From contig CM067360.1 of assembly GCA_034401795.1 (NCBI GenBank), positions 122,560,430 to 122,624,429 on the forward strand: 64,000 nt of DNA, read 5' to 3'. The translations under genes were made by a program, and so were the position numbers. Positions within the stretch are counted from its first letter, which is position 1; every line of letters starts with the position of its first letter. Shown one piece after another: positions 1 through 64,000 of this stretch. The stretch is from Chaetoderma sp. LZ-2023a (lineage: Eukaryota; Mollusca; Caudofoveata; Chaetodermatida; Chaetodermatidae). The notes beneath the pieces are model-generated. The model was given only the letters and a program-made list of their open reading frames with translations, did not search any database and was not told where the DNA came from.

Positions 1-1285
1 CTATCGTTTTTGCTGGTGCCTAACTTTTGCACAGGTGTATATATATGAGCTATTCTGATTATCTAGTGGGCATCCGCAACTATAATCATTCTTTTTCACC
101 ATCCTTGAGAGTGAGCCGCATCAACAGTTCGCCTGCGGAGATTTCCCAGCAACTTTAGAATCATCCCATCTCACGTTCCTCATCCATAACGCATCCTCCA
201 TGGTGACTTATGAACTTTTTCCGTACCGATGACTAATAGGTACTCATTTAGCTATATTTTTGTATTATTATATTTATTCATTCCTTTACAGGTACTGATG
301 ACTAATAGGTACCGACCTGTCGTCTGAGACCACATTTTATAACTTATATCTTTAATGTAAATATTATCCGTATCTTTTTTGTGCTTATGACTAACAATCA
401 CTGCAAGGTCCTATGATCTGATTTATTGTCAATACCGTGATAGTTAGTTTATATATATGGCAGCAGCCATCCTAGTTACTTGTTTTGTTTATTTGATATA
501 AAATACTAGGACTGCGGCATGCTAGGCTATACTATACAGCAACAATAAATCTACATCACTTTTCCCCAGCATCAATTTCGCACTGATGTCACTGTTCATG
601 TTCTCATTGCGTGAACCTGACATGTGATCGACTAAACCTGACTATTCTAGCTCGATAGGATAGGTTTAAATGTATTTAGGGACAACCGCTGCTTAGGAGT
701 GATTTGTGTAAGCCTCTTTTCCGGATGTAGTGGATATGTAACATCGCACGCCGGCTAGATTGTGTAAAATTGGCCAGTTACCTTAGGTCCTCTTATTCCG
801 CAAGGCTTAGTAATTGTCTGGAACTCCCATCACCACGTTGGCATGATCTGACTTGGGAAACTATTGGGGTTTCCAAGCGGTGAAGACCAAAGTGTCGATT
901 TCGCATACACCTCCTCTGTATCTTCGGATACCAGTTAGCATAGATAACTCCGCCAAAGTAGGAAACACTGCGAAAATATATTTATTTTAACCAGCCAGCA
1001 GTGCATCTCTGGGCATCCTGGAACTTAACCCTAATGACAGGCAAACGGTAATCCCTGGAGCTGGATCTCATATGGTCCACCCCTGACACACCGGGTGATG
1101 GATAGGACATAGATCTCCATCTAACTCCATACAGTTTCTGGATGCGGTCTTGGGACCCGCCACGCCCTCACAGGAGATGGATATATGCCTCTCACTCCCC
1201 GCCATAAACTTTTATGTGCTTTTCAAATTGCTTGTGTAATATTGACTTGTCCTAGTAATGTTGTATGTGGTTGCGGTGTGATATG
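1..1285. other. Non-coding flank, no gene seen
   Basis: No supported gene is visible here. A short word, GATGACTAATAGGTAC, occurs twice (about 226 and 296), and both copies lie in AT-rich context. The rest is unique-looking DNA without long open frames or recognisable motifs. Confidence 0.5.
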
Positions 1286-3245
1286 TAACCAGATCGTTAT
1301 GTGATTCTGAAGCTGTCACTCTGTAACATGTCCGCTCGCTGCCTTTCTGAGGGGCATGCTGTGGAGGGTGACCTTAGGGAAGATGAGCATCTTCGCCAGT
1401 CAGGCTTATGTACTAAAGATAGGTAGAAATTCCTGCCACTTGCGGCCAAAGCTTGGATATAAATCCAACAATTAATTCGTAGTTTAGGATTTAGCAGAAG
1501 GACCTCATAAATAAAAGCGGCAACTACCAATACAGTATCTTGGACTTACATAAGATGACGGTGTTGAATTCTACAGAAATCATCCACCCCATCTTCACGT
1601 AATACAGCATGCATCACATTAATTATAATTTCACTAGGTTGACTCACACTACTTAGTATAGGTTTGAACAAGAGAGTGACCCTCTTTGTCAGCTCTCTTC
1701 CTCCGCTTCAGCGTTGAAGGCATTTTCCTGTGATGGAGGCCTGCGCGAGGCACTTCCCTGTCGCAACAATAATATTTTTTTGTCAGGGGTATAATGGTTT
1801 ATATTAAACCATATAAGTGGCCTCATTAGGATGCTCCCTTGCAAGGATACCTCACGGATATATATGGATCGGTGAGGTACCTCTGACAAATCCACATTAA
1901 CAAGACACCAGATTAGTTCTATGTACTGTATATTTTCTCCCTCATGCTAACAAACGAGTACCATTGTTTGTACAGTTTATTTTTAATTACTGTGTCTAGG
2001 CTCCTAAATTGAGTTATGGACCATCATACCGGTGACACAAATAGTTGCGACGAGACGGTGAGGTTAAATCTCAGTGGCAATGGCCGCATGGCCCCACTGG
2101 AACGTTATCGTTCCACCGGCTCTAGAAGTTGGTCTTTGTACTTTTTAGAGGGTCGCGATACGGGATCCGTAACCCCGAGAGCCGCAGCTAACCATCCCTC
2201 CTGCGCATCCTGTACATGCGGTGCATCAGAGCGGAGCAGCAGCACGGACCAGCGCATACCCCTGCGAGCTACAGTAACGGGATCGTTATATGATTCAGGA
2301 GCTGCCGCACCGTGACATGTCTGCTCACTGTTTTTCTGAGGGGAATGCTCCATAAGGTGACCACATGGAAACCGAGCATTTCTACCAGTCAGTCATGTAT
2401 TAAAAACATAGGTAGAACTATTTGCCACTTGCGGCCAAAGCTTGGAACATGGACCTAACAACTAAAGGTTAGTTTAGGGTGTAGCAGAAGGACCACATAA
2501 ATAAAGCGGCAACTACCAATACAGTATCTTTAATCTACATAAGATGACAGTGTTTGAATTCTGCGGAAATCACCCACCCCATCTTCATGTAATTCAGCGT
2601 GCATCACAGTAGCATACAGTTTCACTAGGTTAACCACACTACACACTTAGAATATGTTTGAACAAGAGAGTGGTCCTTTTTGCCACCTCTCTTCCTCCAC
2701 TTCAGCATTGAAGTCATTTTCCTGTGACGGCGGCCTACGCGAGGCACTTTGCTCTCGCAACAAAAATATTTTGCTATGGGTATAATGGTTTATATTAAAC
2801 CACATAAGTGACCGCACTAGGACTCTCCCTTGCAGGGTACCTCGATGATTTAAAGATCAGCAAGGTACCTCTGATGAGCCCACATTAAACAAGACACCAA
2901 CTTAGTTCCATGTACTATATTTTCTCTCTCCTACTAGCAAATGAGTAGTATTGTTTGTTTTAGTTATATCATTTTAATGATTATGTCTAAATCCCAAATT
3001 GAGTAATGGATCATCATACTGGTAACACAAACAGCCGGGACGAGACGGTGTGGTTCAGTCTCGGTGGCAATGGTCACACAGCCCCACTGGAATGTTATCA
3101 TTCCACCAGCTCGAGAAGTCGGTCCTGGTACATTCCGGAGAGTCGCAAAACATGATCCGTAACCCTGAGAACCGACACTAACCAGCTAGTCCATGCATTG
3201 GGCACATGCGGTGCAGTGGAACAGAATATTCGGACAGACCACCCC
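1286..3245. repeat. Tandem duplication, unit about 990 bp
   Basis: Two adjacent diverged copies of one unit are visible. The segment from about 1286 (GATCGTTATGTGATTC) recurs from about 2275 (GATCGTTATATGATTC). The segment at 2016 (ATGGACCATCATACCGG) recurs at 3007 (ATGGATCATCATACTGG). Both pairs are offset by about 990 bp. Landmarks such as CCACTTGCGGCCAAAGCTTGG appear once in each copy. Small open frames inside, such as 2016-2315, are not conserved between the copies, so I read this as satellite-like non-coding DNA. Confidence 0.8.
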
Positions 3246-3626
3246 GTACCCACCCCGGAGGCTATACAATAGTTAATTTCCTGTCAACTACAGGATTTAC
3301 CACCGTTACAAATAAATGGATGTGGTCGTCCTCAATATGTCCTATCTAATTGATATTAGCTCTAGTATTTTTTAGGATGTGTTTCCAAAAAATATTATGA
3401 CAAGCTAACGTGTAGGATGAATTGGAATTGTGAGGAGAGCGATGACTGGATACCATGTCGATGGCTGTGATTGGATGACAGGTTTTAATCCATGAGCCAA
3501 TCACAGCATTCTACAGATTGTGTGTTATGCTGTATCAACTTGTACTTGTAGCTTATCTTGTTCACCTTCCTAGAAGAACCGTCTAGGCTGTCTTCTCTAA
3601 CTCTCAGTGACATGCCAGTACTTATT

Positions 3627-4690
3627 ATTAGCTCACCTGGCCAGAATGGCCAAGTGAGCTTATGCCATGCCGACCGTCCATCGTCTGTCCATCTGTCTGT
3701 CTGTCTGTCCATCAACTTTTGCTTTAAAATGTATCTCCTCCTTAACGGCTTGCCGGATTTCAACCAAATATGGCTAAAATGATCCAATCGGGGTAGGCTC
3801 CAGAACATATATTCAAGTTTTTGATATTTCAAATGTCGGGGTAAAAAACTTAGATTTTGTTAAAAATCTACTGAAAAGTGTCAAAACGCATTTCCGCCTT
3901 AGTTTCTTGACAGATTTCAACCAAATTTGGCTAGAAGGGTCGTACCGACATAGGATCTATACCTTCTATTCAAATTTTTGATATTTCAATTTTTTTAGTA
4001 AAAAACTTGGATTTTGTTGCAAATTTACCGGAAAGTGTCAAAATGCATCTCCTCCTTAGTTTCTTTGCAGATTTCAATCAACTCTGGCTAGAACAATCAT
4101 ACGGAGGTAGGCTCTAGAACTTTGATTCAGATTTTTTATATTTCAATTTTTTGTGTAAAAAACTTGGATTCTATTTAAAATTTGCCGGAAATTGTCAAAT
4201 TACTTTAAAACGCTACTCATCCTTAGTTTCTTGGCAGATTTCAACCAAATCTGGCGAAAATGATCATATGAAGGTAGGCTCCAGTACTTCTCTTCAGATT
4301 TTTTATATTTAAAATTTTGTGGTGAAAAACTTAGATTTTGTTTAAAATTTACCGAAAAGTGTCAAAGCGCATCTCCTCCTTAGTTTCTTGACAGATTTCA
4401 ACCACATTTGGCTAGAAGTGCCATACCGAGGTAGGCTCTAGAATATCTATTCAGATTTTTGATATTTCAATTTTTGGGGTAAAAACTTAGATTTTGTGAA
4501 AATCTTACTGAAAACTGTCAAAACGCATCTTCTTGGTTTCTTGATAGATTTCAACCAAATTTGGTTAGAAGGATCCTCTGGAGGTCGGCTCTAGTTTAAA
4601 ATGTCTTTAAAAATCTCCGAACCTGCTTGGGGGATTGATTCAAAACTCATGAAATAAGTAGGCTATTACGCATTTTACACTATGCGATAA
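3627..4690. repeat. Dispersed AGCTCACCTG repeat with ~160-bp monomers
   Basis: It starts with a short inverted repeat (AGCTCACCTGGCC ... GGCCAAGTGAGCT) followed by a GTCCATC/GTCTGTC-rich stretch. About five monomers of 157-167 bp follow, each containing 'TTAGTTTCTTGRCAGATTTC' and 'AACCAAATTTGGCTAGAA', at about 3881, 4048, 4212, 4369 and 4528. It ends with 'GTCTTTAAAAATCTCC' at about 4605. The same family is seen at 16328-17690 and, truncated, at 55550-55800. I do not recognise any coding content. Confidence 0.75.
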
Positions 4691-6479
4691 GGGTTAAATG
4701 AAGTGGCTCACTTGACACGTGCGTATTATCAAATTACTCAGCCGACTCAAGATACTGTTATAGCGTGTGTCACAGGCAGTGTAAATAAATATTCCAAGAA
4801 AACATATGATATGATAATATTGCCGGAACCACAGAACTGATTGTAATAATTCTGATACCTACCTGTAGCTGCAAATTCGAAGATTTATCCAATGCTAGGA
4901 ATGTTAGAATCGGCCTAGTGGTTCAAAAGGTACACTCTGCGGGAAAAACTCATTGCCAGCAAAATTTCAAACAAAAATTTCAGGATGCACGCTATCCATC
5001 ATCCCATATTCAGAATGAGTATTACAGCTACAGTGACAGAGTTTGCTGTTCCGAAGCTTTACAAAGTTATCACATAACGGGGAAAATTCCATCAAAATAT
5101 CTTAATTATTGAAATTACTACAGCTTGCCGGGCAATATTGATCGGCGATGAAAATTCCCAAATTTTATGTCAAAATGTTAATTCATTTGGTGATATCTCT
5201 GGCAATAATCACGTGAGCAAAATTATAATTGGTCAGGAAAATAGCCATTTCTTTTAGCTTTAAGCACACTCCAATTTAGTGACAATACGCAAAGATAGAG
5301 CCTGCGTGACACCCCCCCCCCCACCCCACACACCCCCATATACCGAATTTTACCAAAAAAGGATAACAATGCATATTCTCAGATCATATCTTGGATGAAG
5401 TCTTTTTTATATATATTCCAGTCTTTTGAACCTCTTGTCCGATATTAACATCCATTATATCATATAAATCGCGAGGTTATCACCTATTTAGAGATCCTAT
5501 AGAATCATTGGAATCATTTCAGCAGTTCGGTTGCTATTATCATTTACGTATACCTCCTTAAAATATATACCCAGCATCTATTGGTGTTGCTCCTCCCGTC
5601 ATAGCAATAGCAGTGGTGCGGGGCTGACGTAGGTAGCTGCGATAAACTGGCAGCGCCCCGATGTGCGAAAAATTGTCAATTTTTCCGACTTTATCTAGCG
5701 ATAGTTGGTTACACTATTTCTATCTGTTTATTATTCTGGCGCAATTTCATTAAACATGTAATGATCTTTCGAATAAAGCACACTTTTTATCATCCTGGAA
5801 TTGTCCTTTAAATGAAAATAGCTACTGATGTAAAAACACACTGTACAAGTAACTGGGTACATGTAACTAAAAATTAGTCACATAGCGGGTGCGTAAACTG
5901 GTTTTAAGCGTAGGCGGCACACCGCAGCTGACTCTTAAAGGTCATATTTGGAGAAATCCCCTTTATGTACAATTTTGCAAGTATTTAAGGCATTATTGTA
6001 TAGTAATTAATAACAAACCCGCTGTATGCGTCTAACACTCACCAAGTAGCTAATATTAAGCCACGAAATCGGCGTATGATCGAATACACGAAATTACGTG
6101 ATGACTTACCTCCATCGATTTTGAGCTACGAAAAACCAATGCGGCAGATTTTTCTCGGTTTTATATTTCCGGACATGTTTGAGAACACGATCGCTTCAAT
6201 AGCCTGTGAATGGGTGGGGTAGGGGTTGGGGTGGGTGGGTGAGGGGGGGGGGGGAGTTGGGAGGGCTGCCACTTGGGGAATCGACGGGCCTGCATATTTT
6301 CACGTTGATGCAAAGCATATTATTTTGAGAAATTACCACCGGGCTTATTGAAAATTACCACCGGGCGATAAAACAAGTATTCCGTGTGATGGAAGCACAT
6401 AAATAGTAGCAGATGAACGAATTCATAGGAAGACTGACATACCGGTTATCGATCGTCATCGGAAAAGGGAAAAGAGAAG
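4691..6479. other. Non-coding AT-rich stretch with homopolymer tracts
   Basis: No gene is visible. It holds a poly-C/ACCCC tract near 5311-5335 and a G-rich tract near 6209-6262 (runs of G interrupted by T). A short duplicated phrase, AAATTACCACCGGGC, occurs at about 6330 and 6350. The last part, from about 6400, probably belongs to the 5' end of the LINE that follows. Confidence 0.5.
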
Positions 6480-6869
6480 ATGGAGAAACAGACAGAGGGC
6501 TGCTGCAGTAGACCTGCAACCAACATTAGTCTACCCACAAATGATTACACCACATGTAAAATAAATGCATCCACCTCAGCCAAACAGACCATATCAGTCT
6601 CAGTTATTCCAACAAAGCAGACCAATCTACAAGATCATGTAGCGGATATGCAATATCCATTTCATCAACTCTATCATCCTCTACTTGCGAGGCCTCAACA
6701 ACAACAGTTCCAAACGCCAAGTCACAACCACCAAACTTTATTCCAACCACATTATCAACTTCACCCACCTTACCGTCAGTCACAAATCGACAAGTTGCTG
6801 CCACGGTTTAGAAGATTGCAATTGATACCGCCTCATCAGACTCGAATACAGTACAACAGCAGAGTTTAA
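6480..6869 (+). pseudogene. Possible ORF1 remnant of the LINE
   Basis: This is an open frame of 129 codons, rich in Gln, Pro, Thr and His, that lies directly upstream of the endonuclease frame. It has no recognisable RNA-binding, coiled-coil or zinc-knuckle motif. Its position and sense fit a LINE ORF1 tail or a 5' spacer. It could equally be chance; I do not assign a function. Confidence 0.3.
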
Positions 6870-6895
6870 CCTGGGCCAAAGGTTTAGAATTGAAG

Positions 6896-7405
6896 ATGGC
6901 AACGCTAAATGCAAAGAATGCAGAAGCAAATATGAACTACCTTCAGTTTCTCTCCAAGCAAAATTCAATTATTCTATTGCAGGAGCATTGGCTCTACAGA
7001 TATAAGAGTGGTAAATTTGCAGATGTCTACAACAACCCAAATTTTCATGTGAAATGCAGTGATGATGAGAATCCCATCCCCCCATTACAAGCACCTCGGG
7101 GCTACAGTGGAACTGCTATCACCTGGTCAAAGGATCTAGATATGTATGTTACTAAAATTTCAGATGGTTGCAACAGATTACTAGCCATAGAACTCGATGC
7201 GGACACTCCTATATGCCTGATCAATATCTACATGCCAGCACGGAACACTGCTCAAGCGGAAGAAGAGTACACTACTGTGCTCGACGAACTGCATGAAATG
7301 ATTGAGAAGTATAAACAATCCCATTACATCTTAATTGCAGGAGATCTAAATGCGTCACTGCCCAGAAATCAAGGTGTCTCTAGAGATAACATACTTAGGA
7401 GATAA
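6896..7405 (+). pseudogene. LINE APE-like endonuclease, N-terminal part
   Basis: The frame reads as an exonuclease-endonuclease-phosphatase fold domain that nicks target DNA for target-primed reverse transcription. Visible motifs are LQEHW (the metal-binding Glu motif), a central INIYMP strand and GDLNAS (the GDxN motif). The first ATG in this frame is at 6896. The frame ends at a stop just after GDLNAS, and the rest of the domain, including SDH near 7570, continues in another frame after a small indel near 7395. Confidence 0.85.
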
Positions 7406-10364
7406 GGTAGAGCATGATTTAGAACTTCCTAGTAACTACCCTTCTCAGCCAACATTCGGTTCAGCGAGTGGAAGAGCAAAATCCCAAATTGACTACTGGA
7501 TGTGTACTAGTAAATCAAAAGATTTGGTTCAACAAGTCAACATAGCTGACAAACATCATTTAAATCTCTCAGACCACACTGATGTTGGAATAACAATTTC
7601 AGTAAAATTACAGCCACAGTCACCATTGGCAGAATACAGTAAAAGCAATGTAAATAACCTGATAGCAACAGTTGTACGATGGAATAAATGTGATACAACA
7701 CTTTACAAAAATCTACTGAATGTTTCTCTAAAAGAAGACACTCCAAAGATTAGTTCAACCCTTGCTGCTGATCTACTTGTCCGGAAACTTTCAACTTTGA
7801 TGCATAGTGCCTCAATCACAGCAACTGCTCAGTCTAGAAATCAAAAGAAATCAAGAAAGGGCATCAAAACATGGACTCCACATATAGCTAGTTTAATACA
7901 CAAGAGTAAGAAGGCACATTATCTATGGAACATCAATGGTAGACCTAACAGCAACAACAGCAATATCAATAATAACCGTAAAGAAGCTTGTCAGAAGCTG
8001 AGACAAGCAATGCGACTACTAAACAGTGAAACGAGAACATCATTGCATAACAAGATCATGGAGGCTCATGAAAATGACAAGGAGACATTTTTCATGTTGA
8101 TAGCAAAGCAGCGCATAACTCGTCAAAGAGGGATGCATCAGCTTATTATTGATGGTGAAATATGCAATGATGATGCTGCCATCTTGAGCGTATTCAAGAA
8201 CCATTTTGGTTCACTCGCCACCCCCCTGGTAGACCAAGCCTTCGATGAAGAGCACAAGAGAATTGTGGAACTTGATGTCCAGACAATTGAAGACGTGTGT
8301 AGCAATCATACTACTGGGACAAAATGTGAATTTGTAACTGAAGCAGAGATCCGAAAGATCATTGCAGGATTTAAGAATAACAAATCAGCAGACCCGCATG
8401 GGCTAACAGCAGAACACTTAAAGCATGCACCAACTGTGGCAACACATCATCTCGTAAAGCTAATAAACTATATAATCAGTACAGGCTACATTCCATCTGA
8501 TATGAAGCAAGGAATCTTAACTCCAGTATTAAAGAATGGTAAGGATGAAAAACAGCCTAACAACTACAGAGGAATAACTGTCCTTTCAATTGTAGGCAAG
8601 ATCTTAGAAAAAGTAATTTTACAACGGACAAAGCAACGGCATGATAATGTTCAGTCAAAGCTGCAAAGAGGTTTCACTGAAAGATCATCATCAGTAAACA
8701 CACCACTTATTATTTCAGAAGTGATCAATGAAGCTAAAGACAATCATCAGCAGCTCAGTATGGTAACCTTAGATGCTTGCAAAGCATTTGACGTAGTGTG
8801 GCATGCGTCCGTACGCTGAAAGATCTACAACATTGGAATTGAAGGATTATTATGGCGAACCATCAAAGCGATATATACTGATGCTCAATCTTCCATCAAG
8901 ATGAAAAGAACCCTCTCAGACCCATTTGTGATATGCCAAGTAGTACGCCAAGGTGGAATTCTCTCAACAATCCATTACAAACTCTTCAATAACAACCTTC
9001 TCAAAATAATTGAAGATGTAAATATTGGTGCTAAAATTGGACACATTAACTGCAGTGCACCAACATGTGCGGATGGCATAGCCCTATTAGCTCAGGACAC
9101 TGATCACCTACAGGAGCTCTTAAACATAGTTCCTCAATACACACTTCAAGAGCGCTACACTATAAACCCTGGAAAAAGCGCATTGATTTCACTAAACAAG
9201 CGAACTAAATCTGCTCCAGTTATTCATCTAGGAGACAGACAGATCCTTGAATCTAAATGTGAAACTCACTTAGGTATTGAACGGTCAACAAATGGGAAAG
9301 GCAATGTAGAAAAACGCATTCAAGCAACAAGAAGAACAGTCTATTCACTGATCGGAGCTGGACTTCATGGAAATGGTGGACTTTCCTCATTAGCTTCAGT
9401 GCATATATGGAAAGTCTACTGTCTTCCAAGATTACTGTTTGGTCTAGAGGTCATTCAGATGACAAAGGCTGAGATTAGTGCATTGGAACTATTCCAACTG
9501 TCAATTCTTAAACAATTACAGTCCCTTCCAAAGAATACAACATCATCAGCAACACTATGCCTACTAGGAATAAGACCCATCCAAGCAGAGCTAGACTACA
9601 GAAAACTAAAACTACTAGGAAACATCCTCGGAAATGGCGATACTGTAGAATTCCAGATAGCAGCCAGACAACTTGCTGTAAAGAATATTAAGAGCAATAG
9701 TTGGTTTATGAAATGCCAAGAAACGCTTCATAAGTATCAGCTTCCAAGTGTCTACCAACTAATTAACAACATGCCTGCAAAGTTAGCGTGGTATGCGCAA
9801 GTTGAGAAGCACATAAACTGTGCTGTACACAACGTCTGGAAAGAAGACTTTGTCATGAAGACATCAACAAAATACTTAAATGTCAATGTATGCACTGTAA
9901 ACAACGTTCACCACTGTTGGAACTCACTTGACAACACAACCAGGGATGTTAGACGAGCAGTAATAAAGGCAAAGATTCTGACTGGCTCACACATCTTGCA
10001 AGCAAATCGTGCCCGTTTCAATCAATATATTGTCTCTGAAAAGTGTTTACTTTGCCATTCAACACCCGAGGACAGGAATCACTTCATTACATTATGTACA
10101 GCATTGGAGGAGTCAAGAAAACCATATTTGAAGAGTATTCTCACCACCATGTACCTAGAAAATGACCCAGTCATCATCAACACGTTATTAGCTGATCCCG
10201 AAAATACAACTCAGCTGATACTTGATCATACAATGATGATATCCAGATTGAATATTAAGCTGTCCCCAGCAAATTCTCTCAAAATTGCGAAAACTACACT
10301 TTTTCTCTGCTATGCCTTGCACCTCAAACGTACACAATTGATTGAGGCAATTGTGTCTGTATAA
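7396..10364 (+). pseudogene. LINE reverse transcriptase ORF2, broken
   Basis: The C-terminal endonuclease motif (LSDHTDVGI, about 7570) is followed by a linker and then a reverse transcriptase. RT landmarks are NKSADPHGLTAEHLK (about 8380), the NNYRGITVLSIVGKILE block (about 8560) and VTLDACKAFDVVWH (RT motif A, about 8765). A TGA at 8817-8819 interrupts the same reading frame, which then continues to 10364. The palm motif C, normally F/YADD, reads CADG (about 9065), so the polymerase would be inactive. Near 10048 a C-x2-C-x8-H-x4-C knuckle is present, as in several LINE clades. The frame ends at TAA 10362-10364. Confidence 0.87.
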
Positions 10365-10370
10365 ATACGT

Positions 10371-12659
10371 CAATGAACACTAATCAAAGTAAATCAGACA
10401 CAATCTAAAATTTACCTATTCTTCTACAAGTTATAAATGTTACTAACAGAACTTTCTTATTAATGTGTGAATGAAAAACTCTGCAATCAATTTGACATTA
10501 ATTAATTTAATCCTACTCAGTCAGAGCAAATTTCGTGTATTCGTGTATTTAAGACTGTGTTATATTGACATTTTGAAGAATCGTTCGTACCCTATGAATA
10601 GGGGTGAGCCCATCGAGGCTGGATTTCCACATACAGGTACAGATACAGTAAGCTATCCAACGTAAATGTGTGCACTGTTAATAAACGTAGGCCTATATCT
10701 AAATATGACAATTTAGTTCAACTTACCCACCTGTTATAAATTATTATTTGTCACGTCTTTTGCGCATCTTCACTCATATATGTGCTTTTTCAGTATATAC
10801 GACAATTGTACACACTCGGGGTCAGCATTATAGTACGTAAACCTACAAATTGCTCCAGTAAAAGTGTGGGCGAGTGTGTGTCATTATGCATAAATTTATA
10901 CGTTAGCTACATTACATTCAAAGAAGTGGTATAGATATATGCCCAGAATTTACCTCCTCGGCCACATACATATAGGATACGCACGCATGTGTTGGCCTGT
11001 GTTTAGAATGACAGGAAACATAAGTGGCAATGTGTAGGCCCGACCACAGGTATTTTGGTATAATTTTTGCAACTGAATGCAGTGTTATTTGCTTGTTCAA
11101 GTAGGTTAATCACGTAGCCTATGAGAAGTCCCCCCCCCCCCACCACCCCGGTCACTCATTGCTGGCATAATGTATATCCCTAACTGATATTGTAATCAAT
11201 GCTTGTTAAAACTGATGTTTTAGATTGCCACAAATAGTTTGGCTTAAGTAAACAGGAGATTTAATTATATAGGCCTATAAAATGTATCCCATATGGGCTT
11301 AGCTTTCTCTAGTCTTAGACTAAAACAAATCAATTGATTGCGATACCTTAGGCAAATTCGGATCTACCGGTGGACTTTGCATTTGGTTTGTGTGTGTGCA
11401 TGTGCTTGCGTGCATGTGGTGGGTGGGGTGAGATGGGTGGGCGGGTGGGGGGGGGGATGGGGGATAGAGATACATCTGGAAAATCATAACAGATTCTGCT
11501 GAATTATAGGCGCAGATTGGATACAAATTAGACATGTTGTTTATCAAATGGAATGCAGGAAATGACTTCGCATAGCATCAGAATTTTCAGGGAGAAGAAC
11601 CAGCCACCCATATCTCCCCAAACGGCCATTTAGAGGGGTCACGCCCTCACTCACAGACCCGCTCCAATATTGGATTTAACTCAATAATAAAATCCTAAAT
11701 CTGCGCTTGACGGCCATCCCACCAATACTGGATGTAGCAAGATATAGTGTCATAAAAATACAGTAATTATAGAATCACACTGAGATATTTTCTCGAAGCA
11801 GATCTCATCTAAAAAGGGGGTTTTCGTGACAGAGATATTCATATTTAAATATGGCATCGTGGCTATTATAAACTTCTGACTATAATGTCTACGGGGAATA
11901 TCATTGAGATCATTGCCTATTTCAAAATTCATTGCTAAACACAATAGAATGAAAAAGGTACCCTGGTTAAACAGCGTTGCCTGTATTAGCTTTGCTTAGT
12001 GGTTGTTCCACTATGGCGTCACAGCTGCTTGGAATTCAAGGGAGGTAATTCATGACGCGATATTCTAAAGCTATGTACTTTATCGGCAATAAATATAAAA
12101 GTATGCCATGTATTAGCAAATTGATAACAGCTCTATGATTTGGAAGGTCTGGATATATTATAATGTCTTAAAATACACTCCATATATGACCTTTAAGACA
12201 GTGTCTAGCAGCTGTAGGTGAATCACCGCAGTTGACAGCTGTTTGGCAGGTACACCCAACACATAATTTGTAAGCAACACAACAATTTTACTTTTGAAGT
12301 AACCTAAGATTAAGTTAAGAGTAGAATTAAAATTTAAGCTACAATCTCCCAGCAAACATATAATTGTTTCATTGGCACAGCGTAAGTTTTTTTTGTTGAC
12401 CCAACGTAGTTTTGCTTGTTGGTTTTACGTTCACCCAAAGTGTGGTTTCGTTGGCTCAATGTGGGCTCTCTTTTTGTATGGTATTTCGTAATTTCCTCCT
12501 GTATATAGAAACACCGGCCAGACATCATGACAGTGACAATGAAGACTACGCTAACCGCCGCGCCAAACATCCAGCTGGCTGATGATTGTGGACTGTTCAA
12601 AACAAATTATACTACAAAGTTGTCATCAGGAAATGTTTTTCTAATATTTATTTATTAAT
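10371..12659. other. Upstream flank of PIK3C3, no gene
   Basis: I see no coding sequence. Contents include AT-rich DNA with several AGGCCTAT words (about 10690 and 11270), a C-run at 11130-11144, a GT/GC-rich stretch at 11385-11460 and palindrome-poor unique DNA. The proximal 700 bp before the start codon at 12660 should contain the PIK3C3 promoter and 5' UTR. I cannot pick a TATA box or a defined transcription start; the interval 12530-12600 is locally GC-richer (GCTAACCGCCGCGCC). Confidence 0.45.
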
Positions 12660-12730
12660 ATGTCGCAATTTTCTGACCGATTCTGTTATGTATATAGTTG
12701 TGACCTTGACGTAAACGTGCAAGTAAAAAT
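12660..12730 (+). CDS. PIK3C3: PIK3C3 exon 1 (start codon)
   Basis: The reading starts [20 protein letters not shown] and ends in QVK plus AT of a split Ile codon, followed by donor GTATGT. The YxYSCDLDxNVQxKI pattern is the known VPS34 N-terminus, and its phase fits exon 2 exactly. I chose this ATG because it sits about where the family starts and the upstream frame carries no VPS34-like residues. This exon is too short to stand out as an open frame. Confidence 0.9.
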
Positions 12731-15700
12731 GTATGTCAACTTGCATAATGCGAAATTAAATAGATTACCTGTTTTCGTATTATAATTATCGTCCAGTAAG
12801 GTGTTTTTCGAGGGTCATGTTTGATGTAGTATTTTCGAGGGTACGTACTTTTGACTTTCATGTGCGCGTCGCTTAGTCGATGTGAACAAATCCTGTATCA
12901 GCATTATCGTCAATCTCTCCCCCTACCGGGCTTTTTCCGTACGACGTGAACAGTAGAAGGAGTAGTCCGAGTCTGCTCTGACTCAACCCGCCCCTGTGAC
13001 AGATATTTGGACAGACTGACGGGCCGGGTTGCCCGGTCCGACCTGGCCCGTCAGTCTGTCCAAATATAGGGGCGGGTTGAGTCAGAGCAGACTCGGACTA
13101 TAGAAGGAGGAGAGATTGACGATATGCATTTTGATATTGTCAGTGTAGTGAAAAACATGTATTTTCACTATTACTTCTTACTGCAACAACAGTTTCCAAT
13201 CAAATTAATTAAAAAATTTTCAACAAATTAATTTTTATATTGTAAAGAGTATACTTTTTTGGGAATTTGTCGGTGAAAGTGTTAACTTTGCTGCGACAAC
13301 CACACTTACACTGCCAATCAGATAATGAGAATGACATTACTGCTACAGCGTCAACAGCTTACAGTCAAATTACTTTCACAATAACCAACAGATTACAGGT
13401 ATGGCTGCATTAACCCTTTAACACTCATATCAGCCAAAAACAGCTTCTGCAGTGGTCTTGAGAAATGTCGAAGACGAAGAGACTATTTTTTAAAATAACC
13501 GAGCCAATCATTCCAGTGGTAAATTTTCAAAAATAATCTATTCATCTGCAAATGGATATTTTCTATGAGAAAATTGAAATTTTCGTGAACAAATTTGAGT
13601 GTTAAAGGGTTAAATGGTTTATTATCAAGAACAAATTGTTGTCATAGTCAGTGTCCATGGGTTGACGAAGAGTACACTATATTTAAATGACCACCGGAAT
13701 GACTGACTAGGTTAGAGAAAAAAATAGTCTTCACTCGGGGATATGAGGTGGTCCGAGCCAGTCATTCCAGTGGTAAAGTTAAAAAAAATAGTCTTCTCAT
13801 GGTCTGCAAATGGACAATTTTTTAAAACAAATTCGAGGGTTAACACTTTAACCCTCGAATTTGTTCAAGAAAATTTCAATTTTCTCATAGAAAATGTCCA
13901 TTTGCAGACCATGAGAAGACCCTTTTTGAAAATTTACCAATGGAATGACTAGCTCGGTTATCGAGCCAGTCATTCCAGTGGTAAATTAAAAAAAGTCTTT
14001 ATCTGCAAATGGACATTTCGCAAGACCACTGCAGAAACCGGTTTTTGGCTGATATGAGTGTTAAAGGGTTAAAACTGGAATATATTGGGATACTAATCGT
14101 AACTTAATATTGCAGACCAATATAGTATTTAGTGTTCATAGCGCATCCATCCCAAACAATATTGGTTTCGAGTATTGAGTGAGTATTGTTTATACAGAAT
14201 AATCCTGGGTACCAGTGTCAGTAAATTTAAAAAAAAATACTAATTCACACTTTCTTGCCAGAGGTAAAATCTAATTAAAATTCTGTACGTCACACAGATT
14301 CTTGACCGTTTGGTGGAATTCAACCAAATTTGTTTTAAAATTTGGTGGAATTCAACCAAATTTGTTATATAAGTTTGGTGGAATTCAACCAAATTTGTTA
14401 TATAAGTTTGGTGGAATTCAACCAAATTTGTTATATAAGTTACCCATTTAATTGTGGATTGCAGGACAAAATTTATATGTTGCTCAGCCCACTGGTGGCC
14501 AGGAGCTGGGTCAAACATCATAAGAACCATTTGGTGGAATTCTAACAAAATTATTACGTGAGTTACTCATATTATTGAAGATTGCAAGATGATAAGTATG
14601 CTGGCCTCCACCAGTTGGGAATGTGTCAAAGGTCATCTATCAAGCAAATTGCATCCGTCATGCTGTTTTTTGGTGGAATTCAATAAATGTTATGTAAATT
14701 AACCATCTGATTGTGAATACAGTTATATTCGGCTATGGTGTATCACATGTGTGTGCGTGCATGCATGCATGTGGATCAAAAGATAAAATACACAATAATG
14801 TCTATCTCCATTTTTAGTTTCTTATATTAATAACGAGATAAGATAAAATAATATTGGTTTATTTTCATTTTATGAGCCTAATCTACAGTGCTGTTAAATT
14901 TTGCAGTGGTACACTTGAGGGTGAACGTGAGCGGCCTAGCTATAAGGATCTCCTTGCTGATCCTATGTTGAAATACTCTGGTTTGTATGCAGACGGCTGC
15001 TCAGATCTGTATGTCACGTGCCAGGTGTATGCTGATGAAACACCCCTTGTTCTTCCTGTTCAGACTGCTTATAAGGCCTTCACAAAACGATGGAAGTAAG
15101 TCATGAGTGTGAAAATATACTTCTCCTTCAATCAATGCTTACCATTACATTACTTATTGATAATGGCACCCTCAGTTGCTGTGCCCTAAGAATCTTCAGA
15201 TTTAGAAAGTTCTAAGCGGCTCCTGGAACCGGGTACATGCCCCCAACAAATGGGTACCCGCCACCATGAGCCAGCTACTCTTGTTTGCATAGCAACAAGA
15301 ACTACACGCCTTTTTGCTCAAGGGGGGGGGGGGGGGTGGGGGTGACTATATGTTTGCACTCCATCTGTCACAGTTGGTTTTTCCGTACTTTTTTCGCAGT
15401 CCTTCAAGGTATTCGACTGAGACTTGGTACATTGCTTTGGTATGAGAAGTTACAGACCAAGTTCGAGTTTCAGGCGTATACGTCAATTTTTAATGGAGTT
15501 ATGTCCGCTTTCGATTTAGGAAATATGAAAAATATCAGCGGTCCGCACTTTTTTAGCACTCCTTCGATATATTTAAGGGAAAATCGTTACATCATTTTAG
15601 TATAAGGAGTTACAGAGCAAGTTTGAGTTTCAGACATTTTCGTCAGTTTTTCATGGAGTTATGGCCCCTTTCGTCTTATGAAATACGAAAAATATTAGTT

Positions 15701-18700
15701 TTCCGCATTTTTTCTTGCAGTCTTTCAAGATATTAAACTGAGAATTGGTCCGTTGCTTTGTTATGAGAAATTACAGGCCAAGTTCGAGTTTCAGGCATTT
15801 GCATCAATTTTTGATGGAGTTATGTCCCCTTTCAGCTTATGAAATACAAACATATCGGCTTTCAAGACTTTTTCGTTCTCCTTCACCATATGGTATATAA
15901 CTGAAACTTGGTTTATTGCTATGTTATGAAAAGTTAGAGATCAAGTTCGAGTTTCAGCTGCTTCTATCAATCTTTAATAAAAAATTTGACTCAATCTCTA
16001 AAGATTTATATCACCAGGTAGGGGACATGTATTGCAAAGCAATACTTACAGAATGCTTGTTTACTGTGCATTTTGTGCCTGATTCTTCCTGGAATATAAT
16101 TGGATTACAATGGAGAACGCCACCGATGCCCAGGTCATATTTTTCTATTAATAATCTAGTTATACAGAGACTTGAGTCTCTGAAATTTTGTGTGTGTGTT
16201 GTATGTCCCATTTTCTGACCCCGGAACTGGGACGTATGCTGCAATGAAGTATGCCAGGTATGATCGCATCCATTAGCCCCAACGGCGGTAATATGAAATA
16301 TTTCAGGTGTTTGTCTCAGTATTTAGCTCACCTGTCCTGAAAGGCCAAGTGAGCTTATGTCGTGGTGACCATCCGTCGTGTGTCTGTCCGTCGTCTGTTG
16401 TCCGTCAACTTTTCCTTTAAACGACTTTTTCTCAAGAACCGCTGGACCGATTTCAATTATATTAGGCAGGAAGCATCCTTAGGGCATAGGGATCCAAGTT
16501 TGTTCAAACAAAGGTGATCGGCCAATTTGGCCAGCGGCAATCTTGGATTTTGGCAGATTTTTAGAAACGTCTTTAAAAATCTCCAAAACTGCTTGAGGGT
16601 TTGAAGCAAATCTCTTTGAAATATGATCTAGGGCAAGAGCTCAACCAAGTTTGTTCAAGGGAACTTGATTGGTCCAATGGTTCGGCGGCCTTCTTGGTTA
16701 ACCTAGTCTTAGCGAAAATAACTTCTCCATCTTGGATTTCGGCCGATTTTCAGAAATGTCTTTAAAAATCATCTCCAAAAGCATTTGAGGGATTGATTCA
16801 GAACTCACGAAATATTATCTAGGGCAAGAGTTGAACCAAGTTTGTTCAGGGGAACTTGATTGACCTAATGGTTCAGCGGCCATCTTGGATGACCTGCTTT
16901 TCGCAAAAATGACTTGTTGCCCAGAACCGCTGAATCGATCATGCCGAAATTTGTGATATATGATTAGGGACTAAGGGCCAGTAAAGTTTGTTCAAGAGAA
17001 GTTGATCCGTCAAAAAACCTGGCCGCTGTGGGCAAATCAATATATAGCGTGTTTGGCATCCATATTGGATTTTTTTATTTGATGGATTTCGAGGCCGAAT
17101 TGGTTTTATATATGTTTTTGCGTATTGTAATTTGCCATTTTTGTGACTGTCCGATAAACGGTTTAGCGGCCATCTTGGATCATTTACCTGCCAAAATCTC
17201 CCATACTAAAGCAATGGAAAATTGTATTTTTCTTGCGCCATCTTGGATTTTGGTTGATTTTTAGAAATGATTTTAAAAATCTCCAAAACCGCTTGGGGGA
17301 TCAATTCAAAACACATGAAATATTATCTAGGGCAAGAGCTGCACCAAGTTTGTTCAAGGGAACTTGATTGGCCAAATGGTTTGATGGCCATCTTGGATAG
17401 CCTATTTTTTGCCAAAACAACTCCAGAACCAGTGAGCGGATTGGGCCGAAATTTGGGAGATATGATTAGGCACTGAGTGCCATTAAAATTTTTACAAGTG
17501 AAGGAGCTACGTCAGAAACATGGCCACAGTTGACCAATCAAAATGTAGCGTATTTGGCAGCCATATTGGACTTGCAAAAATGTCCACAAACTCATTTAAA
17601 AGACTACTCCTAAACCACCCACCAACAATTTCGACAAAAATGCGTAGTGCTCCAGGAGAGCGACACAGGCCTCTTGTTTAACACTAAAATTGGCTTAAGT
17701 CATTCAACCGTGTGGTCTGAGTGAGTGACGTCATACCCTTTTATGGCTCGAATTATTTTGGTGAAGGAAATGTTTCGTTAATTCACGCATCTTTTTCTTG
17801 ATGCGTTTAGTACCAGAAACTTATGAATTACTATGTTAAGTTTTGCGGGTATTCCCGATCTGTTTGCATTGATCGGTTATTTGAAAATTCTTGATTAGAT
17901 GTGTGTTCTGCGGCTCTACCATGTTCTACAGCAGTAATGTTAATTCATTATGTTGTTCCGTCTCGTTTCGTTTGTGTAGTACAATTTTGGAATTGATTCT
18001 TAAATATACCGCAAATGTATCCGATACAGTTCCTGGTTCCATTTTATACATCCTGCAGGATCAAGTTATGAGTGTATTATTGGCCCGTTCATGTTCTTAT
18101 TGCCAGCTTACGCAATCTTGGTTGTAATGTTTCGGGTGTTGGGTGCTGGAGGGTTAACTTCTAATTTATTGTCAAACTATTTGAAAATTATATGTCTTCC
18201 TTCCATTCTGTGTCATTGCGCTTGCTTATTGCGGCCTTGTGCTTGTTTTACAGGCCAAGCCAGCTCCGCCTTCATGCACTGAGTGCCATAAGCGTGTCAG
18301 GGCCATGTTCAAGGCCCATGTCTCTTTCAGATGTTCTAAATGTAATGTTGATGACTGTTGTGAATCATGTGCAGTGTGGCCCGTCGAGCAAATGGTTAAG
18401 TTCCTTGCCCAGAAGGACTTGGCTGGGTCTGACGCGGGGTCAGGCAGTCTGCAATCAAATCAAAGAGCGTCAGTTTCGGCCCCTGGGGGCACTTCTCGGC
18501 TGCAGTCCGAGGGATCAGAGATGGCACCCCCTGCATGGTTTGGCCCGCTATGCAAGGCTTCTTGGAGAGCGTCCTTCCGACGCTGGTGTCGTCTTTGATA
18601 CCAAAGACTGGTCCAACCTCTCTCCATGTCTCTGGTATGGACCCTGTCCTTGGACAGGGTTCTGGACTGGCTACCGGGGGTGCCATGTCGAATGACCCCC

Positions 18701-21700
18701 CTGGCGGTCCCGTCAGGCTCCGGCGTGATGAGTACTGCTTCTCCGCGGCCACCTCTGGGTGGTCCAGTAGCGATAGCCGGTCCGTCAGGTTTTCCGGGTT
18801 TCCGGAGGAATCAGTTCCGGTGACGTCAGGAACGAACGGAGTCGAGAGTCTTCACCCAAGCGATTTAGCGTCTTATCGTGCAATATCGACCACCAGCTGT
18901 GTGCAGATTCCTACCGTCGGAGGCAGACTTCAACTGTTCTCAAGCCAATGGGAACGGGTTGTGCGAGATTGTTTAGTCTGTCAGTGGTTAAGAAACGGCT
19001 ACGAACCGGACTGGCTCATCGTTAGTTCCATTAACATCGACTCCAGTGTGGACTCCCATTCCAAGGAATCCGATCGTCTAGATGCCATTTGCTCAGAAAT
19101 CGAAGCTCTTCAGCGGAAGAACGTGATTCATCTAGTCCGCAATCAGTCCTCCCTAGGCTTCTATTCGATGATGTTCCTCGTTCCAACACATACCAATTCT
19201 CAAACTCAAACCGTTGAACAAATTTATTCTTTGTCCAAAGTTTCAGATTGCTCCTCAGCACTGAGGGTCTTCACCAAAGTGGTTCTCGCCATGACTTATT
19301 ATCTTCGCAGGAGAAACATAGCTGTTCATACTTACATAGACGACTAGTCGACGAATCCAGTCACTGCGCAACAATCTTCAGGTAGTCCTAGCCTTGCTAA
19401 AGCACCTAGGATGGATTGTGAATCTAGAGAAATCAGAATTGACTCCATCCCAGGATTTTGTTTATCTGGGAATATTTTTCAACCTCAGCCTTTCCGGCGG
19501 AGAGCAGAGTCAAGAGTTTGATTGCAGTACTGGAGTCAGTTTCTCTAGGAGCTTTTCTGATGGCGCGCCAATTTCTCAGTATACTGGGTTTACTAGTGTC
19601 TCTGGAGAAAGTGGTTCCTTATGCGGCACTCAGGCGCAGGCCGATTCAGATGTATCTAATGTCATTCTGGTCTCGGAGAACGGATCCGTTATCTCTGAGA
19701 ATTCCAGTAAAAGAACCATTGATATTCCACCTTCAGTGGTGGTTATCAGAACAGAATCTCCTGCAAGGTGTTCCTCTACAACCTCCTCAACCACAAATGT
19801 CCATCTTCACAGATGCATTAACGACGGGTTGGGGAGTGGTATTGGACAATCAGTCAGTGTCAGGGGAATGTGATCGGACCAATGCGCAGAAACATATCAA
19901 TGTTCTCGAATTATTAGCAGTGGCATTAGCACGTCGAGAATTCGAGAACTTAATCAGAGACAAGATTGTCCTAGTAAGGACAGACAACTCAACAGTGGTG
20001 TCTTATTTGAACCGCCAAGGCGGGACGAGATCACCGGAGTTGTGTATGATGATTTGGAACCTTCTGCTGTGGTGCCAAGAGAGGAATGTTATTCTTCGGG
20101 CAGCACACATTCCAGGAAGACTGAACATCTTAGCAGATGCTCTCAGTCGAAGGACGGTTTGTCGTCCGACGGAGTGGCAGCTCAACGAATCGGTAGTGGA
20201 GGTTCTATTCAAACATTGGGGCAAGCCAAATGTGGACCTGTTTGCGATAAAACAGAACGCAAAGATGGTTACATACGTGTCACCGATCCCGGACCCGCTA
20301 GCTTTAGCAGTAGACGCACTGGCGATAAGTTGGAAGGGAATGTACACGTGTGCGTATACTCCAACGATTCTCATCCCAAAAGTTCTGGCAAAGATAAGAG
20401 AGGGTATGTGCCAAGTACTGCTGATCGACCCTTATTGGCCAGGCCGATCATTGTTTACCGATCTGCTGGACCTTCTGGTCTGCAATCCAATCCCTCTTCC
20501 AGACAGAAGAGATCTAATCTCTTAGAACAAAGGTCTGTATCTCCACGACAGATCGGAAATGTTCAAATTGACTGCATGGATGTTATTGAGAATTCTTAAT
20601 ACTTACCAGATGTACTATGGCCCTTCCTCAGCCGCCCCGCTGAGGTGAGGCTGAGCTGCTTTCACTGTTTGTCAAGGCAAATATAAGACGAATCTGACTG
20701 TGATTGGGAATTGACTCAGTACCTGCGGCTATGGTAATTCCCGGACACAGTATGGGCAGGACCAGGAGAGTGCGGAGTTTTTAATTGTTTATTTTGAGTT
20801 AGACTAGATAATAGGCATTATCATAATACACATTGGATATTTGTGATGTTCTCCCCCTGCGGAAATTATTTGACAAACCAAGCTTACATTCTTAAAAAAT
20901 GATAAATTTTGATTTTTAGTCTTAACGCTTCTGGCAGTAATTTTTTATTTGGGATTTTCACTTTTCCTATCTTTATCCCTGTTTTTGATGTATTTTACAC
21001 TTAAACAGTGTTTACAATGACTTTTTATGGTACAGCCTCCTTTACCTCCCCTTCTAGCCATCCGTTCCTCCCACATAAATCTTTATTAACACACACAACC
21101 CAGTTAGACTCTACAAACATAGGTTGAAATTGAATTAAACTCTGCAAACATGGTATGATATTGGATTTAATTCAAACAATTCAATTTTTGTCATCACTAC
21201 TTATCAATGAGTCATTTTCTACTGAATTTGTTGTTGAAAGTTCCACGGATGTATCCGTACTCATACTATCATCTACGTCATAATTGCTTTGAAGCATCTG
21301 CTCCACTTGCTTTCAGCAGTCTGATCCTCCTGATAGCACATTCTGTGCGTTGTAACCATACACACTGGCAAGCCATTGATTTCTTGCACGCTTGATGTTT
21401 CCGATCAATTTTTGTGAATGTTTCACTGCTTCTAATTCTTGTTTCGAAGGTGTGACAGTAGTCTTGCGTTGTTTTGAAGAAGAGTTTTCACTATATGGAG
21501 GATCGGCTTCACGCTTTCTTTTGCGTCTTTTAATGGTTGGTGCTGCAGTACAAGCTCGAGTTCTTGATCTTGTTGTGATACTTGTAGTTACTGCATCAGA
21601 AAGTTTGGTAGCACCCCAATTCGGAGCAGAACTTGTTCGACGTTTGCCAACAATGATCTCTTCTCCGGTTTTCGGGATTTTGTATCCTTTTTGGAATTCT

Positions 21701-24700
21701 AGATAATCGTAGTGAACTGCTTCAAATGCTTGTTCTGGAACTTTTAGCGGTGAATAGTTGTGCTTTTTTATCCAGCACTTCATTTCATGTGTTGCTGTCC
21801 ATATCTTTGGAGATAAAAGTTGTCGATCACCTCGAGTTGGAAACAGCTTGACATATGCATCTGAAAATGCTGTGTATGCTGATTCGAATTCCTCAATAGT
21901 CTGTTCCCAATTTGGATGCAGATTCAATGACATTGTATGGGAAATAAGCTTGTTGTATGCTGAAAGCGATTCAATAAGAAGACATATGACATCATATTTG
22001 TATTGTGCAGACTTGATTGGAGGTGGATGTGAAGAACTTGAAGATGCAGGTGGTGTTGAAAGAATTTTTCTGAGTTGGTCAGTTGATTCTGCTAATTGAC
22101 GACGAGCATTTCCTGCAAACGCTGCTTTCCCACCACGTTTGACATCACGATTCACACCAACTTCAGCAAGCCATTTGTTGGTAAGTTCAATGTCAAGATT
22201 CTCTAGATATTGAACGTGACCTGTTACTATTCCGAGATTTAAATAAAGTTGAGGTGGCGGAAATAAGTCAAGAAGTGATTCATTATTGTGCTGTCTGACA
22301 AATTTTGCTGGCTCTGCCTGAACACTGTTGAAGTTTTTTGGATCAGCAGTAGCATTCCTTTCTTCTTCCTTCTTCCTAGCATCATTATCTGCGACAAGAG
22401 TTAATGCTGTATGGACAGTATCAGGTTCTGAATGTTTCTTCCACGGTGAAAACAAGCTCCAAATCAATGGCCCTAGAGAGCCATGCTCTCCGATTCCTGC
22501 AATTTTGTTTGCTTGTTTCATATCAACCGGAACAACGATTTCTGCATTCGGAAATTTCCGTTGAAGAACATTTTTGTCGATGAGATAATCACAGATAAAT
22601 TTCATTGATTTGAAAGTCTCTTTTGCTCCGCTGATCAATCCTAGAATAAACACGCGACGAACACTGGTATCAAAGACTCTGCCATTCTTGAGTGTGTGTT
22701 CCATTCGCTCATTTTCAGTTGCATTTCTGTTGAGAATAGGATCATCATTGTAGATGAGTTGAGCGCACAACTTTAGGGAGCCTCTTCCTCCATCGACATT
22801 AAACTTTATTAGTGAGATGTCTTTGTTTGTTTTTTCTCGGATTTTTGTCACTCAATGAAATCAGCAACGTCCGTACATAGAACAGCAGCACCGTCATCTG
22901 GTGAATGATCACAATCTACAGATTTGAAATTTTCAGCAAATACTTGATTCAGTTTTGATTTGTGCTTTCTGAATCTTGAAGCTGATGGCACTGATACATC
23001 ACGTAGACCAAGAGCTGTAATCCCTCTTGCTAAACTTCTTCCGGTTGATCTCATTGCTGTTCCCATTGCTGACACATCATCCAAACTTAAAGATCTCTGT
23101 TTTAATACAACTGTTCACTTTCTTCGTTTCAGGAGAGATATTTCTTTCTTTGGTGATGGGGTGTTCTGCTTTTTGATTAGTTCAGAAGAAGATGCGATAA
23201 ATTCAGATTTCGTGTCCGCTGGCTGCTGATTGTGCCTCGTTTGTCGAAGTTGCACTGCTGTTTCTAAATGTTCTTTAATTTGTTCTATTCGTTTATCTGA
23301 AAAGCAATGCTTTGAATCTTGCCACTGTAGATTTCGGAGGCAAGATGGACAAACTGACGTTGGAAAAGCAATAATATCTGTCTTGTAGATCGGGAAGAGT
23401 TTGGATAATGCTGAGAGCATCTGGATTATCTGGCAAATACAGGATTTTTGAATTTTTCCCTGTCACTGAACGCCACTTCTCTCTACCTATTTGTTTAAAG
23501 TTGGGACACATCACACATTGTCTCATTCGTTGCTTGTCAATTTCCAATGCATCATTGTCATAAATCGCGTGTGGCTATGGATTAACGCTTGTTGTGAATG
23601 TAGACATCCTGTACTCATGTAATTGCCGTTTGGATGATTCAAAACCTGTAAAAGAAAAACAAATTTTATTAATAAAACCTGATAAAATTATATTTTAATG
23701 CACAGTCCATTGAAATCCGATCAGGGATAGCAATTTATGAATATTTGAATGGACTTCTACTGGACTATGGACATTAAAACACGTACATTTCCACAAAATG
23801 GGGTAAAAAAACATTGTAAAAAAGTTCTGCCAGATGCCTTAAGAATAAAAATTGAAATTTATCATTTTTTAGGTGTGTTAGTTCGATTCCACACATAATT
23901 TCGGCAGGGGGAGAACATCGCAAATATCCGATGTGAATAGTACATCTGGTAAGTAAGAATTCTCGTAGAAACAAAAGCGAGCGGATGCTTTTTTGAATCT
24001 CTGACCACGCCAACCGGTAGTCATTCCATCCTGGAGTCTATCTTTGGTGCTTAATGTGCTAGCCAAGCCCCCTTTCAAACCTTTGGGTTCGGCTAGTCTA
24101 AAGCATCTCACTGTTACGGTGGTCTTTTTATTGGCAGCTTCCTCAGCCAGAATGCACATTGAGATCCATGCGCTTTCAGCAGAGAGGGACTGATTTATTG
24201 TCTCTGGAGAGGGTCTGCGACTGCTGCCAAGAGCAGAATTTATGTCAAAGAACCAATCTGAAATATCCCGGCAAACCAATCATTATGCAAATGTTAACTA
24301 GGTTTGATCGTGATGCCAGTGCCTGGTGTCCAGTCCGTGCTCTGACCAAGTACTGTGAGTCCTCTTTCATGGATTACTATATGAGGGATATGTCAGACTC
24401 GGCCAATCCACATGCTTTAGCTGTATTGAAACATTAGTGGCCACACTATTCATCTCCTTATGGTAACTTTGATGCAAACGTAGTGATGACAGACACCCCC
24501 TTGGCAAGAGGAGTTCAACCCGAAATGTCACATCTGGTCGAAAGTGTGATGGTTGGTGACGTTGTGTCTGGAATCCAAAATTCATGCGGCAATTCAAGTT
24601 AGACTGTTTTTTGTATTATGTTTCTATATCATGTTCCTTCATCTTATATATTCATGCTCATTCCCAGGCTTATTGTGTGTCAAGAGCAGTTAATCATCTT

Positions 24701-27700
24701 GGCACACTTGTGTTTTCAGGCGAGATGCATGTTCATGAGTTCTCTTCCCTTTTTGTGTGAGTGGGGGCGGTGATGCGAATGTGAATCGGTCCCAAACTTG
24801 TCAGTCCTTCTAGGTCTCCGTGTGACAAGTTTAAGTCTAGATCTTTCTCTAGGGGCAAAAGAGGCTTTGTATGGCTTGCCCCTTCCCACCAGGTTACTGA
24901 TCAAATCTGGTGTTGTATGATAAGTAATGTAATGGTAAGTATTGATCGAAGGCGAATGAAGGAAATTTCAAGTTCCCTTTCTCCGAGATCTAACAATACT
25001 TACCATTGCATTATGGACCCTGCCTTCCAGCCTCATGGAGGCAAGCCCTGAGTTAGTTCTTGTGTGGTAGCTATGCAAACAATGTAACTGGCTCATGGTG
25101 GTGGGTACCCATTTGTTGGGGGTGGGTGGGTACCCGGTTCCAGGAGCCGGTTAGAGCATTCTAAATCTGAAGATTCTTAGGGCACAGCAATTGAGGGTGC
25201 TGCTATCTATAAGTAATGTAATGGTAAGTATTGTTAGATCTCGGAAAAAGGGAAATTGAAATTTCCTTCACTCCACAGCGTAGTGGCTACTACTATAGGG
25301 CGAACCTTTTCTAGCTTAGCCCCGCCCACTTATTATGTGCGTGAGGATCGATTTGAAACTTTGAAACCTGAATTCCCAGAATCTAAATTTCACAGTAAGG
25401 TGTTGAATATTTTGAAACTAATTTGACTGGAAGCTGTTGTTTCCTATAGTAGCATGATCTCCCAGTCAAATTAGTCTCAAAATATGTACACGTGTTGAGA
25501 TAAATTAACCCTTTCAAAATATTGTTTTCATTCAGAAATTCATCAAAGACATAGCATTCGTACACTTGTCATACTTGTGTGACAGACTTTTTGAGTTTCA
25601 TGATATCTTGTAACGTCAGATAACTAATGACGTAATGGACCTTTCCAGTTTTAGCTATTCTCCGCCAATCCCTAGCTAAGCTCCACCAACACCTCACTCA
25701 TCTTGTGATCGATCAATCCCCGAACTCCTTGACTATCAATTTCCAGAAAACTATTCAGGTAGGCTGTTTAATATTTTAAAACTAATTTAACTGTGTGCTG
25801 TTGCTGCCTAAATTAGTTTCAAAATATTCAACAGCATGTTTATTAAATAGCAGACATACAATTCTTACAACGTGTCGGACTATTAAGCATTTAAGATGGA
25901 CTAAATCGAGTCATTCATGTGGTAATTCATTAGGACATCATCCTACATGTCGCCTAGTTGATTATAACATCATATGATGGATCGCTAAACTGGAAATGTT
26001 ATTTGATTATGCCATAGATACTGTGAGTGACAGATCAGATATGATCACTCCATTACAGTCTCAGTCTCAATAGTCTATCTCCTCACATGCAGAGTCTTCC
26101 AAACAGTATGTAGGAGAAAGAGAGATGATATGTGGTGAGAGAGTGAAAGAAGGTCATATAACCCAAATTTGTGATAGGTAGCGAAGAGGGGTCATGGTAT
26201 TTAGTTGGTGGATCCAGTAGGCTTCCTTGCATCTCCAGAGTGGAGTGTTATTGTCCACATTATGGTCTCAGAACTTTGATGCTGCTGATGGAAACGCATG
26301 TTGTTTTATAATGAGGCAGATTGAAATGCCTGGCGATAGAAGAATCTATGTTGTGACTAATATCCCTGAAGTGCTCCTGTATTCTCATCTCAAACTGGTG
26401 TTTTGTTTTGCCAACATATTGTTTTTGGCAATATGTACAAGTCTTGAGATAAAGTAACCCTTTACTAGTAATGCCGTCCAAAACCAGCCGATGAAGTGTT
26501 CTAGCGGAATGGATATTTGCAGGGCAAAAGAAGACTATTTTTTAAAGTTTACCCCTGTAATGATTGGCTCTGTAACCGAGCCAGTCATTCCAGTGGTAAA
26601 TTTTCAAAAATAGTCCTTTCTTGCCCTGTAAATGAACACTCAAAAGGAAAATGTTTATTTCAATTTTTCTCAGCCAAATTTGACCATTAAAGGGTTAAAT
26701 TCCTGTTTAGATAATTGCCAATAATTCTGGCTGGTGCACTTCGTATGTAACAGACCTCTGAAATCACAGCCAAGAACACCTCCGCTCTATTACCAATCAA
26801 TAGAGATACTGGTACATGTATATACAATGTATTATCTTAAACAGATCATTGTTGAACACTTAACATTTAAGTTGTTATTACACCACAAAAACATTCATTA
26901 CCGTTCAATCACTACTTGCTAAATCAATTATCTGCATTTTGCTACCAGAATAAGATTTTTATGCCTGCATACCCACCTCCCCATGCCTTTTCCTATACCT
27001 ATGGACCCTCAACCAGGCCTCTGGTTGAGTCCCCTCTCCAGCCTACCATCAAGTATAGACTGGCACCAGTCTATACTCACCTCATAGTGACGCTTGTCGC
27101 TAGGCGCGCTCGCGCATGCGCATTAGAGCCCGAATAGGAAACAGATTCACTTTTCAATTATTCTGCAAGCAGAATAGTTGGCCAAAAATATTTGAATAAA
27201 TTTTGTGTTTTGCGCTGTGACAGCTGTACCTGTGTCTTTATATCAAGGATATAATCATACCTAATATGAAGTCAATCCTCCCTAAGTTACGTCTAAGGAA
27301 GTATAATTGTGTTTGTACGGTATCTTATAGACGAATTTGAGATATTACCGGTTTTCGCGAAGATCGTATTATTTCGTGGTATCTTGATTGTTATGCCTAT
27401 CCTAACTCATCATCATCATTAATAATGTCCAGTCCATATTGAGAGCCTGTAACAAAGTTATTTTAGTGCATTATAAGGATTATTTTAAAAGAAAATACCT
27501 TGAAGGTTTCTTGAGAGTCAGGAATTTGAATTTTCCCGCCGTTAAAAACTGAACTGAGGTTTTCTATTGTTGGCGAGTTTGAGTGGTATGCTTCATTGTT
27601 ACGTTTTTTCGTTTGTAGGAGTCAGTGAAATCAGATAAGATTAAATGTACGTCGGCGAAATGTGATCGTCATCACGCAATTGAGTTCGCCGGGCATGTTT

Positions 27701-30700
27701 GTGCGAAGTGTACGACCTGTACAACCACTGCTATGTGTGGGATATGTAAAGGGTGGACGGTTTCGGTTGCGAAATTGTACTTTAAAGATTTGTCGAAACA
27801 ATCGCTGCCCTCTGGTCGTCCTTCCCCTTCCTCCGTTGCTAGCAAGGCAAAGGCGGTGTCCTTTGCTTCAACCTCTGTTCCGTTATCGGTAGCAACGGAG
27901 GGGGGAAATTCATCGGGAAATTCGGATGCCGTGATGGCGCTCTTTGCGCGGTTTGAATCGTTTGCCAATGTATTGACCAAATCGCTCGATGAAAGGATCT
28001 CTTCTGCAATAAAAGAGGCTAAAAGGCAGGAGAGCTCGTCTAGCTCCGAGGGTAGCCCGAAGGCTAGCGGGCGTTCCCGCAAATGGGGGAAGCCGGTCCC
28101 TCTGACCTCGAGACAGGTGTTGGTATCACCAAAAAAGCAGAAGACAGCTAAGCTCTTGAAGGTGTGCTCGGAGAGTGCACCACAGAAAATCCACGTACGA
28201 CTTGCGGGTGACGGGCATAACCCTCAAGCAGTGGTGGCGTCGGCTGAAACCGGCGTCCATGAGGCTAGTACTCATGAAAATGCCAATGTAACGGTGGTTC
28301 CGGTAGTTAAAGTAGTCTCGAGAACGCCTATGCCTAAGAGGTCGATACCTAGTCTTGCTAGTTCCGGTTCCGGTGTGGTAGACTCGGGTCATTTGGACTC
28401 GGGTTTACTTCCGTTTTACGATTATCAGTCTTTTTCCGGCCGGACTTCCGGGATAGCAAGACATCCGGGTCGTCAAGATCCGGTTCCGGCTTCGGTAGCT
28501 TCCGTTTTCGGTAGGACTTCCGGTTTGGGTGGTGATCCGGGTCGGCAAGATCCGGTTACCACTTCCGTTTCAGTAACTTCCGGTCTGTCTTCCGGTTACC
28601 GTTAAAATTCGACTAAAGGACGCAGTTTTTTGGTCAAAACACATGTACTAGAAAGGGGGGGTGCATACTATAATCGAGAACATTCCTTCCGCACATTTTT
28701 GGGTCGAAATTTTTCTTAAAGGGTCACAGATTATACCACGGAAATTGAACTAAATGTTACCCTAGCCAATTCGCGCCGCCTGACGACTATGTTTAATGTA
28801 TACTCCAAAAACACCAAGCGGAAGTGAAATTATTAAATTGGGGCGCCTAAATATTGCTTATTCTTTAATACATATCACTTATTACATCAAAATTAATCCA
28901 GAATTTGACATAAAATGGCATCGAGAAAAGATACATGTATAAATCACGTGATTCGCCTCCAATCGCAAAAGATCTTTATTCTAATTAGAGCGAGTACTCG
29001 GATATAAATATTCTGGACTCGGAAATTGCTATATATCATCATTGCGCGATAGGAACTGAATGTTCCCGTACCTGTTTGATAACCAACTCCCATTAGCGCA
29101 TAAGATTACACAGCGCCTCCAATCACAAAAGAGGCAGATAACCAACTGCCGTTAGCGCATAAGATCACACAGCGCCTCCAAACGCAAAAGAGCCATTACA
29201 ATCTGTTTCTATCACGCTATTTCGATGTTTTCAAGGAGACATTTTATGCCAAAATTAGATTGATTTTGATGTAATAAACAATCTTTATTGAAGATACATG
29301 ATATTTACGCGGTCCTATTTAATAATTTCTCTAACATCATGATAATTTTTAGTCATGCATTAAACATGACGCGGAGTGATGGTTATTTTTGATACCAATT
29401 TTTGATTTTTTAAAGGTACGTTTTTTTCTAAATTTAACAGCGTCTTATACTTGAATACAAGAGTTTTTTGGGCAGATTTTGGTCAAATTTGGGACAGCGT
29501 CCTATATTCGAGGGCGGGCTTTAGTCGAGAAATTACGGTATGTAGGACATCCGGGTCCTAGAGGTCTAGTGTCTACTTCCGTTTCCGGGTCTGTTAACGC
29601 TTCTGGCCATTCCGGATATCCGGAGTCTGAGGACTCTTTTTATTTTCCGAATTCCGGTAGAGGCGTTTCCGGTTCCGGGGTGGACACTAGTCAGTTTACT
29701 TCCGCTTCCGGTATTAGAAGTGTACTTCCGGGTCGGTCAGACCTGGAAGTAATTCCGATTTCTGTTTCCGGTAGGGAGTCAGCTTCCGGTTTAGTGAGAG
29801 AACAAGATTCGTTAGGCCCAGCTAGATTAGGGGATGTTAGAACTTTGATTCTGGTCCAGCAAATTCGCAAAGGTTTTCTCAGGATTCGGCGGATTCTGTT
29901 TATGATTCTTTCCTTCCTCCAAGGGTCATTGATGTTGAGTTATATTCTCATGCGGATTCTTCTTTTCGTGATGCTGTGGTTAATCCGGTTTTTCTAAATA
30001 TTCTTCCCGTTCCTCTTCTCCCTCGTCGAAAGACTTCTCCTCTTCTCATGTTTCTAACTCTTCTCCTCTGTTTAAATCTTCCATTCCGCCTCCTCCGGGC
30101 TTTGCTCGTCTGCATTCTACTCTTCTTTCTTCTTCCTCTCAGGATCAGTGTGATCAGGCTTTTGCTTCTGCTCAAGCAGTTTCGTCTCCTCCTTCCTCTC
30201 TGGCGTCGTCTCCATCATTTGGTCATCTGGATCCGGTTGTTTCGGTGGTTCTGTCCCCTGAACTAGAATTTCAAATTGTTGATTCAGGGTTAGATTTTTC
30301 GCTATTTTCAGTGGTTAGAGATGCTTCATTAGATCGTTCTTTTGTGTCTGCTCGCTTGTCTATTCTTTCAAGATTTTCAGCTTCTTCAGTGGTTCATCGG
30401 CTAGTCAGGAGGCGGGTGGAGATTCTGGGTCCATGCATGCTTCCTATTTTCATGAATCGGTCAGTAGGCCTTCCTCTCCTGTGTTTTCGAGGGCAGGTGA
30501 TTCTTTGGTCTCAGGAGACTTCAATTCTTATAGCTTCTTCTTATTCTCCTCCTCCTCTTCTGTCGTCTATATCTTCTGCTCCAAAGTCAGTCAAGGCCAG
30601 GGATCTGAAGAGATTTTGCCCAGTTAGGGCCTCTTCGGAAGACTGGTCCATGGCTCACAGTTGGATTGCTTCTTCGCTTTCTCTTCCTCTTAAGGAGGAA

Positions 30701-33700
30701 TTCGCTGTGGATCCTCCTTCTTTCGGATCCGCGCTTTCTTCTGCTGATCCTTCTTCATCTTCTCCTCAGGTGCTTCCTATTGACAATTTAGTGGTAGATA
30801 TGTTAGATTTTTTCGTTAATGACTCGGTTAGCTCTGAATTTTCTCTGGATTCCAAGTATGACTCGCCGGTTCAGATTCCCAAGGAGGATTTTTTAAAGGT
30901 AGCTGCTGCTGAGTCTCTGTCTGGTCCTGCTTGGGAGGTTTTATCATCTCAGTTGAAAGAGGTTTCTAAGTCGGATTTTTCTTCGGATCTGTTTAAATGG
31001 GAGTCAGTTTGTAGGTCGCAGATTAAGTCGTCTAATTATCTTGCTCTGCTGTCTGAGGCCGTTCTTAAGGCGGAAGAAAAAGGTGAACAAGTTCCGGTGG
31101 CAGTTTTTCGTTCTTTGGCTGATTTGTCCCGGGGTTCTCTTAATTCTGTTTGTAAGTCGTTAGGATTTATTACTTCCAAACGTCGCTCTAGAAAGCTTTC
31201 TGAGGTTAGGATTTCTGAGGTGTTGAAACAGAATCTTGTGGTTGCGTCTCCTTTCGGGACTGATCTGTTTGGAGAGTCAGCTCCTAGTTTAATTAGGGCA
31301 GAATCTGAGTGCTTGAAGGCCTCTAGGGAGCTTCAAGCTCAGGTTTCGTGGACCAAATCTTCCGGGAAAAGAGATGTTTCTTCGGTTAAGAGCCCTAATT
31401 CTTCACCTAGAAGAAAGAGTCTCAAACCTGATCAGTTTGGAGCTTATCCTTCTAGGGTCATTCATAACTCGAATTTGTCCTCATCTGATCAGCGGGATCG
31501 ATCTGTGGAGGAGGATCGATTCGACTCCATTTCCTCCCATCGTTCGAGGTCGGTAGGGAGGCAGTCTCCTTCGTCTTGGGCGAGGAGAGGTCAGACCCCT
31601 TCTCGCCGTGCGTCTAGATCCAGAGGACGGTTTTCTTTTAGAGGTTTTCAGGGGAAGAGAGTTTGAAGGTTTGGACAGTTCCCGGGTAGGTCCAAATGTC
31701 TCTCTTCTTTATCCCATTCCTTCCCTTCTTCCTCCCCCTTTGGAGCAAGCAGTTCAGTGCTGTGTTCCCAACATGCCAGTAGGAGGGCGCCTTTCTCTGT
31801 TTTGGGCGAAATGGCAAGCCCTCATTCAGGACTCCTGGCTAGTATCCCAGATACGTTGGGGTTACGCTCCGTCATGGATCCGTCATCCTCCTCTTCTCTC
31901 CTTTTGCCCAGTGTGGACTCCAGTTCCCTCCAATCCGGAGAAACTGAGGGCTTTGGAAGAGGAGTTGGAAGCCATGATTGTAAAGAGGGCTATAGAGGAA
32001 GTTCCCAGTTGGCGAGTAGACCCGGGCTACTACTCGACCATCTTTTTAGTACCAAAGAAATCAGGAGGTTGGCGTCCAATCATAAACCTGAAGAAGTTAA
32101 ATCAGAACATTCTCACCCCAAAGTTCAAGATGGAAACGGTTTCCCAGATCATTTCCAGTCTGGATCAGGGAATGTGGACGTCTTCCATAGATTTAAAGGA
32201 CGCTTACTTCCACGTTCTTATTCATCCTGTATTCAGAAAGTTCCTGAGGTTTGCCTACAAGGATCAGGTGTGGCAGTTTCGCACCATGCCCTTCAGCCTG
32301 ACCACGGCTCCCTTCCTTTTTACCCGCATAGTTTCAGCCGTGGCAGTGGATGCCCTGTCTCAGTCCTGGACAGGGATGTTCGCTTATGCCTTCCCTCCTA
32401 CTATTCTGATCCCGTTAGTGTTGAAGAAGGTCAAGGACCAAGTTTGCGAGATTCTTCTGATAGCTCCCTTTTGGCCCAAGAAGATTTGGTTTGTAGACCG
32501 TCTGGATCTTCTGGTAGACTTTCCTCGTCTTCTGCCAGTATCCCAGGACCTTCTATCTCAAGTAAGGGGTCTTTGTGTACATCCAAGTCCAGGAATCTTC
32601 AATCTGTGCGTGTGGCGAATCTCGAGTCTGAAAGCTTCCAGGATAAGTTGTCTGCAAGGTCTCAGGAAATTATTGACTCGGCCAGAAGGAAATCGACCCG
32701 TCGAGTTTACAAGGGTCGCCTTAAAATCTTTGGTAGATGGTGTTCAGACCAAGGTTTCGTGCCCGATTCTGTTTCTATACCACAAGTTTTAGATTTTTTA
32801 GCTTATCTGTTTGACTCTTTACATTTGTCAGCTAACACTGTTAGGGGGTATAGATTTTCACTTGCATCTTCCATTCCTTGTCTTCTGAATGCCGATGTCA
32901 AGGATACTAAGACTCTTAATAGCTTTATTAGAGGTCTAGGTAATATTCGTCCTCAGATTGCTAAGCCTTTACCTGCCTGGAATCTGGTTCTTCAAGTATT
33001 GGCCGGTCGCCATTTTGAACCTATATCGTCTATCAGTCTGAAACTTTTAACTCTTAAAGAGGTTTTTCTTGTGGCTGCTGCATCTGCTAGAAGGCGTTCA
33101 GAGATTCATGCTCTTTAATCAGAAAGGGATAGATTTATAGTGTCAGGTGACGGTTTGGATTTATATCCGAGAAGGGATTTTCTATCTAAAACCCAGTCTA
33201 ACCGTTTTCCTGCTAGTCCTATTATTTTAAAATCTTTGTCGTCTTTTTCGCCTTCAGACAAATTTTGGTGTCCTGTTAGAGCGTTAAGAACTTATAAACA
33301 GCGAACCGATTTTAAAAGAACAGATCCTGCCCACTTATGGGTTTCCTATGTGGAAGAATTATCTAAGCCGGTATCAAAGGCTACGATTGCCAGATGGCTT
33401 TGTGAGACGATTAAGCTTTGCTACGAAATAGCGTCTCCGGATCAAATTAATCTGGCGCATATTAAAGCCCATGATGTTAGGGGCATATCTACTTCTTTCG
33501 CTCTTTTTGCCGGTTCATCGTTAGATGAGGTCATGCAGATGGCAGGATGGAAATCTGAATCTACTTTTACTTCGTTTTATCTAAAAGACCAGAGTGCAGC
33601 AGCTTCATTCTTTCGTAATATTACGATTTTAACTAAAAAAGCCGAAGACCATATACCCAGCACCTCCCACCATTTTCGTTAGGACTGTGCGTCTGTAAAA

Positions 33701-36700
33701 AGGGTGAGAGTCTTCTTTGGTTTTTATTTGGTTCTTTAAGTTCTACTTATCCTTATTTGTTAAATCACGGTGTGATTGAGTTATATGCACTATTATGTTA
33801 TGTTATTAACAATGGGATAAGATTGATTGGATTTTTATCCTGTGTTAATGATTCTCTAAATCTCCTCCCACCGTATGTGGAAATGGGGCACTGACCAAAT
33901 CTACGGGATTAGCAAGTAGTGATTGAACGGTAATGAATGTTTTTGTGGTGTAATAACAACCCCCCACAGACCCCCCGTTGTGGGTTGGTCTGTTGTTTTA
34001 TTAACCACTATAAAAACATACTTACCGTTCAATCACTACGACCCGGCCTCAGCCACCCCTCGTGCTAAGATTTGAGAATCAAATTGGAAATATTTTGCAC
34101 TTAAATTTAGAAAAGTGAATCTGTTTCCTATTCGGGCTCTAATGCGCATGCGTGAGCGCGCCTAGCGACAAGCGTCACTATGAGGTGAGTATAGACTGGT
34201 GCCAGTCTATACTTGATGGTAGGCTGGAGAGGGGACTCAACCAGAGGCCTGGTTGAGGGTCCATAGGTATAGGAAAAGGCATGGGGAGGTGGGTATGCAG
34301 GTATAAAAATCTTATTCTGGTAGCAAAATGCAGATAATTGATTTAGCAAGTAGTGATTGAACGGTAAGTATGTTTTTATAGTGGTTAATAAAACAACTGA
34401 CCAACCCACAAGGGGGGTCTGTGGGGGGGTTTAGACAATTGATCGTCACTTACTACTGTGAATTAGCACAGTTGTGACTTTTGTGTTATAAATAACAGAA
34501 CTTAAGATATGGCGCTGGAAATGAGTTCCAGTTAAAAAAATTTAATCCGCTTTTATCTACACTGTGTTCGCCTATCCAGTCATCCTACACATGCCTGGCC
34601 TGTCATTTAAACTTACAGGCCAGGCATGTGTAGGAAGACTGGATAGGTGAACACGGTGTGGATAAAAGCGGATTTAATTTTCAAACTTGCTGAAGAAAAT
34701 CACCATTATGCATAGTGCATGTCTATTTTTAGACCAAGTGAACATTATTTTGGTAAATTTACTACTGGGATGATATCATGACAGGCTTAGTTATCTTACG
34801 CAGTCATTTGAGTGGTACATTTTAAAAAGATTGTTTCTCTGTGTCTGTAAATGAAAACCTCTGCCCATTACCCTGGTATGTCATTAACACTTAACCCGTA
34901 ACACTCTGATGTCAAAATTTTAAATTTTCAAATTAAATTAAAAGATGAACTGGTGTTAATTTTTCGACGAATTTGGTGGAAGATGGTGCTGTCGTAGACA
35001 GCAACATCGTCCACCAAAATTGTTGAAAAATGTACGCCAGTTTCTTTGGTATTGATACGGTAAAATATAGAATCTGGACACCAGAGGGTAATGGTTAAGG
35101 CTTTAAAATAATGGTCGGGATTGGTCATAGAAATCAACATCTTTGCTTAGTTTTTGTCCAATTGCAGACCAAGAGAATATTATTTCTGAATATTTATCAC
35201 GCACATGTAACTGGCTGACTCCAGCGCCAGTCATTCCAGTGTTAAATTCTTAAAAAATTGTTTTCTCTTATTATGCAAATGAATACTTCATAGCCACTGC
35301 TGGTAGTTCTGTCGAGACAGAAGCTTTAGCAATATGTTTTAGTATACGGTAGGCGTGGTAGGTATGCTTTAAATTCTTAAAACAAAGCGGAAATCTATTT
35401 CATTATCTGATTCACTGTTATCACATGTGCCCAGTAACACCTGTCTATAATGATCACCTGCAGTTCATTTTGTGGCCAAATTATGATGGTTCATTAAGAT
35501 GTGTGGTCTTAAAGAACCAGGGTTTTAGATTATGGTAAATTTAAATTAAATGCACCCAGATTAGTGAACTGAAATTAGACTTGCTGACCGTAACTTTAAC
35601 CATTTAGCCGTCATATTTGTTCAGAAAATTTAAATTTTCTCATAGAAAATCTCAATTTGCAAACCAAGAGAAGATTATTTTTTCAAAGGTTTATCGCTGA
35701 AATAACTGGCATGATAATCGATCCAGTTATTCCAGTGTTATATTTAAATAATAGTCTGCAAATCGACATTAAATGAGGAAAGATTTAGATTTTCTTGACC
35801 AAATTTGACCATCTAAATTGATTGCATCTAATAATCTTTTTCTCTTACTTACAGCTGGAATGAATGGCTGACACTTCCACTGAAGTACAGTGATTTGCCA
35901 AGAAATGCTGTACTTTGCCTAACTATCTGGGACATCTACGGCACCAATAGAGCAATACCTGTAGGCGGTACTCTCATCAGTCTCTTTGGAAAGTCTGGGT
36001 TTGTATAATAATATACCAAACAATTAACACTTTAATGGTCAAGATTGGTCAAGAAAATACAAATATTTGCTTATTGAATGTCCATTTGCAGGTCAAGAGA
36101 AGTTACTTTTGAAAATTTACCAATGGATTGACTGGCTCACTTATTGATCCAGTCATTCCAATGGTAAAATTAAAAATATAAAGTCCTCAATACCACTGCA
36201 GAGGCTAGTTGTGGCTGGTTTGATCAATAAGTGTAATAAATGTAACCAACATACATGTCGTACATGTAGTAAAAACAAAAGTTTATAAAGATAAGGCTTT
36301 ATTATGGTGCCAATGATATTGGTCTCGTTATGCCCATCCTGTTAAGCAAGGCATTACGGTTCCTTCCCCAAAGTATCTTGAAATTTCTTAAGAATATTGG
36401 AATAGTATGGTAGCTGGTAAGTCTCATTTCTGTAACATACGCAACATTGATTTGTGTTGACATACCAATGCCTTTTTGAAGTCTAATGGATTTCAGTCAC
36501 TTGCCTTCTTATGCATCATTTTTTAGAGAAAAGGAAATTTATTTCATTCACGACCTAGTCAAATCACCGTAAGGCATGTTTGACTGTTGAACGATGGTTG
36601 ACTGTCTTCCAGTCGAACACACCATTTTTGTTGCTACATGAAGCAGAAGATGGCTCGACATGGTGATCAAAATGGCGTTTGATCTGAGAATGGACCTTTC

Positions 36701-39700
36701 CAGTTTTAGCCCATCTCTAGCTATGTTCATTTGCCTGCATTTTCATGGCAGATTTGGAAACCAGATTACTACAATCCGCTCCATCCCAATCAGCCCTCAA
36801 TGTCAGATACATAGACGACATCTTCATGATCTGGGAGCATGGAGAGAAAGCCCTAGAAGACTTCATCTCACACATGAACTCTTCTCACAGCAGCATCAAA
36901 TTCACAATAGAAGTTGCAGGTATACTTCCTCGACACTTTAGTAAACCAGATTGAGTCAAATGACATTATATTTTATCTTTACACCAAACCAACAGATACC
37001 CATGGCTGCCTCCATTACGAATCAGCACACCCATCATCTTGCAAAGATGCCAGCCCATACAGCCAATTTCTGGCCCTGCGACGCATCTGCACCAGGACCG
37101 TAGACTATGATCGCAATAGTCTCCTACAAGGACATTTTGAAAATAGCGGATACGCAATTGTTATTCTCACCACAGCCAGAGCCAGAGAGCACAACATAGA
37201 AGATCTGCTACACCCTGCGCCTAGAACCAATAATATCAAACTACCATCCATATCCACCACATCTGGACCTGCTTTTAGAAACCCCTCGCCCATACAGACT
37301 TAGCCTACACCACCAAAATAATAGGCAATTGTCAAACAAGAAACATTGTCTATCTGCTCACCTGCAGGAAAGGCCACAAACAATATGTGGGAGAAATATT
37401 GCACCCCTTCAAAATACGCATCCAAGAGCACCTAGGCTCCATCACAAACCTGTACAAAAGCGAGCGTTACGACACTTCAGTGTCCAGACACTTGGACATT
37501 CCAGAAACGACATGAGTTTCAGGATAATCCTGGTCCTCAAGTCCGACCCAGCGGACAGCAACTCCACAACATGGAGGAGACAGAATGAAAGCCACTGGAG
37601 ACACCAACTCCACACACTGGAACCTATAGGCATCAACCAATCGGGCTAATCTGGTCATCACTTCTCTGACAACAAGTTCACCAGTAACTTCCCAGTCAGC
37701 ATGTAGTTATAAAAGAAAATGTTTATTAAATAGTAAAGACATGCAATTCATACAACCTGACAGACTATTAAACGTTTAAGACAGACTTAAATCGATTCAT
37801 TCATAACATAATGATTATGATGTCACCCTACACTTCAAGTAATTGATTATGACATCATATGATGAATGGATAAACTGGAACGGTCAATTAGGTTAAATGG
37901 TAAACCCTTTAAAAAAATGTTCCTATTGCTTTAACGATCCTGCCTCATTGCCACATCTTGTATGCATAATCACCGCTGGTTCGGCAATTGTTTAATGAAA
38001 CTGATCATGGAGTGGAATGATTGTCATGATGTGTGAATACCTCGTCTATAAAATGATGTTAGCTCCAGTCTGCCGGGATGAACCTGCCCATATATGTAAA
38101 GGACCTTTCCATTTGATCCATTCATCATCTGATGTCATATGATGTCATAATTAACTAAGTGACGTGTAGGGTGACTTCATAATTAATTTTTGTATAAATG
38201 ACTTGATTTAGTCAGTCTTTAATGCTTAATAGTCTGACACATTGTATGAATTGTATGTCTTTACCATTTATGGCTTTAGAGCAATAGCAATATTGTATTT
38301 GGCGCATTATAAACTCTTGTAAATTATATTATATTATAAATTATATAATAAACATTCTGTTGAATATTTTGAAACTTATTTGACTGGTGGCTGTTGCTGC
38401 CATCGGCAGCACCAACACCCAGTCAAATTAGTTTCAAAATATTTAAGAGCTTACCTGTATAGCTTTCTGGAAACTGATAGTCTGGAAGTTCAGGAATCGA
38501 TCGATCCCAACACAAGCGAGGTGTGGGTGGAGCGTAGCTAGTGATGGGCGGGGCATAGCTAAAACTGGACAGGTCCATTACATGTATTAGAGAAAATATA
38601 AACACCAGTATTTTTCACTATGTCAGGACCTTCCGCAAAGGGATGCATGATTTACGGGTATGGCCAGATGTGGAGGCTGACCCTAAAACTCCAACCACTA
38701 CACCAGGTAAATGTAAGGATGGAACAGACCAGATGACTCGTTTATCAAAGGTAGGTATATAGATTTATTAACCTTTTAATGGTTATGCCGGCCAAAACCA
38801 GCCACTGTTATTGTCTTGTGGAATGTCAGTGTATCTAAATATTGGAGATCCCCCCCCCCCAGCCCGGGGACCCCATGCCCTGAAATCTGGGCGTCCCCAG
38901 CTGAAGTCTTGGGGTCCCCAAACTCAAATTTGGAATTTCAATGCAGTATTATCTCATCCATGGTAAAATTGGAGGGTACCATGAATTATGTATGTCCCCT
39001 GCTAGATTTTTAGATATTGTTATGCAAAAGCCTGTAAACCTACTTACTGTAGTATTTAACAATCATACAAGATTTTCAGGGGTCCCATGGGACCCACTGC
39101 CATTACTTTTGGGGGTCCCAGGCTGAATTTTTGGGGTATATACCCTCAAAAGGACCCGTATGAAAATCACTGTTTACAGGCCAAGAGAATAAAATTTTTG
39201 AAAATTTACCACTGGAATGTATGGCTTGATATCCATTGTATTCTCTTGGCCGATAAATGGACATTCAATAGGCAGATATTTAAATTTTCTTGACTGAATT
39301 TGACCATTAAAGGGTTAATGGAGGGATCCGATTGGTCACTCAAATATGTGATGTCATAATCAAAATATATTAAATTTTTCAAAACTAACACTTAGTGCAA
39401 ATCACTCATTTATAAAACTGTGTACAGTACAGCTCAGAGTTAATTTAACGTACGAACGGGTCTGAAATGCGTGCATGATGCGTTGAAGGCCTGTTTCCAA
39501 CGCATCGGTTTTAAAAACACAATGCATTCACAACGCATCTAGTTAATTTTTTTGATGCATTTAAAATAATAAATATATGCATTGAGAACGGGCATTAAAT
39601 GCGTAAATAAGCCAAGTTTGAACTTGTTTGATGTCCCCCAGAGATAGTGTCAAACGTGTTGTTAAAAGCAAAATGGGAGAGACACCAAATTTTAAATACA

Positions 39701-42700
39701 TTAAAGATTCATATGTGCATTGCATAATACCTGGCGTACATACCAACTCCATGGCTCCAACTACCCGGGATCCAATCAAACTTAGCGGTACATTTCAAAA
39801 TTATAAATATTACGAAGCACAAAATCATGATTCCTGGTTGAGAATTAATGTAACGATGCGCCCCTGAACGTTTTGCGCCCCTGAATGTTTTGCATCTAGT
39901 GCAAGAATCGTAAGTATCGGTTCGTTTCGCATTTAACTTTTATAAACATCCAGCGCAGCGAAACATGCCGACTAGCGAGATTTGACATAGGTTAATCATC
40001 GTGAAAATTGTCCGTAAGCAACTTCATTATCACTTATACGCATCACCTGTGTTCGCAATGAACAGACAGCGAATAAACGCAAAGTTATGGATTAAAGATA
40101 TCAAAATATAGCTTATGTGTACCAATGCTCGACTAATGTAGACGCTTTTTATTAAAACATGCAGATGGTGTGGTTTTTATTGATAATATGACACACAAAT
40201 TAGCAGATTTGTGTCCGCTACCGCAATATCCCCATCAGTGCTCTACACGAAAAAAGACTAGTTTAGGGGTAGTTATGAAATACTATGCGCCCCTAAAGCT
40301 GTAACATGTACCGATATCTCATTGGCTTTTCGCGGAAATAAAACGGCCGTAGTGATTTAATGATTTTCTTTTTTTGACATTCGGTAGTTTTCGGATTCAG
40401 TAGATTGCAATGTAATGTAGCCGAGTATAACACATTGTTGTCGCCTCACTCGGGAACCAGGCCAAGGAAATGAGCAATCGCCGCACCCCCCTCTACGTAG
40501 CAATAACATAGCTAGATGATAAATAGTGCCTTAATAAACCCGTGAAAGTTAACATTATAAATAGTCAGGGAGATAATTTCACTATATTTCATGAACCAGA
40601 CATTGTTTGTTTTATTAATTTAAAAGTCAGTGGGCGCTAGTAAGATATTGCTTTATTGTTTTTAAAAGCGGCACCGCGAATACGTGTACATTTTGCGTTC
40701 CGCCATTGTTGATCGTGAGTTGCTCAGAGACTGGTTAAAATAAATCATGCCATCAATTCATTATGAATGACAATGAGACACGTGATAAAAATTTTACTAC
40801 GATAGTAATTTTCATTCATTCATAATGATGTCAGATGTCCAGCAAGCCAATCAAATTACGGCTACGCTTTTCCGAGAATCTACGACTGCGCATAATTATC
40901 GATCAACGAGAGTCCCGCGAGGCATTTCTCATTAGTGGTGAATTTAGGCAGTGAATAAGTAACCGGGTTCATTTTGTTCTGTAACAATGGAATGTTTACG
41001 TTACCAGGCAGCTGTATCGGAACTGATAATGCGACATACTGCCAATTATTCAACATGGAATGAGGCCTCCCCCTAAAATCATGACAGGAATTTCGCGAAA
41101 ATTTATGGTACCCTGGCAAAATATAATTGCATAATGTGTGTATGCCCGAGTAATCGGTTGCCCTTCTTGGTTGACTCGCATAATGTCGTTATACCAGCGC
41201 GGCGTAATTATGAACGCGTTTTATGCTATCAGATTTCAAACGATTTTTCTAGCCAATATCATAAATGCGTTGTGTAATAAGTTCTGACGCATTGTCTAAC
41301 TGTTTCCAACCCATTTGTTTTACTTTCACACTGCGTTGTTTTACCGTTCACAACGGGAAAGTAATGCATCCATTATTTTAAAATAGACCCGCTATGTACG
41401 CGTCATGCACGCATTGCAGACACATTTTATGTTAAGTTAACTCTGAGCTGTACCGTACCTCCGTCGCATCTTTTTGAATCACAATTTATAAATACACAGT
41501 CTTTCGGCCTATGCTAATAGATTAATTAAGTCGGCTTAAAGGATTACTGTTTAGAACCTAGCTGGTGAATGGTTGAGCCAGTAGGGGAAGTTGTACTTTT
41601 ATATGAATGTCTTTAAAATCCAGTCCAGCCAATAGATTCAAATAAAATTGGAATCTAAATCTAAAATGGCATCTATGTTTCTAGTTAGTTAATCATTTAT
41701 TTAATTTGGTTAATCAGCCAAAAACGGCCTCTACAGTGGTCTTGAGAAATATCCATTTGTAGACCAAGAGAAGACTATTTTTGAAGATTTACCACTGGAA
41801 TGACTGAATCGATAACCGAGCCAGTCATTCCAGTGGTAAATTTTCAAAAATAATCTCTTGGCCTGCAAATGGACATTTTCTATGAGAAAATTTAAATTTT
41901 CTTTGAAGAAATTTAACTCTTAAAGTGTTAAAGTACACATAATGTAACAGATAGATTTATTTGAAATGTATGCATTTTACTAAGTTATGGGAACTTTAAT
42001 ATATCATATTCCAAGTTTTATGTCATTACCTTTCTGGGAAAGAGGGTATTGGATTCAGGTGTGCATGCATGTATACTGTATACATGTGCGTGTGAGAGTG
42101 TTTGGAGTTGTTGAAACTGCTGGTCCGATTTGCCTCACGTTTTAACACAAGAAAGGCTAATTTTGTACTCTTGAGATTCATTGGTCACAAGCTGGAAAAC
42201 ATTTGGAAAAAGCTTAATTTAAAAAAAAAATCTGAAAAAATTGGTGGGTAAGATTCTGTGATCACTGATTGTTATTCTTTTGTATGTAATTAAGTTAATG
42301 TTTAATCTCTATTTTAGATGACAAAGCGACATCGGGATGGTCACATGCCGAAAGTGGACTGGTTAGACAGATTAACATTTCGTGAAATAGAGATGATTAA
42401 TGAAAAAGAAAAGCGGGACTCAAATTTTATGTATCTGATGATTGAGTTTCCTCATGTGCATTTTGATGGCAGTGAGTTCTCCATTGTCTACTTTGAAAAG
42501 GTAATGACTGACTGATAGGCCTTTCAGCAGGGTTTGAAGTTAACCTGGATGAGGCAATAACACAGTACAGTTCATAAATAAGGCCAGATGTTTTCAAAAC
42601 AAAAACCGGAGCATATTAGTTTGTACAATTTTGTACACGATGCAAGAAATGCTTTGTTGAATATTTTAGACTTAATTTGATTGTAAGCCATTGCTGCTGC

Positions 42701-45700
42701 AATGTTTTATTTTGTTTTGGGAACATATTAAATTATTTTTGAGCTGTTCTGTACAAAGTGATTGTGACTAGGAAATTCTGCTAACACTCATGGCTTTATA
42801 CTAGCACTTTAGGCCATCCTTATTTCTCAAGACCACAACAGACGCCATTTTTGGCCAGCTTGCGTGTTAACCCTTTGACACTGATATCAGCCAAAAACGG
42901 CTTCTGCAGTGGTCTTGAGAAATATCCATTTGCAGAGCAAGAGAAGACTATTTTTGAAAATTTACCACTGGAATGACTGGTTCAATATAAACCGAGCCAG
43001 TCATTCTAGTGTTAAATTAAAAAAAATAGTCTTCTCTTGCTCTGCAAATGGACATTTCCTATGAGAAAATTTAAATTTTCTTGAACAGATTTAAGTGTTA
43101 AGGGGTTAAAGCATAAACAGAGTTGTTTCTTATGCGAGATGATGTGCTGTTCTCCGCAGGATGGTGATGATCCATTGGTGTATAACACTCATGCAGAGAT
43201 CGTGAGTCTTCCTGATCCAGAGATTATGATGGTACGTAATGAGAAAGATGCAATGATAGATGAACTACGGTAACACGATAATGACGTCGTGAGGTTATAA
43301 AATACCTATCATAGACAGTAACATTGCGCCCCTCCCCCCCCCCCCCTCCCCCCCAAAAAAAATAAAATTGTAAAATGTGCACCAGTTTCTTTGCACAGTA
43401 AAAGATAAAATAATGGCATCAGCGTGGTACGGGTTAATGAAATACTGCATAGAAAGTCATCTGTTCACTGGTCAAATAGAGGAATACATTTCTAGCTATA
43501 CCCCACCCATTTATAATAGTGCCCGGTCAATTTAGTTTCAAAATATTCAACAGAATTTGTATTAAATTGTAATATAATCGAAAGACATAAAATTCATACA
43601 TCTTTGTAACAGACTTATGTCATTTTAATGGACCTTTTCAGTTTATCCATCAATCATATGATGTCATAATCAACTATGTGGCGTGTAGGATGATGTCATA
43701 ATCAATGACATCATGAATGATGTAGATAAGTTCATCACGAATGCTTAATTGGTGATCGACTAAGTGTTGTTGTTGTACGAATGTATGTCTTTACTATTTA
43801 ATAAACATGCTGTTGAATATTTTAAGACTAATTTGACTGGGCGCTGTTTCTGCCATAGGCAGCAACAGTACCCAGTCAAATTAGTCTCAAAATTTTCAAC
43901 AGCTTACCGGTATAGTTTTCTGGAAATTGATAGTCAGGCAGTTCTGGGATCGATCGATCCCAACATGGGCGGAGTGCGAGTGGAATTTAGCTAAAACTGG
44001 ATTTTTCCATTGTGACATCAGCTAACAAGTGATGTAAATAACGGTATTTGATTATGACATCATATACTTGAGTAACAGGTCAGATACCGCCATGGCAATC
44101 TGCTTACATGGTGTAATAAGTTGAGCTAATTAATGCCATTCTGTTATGATGATGGTGAATCCATATGTTTTATATAATTATGGAAATATGCATGCGATTG
44201 CAGCATGGGCATAACAGCATTTTCACTTCAAGAGTATGCTTACCTCCCTAATACTCTTTGATATTGCTAAATATCGGCTTTCACTCAATAAAAACTAAGG
44301 TTAAAAAAGTTACGTGCCCCTACTGGACAGGTAGTCAGATGACAGTCTGGCGGATGCTAGCCCCACCACCGTGCATGCGCAGACTAGTACTTCCTCTTTG
44401 CTAATTTATTGGCGGAGAGTCCACATGCAAATTTTTGCTATAAAGTTTCTGCTGGTTTTTCCACTCAAATAATAGAAAAAGAATACCTGAGAATTATGTC
44501 AGAACACGCTATGTCTCCAGAGGAGGGCCCAGGACCTAATTATCAGGTGAATTCAACTACACTTTAGCGAGTTTGTTCCGTTGTAATGTGTTTCCGGGAC
44601 TCACGTTTAGAGTGATAAGCGCCTAAAAAACTGGTTTATTTATATTATGGCGCTATGAAATACAAATCTCTCTTTGTGTTTATGTCCACAGGTATCTATC
44701 TATGATTGATCAGGACAGCACATCATCAGAGGGTTTGTTTTTCTCTCCACCAAGGTTCCATTTCCTACTAACATTGTTAGGTAATCTAACCAAAAATTCT
44801 ATGCCCAATGAGTTGGAGGCCTCGGAATAAGGTCTTCTCACTTTGCCCTCTTGGCCCACTTCCTTCCCCTTTTAGGTGGAGAGAGTTAAGAGGTCATGGT
44901 GTTGATGGAGCTTCCAGTGCATCAGAGCGGATGGTTTGTCTATGCTAAAGACTCATGTATTCTAGTTATGATATGAGGCACTTCAATTATATTTGAAAAT
45001 ATTTATGAAATCTGCTGCCATTTTATCATTGTTTATCTGATGTTTGTATAGTCTATATACACTATCCTTTCCAGTTAGGATGTTCTGGATATGAATACAA
45101 TTCGTCCTTACACCTGGATGTTTGTTTCGGATCGATTTAACTTCTTATTTTTGAAGTTATGACGTCATAATCAGCCTTGCACCTTTCTTCATTAAATGTG
45201 TTGTCCAACGCTGATTTAATATTAGCTTGGGTCTTTATGGCCCCCAGCCTCCTTGTTTATTTTGGTTTTGAGTTTTCTAATTCAATAACTGAAATACTCA
45301 TTGTCTTCATCCTCTGGCTTGTTTCAGAGACCTGGTCGTCCTTCATGTGGAAGGTTTATCAAGGATAGATTCACCCCCCCCCCCACTTATGCTCCCAGTG
45401 CAGCCCATGTGGGCCATTGCTTAAATGTGAGATCTGTAAAAAGTGTGGGGGGGGGGTTAGAGCTAATGTCTGAATTTTTATCATTGCAGTCCAAAGAGAA
45501 GGCTCTAGAGGAGGAGAGGAAAGTTAAGAAGGAGGGTTCTGGTAAGAAGGGTAAGAGGAAGGCCTCGTCCTCTATGGATATGGAGGCCTTCCGTATTGAG
45601 ATGATGGGAGAGATGAAGAGGACAATTAAGGATTTGGTCCCAGAGTTGCTTCGTGGCATGCTTCCTGGTTCAAATCCTTCGTTGTCCTCTTCATCTGCTT

Positions 45701-48700
45701 CGGAGCAGATAATCCCCGCCTCTGAATCGGTGCTACCTATGGACCTACCAGTTTTCGTCCATGATTCAGAGGTGACCCTAATAAAGGGTAATGTCCACTA
45801 TGAGAACGCAGGCTTGCCGCGCCAGTTGTTCGTGGACAGGTGTCACTGGAGCCTGGTGCCTGTTTATCAGGCCAGGATTATCCGCACACCATAGGTACCA
45901 ATTCCTCCTATGGTACCTTTCCTGGCCAGTCCGGGTTAGCATTCTTCGCTGACCTGGAGTCTAATTTTTCTGGCCAGGAAGAAAAGGATTATCTGCTGGG
46001 TTCTTCTTCTGGTGCCATGGCCATGGATATTGACGCACTTGCACCCCTCGCGGGGAATACGAGCGACATTATCCATGGTACTATTCACACAGGAGTAGCA
46101 TTCACGGCGCAGCAGGTAGCCCGGGCTGGACCTGATGGCCAGTATTACCGCATACCTTGGCTTGCCGATGGTGTAGCTAGTGCTGGTCAGGGCCATGGTG
46201 TGGCGCAAAATTTCCCCACGCAATACCACGGCACCTGCTCCTGGTCAAGCTAGTCAGTTTAGCATGCCTGTTCTTTCAGGCCTGCATGCTTTCTCTGGCT
46301 TGCCAGGAGTATCAGTTCTTCCAGCCACTCACACGCCTGCGATTGTTCAGGAGGATGACGAAGGCCCTAGTCTTGTAGAGCATTCGCAGGTGGCCACAGA
46401 GGAAGACTGGTCTGACGCTTATCAGTGGCTAATCAACGTCAGGGCAGGTCTTGCTGTGGATCGGTCAGCCAGTCAACGGGACCAGCACCTGTGGTTGGCA
46501 GGTAAACCGACTATTACCGCTATGCCATCTCTGCCGTTGGCTGATCATATTGTCGATATGTTCACTGCGGCGGAAATGTCCATTAAGGCACATGGACGTT
46601 TAGCAAAGGCCCCTCATGAGGTGGCAAAGCGATGCCGTATTGTAGCTGATCAATATCAGTTATACGGTGTAGTGCCTAAGCCAAGCGCGGATGATCATGC
46701 TGCGCTAGGCGAAGACATGCGGCCAGGCTCCCGGTCTGACACGGGAGCGCTGTGCTCGAACGTTTTGCGTTCGGCTAACACCGCATTGCGCAATGCGGAG
46801 GAGAGTTCGAGGGCGTCTATTTCAGCGCTTTCACACGTCTCACAGCGGTTACAGGGGGTAGTAACGGCATCCGCATTGCGCCAGCCTAGTCCGGTGACTG
46901 TCCAGAGAGCCAGGCAAGATGGAATTAACTTGACTTTGGACTGTTTAACCCGGTCTGTAACCAGCAGTGTCTGGGTGAGGCACACGTTTTCTCTTGATAA
47001 CTTGTGCCCGTCCCAGGATTTGTATAATAGGCTGCTGCGTACGCCTATGACAGGTCCTGGTCTCTTTGGAGGTGAGGGATGTAGGCACCTCTTGGAGAAT
47101 GGTTACCCTGGTCAATAACCAGAGGACATTGTGTGACCAATTTGAAGTGCTCCGCAGAGGGGTGCAGGCTCATCCGGCGCATGCAGCTGTCCGCGCGGGC
47201 CGTGGTGCGCGAGGATCTGGTCGTGGTAATCGTACCTGATGAGGCGATTGCCACTTGCGCTCCTTATGTCCACCTCTCCCTAGGTGGACCAGTGGGAGGC
47301 CGATTGGCCAACCACATGCAAGAGTGGGGACAGTTGACTCAGGACCGTTTAGTCTTGCGATGGCTTTCAATCAGGTATCATCCCGACTAGATAACAGGCC
47401 CACCATCGCGACTGTCTCTGGTGCCAGTCTGGACTCAAATTCCAAGAGATCCAGATCAGTGGTTGTGTATAGAGGAGGAAATAAATTCCCTCATACTCAA
47501 AGGAGCAATTCAACCGGCACAAAATTGCCCGGGCTTCTATTCAACCGTGTTCCTAGTAACGATAAGCACTGGAGGATGGAGACCAATTCTCAACCTCAAG
47601 CCATTCAACAAGTTGATAGATACACCCAGTTTCAAAATGGGGACCGTGAAATCAGTGTTGGCAGGGTTGGAGAAGGGAATGTGGACAGCATAGATTTATT
47701 CGCAACGAAGAAGAATGCGAAGATGACGACGTATGTCTCTCCGATTCCATATCCGAGCGCTATCGCAACAGATGCGTTAGCTATCAGCTTGGTGGGAATG
47801 TATGCATACGCATTCCCTCCAGCAATCCTGATTCCAAAAATTCTTCAGAAAATCAGACAGGAGGAATGCCAAGTGCTTCTGATCGCCCCAAATTTGTCAC
47901 ACCGATCATGGTATACGGATCTGCTGGACCTTCTGGTCTGCAATCCTGTTCCTCTGCCTCTGATGGACAACATAATCTTCCAGGGCAAGGCCTTGCACAA
48001 CAATCCGTCAATGTTCTAATTGACTGCGTGGATGTTGTCAAGGAATCTAGAATTAAGGAGGGCTTTTCTGAGCAAGCCGCCATGTTCATGGCAAAAGCCA
48101 GAAGGGGGTCAACCGCCAGAGCATATAATTATAAAATCAACAGATTTGCAGAATGGTGCTCAAAAAGATGTATTAATTCTATGGATTCATCTATTCAGGT
48201 AGTAGCCGATTTCCTCTGTCACCTGTATGATGCCTATAGTCTCAAGCCTAACTCTATTGCTGGCTATAAGTCAGCTTTAATGACAGTTATCCCTTGCTTG
48301 GCTAATAGGGGAAGTGATGAAGTAAATACATTAAATACTTTAATCAAAGGCATGGGAAATCTAAGACCAAGGAATCCCCCAGTGATTCCGTCTTGGAGTT
48401 TATCACTAGTGCTTCAGGTACTAGCTGATAAGCCATTTGAACCACTAAGTTCCATTTCTATAAAAATGTTGACACATAAGACTATTTTTAATTGCTGTGG
48501 CCTCGGCTAGGCATAAAAGTGAGATTCATGCCTTATCAGCCGAGGCGAGGCAGACCGTTTTGTGGTTACAGGGGAAGGCCTTAGGCTTCTACCTAAGATA
48601 AATTTCATGGCTAAAAACCAGTCTTTGAAATATCCAGGTCAACCTATATTTTTACCAGCTTTGACTAGATATGATCCTGATTCAAAAGCATGGTGTCCAG

Positions 48701-51700
48701 TCCGAGCATTAAACCGGTGCAAACAACGTACTCAGGAATGGCGGATGGACCCAACAGCGTTATGATTGTCATATATTGAACCCCATGGCAGGGTGTCAAA
48801 GGACACCATTTCCAGGTGGATTGTAGAGTGTGTTCAATTTTGTCATAAATCCGCCACAGGTAAACAAGTTGACATGGCCAAGGCTCACAGTGTCTGGTGC
48901 GTAGTGGCTTCCACTGCCCTATTTAATGGGGTACCTGTGGATGACATTATGTCAGTAGCTCAGTGGCACTGTGAGTGAAGTTTTACCGACCATTATCTCC
49001 GTGACACCTCGAATCCTCTCGCCTTATCGATTTTGAAAAGCTAATCTAGGTGTACATATTTTGATGAAGTATCCTCATTTTTTATATATTTCACATTTAA
49101 TCAATGGAAACATCCACTTTTTTTTTACTACATCAGTCTTCACCAATGGGGAGATGATGACAGCAGCCAACTTCCACAAGGTCAGTCTTGTGTATGTATT
49201 GTCCATGGTTAATTGTAATGTCACGTGACCCTTCGTTATTAATATGGTGATGGTACATGTTTTATGTGGTTCATTATTGAGAGTATACAAAAATGAAGCT
49301 TTTTCGTTTAATGTCCTATAGTACATGGCACCTGACCTGTACATAGAGAGCATATGGGACATTGAGGTCATTCAGTCTTCCTCCCAAGAAGAGGGGGGGG
49401 GGAGAGCGTATATAACATGTGGTCTTCTCTCAGCCATTGGCTGTGTTACCCGATGCTCAAATCTATCCCTGGTTGTGTTTCCACACAATTTCAGAAGTTT
49501 AAGTGCCTTAGATGCAGAACAGCGCATAGGGAAGAGCTGGTCTTTTGACATCGCCTCCCTCCTGCTGAATTCTCTGTCGAATTCTGGCAATATCAAAGAG
49601 TATTAGGGAGGTAAGTATATTCTTGAGGTGAAATAAACGAAATCACGGATTACTTTTTTCACGAGAGAGTTGATACTTACCTCCCTAATATGGACCCGAC
49701 CTCTCCTCCCCACAGAGGCTCGGTCTTCAGGCTCTCGTAAAGTTGCATAGTGTCAGTCAAAATATTAGTCAGAGGAAGTACTAGTCTGCGCATGCGCGGT
49801 GGTGGGACTAGCATCCGCCAGACTGTCATCTGACTACTTGCCCAGTAGGGCACCTAACTTTTTTAATCTGAGTGTTTTATTGAGTGAAAGCCGATATTTA
49901 GCAATATCAAAGAGTATTAGGGAGGTAAGTATCAACTGTCTCATGAAAAAAGAAATCCGTGATTTCGTTTATTCTGCAATAATTTACATTGTTATGTGTC
50001 TTATGATGCCAATATGGTGTATACACTATGGAATGGGTTAGCCCTTTAAAGACAAAGCCGGCCAAAACTGGCCTCTGCAGTGGTCATGGGGAATGTCCAT
50101 TTGCAGGCCAAGAGAAGACTATTTTTGAAAATTTACCACTGGAATGACTGGCTCGATAACCAAGCCAGTCATTCCAGTTGTAAATTTTCAAAAATTGTTT
50201 TCTCTTGGCCTGCAAATGGACATTCAATAAGCAAATATTTTAATTTTTTCAACAAATTTAGTCATTAAAGGGTTAAATAATCAGTTAGACAATTGAATTA
50301 TTAGATTCCTCTATTCTATTCCTTTAGTATGATAACCAGTGTTCATTTTGGAAAAAATATTGCTGGGCAACTTTTAGCAACATTGTTAGTTCACCTGTTC
50401 TCAAAGGCTCTTGTTAAAATTGTCAAAAATAGCATTCTCTTGCCTTGTAAATTATGGACCCTCAATCAACAACAACTTCCATTTTTCTGACTCAACTTGA
50501 CCATTAACCGTTTATAAGCCAAGAGAAGAGTTTTTTGAAAATGTTTCACTGGAATGTCTGGCTCGATGATCAAGCCAGTCATTCCAGTGATAAATTTTGT
50601 TTAAATTATCAAAATTGACTTCACTTAAAAATACCAATTTGCGAGAAATAAAAAATTACGATCGTCTTGATTTATCTAATGTTATTTTGACAGGAGAACC
50701 TTGTGGAGAGCAAGCATCATAAGCTAGCGCGTAGTTTGCGCAGTGGACACACAGATCGTGACTTGAAACCAGATGCCAGGACTCGCGACCAGCTCAATGT
50801 AAGCATGTTTTGCGAATGTACTGGTGCTCCCATAGAGAAGACTTATTCTGAAGCCAGTTTTCTTTTCCTGTTCATGCTTGTATGAGAATCCTGTGTTTGT
50901 TAAATGTCAATTTTTATGAGACATCTTTCGAAATCATAGCAATAACAGTAGATTTTCAGGTATCAAACTGCCCCACATCCACCAAGCCACCACCCCCACC
51001 CACCCCCAGTCAAATTAGTTTCAAAATATTCAACAGCTTACCAGAATTTAGATTCTATGAAATCAGGTTTCAAAGTTTCAAATGGATTATGTGCATAATA
51101 AAGTAGGCAGAGGTTAGCTTTAAATGGGCGGAGCATAGCAAGAAATGGATTCTTCTCTGCTGAACATTTTATCCACAGATGCATCCATATGGAGAGTTCC
51201 ATGATATTTGTGTTGTCTTCTATGATTTCAGATGATCGTCGGATATCCACCCACAAAATCTTTGACATCAGAAGAGCAGGATCTAGTCTGGAAATTCAGA
51301 TTCTATCTGTCCAGTCAGAAGAAGGTACACTATCTATGTCTATTAATCAGATAGACTTATTCCCATTTCGTCTGGCTCCATTTGGCGAAAGCGTTGACAC
51401 TTACATGGCAGTATTGTGCAATTCATATTTGAGTTGTGTTGGTGATCAAGTATAGACAGGTGATTTGTATAACCCATTCATGGTCAAAATTGGCAAGGAA
51501 AATGGAGCTTCTTACCTCATAAATGTCCAGTTCTAGGCTAAAAGAAGGCTATTTTTGAAAACTTTCCACTGGAATGACTGGCTCGGAGTAAATTCAAATG
51601 GAAAATTTCAAGTATAGCCTTCTCTTGGCCGGCAAATGGACATTTCTGAAGACGATTATCGAAGCCGACTTTTTGGGTTGGGTTGACCATTGAATGGTCA

Positions 51701-54700
51701 ATGTGTGTGAGTGTCAATCAATGCACTGTCAGTACAACAGTATAATCAGCACATGACGGTTATCTACATGGCTTGAATTTATGGAGAATTATGGGGAAAG
51801 TACTTTTGTGGTATGTTTTAGCATTTGTTGATGAATTGAACCCGAATTTGGCAGATCTCTTCCTATTGTCATGATTGTCAATATCTAGGTGGGTTCTGAA
51901 AATAGACTGGATAAACATTAAACAAACTTTGTAGCTATATAGTTACAGAGTTTGTTTAATGTCGCTTAGTTTGCAAAGAATATAAGCCAAAGGTGAATTT
52001 TGATATTATAGCCAAAGATAAAATAGTCAGTTACCTTCTCTTCTATTCCTTTATCTAAGTCTTTGACCGATTTATGCAAAATTTATATTTAAAGATTTAT
52101 GAATCAACACAGCTTAGTCTAAATTCATGTAATTTAACCTTCATAAAAATTACTATAATGAGAAAAGTGTATAGATCAACATGTTTTGATTGTCTTCCAT
52201 TTCAATTGGAATCTGAATAGGCTTTGGCGAAATTCCTGAAATGTGTCAATTGGAATATGGCTCAGGAAGCTAAGCAGGCTTTAGATATGATGAGTAAATG
52301 GAGTCCAATGGATGTAGATGATGCATTGGAGCTGTTGTCACCTGCCTTTAGTCATCCAGCGGTCAGGAAATATGCCGTTACGCGTCTCAGACAGGCATCA
52401 GATGAGGCAAGTAAAAATAGTGTACTTCACATACATTTAAACAAGTTTATATTCTATAGAGAATTCTAACCATTTCTACGTAAACTCCGCCAACTTTTTA
52501 TGCATGTTAGAATCAATTTGAAACTTTGGAAACTGAATTCTCAGAATCTCAATTTCAAGGTAATTATACAGGACAGCTGTCGCATATTTTGAAGCTAATT
52601 TGACTGCGGACGTTTATTGTATTGTTAATCACTGCTATTCAATTCTTCCATTCTTAACTTGTCACAACTTGATGAACTCTAGCTGTAATGTTTTGTATAT
52701 CAGCCTTGTAAATATTCCACTTGTCACCCAATGAAGCACAGTTATGTGCAAAAGCTCAAGATAAATAAAGTTGGTCTTAAAGATACTCCCTTTGAATCGT
52801 CTTATTATTATTAACTGTCTGCCTGCTGAATTTCTGCAGACTACATTTTTCATGGGGTTTAACTTTCAATATGCTGAATATTTTGAAAACAATTTGAAAG
52901 TTGTTCGTGGCTAAGCCACCAACAACTTTCAGTCAAATCTTTTCAAGATTTTCAGCATATCCAGAGCTATTGACCATTGAAATTATTATCTGGTGGCTTG
53001 CAGCGGGCAGACAGGTAAGATATTTATGAACCTGGTGATTATTTCCATTGCAGGATCTACTATTGTATCTCCTACAACTCGTCCAGTCTCTGAAATACGA
53101 GAACCTGGATGAAATTAGGAACATGGCTATGACCCAGAGACATGAGTCTGTAGGTGCTCCTGAGGCATCGCCACCTCCATATGAAAAAGAAAGGTGAGGA
53201 TTAATTGTCGTTTTTTATTTAAGTAAACCGTTCTACACAGTGGCCATACACACTTAGATTTTCGTACGTTGTCATCAGAAATCCTATAGTTAGGAGTGTG
53301 TGGAAGAAAGACTGATGCACCATTTTGAAAATAATGTTGCTGAAAGCCGTTTCTGTCTTTTACAGCAGCTGCTTATGTGTAAAATCACTTCCATGGTATG
53401 ATAATTGCTGTCTATTTTGAAAACAATGTTGCTGTAAGGTATTGATATGAAATACAGCAACCACTTACATCAAGCTTGTTTCCAAAATGTACACCGGTTA
53501 TATGATGGATATCATTCTAGGCATATAGCAATTCAGTTCCCTAATTCATGAATCCATTTCCTCACTCAATCATATGACGTCATAATCAGCTATGCGACAT
53601 AATCAACTACGCGACGTGTATGCTGATGTCATAATCAGCTATGCGACATAATCAACTAGGCGACGTGTATGCTGACGTCATAATCAGCTATGCGACATAA
53701 TCAACTACGCGACGTGTATGCTGACATCATAATCAGCTATGCGTCATAATCAACTACGCGACGTATGCTGACGTCATAATCAACTACGCGACGTGTATGC
53801 TGATGTCATAATCAACTACGCGACGTGTATGCTGACGTCATAATCAACTACACGATGTGTATGCTGACGTCATAATCAACTACGCGACGTATGCTGACGT
53901 CATAATCAACTACACAGACGTGTATGCTGACGTCATAATCAACTACGCGATGTGTATGCTGACGTCATAATCAACTATGCGACGTGTACGCTGACGTCAT
54001 AATCAACTACGCGACGTGTATGCTGACGTCATAATCAACTACATGACGTGTATGCTGATGTCATAATCATCTACGCGACGTGTATGCTGACGTCATAATC
54101 AACTACGCGACGTGTATGCTGACGTCATAATCAACTATGCGACGTGTATGCTGACGTCATAATCAACTACGTGACGTGTATGCTGACGTCATAATCAACT
54201 ACATGACGTGTATGCTGATGTCATAATCATCTACGCGACATGTATGCTGACGTCATAATCAACTACGCGACGTGTATGCTGACGTCATAATCAACTATGC
54301 GACGTGTATGCTGACGTCATAATCAACTACGTGACGTGTATGCTGACGTCATAATCAACTACGCGATGTGTATGCTGATGTCATAATCAACAACGCGACG
54401 TGTATGCTGACGTCATAATCAACTACGCGACGTGTATGCTGACGTCATAATCAACTACGCGACGTGTATGCTGACGTCATAATCATTCGATTAAGCCTGT
54501 CTTTAACGCTTTAATAGTCTGACATGTTGAATGAATTATATGTTTTTGCTATTTAAGAAACATGCTGTCGAATCTTTTGAAACTAATTTGACTGCCATAG
54601 GCAGAAACAGCACCCAGTCAAATTAGTTTCAAAATATTCAACAGATTACCTGTATAGTTTTCTGGAAATTGATAGTCAGGGAGTTCTTAGATCGATCGAT

Positions 54701-57700
54701 CCCAAGACGAGCGTGGTGTGGCTTAGATAGAGATGGGCAGGGCATAGCTAAGACTGGAAATGCCCATTGTTGACAGGGTCTGATCCATGGTTTTAGTTTG
54801 GGTATGAGGGTATATGGTGAAAAAGATTAAGCATACATTTCACGGTCATAACGATCCTTAAAAGTACTTAAATCTATCACCAAAAAATCCCAGAAAAAGT
54901 ATATACTTTACGATATAAAATTTATTCTGTTGAATATTTTGAAATTAATTTAACTGGGAGCTGTTGCTGACTAAGGCAGCAGCGCCGGCTCGGCTTCCAG
55001 TAAAATGTCATTTCAAATATTCAACAGGTTTCCTGTATTTTCCTACCTTCGGAATTTGTCAGTGAAAGGGTTAATGTGCTTGAATTAGCAATATGTTTTG
55101 CAACATGTTGAAGACCTTTAACCTTACCACTCTGATGTCAAAATTTTTAATTTTCAAACTAAATTAAATGATGAACTGGTGTTCTTTTTTCGACAAATTT
55201 GCTTGAAGATGGTGCTGTCATTAGACAGCAACATCGTCCACCAAAATTGTTGAAAAATCTACACTTGTTTCTTTACTATTGGCACCATAAAAGATAGACT
55301 ATTGACATCAGTGTGCTATGGGTTAAAAGTATATGGTTTTAACGAACTGACTTGAAAATGTCATAAATTTAGCAAAAGATCTACGAAAATATATATGTTT
55401 TCGCAAAAGATTTAAAGAGGTGATGGTCAAGAATAGTCAAGAAAATCAAAATTTCTGCTCTAAATGTGCCAAGAGAAGATTACTTTTGACAATTTGTGAT
55501 TGGAATTAATGACTCGAGCCTGTCATTCCAGTGGTAAATTTAAATGCATTGTTAGCTCGTCAGGCCTGAAGGGCCAAGTGAGCTTATGCCGTGGCGACCG
55601 TCCGTCCATCGTCCGCCTGTCGTCCATCAATGTTTGCTTTAAAACACTACTCCTCATTAACCACTTGGCAGATTTCAACCAAATTTGGCTGGAAGGACTC
55701 TATGGTCATGTGCTCTAGAACATCTATGCAGAATTTTGATTCGTCAACTTTTTGGGGTGAAATGTTAGATTTTATTTTAAATGTACTAGAAATTGTCAAA
55801 TTGCTTCTTCTTACCATCTTGTTTTCTCTTAGTCTGCAAATAGATATTTCTCCTAGCCACTGCAAAAACTATTAACTTGCCACTGGAATCATTGCCAATA
55901 ATTCAGTGTTAAGTTTTAAAAAAAAAAGCCTTGGCTTGCAAATTTACGTTCCTCAAGCCCATTGCAGGTTTATCTGGCTTGACTATTAACCCATTCATGG
56001 CCAAAACGGCAAAAACTGACCTCATTACTGGTCTTGAGGAATGTCCATTTGCAGGCCAAGAGAATAGTATTTTAAAACAATTTCAACAGGAATAACAGGC
56101 TCGATATTTGAGCACATCATTCCAGCAGTAAAAAATTTTTTAAATAGCCTTCTTTTGGCCTGCAAATAGACATTTAATAAAGCAAATATTTAGATTTTCT
56201 TGACCAATTTTAACCATTGAAAAAAAAATTTTGTATATTACTTTTTCTGCCTAGGACTCAGAGCACAGGTTCACAGGATTCATTTCTGGATGCCCTGGGT
56301 AATGTGGACAATGATAAAGAGAACAAAAATCTTGATGAAGAGGTAAGCTATCATCTGTCAGTTTTACAGCCCATTTGTAGTAAAGTCAAACCTGCACAAT
56401 GCAATATCTGCCTTTTGAAGACAAAAGCTGCCAGTTCTTTAACCTGTTAAGTGTCAAGAAAAGCTAATTGTTTTTCATTTATCATTGAAATGATTGTTTC
56501 TGTTATTGAGCCAGATATTCCAGTGGTACAATTTACAAAAGTCTTCTCTTGTCCTGCAAGTTCTGCACATTCCTCAAGAAAACTGCAGAGGTCATTTTTG
56601 GATGGCTTGACCATTGACGGGTGTGTACCCATTTCACATTGCGGAATTCAATTACTTTTGTACGTGTTTCCATGACTACAATTTCATGCGCTTCTGAACT
56701 AAATAATTGATGTTCACATGATATTATTGTACCTGTCAGTAATTCTCTCATTCCGTTCAACACACTGGACATTTTGGACATGAATATCTAATTGTCGAAG
56801 TCTAAAGGTTAAATTTGAAAATTCAATTTCGATTTAATCAATATTCTGTGGCAGCAACAGCATCCAGTTTTATTACTTTCAAAATATTCAGCAACTTACC
56901 TTTTGTCTTGAAGTAGATATTCTTGAACTTCAGGGTTCAATGGGTTAACATTTAACCCTTATCACTCTGATGTCAAAATTTTAAAATTTTCATCTTAAAT
57001 TAAAAGATCAACAGGTTTTCATTTCTCAACATATTTCTTGCAACATCATCCTCCAAAATTGTTTAAAAATGTACACCAGTTTCTTTGCCAATGGCTGTAT
57101 TCAACTGGGCAAAAAGAGTATATGGTATTGGCTCGGTAGAGTATATTTTTTATTCGACTCGTATTTCCTGGGGAAAAAATGGAGCACGAAACAAGCCGGG
57201 GCTAAAATATGTGGCATGTCACGTGATGCAAAATTTGAAAATGCGAGGCTTAGGAGCTGAATTCTACTATTATTCAGCATTCACTATGTCTGAAAACCGC
57301 GCTGAAAGCTGGATTTTATTTTCAAGATAGTAAAATTTTGGTCATTTAGTTGGTTTCTGCATCTTCCATACAGCTAGGTTTTTTGTATTCGACTGATACG
57401 GTTGCGTAGAGCACATTTTGGCAACTTCATGAGTAAATTTAATCTACAGAAATGTCCCAGTCGAATACAGCCATTGACACAGTAAAAGACAGAATATTGA
57501 CATGAGTGTGGTAAGGGTTAAAAACATGCTGATTCTCCAGGAGAAAAATCACCACCCCTTTATGCTAAGTCCTCAGATTTCTGTTGCAGGAAAGTCCCTC
57601 TGATGCACTTATTAGGGGAGGGAAAAACCCTCTCAGACCCTCCCCAGATTAGATCCCGCCCACCTAGCCACCCTAAAGGACCATTGGGTACTGGCATCCC

Positions 57701-60241
57701 CGCATACAGCTTCATTTATGAATCATCAAATTAGAACATCATCAACACGTGCATGATAATTACACAAATCCATAGGTCTAGTTAATATATACTGAGCCAA
57801 AAAGGTTTAGCAACAATGAAGTTTCATTTGTTGTATTAAAACTATGCGTCCATTTATAACCAAATTTGCAGGAATGTTTCGTCAATGTAATGTCTCGCTG
57901 ATCATGAAGAAATGCAAATCATTTCTTGCATTTCTCGGCCGCACGCTTACTACATGTGAAAATGCATTTTTCATGCACTGGCCCACATTGGCGGGTAGCG
58001 AAGGCAAAAATTCACCATATTGCAAAAGCAGATAACAAACGTTAACAGAAAATGCTTAAAAGTTTACCCTACCGAACATGGGCCGCCGCCCAGGGCTACC
58101 CGAAAATCAGCGCCATGAAGCGATGGGAAGACTCGCTGCTGGGCAGAGCGTTCGCGCTGTTGCTCGACATTTTAATGTTCACGTCTCAACCATTTCCCGT
58201 CTCTGCCAACGTGAGCAGGAAACTGGACATATTAATGACCGACCACGATCTGGCAGACCGAGAGCAACAACACCACGAGAAGACCGCTACTTAGTGACGT
58301 CATCACGACGTCACAGGTTTTGAGACTGCGCCGCGGCTGTCCCGTAATTTGCACACCGCTACCGGCACTACAGTGCATGCACAAACTGCGAAACACACTC
58401 CATGATGCTGGACTGCATGCCCGTCGTCCACTTGTTGCTGTTCCGCTTACAGAGCGTCACATCGAGAATCAGTTTGCATGGGCAAGAACTCATCAGCGAT
58501 GGCATTATGGAGCCACGTTTTGTTCAGTGATGAGTCGAGGTTTTGTGTGGATGCGGTGGATTGTAGGCAACGGGTTTGGCGACGTTTAGGAGAACGGTAT
58601 GATGCAGCCAACATCATTCAGCACGACAGATTCGGTGGCGGCAGTGTCATGGTGTGGGCTGGAATCCATGAAAATGGCAAAATAGATCTTATTGTGATTC
58701 GCGGAAATGGCTCAATGTTACTGTGAAGAAGTTGTCGCCCCTGTTGTCATCCCTTTTATGCAGCATCATGCAGACTTTATGTTCCAGCAAGACAACGCCC
58801 GTCCTCATTCAGCTAGGGTCACCAGTGATTTTCTTGAGGCTAACAACGTTCCAGTGTTGGACTGGCCAGCGCGATCACCAGACCTGTCTCCTATCGAACA
58901 TGTGTGGGACATTCTTGTCCGTATGGTGTGTGAGAACCATCCACATCTTCATAACGTGCGGGAGCTGGAAGCTGCACCGCTCCAGGAGTGGGATGCGATT
59001 CCTCTTCGTGACATCAGGTGCTTAATTCGAAGCATGAGAAAGCGTTGTACGGCGGTGGTTAATGCGCGCGGAGGTCACAACCGGTATTGACAGCTCAGTG
59101 TCATTATTTAAATTGAACCCTTCCGTTGAATGATGCCGTGTTAAAGGCTAGCATTACAGTAACAAGAGACTGTGGTTCAAATTGGAAAATGATATCAATT
59201 AAATAATATGTTTGAATCAATTTACTGTTTTTGTTAAATAACATTTATACAGTAATATTCTCAGTGTTGCTAAACTTTTTTGGTTCAGTATATATATATA
59301 TATATATACTGTATCCATCATATTACCAGGAGCCAATTTCTATAATTATTCAAACATACCTTGGGGGAAAGCTTACATGTTAGACTAGACAGACACGTTG
59401 AGTCATGGCTAGATTTCTGTCTGTTGGTATTCTTATACACTAAGAATTTTAGGGTGAATTGGGACATGAGTTGGGGAGAGGTGGGACAATCAACTGAATG
59501 ATAATTGTTTGTATAACAATTGAACCCTTGTCAGTGTTAAAGCAATTTAGAAACATTGGCAAATATCCACTATGCATTTTGTATAGGTGGTACAGAATAC
59601 TGGGGAGAACTGGGACTGGGGAGAAATGGGACACTTATAGTGGGACACTATGTCCCAGTTCTCCCCATGTGGGGTTGCCATGCAAAATGGTGACTGCCGA
59701 GACACAGTCATTGGGCATTGATAACAATTATTTATAGATTTATGACATATATCTTGCAGTTTTAAATGGTGAGATTATTTCTTCTTTTACGTAAAATTAG
59801 TTCTTAAAATGTGATTTATACATATAGTGGTCAAAATGATCTTTTGAGGGATCAAAACAGTCAAATTCAGATTATACTTACATTAAAGAAAGCAGGAATC
59901 TGCCGTTTTCCCACAATATGGAGATGGCATAGGTCCATGTAAAAATTATATCAGGGATCTCATTGGTCAAAGGGCCATGCCATAGTTGAAAGTGTCCCAC
60001 TTCTCCCTTGTCCCAAGTCTCCCCACCCTCCCCTATATATATATATACCAATATTGAAATTACATACGCTACAAATGTATATGCCTTGTTAATATGAATA
60101 TTGATTATATTGGTGTGAATATTGAATTTACATACGCTACTAAATTTTTGATAAAATATTATCTTTATTACAGATGGACCTGGCCACGTTTTTGATAACA
60201 CGCGCCTGCAATAACTCAGTACTGGCTAATTATTTCTATTG
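12660..60241 (+). CDS. PIK3C3: PIK3C3/VPS34 class III PI3-kinase, N-terminal exons 1-12
   Basis: This gene encodes the class III phosphatidylinositol 3-kinase, which makes PI3P on endosomes and autophagosome precursors with the VPS15 and Beclin-1 subunits. Twelve coding exons, all + strand, join with matching phases (total 1463 nt, about 488 residues). Residues 1-24 are the N-terminal strand, about 30-190 the C2 domain, then a linker and about 285-488 the start of the helical (PIK) domain. Diagnostic stretches are [68 protein letters not shown] and KFLKCVNW. The kinase domain, about 400 residues in this family, lies beyond the window. All introns seen are GT-AG except intron 9 (GC-AG). Introns total about 46 kb, mostly transposons. 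Nothing in the exons looks broken, so the gene is probably functional. Confidence 0.96.
12909..13122. repeat. Long imperfect palindrome in PIK3C3 intron 1
   Basis: Left arm about 12964-13028 (AGTCCGAGTCTGCTCTGACT ...) and right arm about 13036-13100 (... AGTCAGAGCAGACTCGGACT) are near-perfect inverted copies around a short GTTGCCCGGTCC-like loop. A shorter outer pair (CGTCAATCTCTCC at 12909; GGAGAGATTGACG at 13109) flanks it. It is GC-rich, unlike its surroundings, and looks like a foldback MITE. Confidence 0.85.
13411..14072. repeat. Palindromic MITE family P, nested copies
   Basis: Family P is a 200-240 bp palindrome: it starts TTAACCCTTTAACACT, carries CAGCCAAAAACRGCTTCTGC and CCACTGGAATGACTGGCTCG, turns over, and ends in the reverse complements. 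One copy spans 13411-13613. Two truncated, partly overlapping copies span about 13690-14072. The turning point CGAGCCAGTCATTCCAGTGG is present three times. Confidence 0.85.
14309..14443. repeat. 33-bp tandem repeat, four copies
   Basis: The unit begins TTTGGTGGAATTCAACCAAA and ends TTTGTTATATAAG. Three full copies and a diverged first copy are visible. The first 20 bases are nearly palindromic. Because 33 is a multiple of three, long frames arise on both strands by chance. Single diverged copies of TTTGGTGGAATTC follow at about 14529 and 14670. Confidence 0.9.
14907..15095 (+). CDS. PIK3C3: PIK3C3 exon 2 (C2 domain)
   Basis: Acceptor TTTTGCAG precedes it and donor GTAAGTC follows. It encodes GTLEGERE, then [26 protein letters not shown] and ends YKAFTKRW plus AA of a split Asn codon. 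This is the first half of the C2 domain. The left end of a DIRS element begins about 25 bp after the donor site. Confidence 0.95.
15120..15310. repeat. DIRS-A left inverted terminal repeat
   Basis: It contains GCTTACCATTACATTACTTA, AAGAATCTTCAGATTTAGAA and CATGAGCCAGCTACTCTTG, all found in reverse complement in the right repeat at about 25060-25240. The outermost 20 bases differ between the two ends, as expected for DIRS elements. Confidence 0.88.
15310..16000. repeat. Tandem ~160-bp monomers inside DIRS-A
   Basis: After a G-run (about 15321-15337) four diverged monomers follow. Each carries a phrase like GAGACTTGGTACATTGCTTT, then AAGTTCGAGTTTCAGGC and TGGAGTTATGTCC. Starts are at about 15405, 15565, 15720 and 15885. 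No coding content is recognised. The open frames 15285-15605 and 15916-16218 follow the monomers and are not genes. Confidence 0.75.
16328..17690. repeat. Dispersed AGCTCACCTG repeat, second copy
   Basis: It opens with AGCTCACCTGTCCTGAAAGG and CCAAGTGAGCTTATG, as at 3627. It contains repeated modules with GTCTTTAAAAATCTCCAAAA and ACCAAGTTTGTTCAAGGGAA at about 16570, 16760 and 17270. It ends near AGGCCTCTTGTTTAA. It appears inserted between the left repeat of DIRS-A and its coding region. Confidence 0.75.
18254..18860 (+). pseudogene. DIRS-A gag start, Cys-rich, truncated
   Basis: A splice-acceptor-like tract (TTGTGCTTGTTTTACAG) precedes the frame, which reads [15 protein letters not shown] then further Cys pairs (C-x2-C, then C-x2-C-x4-CC-x2-C), resembling a zinc-binding motif. 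The reading is frameshifted near 18590. A Ser/Gly/Pro-rich continuation leads directly into the RT region, so most of gag is missing compared with the DIRS-B copy. Function is inferred only from position; DIRS gag proteins are poorly conserved. Confidence 0.65.
18890..19347 (+). pseudogene. DIRS-A reverse transcriptase, internally deleted
   Basis: It begins with [15 protein letters not shown] and reaches [11 protein letters not shown], the N-terminal RT block of DIRS elements. The block expected next (the GGWRP region and the KDAYFH motif A) is absent. The reading resumes at [11 protein letters not shown] and ends at VHTYIDD, the catalytic YxDD box, followed at once by a TAG where Trp is usual. 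Confidence 0.8.
19394..20525 (+). pseudogene. DIRS-A RNase H and adjoining conserved domain
   Basis: The RNase H active-site pattern is readable in the frame 19458-20525: [41 protein letters not shown] and [16 protein letters not shown] conserved DIRS segment follows, [18 protein letters not shown] and LLIDPYWPG, which in this family has been annotated as methyltransferase-like. Upstream, [17 protein letters not shown] lies in a different frame, so an indel near 19460 breaks the RT-RNase H reading. Confidence 0.85.
20042..20599 (+). pseudogene. DIRS-A tyrosine recombinase, N-terminal piece
   Basis: This frame overlaps the end of the RNase H frame in another phase, as in the other DIRS copies. 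It ends in [13 protein letters not shown], which aligns with [13 protein letters not shown] of the DIRS-C recombinase (about 48010-48050). The nested insertion begins right there. The reading resumes after it at about 23957 (SRRNKSERM). Confidence 0.7.
20829..20869. repeat. Left TIR of the CAC-ended transposon
   Basis: CACATTGGATATTTGTGATG followed by TTCTCCCCCTGCGGAAATTA. It pairs with 23895-23935. Confidence 0.88.
21313..23645 (-). pseudogene. Unclassified DDE-like transposase, degraded
   Basis: The - strand reading starts after an acceptor-like tract (TTTCTTTTACAG, about 23643) with [22 protein letters not shown] interrupts at about 23582, then [20 protein letters not shown] continues. 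Two C-x2-C pairs (CVMC, about 23520; CPSC, about 23355) lie either side of a frameshift near 23395 and suggest a zinc-binding N-terminus. Another shift and stop near 22850 precede the long frame 22851-21313. There, [11 protein letters not shown] (candidate first Asp), [19 protein letters not shown] (candidate second Asp) and [15 protein letters not shown] (candidate Glu) follow the order of DDE transposases. A basic tail (KRRKRKRE) ends it. The motifs resemble a large family of uncharacterised invertebrate transposon proteins known to me without a name. Confidence 0.65.
23895..23935. repeat. Right TIR of the CAC-ended transposon
   Basis: ATAATTTCGGCAGGGGGAGA followed by ACATCGCAAATATCCGATGT and G, the inverted copy of 20829-20869. 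Confidence 0.88.
23957..24437 (+). pseudogene. DIRS-A tyrosine recombinase, C-terminal piece
   Basis: The reading resumes with SRRNKSERM, then NL(stop)[31 protein letters not shown] (first catalytic Arg block) and GEGLRLLP. It then jumps from [11 protein letters not shown] to [11 protein letters not shown], so the block with the second catalytic motif (HxxR) is deleted. The nucleophile Tyr region remains. Several stops and shifts are present. About 100 residues expected between the two pieces are also missing. Confidence 0.75.
24920..25015. other. DIRS-A internal complementary region
   Basis: AAGTAATGTAATGGTAAGTA at 24922 is complementary to the left end (15130-15165). TCTAACAATACTTACCATTG at about 24990 is complementary to the right end (25215-25245). 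The two halves meet near 24958-24970, so this block equals the junction of the two outer ends in inverted form, the hallmark of DIRS elements that pass through a circular form. Confidence 0.85.
25050..25270. repeat. DIRS-A right inverted terminal repeat
   Basis: It carries the reverse complements of the left repeat (GTGGTGGGTACCCATTTGTT, CTAAATCTGAAGATTCTTAG) and ends in the right-specific tail TTAGATCTCGGAAAAAGGG and GAAATTTCCTTCA. Confidence 0.87.
25401..25565 (-). mobile_element. Penelope fragment joined to a hairpin MITE
   Basis: On the - strand [16 protein letters not shown] (about 25525-25480) matches the start of the GIY-YIG domain of a Penelope-like element (compare [11 protein letters not shown] at 26460). 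It runs directly into the hairpin MITE family H (TGTTGAATATTTTGAAACTA at 25401, inverted copy ending about 25486). Confidence 0.6.
25633..25999. mobile_element. MITE family A copy containing hairpin H
   Basis: Ends are AATGGACCTTTCCAGTTTTA (left) and a decayed inverted form GCTAAACTGGAAATGTTATT (right). Inside are GAAAACTATTCAGGTAGG, a family H hairpin (25767-25838), ATTTAAGATGGACTAAATCG and CATCATCCTACATGTCGCC. The same block order recurs at 36690, 38099, 43629 and 53550. Confidence 0.75.
26165..26481 (-). pseudogene. Penelope-like element, GIY-YIG endonuclease end
   Basis: The - strand reads [20 protein letters not shown], then [13 protein letters not shown] and ARHFNLPHY, the GIY-YIG endonuclease of Penelope-like elements, and after a frame change [18 protein letters not shown], their usual C-terminus. 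The reverse transcriptase part is not present here. The C-terminal end is followed by AT-rich DNA. Confidence 0.78.
26475..26697. repeat. Palindromic MITE family P copy
   Basis: It starts in the CAAAACCAGCCGATG region, contains GAGCCAGTCATTCCAGTGGT on the right arm and its mirror on the left, and ends GACCATTAAAGGGTTAAA. Confidence 0.8.
26871..27150. repeat. DIRS-B left inverted terminal repeat
   Basis: From GTTGTTATTACACCACAAAA it runs through TTACCGTTCAATCACTACTT, CTCAACCAGGCCTCTGGTTG and GTATAGACTGGCACCAGTCT to CGAATAGGAAACAGATTCAC. The part inward of CTTACC/TTACCG is repeated inverted at 34110-34365 almost without change. The outer 30 bases are specific to this end. Confidence 0.93.
27619..28605 (+). 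pseudogene. DIRS-B gag, N-terminal part with Cys/His motif
   Basis: The reading follows an acceptor-like tract (ACGTTTTTTCGTTTGTAG) and begins [19 protein letters not shown]. Cysteines occur as C-x5-C-x2-HH, then C-x2-C-x2-C and C-x2-C (MCGICKGW), resembling a zinc finger. A Ser/Lys-rich region and a repeat of (S)GR(T)SG.. HPGRQDPVP follow. It is interrupted by a MITE at about 28606 and resumes at about 29537. No first exon was securely found upstream. It probably packages the element RNA, as gag proteins do; this is inferred from position. Confidence 0.75.
28606..29537. mobile_element. MITE inserted in DIRS-B gag
   Basis: It interrupts a Ser/Gly-repeat coding stretch. Ends are inverted: left TTAAAATTCGACTAAAGGAC and right, read inverted, TAATTTCTCGACTAAAGCCC. 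GCGTCTTATACTTGAATAC and CGTCCTATATTCGAGGGCG appear at the right, echoing the ends. An internal short tandem (ACCAACTCCCATTAGCGCAT / ACCAACTGCCGTTAGCGCAT at about 29083 and 29140) is present. No transposase is encoded. Confidence 0.65.
29530..31666 (+). pseudogene. DIRS-B gag body
   Basis: After the MITE the coding resumes ([15 protein letters not shown]) and moves through at least two frames to the frame 30245-31666. That frame encodes a Ser-rich segment, [20 protein letters not shown], helical-looking [11 protein letters not shown] and [16 protein letters not shown] blocks, and a basic Arg/Ser C-terminus ([20 protein letters not shown]). The tail overlaps the start of the RT frame. The homologous segment in DIRS-C reads [13 protein letters not shown], supporting a shared gag domain around EDWSxAxxWI/L. 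Confidence 0.75.
31680..32792 (+). pseudogene. DIRS-B RT with deleted palm and RNase H, plus conserved domain
   Basis: The reading [65 protein letters not shown] and [20 protein letters not shown] is a normal DIRS RT through motif A and B. It then runs straight into [20 protein letters not shown] and [12 protein letters not shown], the domain that lies after RNase H in DIRS-A. So YxDD and all of RNase H are missing, in frame. The frame remains open to 32792. Confidence 0.88.
32450..33682 (+). pseudogene. DIRS-B tyrosine recombinase, one stop codon
   Basis: It cuts and joins DNA by a Tyr nucleophile to integrate the circular cDNA. The frame overlaps the previous one. Visible: an N-terminal core-binding part ([20 protein letters not shown]), the first catalytic Arg block ([11 protein letters not shown]), [20 protein letters not shown] (HxxR), then [15 protein letters not shown] with the Trp and Tyr. 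Only the TAA at 33116-33118 interrupts the reading, right after SEIHAL; the same frame continues [13 protein letters not shown]. It is otherwise full length. Confidence 0.88.
33906..34039. other. DIRS-B internal complementary region
   Basis: AGCAAGTAGTGATTGAACGG and TTTTTGTGGTGTAATAACAA (33911-33958) are the inverse of the left end. GTTGTTTTATTAACCACTAT and ACTTACCGTTCAATCACTAC (33992-34039) are the inverse of the right end. Between them CCCCCCACAGACCCCCCGTT matches, inverted, the right outer tip at 34411-34431. This is the copied junction of a circular form. Confidence 0.93.
34110..34431. repeat. DIRS-B right inverted terminal repeat
   Basis: The inverse of the left repeat runs to about 34365, then the right-specific tip AAGTATGTTTTTATAGTGGT, ATAAAACAACTGACCAACCC and a GGGGGGTCTGTGGGGGGGTT end. 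GTT at the end matches the first GTT of the element at 26871. Confidence 0.92.
34541..34678. repeat. Foldback MITE, 60-bp arms
   Basis: AATCCGCTTTTATCTACACT ... CATGCCTGGCCTGT, loop CATTTAAACTT, then the inverted copy ending AGCGGATT. Arms match at nearly every base. It sits in PIK3C3 intron 2 shortly after DIRS-B. Confidence 0.88.
34880..35110. repeat. Repeat family D (CACTCTGATGTCAAAATTTT)
   Basis: A block starting TAACCCGTAACACTCTGATG and ending GAGGGTAATGGTTAA contains the short hairpin GGTGCTGTCGTAGACAGCA and ACATCGTCCACCAAAATTGT. Further copies are at about 55110-55330, 56940-57515 (interrupted) and, decayed, 43250-43440. It has a weak terminal inverted repeat (TTAACCC/GGGTTAA). Confidence 0.7.
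35580..36235. repeat. Decayed MITE family P copies around PIK3C3 exon 3
   Basis: Parts of family P (AGAAAATCTCAATTTGCAAA, GATCCAGTTATTCCAGTGTT; and AATGTCCATTTGCAGGTCAA, GATCCAGTCATTCCAATGGT) lie on both sides of exon 3, at about 35600-35820 and 36020-36235. Confidence 0.65.
35855..35998 (+). CDS. PIK3C3: PIK3C3 exon 3 (C2 domain)
   Basis: Acceptor TCTTACTTACAG; the first base completes AAC (Asn), giving [11 protein letters not shown] across the junction with exon 2. It encodes [16 protein letters not shown] and ends in SLFGKSG with a split Gly codon (GG, then donor GT). It continues the C2 domain beta sandwich. It is separated from exon 2 by 20.8 kb. Confidence 0.95.
36690..37892. mobile_element. 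MITE family A shell carrying a Penelope fragment
   Basis: The left end ATGGACCTTTCCAGTTTTAG and the right end block (AATGTTTATTAAATAGTAAA to GATAAACTGGAACGGTCAAT) match other family A copies, but the middle, where those carry the H hairpin, is replaced by Penelope coding sequence (36745-37660). Confidence 0.65.
36745..37660 (+). pseudogene. Penelope-like element, RT and GIY-YIG fragment
   Basis: It reads [30 protein letters not shown], then in another frame [29 protein letters not shown] and [11 protein letters not shown]: the C-terminal half of a Penelope RT, including the catalytic YIDD box. At about 37335 [20 protein letters not shown] and IRIQEHLGS give the GIY-YIG endonuclease, ending [18 protein letters not shown] (about 37590-37647). 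Several frame changes are present and the N-terminal RT is missing. Confidence 0.85.
38099..38583. mobile_element. MITE family A copy, next to PIK3C3 exon 4
   Basis: Ends AAGGACCTTTCCATTTGATC and, inverted, AAAACTGGACAGGTCCATTA. Inside: CTGATGTCATATGATGTCAT, AGTGACGTGTAGGGTGAC, hairpin H (38357-38450) and AATCGATCGATCCCAACACA. It ends about 44 bp before exon 4, so its right end overlaps the region where the branch point would lie. Confidence 0.8.
38627..38750 (+). CDS. PIK3C3: PIK3C3 exon 4 (C2 domain)
   Basis: Acceptor ACTATGTCAG; donor GTAGGT. It encodes [18 protein letters not shown], then a Thr/Pro-rich loop and DQMTRLSK. It corresponds to the FRxGMHDLxVWPxVEAD block of VPS34 proteins. 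The loop is shorter than the human one. Confidence 0.93.
38768..39317. repeat. MITE family P copy with a G/C-rich insertion
   Basis: Left end TTAACCTTTTAATGGTTATG; right end TTTGACCATTAAAGGGTTAA. Between 38842 and about 39170 foreign DNA with CCCCCCCCCCAGCCCGGGGA and repeated GGGGTCCC words is inserted. Confidence 0.6.
39421..41459. mobile_element. 2.0-kb DNA transposon with TIRs, no transposase
   Basis: The left end TGTACAGTACAGCTCAGAGT, TAATTTAACGTA and AATGCGTGCATGA is repeated inverted at the right end (41405-41459: TCATGCACGCATT ... TTAAGTTAACTCTGAGCTGT, ACCGTACC). Subterminal words with ACGCATC/GATGCGT are scattered at both ends. Small open frames inside (39628-39867 on +, 41119-40880 on -) show no family motif. 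Probably non-autonomous; the superfamily is not decided. Confidence 0.75.
41700..41935. repeat. MITE family P copy
   Basis: Left AATCAGCCAAAAACGGCCTC, mid CGATAACCGAGCCAGTCATT, right end AACTCTTAAAGTGTTAAAG. Confidence 0.8.
42318..42500 (+). CDS. PIK3C3: PIK3C3 exon 5 (end of C2 and linker)
   Basis: Acceptor CTATTTTAG; donor GTAATG. It encodes [19 protein letters not shown], then the highly conserved [13 protein letters not shown] and [10 protein letters not shown], ending IVYFEK. Its phase is 0 at both ends. Confidence 0.95.
42866..43110. repeat. MITE family P copy near PIK3C3 exon 6
   Basis: A near-complete copy: TTAACCCTTTGACACTGATA, ATATCAGCCAAAAACGGCTT, turning point at about 42985-43000, right end TTAAGTGTTAAGGGGTTAAA. 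It lies 50 bp before exon 6. Confidence 0.85.
43160..43231 (+). CDS. PIK3C3: PIK3C3 exon 6 (linker)
   Basis: Acceptor GTTCTCCGCAG; donor GTACGT. It encodes [20 protein letters not shown] and EIMM, the less conserved link between the C2 and helical domains. The 7.5-kb intron after it contains a DIRS element. Confidence 0.88.
43629..44013. mobile_element. MITE family A copy with two 32-bp units
   Basis: Left ATGGACCTTTTCAGTTTATC; right AGCTAAAACTGGATTTTTCC. It contains GATGTCATAATCAACTATGT, GGCGTGTAGGAT and a second GATGTCATAATCAA exactly 32 bp later, and hairpin H at 43810-43903. This is the clearest uninterrupted copy of the family in the window. Confidence 0.83.
44218..44410. repeat. DIRS-C left inverted terminal repeat
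   Basis: After a left-specific tip (TTTTCACTTCAAGAGTATG) it reads CTTACCTCCCTAATACTCTT, GATATTGCTAAATATCGGCT, GTCAGATGACAGTCTGGCGG and CATGCGCAGACTAGTACTTC. The inverse is at 49760-49930. Confidence 0.92.
44496..44546 (+). CDS. DIRS-C gag exon 1 (proposed)
   Basis: ATG opens 17 codons, [17 protein letters not shown], and ends exactly at a GTGAAT donor-like site in phase 0. An acceptor-like GGCTTGTTTCAG at 45327 is also in phase 0 with the Cys-rich gag frame. The 0.78-kb intron contains stops in all frames. This is a prediction from splice signals alone. Confidence 0.5.
45328..47118 (+). pseudogene. DIRS-C gag body
   Basis: After [19 protein letters not shown] a C-run shifts the frame; beyond it a Cys-rich motif C-x2-C-x2-C-x5-C-x2-C-x2-C is readable (45388-45450). 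A Lys/Glu-rich coiled-coil-like part follows ([20 protein letters not shown]), then a Ser-rich part, a frame change near 45895, and the frame 46180-47118 with [40 protein letters not shown] and a run of Ala/Ser-rich helices. The EDWSxAxxWL block is shared with DIRS-B. Two or more indels make it a pseudogene. Confidence 0.7.
47280..48000 (+). pseudogene. DIRS-C RT deleted across the palm and RNase H
   Basis: [15 protein letters not shown], then [32 protein letters not shown] and [20 protein letters not shown] lead to GLEKGMWTA. There the sequence jumps to [18 protein letters not shown] in another frame and continues to [18 protein letters not shown] and [12 protein letters not shown]. The join lies in GGAATGTGGACAGCATAGAT (47678-47697), which reads well as either side (WTA..ID and NVD..DLF), suggesting a deletion through a short shared sequence. 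Motifs A, B, YxDD and RNase H are absent. Confidence 0.85.
47866..49042 (+). pseudogene. DIRS-C tyrosine recombinase, catalytic Arg lost
   Basis: The frame 47866-48510 carries the core-binding domain ([36 protein letters not shown]). A one-base shift near 48490 leads to [15 protein letters not shown] (first Arg block). Then [20 protein letters not shown], a stop at 48763, [20 protein letters not shown] (HxxR replaced by HxxW), AQWHCE, a stop and DHYLRDTS with the Tyr. At least three inactivating changes. Confidence 0.85.
49587..49690. other. DIRS-C internal complementary region
   Basis: GCAATATCAAAGAGTATTAG and GGAGGTAAGTATATTCTTGA mirror the left end; GAAATCACGGATTACTTTTT and GTTGATACTTACCTCCCTAA mirror the right end. 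The join lies near AGGTGAAATAAACG (49627-49640). Confidence 0.9.
49760..49973. repeat. DIRS-C right inverted terminal repeat
   Basis: It begins AGGAAGTACTAGTCTGCGCA and runs to TATTAGGGAGGTAAGTA, with the right-specific tip TCAACTGTCTCATGAAAAAA, GAAATCCGTGATTTCGTTTA, TT. Confidence 0.9.
50036..50278. repeat. MITE family P copy
   Basis: A near-complete palindrome: TTAGCCCTTTAAAGACAAAG, CATTTGCAGGCCAAGAGAAG, ATAACCAAGCCAGTCATTCC, right end GTCATTAAAGGGTTAAATAA. A shorter decayed copy follows at 50505-50600. Confidence 0.85.
50694..50798 (+). CDS. PIK3C3: PIK3C3 exon 7 (start of helical domain)
   Basis: Acceptor TTTTGACAG; donor GTAAGC. It encodes the near-invariant [18 protein letters not shown] followed by [15 protein letters not shown]. 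Phase is 0 at both ends. Confidence 0.96.
51232..51324 (+). CDS. PIK3C3: PIK3C3 exon 8 (helical domain)
   Basis: Acceptor ATGATTTCAG; donor GTACAC. It encodes [31 protein letters not shown]. The SYPPT and [10 protein letters not shown] blocks are typical of the VPS34 helical domain. Confidence 0.95.
51470..51705. repeat. MITE family P copy, decayed
   Basis: AACCCATTCATGGTCAAAAT, CCACTGGAATGACTGGCTCG and GCCTTCTCTTGGCCGGCAAA are retained; the right arm turning point is partly lost. Confidence 0.7.
52221..52406 (+). CDS. PIK3C3: PIK3C3 exon 9 (helical domain), GC donor
   Basis: The acceptor is ATCTGAATAG. It encodes [34 protein letters not shown] and [11 protein letters not shown]. The exon must end at GAG 52406 to join in phase with exon 10, so the donor is GCAAGT rather than GTAAGT. 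Joining at the next GT would add one residue and shift the frame. Confidence 0.93.
52407..53053 (+). other. PIK3C3 intron 9, GC-AG type
   Basis: It begins GCAAGTAAAAATAG and ends CATTTCCATTGCAG. It also holds a diverged hairpin-like repeat (TGAATATTTTGAAAACAATT ... AACTTTCAGTCAAATC at about 52873-52950). Confidence 0.85.
53054..53193 (+). CDS. PIK3C3: PIK3C3 exon 10 (helical domain)
   Basis: Acceptor CATTGCAG; donor GTGAGG. It encodes [20 protein letters not shown], then a divergent polar tail ending PPPYEKE plus AG of a split Arg codon. The tail corresponds to the variable loop of VPS34 proteins. Confidence 0.93.
53550..54773. mobile_element. MITE family A copy enlarged by a minisatellite
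   Basis: Left CCATTTCCTCACTCAATCAT; right AGCTAAGACTGGAAATGCCC. The right half (AATGAATTATATGTTTTTGC, hairpin H at 54564-54644, GATCGATCGATCCCAAGACG) matches other family A copies. The left half is occupied by the 32-bp minisatellite. Confidence 0.78.
53572..54486. repeat. 32-bp minisatellite, about 27 copies, CRE-like core
   Basis: Consensus unit: GACGTCATAATCAACTACGC then GACGTGTATGCT. Consecutive units create TGACGTCA, the perfect CRE palindrome, in most copies. The first units are shorter mixed variants (CAGCTATGCGACATAATC). Between about 54038 and 54350 a five-unit block of 160 bp is itself repeated. It lies in PIK3C3 intron 10. No open frame. Confidence 0.95.
54925..55027. repeat. Hairpin MITE family H copy
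   Basis: CTGTTGAATATTTTGAAATT ... GGCAGCAGCGCCGGC ... AAATATTCAACAGG. Other copies of this family: 25401-25486, 25767-25838, 38357-38450, 43810-43903, 54564-54644, 60328-60419, 61379-61467 and 62426-62485. Arms are about 30 bp. Confidence 0.85.
55550..55800. repeat. Dispersed AGCTCACCTG repeat, truncated third copy
   Basis: TTAGCTCGTCAGGCCTGAAG, GGCCAAGTGAGCTTATGCCG, then CAGATTTCAACCAAATTTGG. Only about one monomer remains. It lies within decayed family P DNA. Confidence 0.75.
55985..56222. repeat. MITE family P copy before PIK3C3 exon 11
   Basis: TTAACCCATTCATGGCCAAA, ATGTCCATTTGCAGGCCAAG, TCGATATTTGAGCACATCAT; right end TTTTAACCATTGAAAAA, 30 bp before exon 11. Confidence 0.75.
56255..56342 (+). 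CDS. PIK3C3: PIK3C3 exon 11 (variable acidic loop)
   Basis: Acceptor TTCTGCCTAG; donor GTAAGC. It encodes [20 protein letters not shown] and then [10 protein letters not shown], an acidic, poorly conserved loop. Identification rests on splice sites and phase with both neighbours and on the loop's usual Ser/acidic character. Confidence 0.8.
56940..57520. repeat. Repeat family D copy split by a 0.38-kb MITE
   Basis: The left part ends at CAGTTTCTTTGCCAATGG (about 57097) and the right part resumes at CCATTGACACAGTAAAAGAC (about 57472). The insert has inverted ends AATGGCTGTATTCAACTGGG and, inverted, AATGGCTGTATTCGACTGGG. Open frames across it (57069-57260, 57085-57330) are chance. Confidence 0.7.
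57789..59291 (+). mobile_element. Tc1-type DNA transposon, inactive
   Basis: Both terminal inverted repeats are seen: ACTGAGCCAAAAAGGTTTAG, CAACA at 57791 and the inverse TGTTGCTAAACTTTTTTGGT, TCAGT ending 59289, each next to TA. The length (1.5 kb) and the DD34E transposase fit the Tc1/mariner superfamily. It lies in PIK3C3 intron 11 in sense orientation. The transposase is frameshifted several times. Confidence 0.92.
58078..59090 (+). pseudogene. Tc1-type transposase, DD34E, frameshifted
   Basis: It would cut and paste its element at TA sites. N-terminal helix-turn-helix: [40 protein letters not shown], then [15 protein letters not shown] shift near 58320 gives [16 protein letters not shown] and [13 protein letters not shown]; a second near 58490 gives [11 protein letters not shown] (first catalytic Asp) and [11 protein letters not shown]; a third near 58710 gives [15 protein letters not shown] (second Asp) and [16 protein letters not shown] (Glu). 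Exactly 34 residues separate the second Asp and the Glu. Catalytic residues remain but at least three frame changes and a TGA at 58724 break it. Confidence 0.92.
59447..60042. mobile_element. GGGACA-rich MITE
   Basis: Left end TTAGGGTGAATTGGGACATG, AGTTGGGGAGAGGTGGGACA; right end, inverted, TAGGGGAGGGTGGGGAGACT, TGGGACAAGGGAGAAGTGGG. The middle repeats the motif as a hairpin (GGGACACTTATAGTGGGACA, TGTCCCAGTTCTCCCC). No transposase. Confidence 0.75.
60174..60241 (+). CDS. PIK3C3: PIK3C3 exon 12 (helical domain, last in window)
   Basis: Acceptor TTTATTACAG; donor GTGAGC. It encodes [20 protein letters not shown] then FYW with Trp split TG|G. This matches the LCTFLISRACxNSxLANYxYW block of the family. 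Further exons, with the rest of the helical domain and the kinase domain, lie outside the window. Confidence 0.95.
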
Positions 60242-63200
60242 GTGAGCCGTATTTGAGTCGTATTTCATCACAGAAATTGTATTTGCACATCGATTCAAGG
60301 CAACCATGCTGGATTTGGTATAGTAAACTGTTGAATATTTTGAAACTAATCTGACTGGAAGCTGTTGCTGCTTTAAGCAGCAACAGCTTCCAGCCAGATT
60401 AGTTTCAAAATATTCAAAAGATTTTTCTTACATTCAGGTTGTCAAAAATTTGTGAAATAATTTTATATGTATGGTAGAAAATCAAATAAATTTTTGCTGG
60501 AATATTAAGAAAAATAAGGGTGTCTCGAAGTAGGAGACACTTGCCTTACATATGTGTTGTAGGTCACGAGGACCCCATCCGTCCTTATCAAGGGGAGTGC
60601 TAACCTTCTCTCCTTTTTAACAACACAGCATAAATATAAGATAAACATTTATTTATATACACATGTTGTCTATCTGCACCTTGTTAGGGTTTAAAAACTG
60701 CTTATTTTGTATAACATTTAGATTTTCTTATTTTTTTTGTGAATAAATTTATACAATAAGATTATGTAATTTTTAGAGCTTAATTGCTTTAAGAATAGTT
60801 CATAAAAGCTTTCGTATAATTGATGCCGTTTTAGATAATATTATAAAATGCATATTTTTATGAATGTATAAAGACAAGAGTTACCTACCTTTTGGCTAGA
60901 GTTATGGTTTCCAAGAGTTAGTTCCCTTGATTATTCATGCATAGATAGGAAAGGGTAGCCTTTCACGGCGTTGTATTCTATGTAGATGCACTTATTAATT
61001 CTCTGATTACTGCAAGCCACCAGACAAAATTTCAATGGGCAATAACTCTGGACCTGCAGAATATTTTGAAAACAAATTGGCTGAAAGTTGTTTGCGGCTT
61101 AGTCAGTGAAATTGTTTTCAGAATATTCAGCAAATCCAGAGTCAAACCGTGTGGAAAATGTAGTCTGTAGAAATTTCGCAGGCAGACAGTTAATACCTTT
61201 ATTTCTTAACCGTCTGAATGTTGAGTTTTGGCAGACGACATATTCCAAAGGTTATATCTCTGGACTGCTGAATATTTTGAAATTCAAATATTCAACAAGT
61301 CAACTTTTACTTATGTTGGAATCAACTTAAAACCTTGAAAACTGGATTCTCAGAATTTCAAGGTAACTATGCATGTAAGCTGTTGAATATTTTGGAATTA
61401 ATTTCACTGCATACAAAAAATAAATGTCACCGACTCCCAGTCAAATTAGTTACAAAGTATTCAACAGTATGTTTATCAAATTGTAAATTCATCAAAGACT
61501 TAAAGCTGTTGTGAGAACTAGCTACCCATTGCTCTGATTAACTTGACAATCGTACTATATATTCTACTTTACTAAAAGAACAAAATGTTATTTAAATCTT
61601 TTAAATCGGTCCAGCCAAAGCTGAGATAAGCACATAGCAACCATCTTGACAACCAAACATTTTCATCTATCAAGCTAAAGTTGTGACATCACACCAGGAA
61701 GCGCCCATCAATTCATGTTATACCACAGGGAGCATAGGTGCCTATTGCTGCGTGCATTAGGTACCTACACACCTACTTTTTTACACCAGTGTTGTATGGC
61801 AATTCATTGTTCACACATGCAAAAATACCAGTGGTATACATTTTCAGTCATCTCATGTGCTTTAGATGTTATACTAATCAAGCAATAGACAATATAGCCT
61901 ACGGTGTGCGTGTAGGCTACATGGACATATGTGGGCTTAGATCATGAATAGTATATATGGTTGGTGCGAGGTTTAGGGATAGGCTATATCTAATCAAACA
62001 TCACCACACACTTTTTGGAATACAATTATACGAATGCATATATATAGCTTATATCTTTCTGTATTGACTAATGATTTTACGCATGATGTAGACACGCGTG
62101 TAGGATCATGTACACAAACGCATAACTTTTCCAATGTTAGTAGCAGCACACTGTGGCATGTACGATCACAATCTACCATTGTATAGGCCTATGAATAAAT
62201 TTATGATTGCAATCTGGCAATTAGGTGCTTAAAATTAACTAAAATGCCAATTAAATATAAATCCTAATAAAACTAATCTATTTTGTAAAATAGTATCGAG
62301 AACACACTGTTTGTTTACATTTTAGGCAGTAACAGCACGGCTTTCAATGTCGTCCGCATGAGTTAAAGGGTCACATACAAATGTTTACTATACTACAATA
62401 AAGCTTAGAAATAGCTTAAAACATACTGTTTAATATTTTGAATATAATTGGATTCCAACCCAATTATGTTCAAAATATTCAACAGAACGTTTCTTACATC
62501 GTGTTCATATGGTACTAACTAACATGTTTCTGTTTTTGTTTTGGAAGCATGTAAAATTATTTATGAGCTGCACAGCCTGCAATGTACGTAAAGACGATAC
62601 GTTCACGATCTTTAAACATTTGGTTCACCTACTTATTTAAAATTTGTTTATTTACTAAAGTTTTGCTTTTTCACAACATTGAAATATTTATGTAGCCTAC
62701 TTCCATGACACAGAAGAAGTTTTGGAAACGATCGATATTGCCGTAGAGGTGGTGGTTGTCACAGGCATGACAACACCCCCCCCCCCCTACTCACCCCACG
62801 CACCACTTGAATCTAACGTGTTAATCCATGTTTCTGTCTCATGCAAACACCTTGTTAAAATATATAGCATATAGGTAAACAATTACGGTCAAATCACGGA
62901 AAGACTCACTCCTGGAACTCACTTAAGACACACAATTTTACATTCATCATTTTCAGAAATGCTTGTAACTGTACTCTGTAGCCTACATCTTCTATCAGAT
63001 ATGAATAATGGCACTATTTTAGCAAAATTATAAATTGCATTTACGCATAGAAACAATGACCAAGGAATAATGTTTCACTCCCGCTACTTACATTACTCAC
63101 GCCAATACAGGCATATTTAAATCGGAGAGCAGCAAAACGGCATGTGCGCAAATTTATGTAGGCCTACCACATACAGCCATCCTCAACCTCTTCCATGTAC

Positions 63201-64000
63201 CCACCTCATCACACGCACACCCATTCATCTCCGATATTTACCAATCCGGATCTTTTCAAGGATGGCATTACTGGGTCCGCAATTAAGCCTACTACTGTTA
63301 GTCCCTAAAGATTGTTTGTCCCATACATTGAAATATTGCCGATTGTGTTCATTATTTATTGCCCAATGTTTACTGGCCTATGCCTAGGCCTATTAATATG
63401 CGAATATGGCTACCCATAAAACCATTTATTATCCTAATAGATTTTCAAGAATTTTTTTGATTTCTTGAATAATTGGCTTCAACCTGAGATAAATTATGTT
63501 ATGCTATGTGAAGTATATCCCGTTAAATGCATGTTTTAAAATACGTTACCTTTGTACTAAAGACAGAGAAATATTGACCCAGCTCACAGCACCGTTCCCG
63601 GTGTGACATCATAGCGAGCGGTGATGTGTTTTAGACTGAAGGGTCATTTAAGCTCGGTATTGGGCTGTCTAACATATTTTCTCACTCCAAAAGGAGGGTT
63701 ACTCTATCTAAATAGTGCAATAGATCATAAAATTAATTGAAATTCTTTATCGATCTCAAGTCCTCACAAGACCTTTAATGTAACAAATAATTAGTACACT
63801 TTCGTGACGGAGCTTTTTTGCTTATAATATTATGATACATAAGGGAGAGTTAGAGCCCCTTCATTGTGTTCAAAAGGTGAAAAGCCAAGGTTATTGAAAC
63901 AGGGTGACACTCGGATTGCCCTCAATGTGCATTTCTAATACATTTATAATCTCATTGATATTAGTGAACAGTCTTTCAGAAACATTTTTCATCCTATTTA
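60242..64000 (+). other. PIK3C3: PIK3C3 intron 12, no further exon found
   Basis: No VPS34-like coding follows to the window end. The stretch contains hairpin H copies (60328-60419, 61379-61467, 62426-62485), a small hairpin (GGGTGTCTCGAAGTAGGAGACAC at about 60519), a partial H-like repeat at 61055-61135, a C-run near 62768-62786 and AT-rich DNA with AGGCCTA words. Confidence 0.6.

Follow-up and report, generated by a model that had tools for sequence, protein, structure and literature searches.

A CAC-ended transposon family in Chaetoderma with a predicted RAG1-type transposase and replaced zinc-ligand positions

A pair of inverted repeats beginning with CAC, lying around a broken gene whose protein has no match in Pfam or NCBIfam, raises the question of whether the DNA between them is a mobile element and, if so, where it belongs among the DNA transposons. 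The locus lies in a 64,000-nucleotide stretch of the genome of the caudofoveate mollusc Chaetoderma sp. LZ-2023a, the whole of which is referred to below as the window. The evidence from the window and from other copies in the genome suggests that this is very probably a low-divergence family of cut-and-paste DNA transposons of about 3.1 kb, encoding an RNase H transposase of RAG1/Transib type in which the zinc ligands have been replaced.

Element ends and copies in the genome

The window copy begins at 20829 with CACATTGG and finishes at 23935 with ...CCGATGTG, giving CAC...GTG termini with AATA on both sides (Table 1). A 23-base end pattern, allowing up to three mismatches, occurs at two sites in the 64 kb, which are the two element ends, and at none in 100 shuffles. 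The initial annotation had proposed terminal inverted repeats of 41 bp starting with CAC; the CAC start holds at both ends, but the length does not, the arms extending over about 119 nt at 82% identity (122 nt when the next bases are counted), with 38 of the outermost 41 bp identical as counted on the alignment. Its reading of AATA as a 4-bp duplication stands, the neighboring words of 2, 3 and 5 bp being unequal. The copy is inserted at the right arm of a small element, whose arms lie at 20588-20618 and 23937-23964 and which is itself nested in a DIRS-like retroelement; AATA is independently supported as target sequence because the ATA beside the right end of the copy belongs to the arm of this small host element. 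The inverted arms of the small element, which measures about 270 bp without the transposon, read GAGAATTCT(TAA)TACTTACCAGATGTACTAT and contain a splice-donor-like GGTAAGTA. The window presumably holds three DIRS-like elements, with frames at about 18165-24437, 27619-33682 and 45289-48707, some of which give RT, RNase H-like or integrase SAM-like matches in Pfam; frames of non-LTR retrotransposon type with Pfam RVT_1 matches are found at 6812-10364.

A search of the genome (2.44 Gb, 2,753 contigs) with the 512-aa protein of the window copy returned at least 78 matching pieces, mostly at 88-96% identity and at 62% for the weakest, with the proviso that one copy may give several pieces. Thirty loci were read, and both ends are present at 21 of them, the window copy included; loci with one end missing in the fetched stretch (L002, L008, L009, L017, L021 and L026-L029) were excluded from the duplication count. 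Further copies with both inverted repeats and 4-bp duplications, which the initial annotation had named as a check on its reading, were thus found: an exact 4-bp duplication flanks 18 of the 21 two-ended loci, 17 of them independent, with L023 and L024 counted once as halves of an inverted duplication. Duplications of exactly 3 or 5 bp occur at none of the 21, and a control pairing the flanks of different loci matched at 4 bp in 4 of 420 cases. The two-ended loci lacking an exact 4-bp duplication show TTAC/TTGC (L003), ATCA/GTCA (L025) or an eroded left end (L004), and extra matches were seen at 2 bp at two loci and, within simple repeats, at 6 bp (L016) and 8 bp (L012). Both termini carry CAC at 19 of the 21 loci, L004 and L006 deviating at one end. 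The exact 4-mers are AATA, ATCA (twice), CGAC, GCAA, AACC, GTGC, AAAT, GATC, AGAC, ATAT, ACGC, TTCG, CATC, GTGA, GGCT and GGGT. TTAA, the target duplication of Kolobok, occurs at none of the 17 independent exact duplications, which argues against Kolobok. The diversity of the 4-mers therefore indicates no strict target word, unlike the TWA described for Chapaev3 in the part of the source drawn on here (PMC4079192).

Empty sites were sought by joining the 21 flank pairs, minus one copy of the duplication, the comparison covering only the window and the 30 loci. Junction-spanning matches were obtained for eight of the 21 (L005, L007, L010, L011, L014, L018, L022 and L025), and among the seven inspected a paralogous empty site with a single, exact 4-mer was found for L005, L007, L011, L018 and L025. 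That of L018 lies within the window (47686-47957), the third DIRS-like element being its paralog. The candidate for L010 falls within a satellite, the remaining units of which have a different 4-mer, that for L014 has one base different and gaps nearby, and a second match for L025, in L008, has one base different. Comparison of the flanks of the window insertion with a related DIRS-like copy gave no empty site, the alignment ending short of the junction. Full copies measure 2,491-3,143 bp, and their median pairwise identity of 97.0% speaks, at the level of sequence, for a recent expansion of the transposon family.

L023 and L024 (G000:C1, ~110.31 and 110.32 Mb) hold the same insertion twice, in opposite orientation and about 16 kb apart, and are an inverted duplication in the host chromosome, while the right flanks of L004 and L026 (G000:C11, about 130 kb apart) are 97% identical over 155 bp, which suggests a duplication that carried the insertion along. 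The insertions at L007 and L010 lie within tandem satellite-like arrays, as seen from self matches of their joined flanks, and a stretch of about 47 bp resembling the L004 flank recurs at ten places in a tandem-repeat-like block of the window (53865-54485).

Table 1. Features of the window copy (positions in the window).
Feature	Position	Strand	Basis or remark
Left target site duplication copy, AATA	20825..20828	.	Sequence and copy comparison
Left terminal inverted repeat, CACATTGGATATTTGTGATGTTCTCCCCCTGC..., ~119 bp	20829..20947	+	3' side of gene; end shared with other copies
Open frame P0001 (512 aa) with RNase H-type catalytic domain and C-terminal portion of transposase	21313..22851 (including stop)	-	Homology and predicted fold
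Codon of E377, predicted catalytic Glu within PEQAFE	21721..21723	-	Aligned with RAG1 E962
W351...H355-E356, site of H(4)H ligands (RAG1 H937, H942)	21784..21801	-	Both replaced; His one residue off
Residue 203, LH position (RAG1 H795)	22243..22245	-	Tyr in window copy
L129-I-W-S132, site of C(2)C ligands (RAG1 C727, C730)	22456..22467	-	Cys-free here
Codon of D110, predicted second catalytic Asp	22522..22524	-	Aligned with RAG1 D708
Codon of D20, predicted first catalytic Asp	22792..22794	-	D in 6/6 group proteins and 80/80 wide-family rows
N-terminal gene part, three overlapping frames (22848-23114, 23115-23462, 23293-23574)	22848..23574	-	
N-terminal C-x2-C ... C-x2-C zinc-finger-like segment	23340..23517	-	Two frames here; one frame in L003 and L020
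Right terminal inverted repeat, minus strand CACATCGGATATTTGCGATGTTC...	23817..23935	-	Upstream of gene
Right target site duplication copy, AATA	23936..23939	.	Sequence and copy comparison

The transposase, its relatives and its predicted fold

The three motifs assigned beforehand to a minus-strand gene, PEQAFEAVH among them, all lie in the single 512-aa frame P0001. The two N-terminal C-x2-C pairs noted with them also exist, but they do not share one frame in the window copy, because stops and frame changes break it. P0001 terminates at a stop past which the frames of several other copies continue, and the window copy, with its premature stops and frame changes, is dead. None of the 30 loci read holds a fully open copy; L003 has an 851-aa frame interrupted by one stop.

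Direct protein searches returned five relatives, one of them from the gastropod Gigantopelta aegis, matching at 73% over a quarter of the query. With a hand-composed consensus of the wider invertebrate family as the query, 328 proteins were found; among the 120 listed (P0007-P0126), Hydra vulgaris (LOC105845381) and Brassicogethes aeneus appear as named species and no protein has a precomputed Pfam domain. The window group (six sequences) and the wide family (30) match profile to profile at E 5.7e-42, and a profile built from the 30 wide-family proteins recovers the window frame with E 2.1e-40 and, as the best of the other copies, one with E 1.1e-49. The homologous region takes in the catalytic domain and a portion of the N-terminus (for the latter, starting at the second Cys pair, probability 96 and E 4.8e-9; for the finger alone, probability 50), and the motifs DGG, D.K..N, PP..LHL, GN and SEQ..E are common to both; unlike the window group, the wide family keeps PCxxC and H(4)H and has, in many members, a second Cys/His finger. 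The resemblance to a widespread, unnamed group of invertebrate proteins suspected in the initial annotation is hence one of homology, but that group is not wholly unplaced, as DUF1280 is matched, at E <= 0.01, by 11 of the 86 sequences in alignment A5, the two that were compared with the Pfam cut-off both scoring under it. At that cut-off for DUF1280 (PF06918), P0001 and P0002 give 0 families, and neither relatives nor ends turned up in the viral and prokaryote genome contigs scanned.

An RNase H core, the presence or absence of which the same annotation had regarded as a test of its reading, was found in the predicted model: the fold is that of an RNase H transposase core of RAG1 type with a long, mostly helical insertion, and the nearest solved folds are RAG1, HzTransib and BbRAGL. 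The model needs wide-family sequences as input: from the six group sequences by themselves it was poor (pLDDT 49). The link to RAG1 rests on the fold model and the register of the motifs, because a search of the PDB by sequence alone reached neither RAG1 nor any transposase and hhalign against one RAG1 sequence gave a probability of only 27. D20, D110 and E377 are predicted to be the catalytic residues, in RAG1 order, D20 probably being the positional equivalent of RAG1 D600.

Residues at the zinc-ligand positions

The structural zinc of RAG1 is bound by C727, C730, H937 and H942 (PMC4914335). In P0001, all four corresponding positions are occupied by other residues (Table 1), and there is no CxxC downstream of D2. 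Across the genome copies, 27 of 29 have L at position 129 (two gaps) and 25 of 29 have S at position 132 (the others being one C, one R and two gaps). W stands at position 351 in 27 of 28, E at position 356 in 25 of 27 and His at position 355 in 26 of 28. The LH position has His in 27 of 28 copies, the Tyr being private to the window copy, and also in P0002-P0004; P0006 has I there, where its sequence ends. In the group proteins, which are few and of which P0003 and P0004 are closely similar, the first C(2)C position is Leu in 6/6, and S or N occupies the second in the five proteins in which both can be read (P0005 is readable at the first only, its model diverging there). H(4)H is readable only in P0001, its copies and P0002, which has A and E, and not in P0003-P0006. 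In the wide family, the D2 motif is present in 115 of the 120 listed proteins and missing from five, and those with the motif have PCxxC in 115/115 and, by a strict count, H(4)H in 109/115; the wide rows of A5 have both Cys in 80/80 and each His in 79/80.

Because the same residues recur across genome copies, the replacement of the zinc ligands is, as far as the sequences tell, fixed in the transposon family and not the decay of a single copy, the LH His being retained. Given Cys at position 132 in one of 29 copies and the His at position 355, another metal arrangement may be possible. A 2009 study by Gwyn et al. is said, by its title, to have found the zinc site of RAG1 essential for DNA cleavage. 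Queries of the open-licence PMC literature, not aimed exactly at this point, returned no report of a CMCT lineage free of zinc ligands. As a lineage that has multiplied with the ligands replaced in nearly every copy read, the family would offer a natural test of the role of the RAG1 zinc site.

Alternative readings, mechanism and comparison with known systems

It is quite conceivable, if at somewhat under an even chance, that the family is Chapaev in the strict sense and of an ordinary kind, its different zinc motifs being drift within the superfamily. CAC ends and a 4-bp duplication fit this reading (PMC4079192), as does the weak match of the wide family to DUF1280, which has been equated with Chapaev transposases (PMC3985635). 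Against it, C(2)C is missing from the group (its first Cys in 6/6, both in 5/5 readable), as is H(4)H where readable, and both motifs are reported as common to Chapaev and the other CMCT lineages in the part of the source drawn on here (PMC12730594). Furthermore, the six group proteins are separated from 40 wide-family rows by a long branch with SH-aLRT 100, in a 46-row tree that takes alternate rows from the 80 wide ones of A5 and includes P0005 and P0006 as short sequences. A RAGL/ProtoRAG or Transib element, that is, a mollusc RAG-like transposon, would have the nearest solved folds (RAG1, HzTransib and BbRAGL) and the CAC ends in its favor, but is very unlikely: it is disfavored by the 4-bp duplication, against 5 bp in RAGL and Transib (PMC7204232), by the lack of a second long frame in the 3.1-kb element among the open frames listed, and by the failure of RAG1 to match by sequence. 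Chance pairing of repeats around a pseudogene, in keeping with a window copy that is broken and nested in other repeats, has next to no probability and is refuted by the many unrelated loci that have the ends in common and show duplications and empty sites.

For the cut-and-paste family preferred here, a mechanism can be proposed by analogy with RAG1 and HzTransib, from which the model of nicking, hairpin formation and strand transfer is taken (PMC6941560). The element would be built as autonomous, with one transposase of roughly 800 aa made up of an N-terminal Cys finger, a linker and an RNase H domain with D20, D110 and E377. This transposase would bring the two element ends together, nick just outside CAC and form a hairpin on the flanking DNA, leaving the element ends blunt after excision, and strand transfer of the excised ends would proceed with a 4-bp stagger instead of the 5 bp of RAG and Transib. 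The insertion domain would not need the structural zinc of RAG1 to hold together. Widespread "uncharacterized" invertebrate proteins are in this way tied by homology to a transposon whose ends and 4-bp duplications are well supported, and the predicted model would tie them also to the RAG1/Transib/Chapaev fold.

In the parts of the literature drawn on here, which also includes PMC7642931 and PMC9885083, Chapaev is described by CAC ends, a 3-4 bp duplication and the C(2)C, LH and H(4)H motifs (PMC4079192), and it has been treated, together with RAG1, as a clade of a wider Transib superfamily (PMC4411706). The window family shares with it the CAC...GTG ends, a 4-bp duplication, a DDE transposase and the LH motif (His in 27/28 copies), whereas it lacks C(2)C and H(4)H and, in P0001 and P0002, a match to DUF1280; the wide family has all three motifs in common with Chapaev. 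The Chapaev N-terminus carries a Chapa domain and in some cases also a RING (PMC4411706), beside which the C-x2-C...C-x2-C segment of the window family can be set by description only. With RAG1, RAGL and Transib, the family shares the predicted fold, the order of the catalytic residues and the CAC ends, and it is distinguished by the 5-bp duplications of RAGL and Transib, the zinc site of RAG1 and the RAG2 partner of RAGL. The CMCT lineages ESTA, Plavaka, Lanisha and EnSpm are described with CA...TG termini in most, duplications of 2-5 bp (TA in ESTA, 3 bp in the EnSpm families described), a RAG1-related DDE core and, common to them, C(2)C and H(3-4)H (PMC12730594); the termini and core are as in the window family, while these motifs and the TA and 3-bp duplications are not. 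In its ends and duplication the family agrees with Chapaev, but it is not filed as Chapaev proper because two of the three named protein motifs are lacking. The element works like a CMCT transposon of the Chapaev side, and we tentatively suggest, at a little short of an even chance, that it represents a superfamily-level lineage of its own within the CMCT clade, alongside Chapaev, with a RAG1-type transposase that would function without structural zinc, its insertion being packed in some other way.
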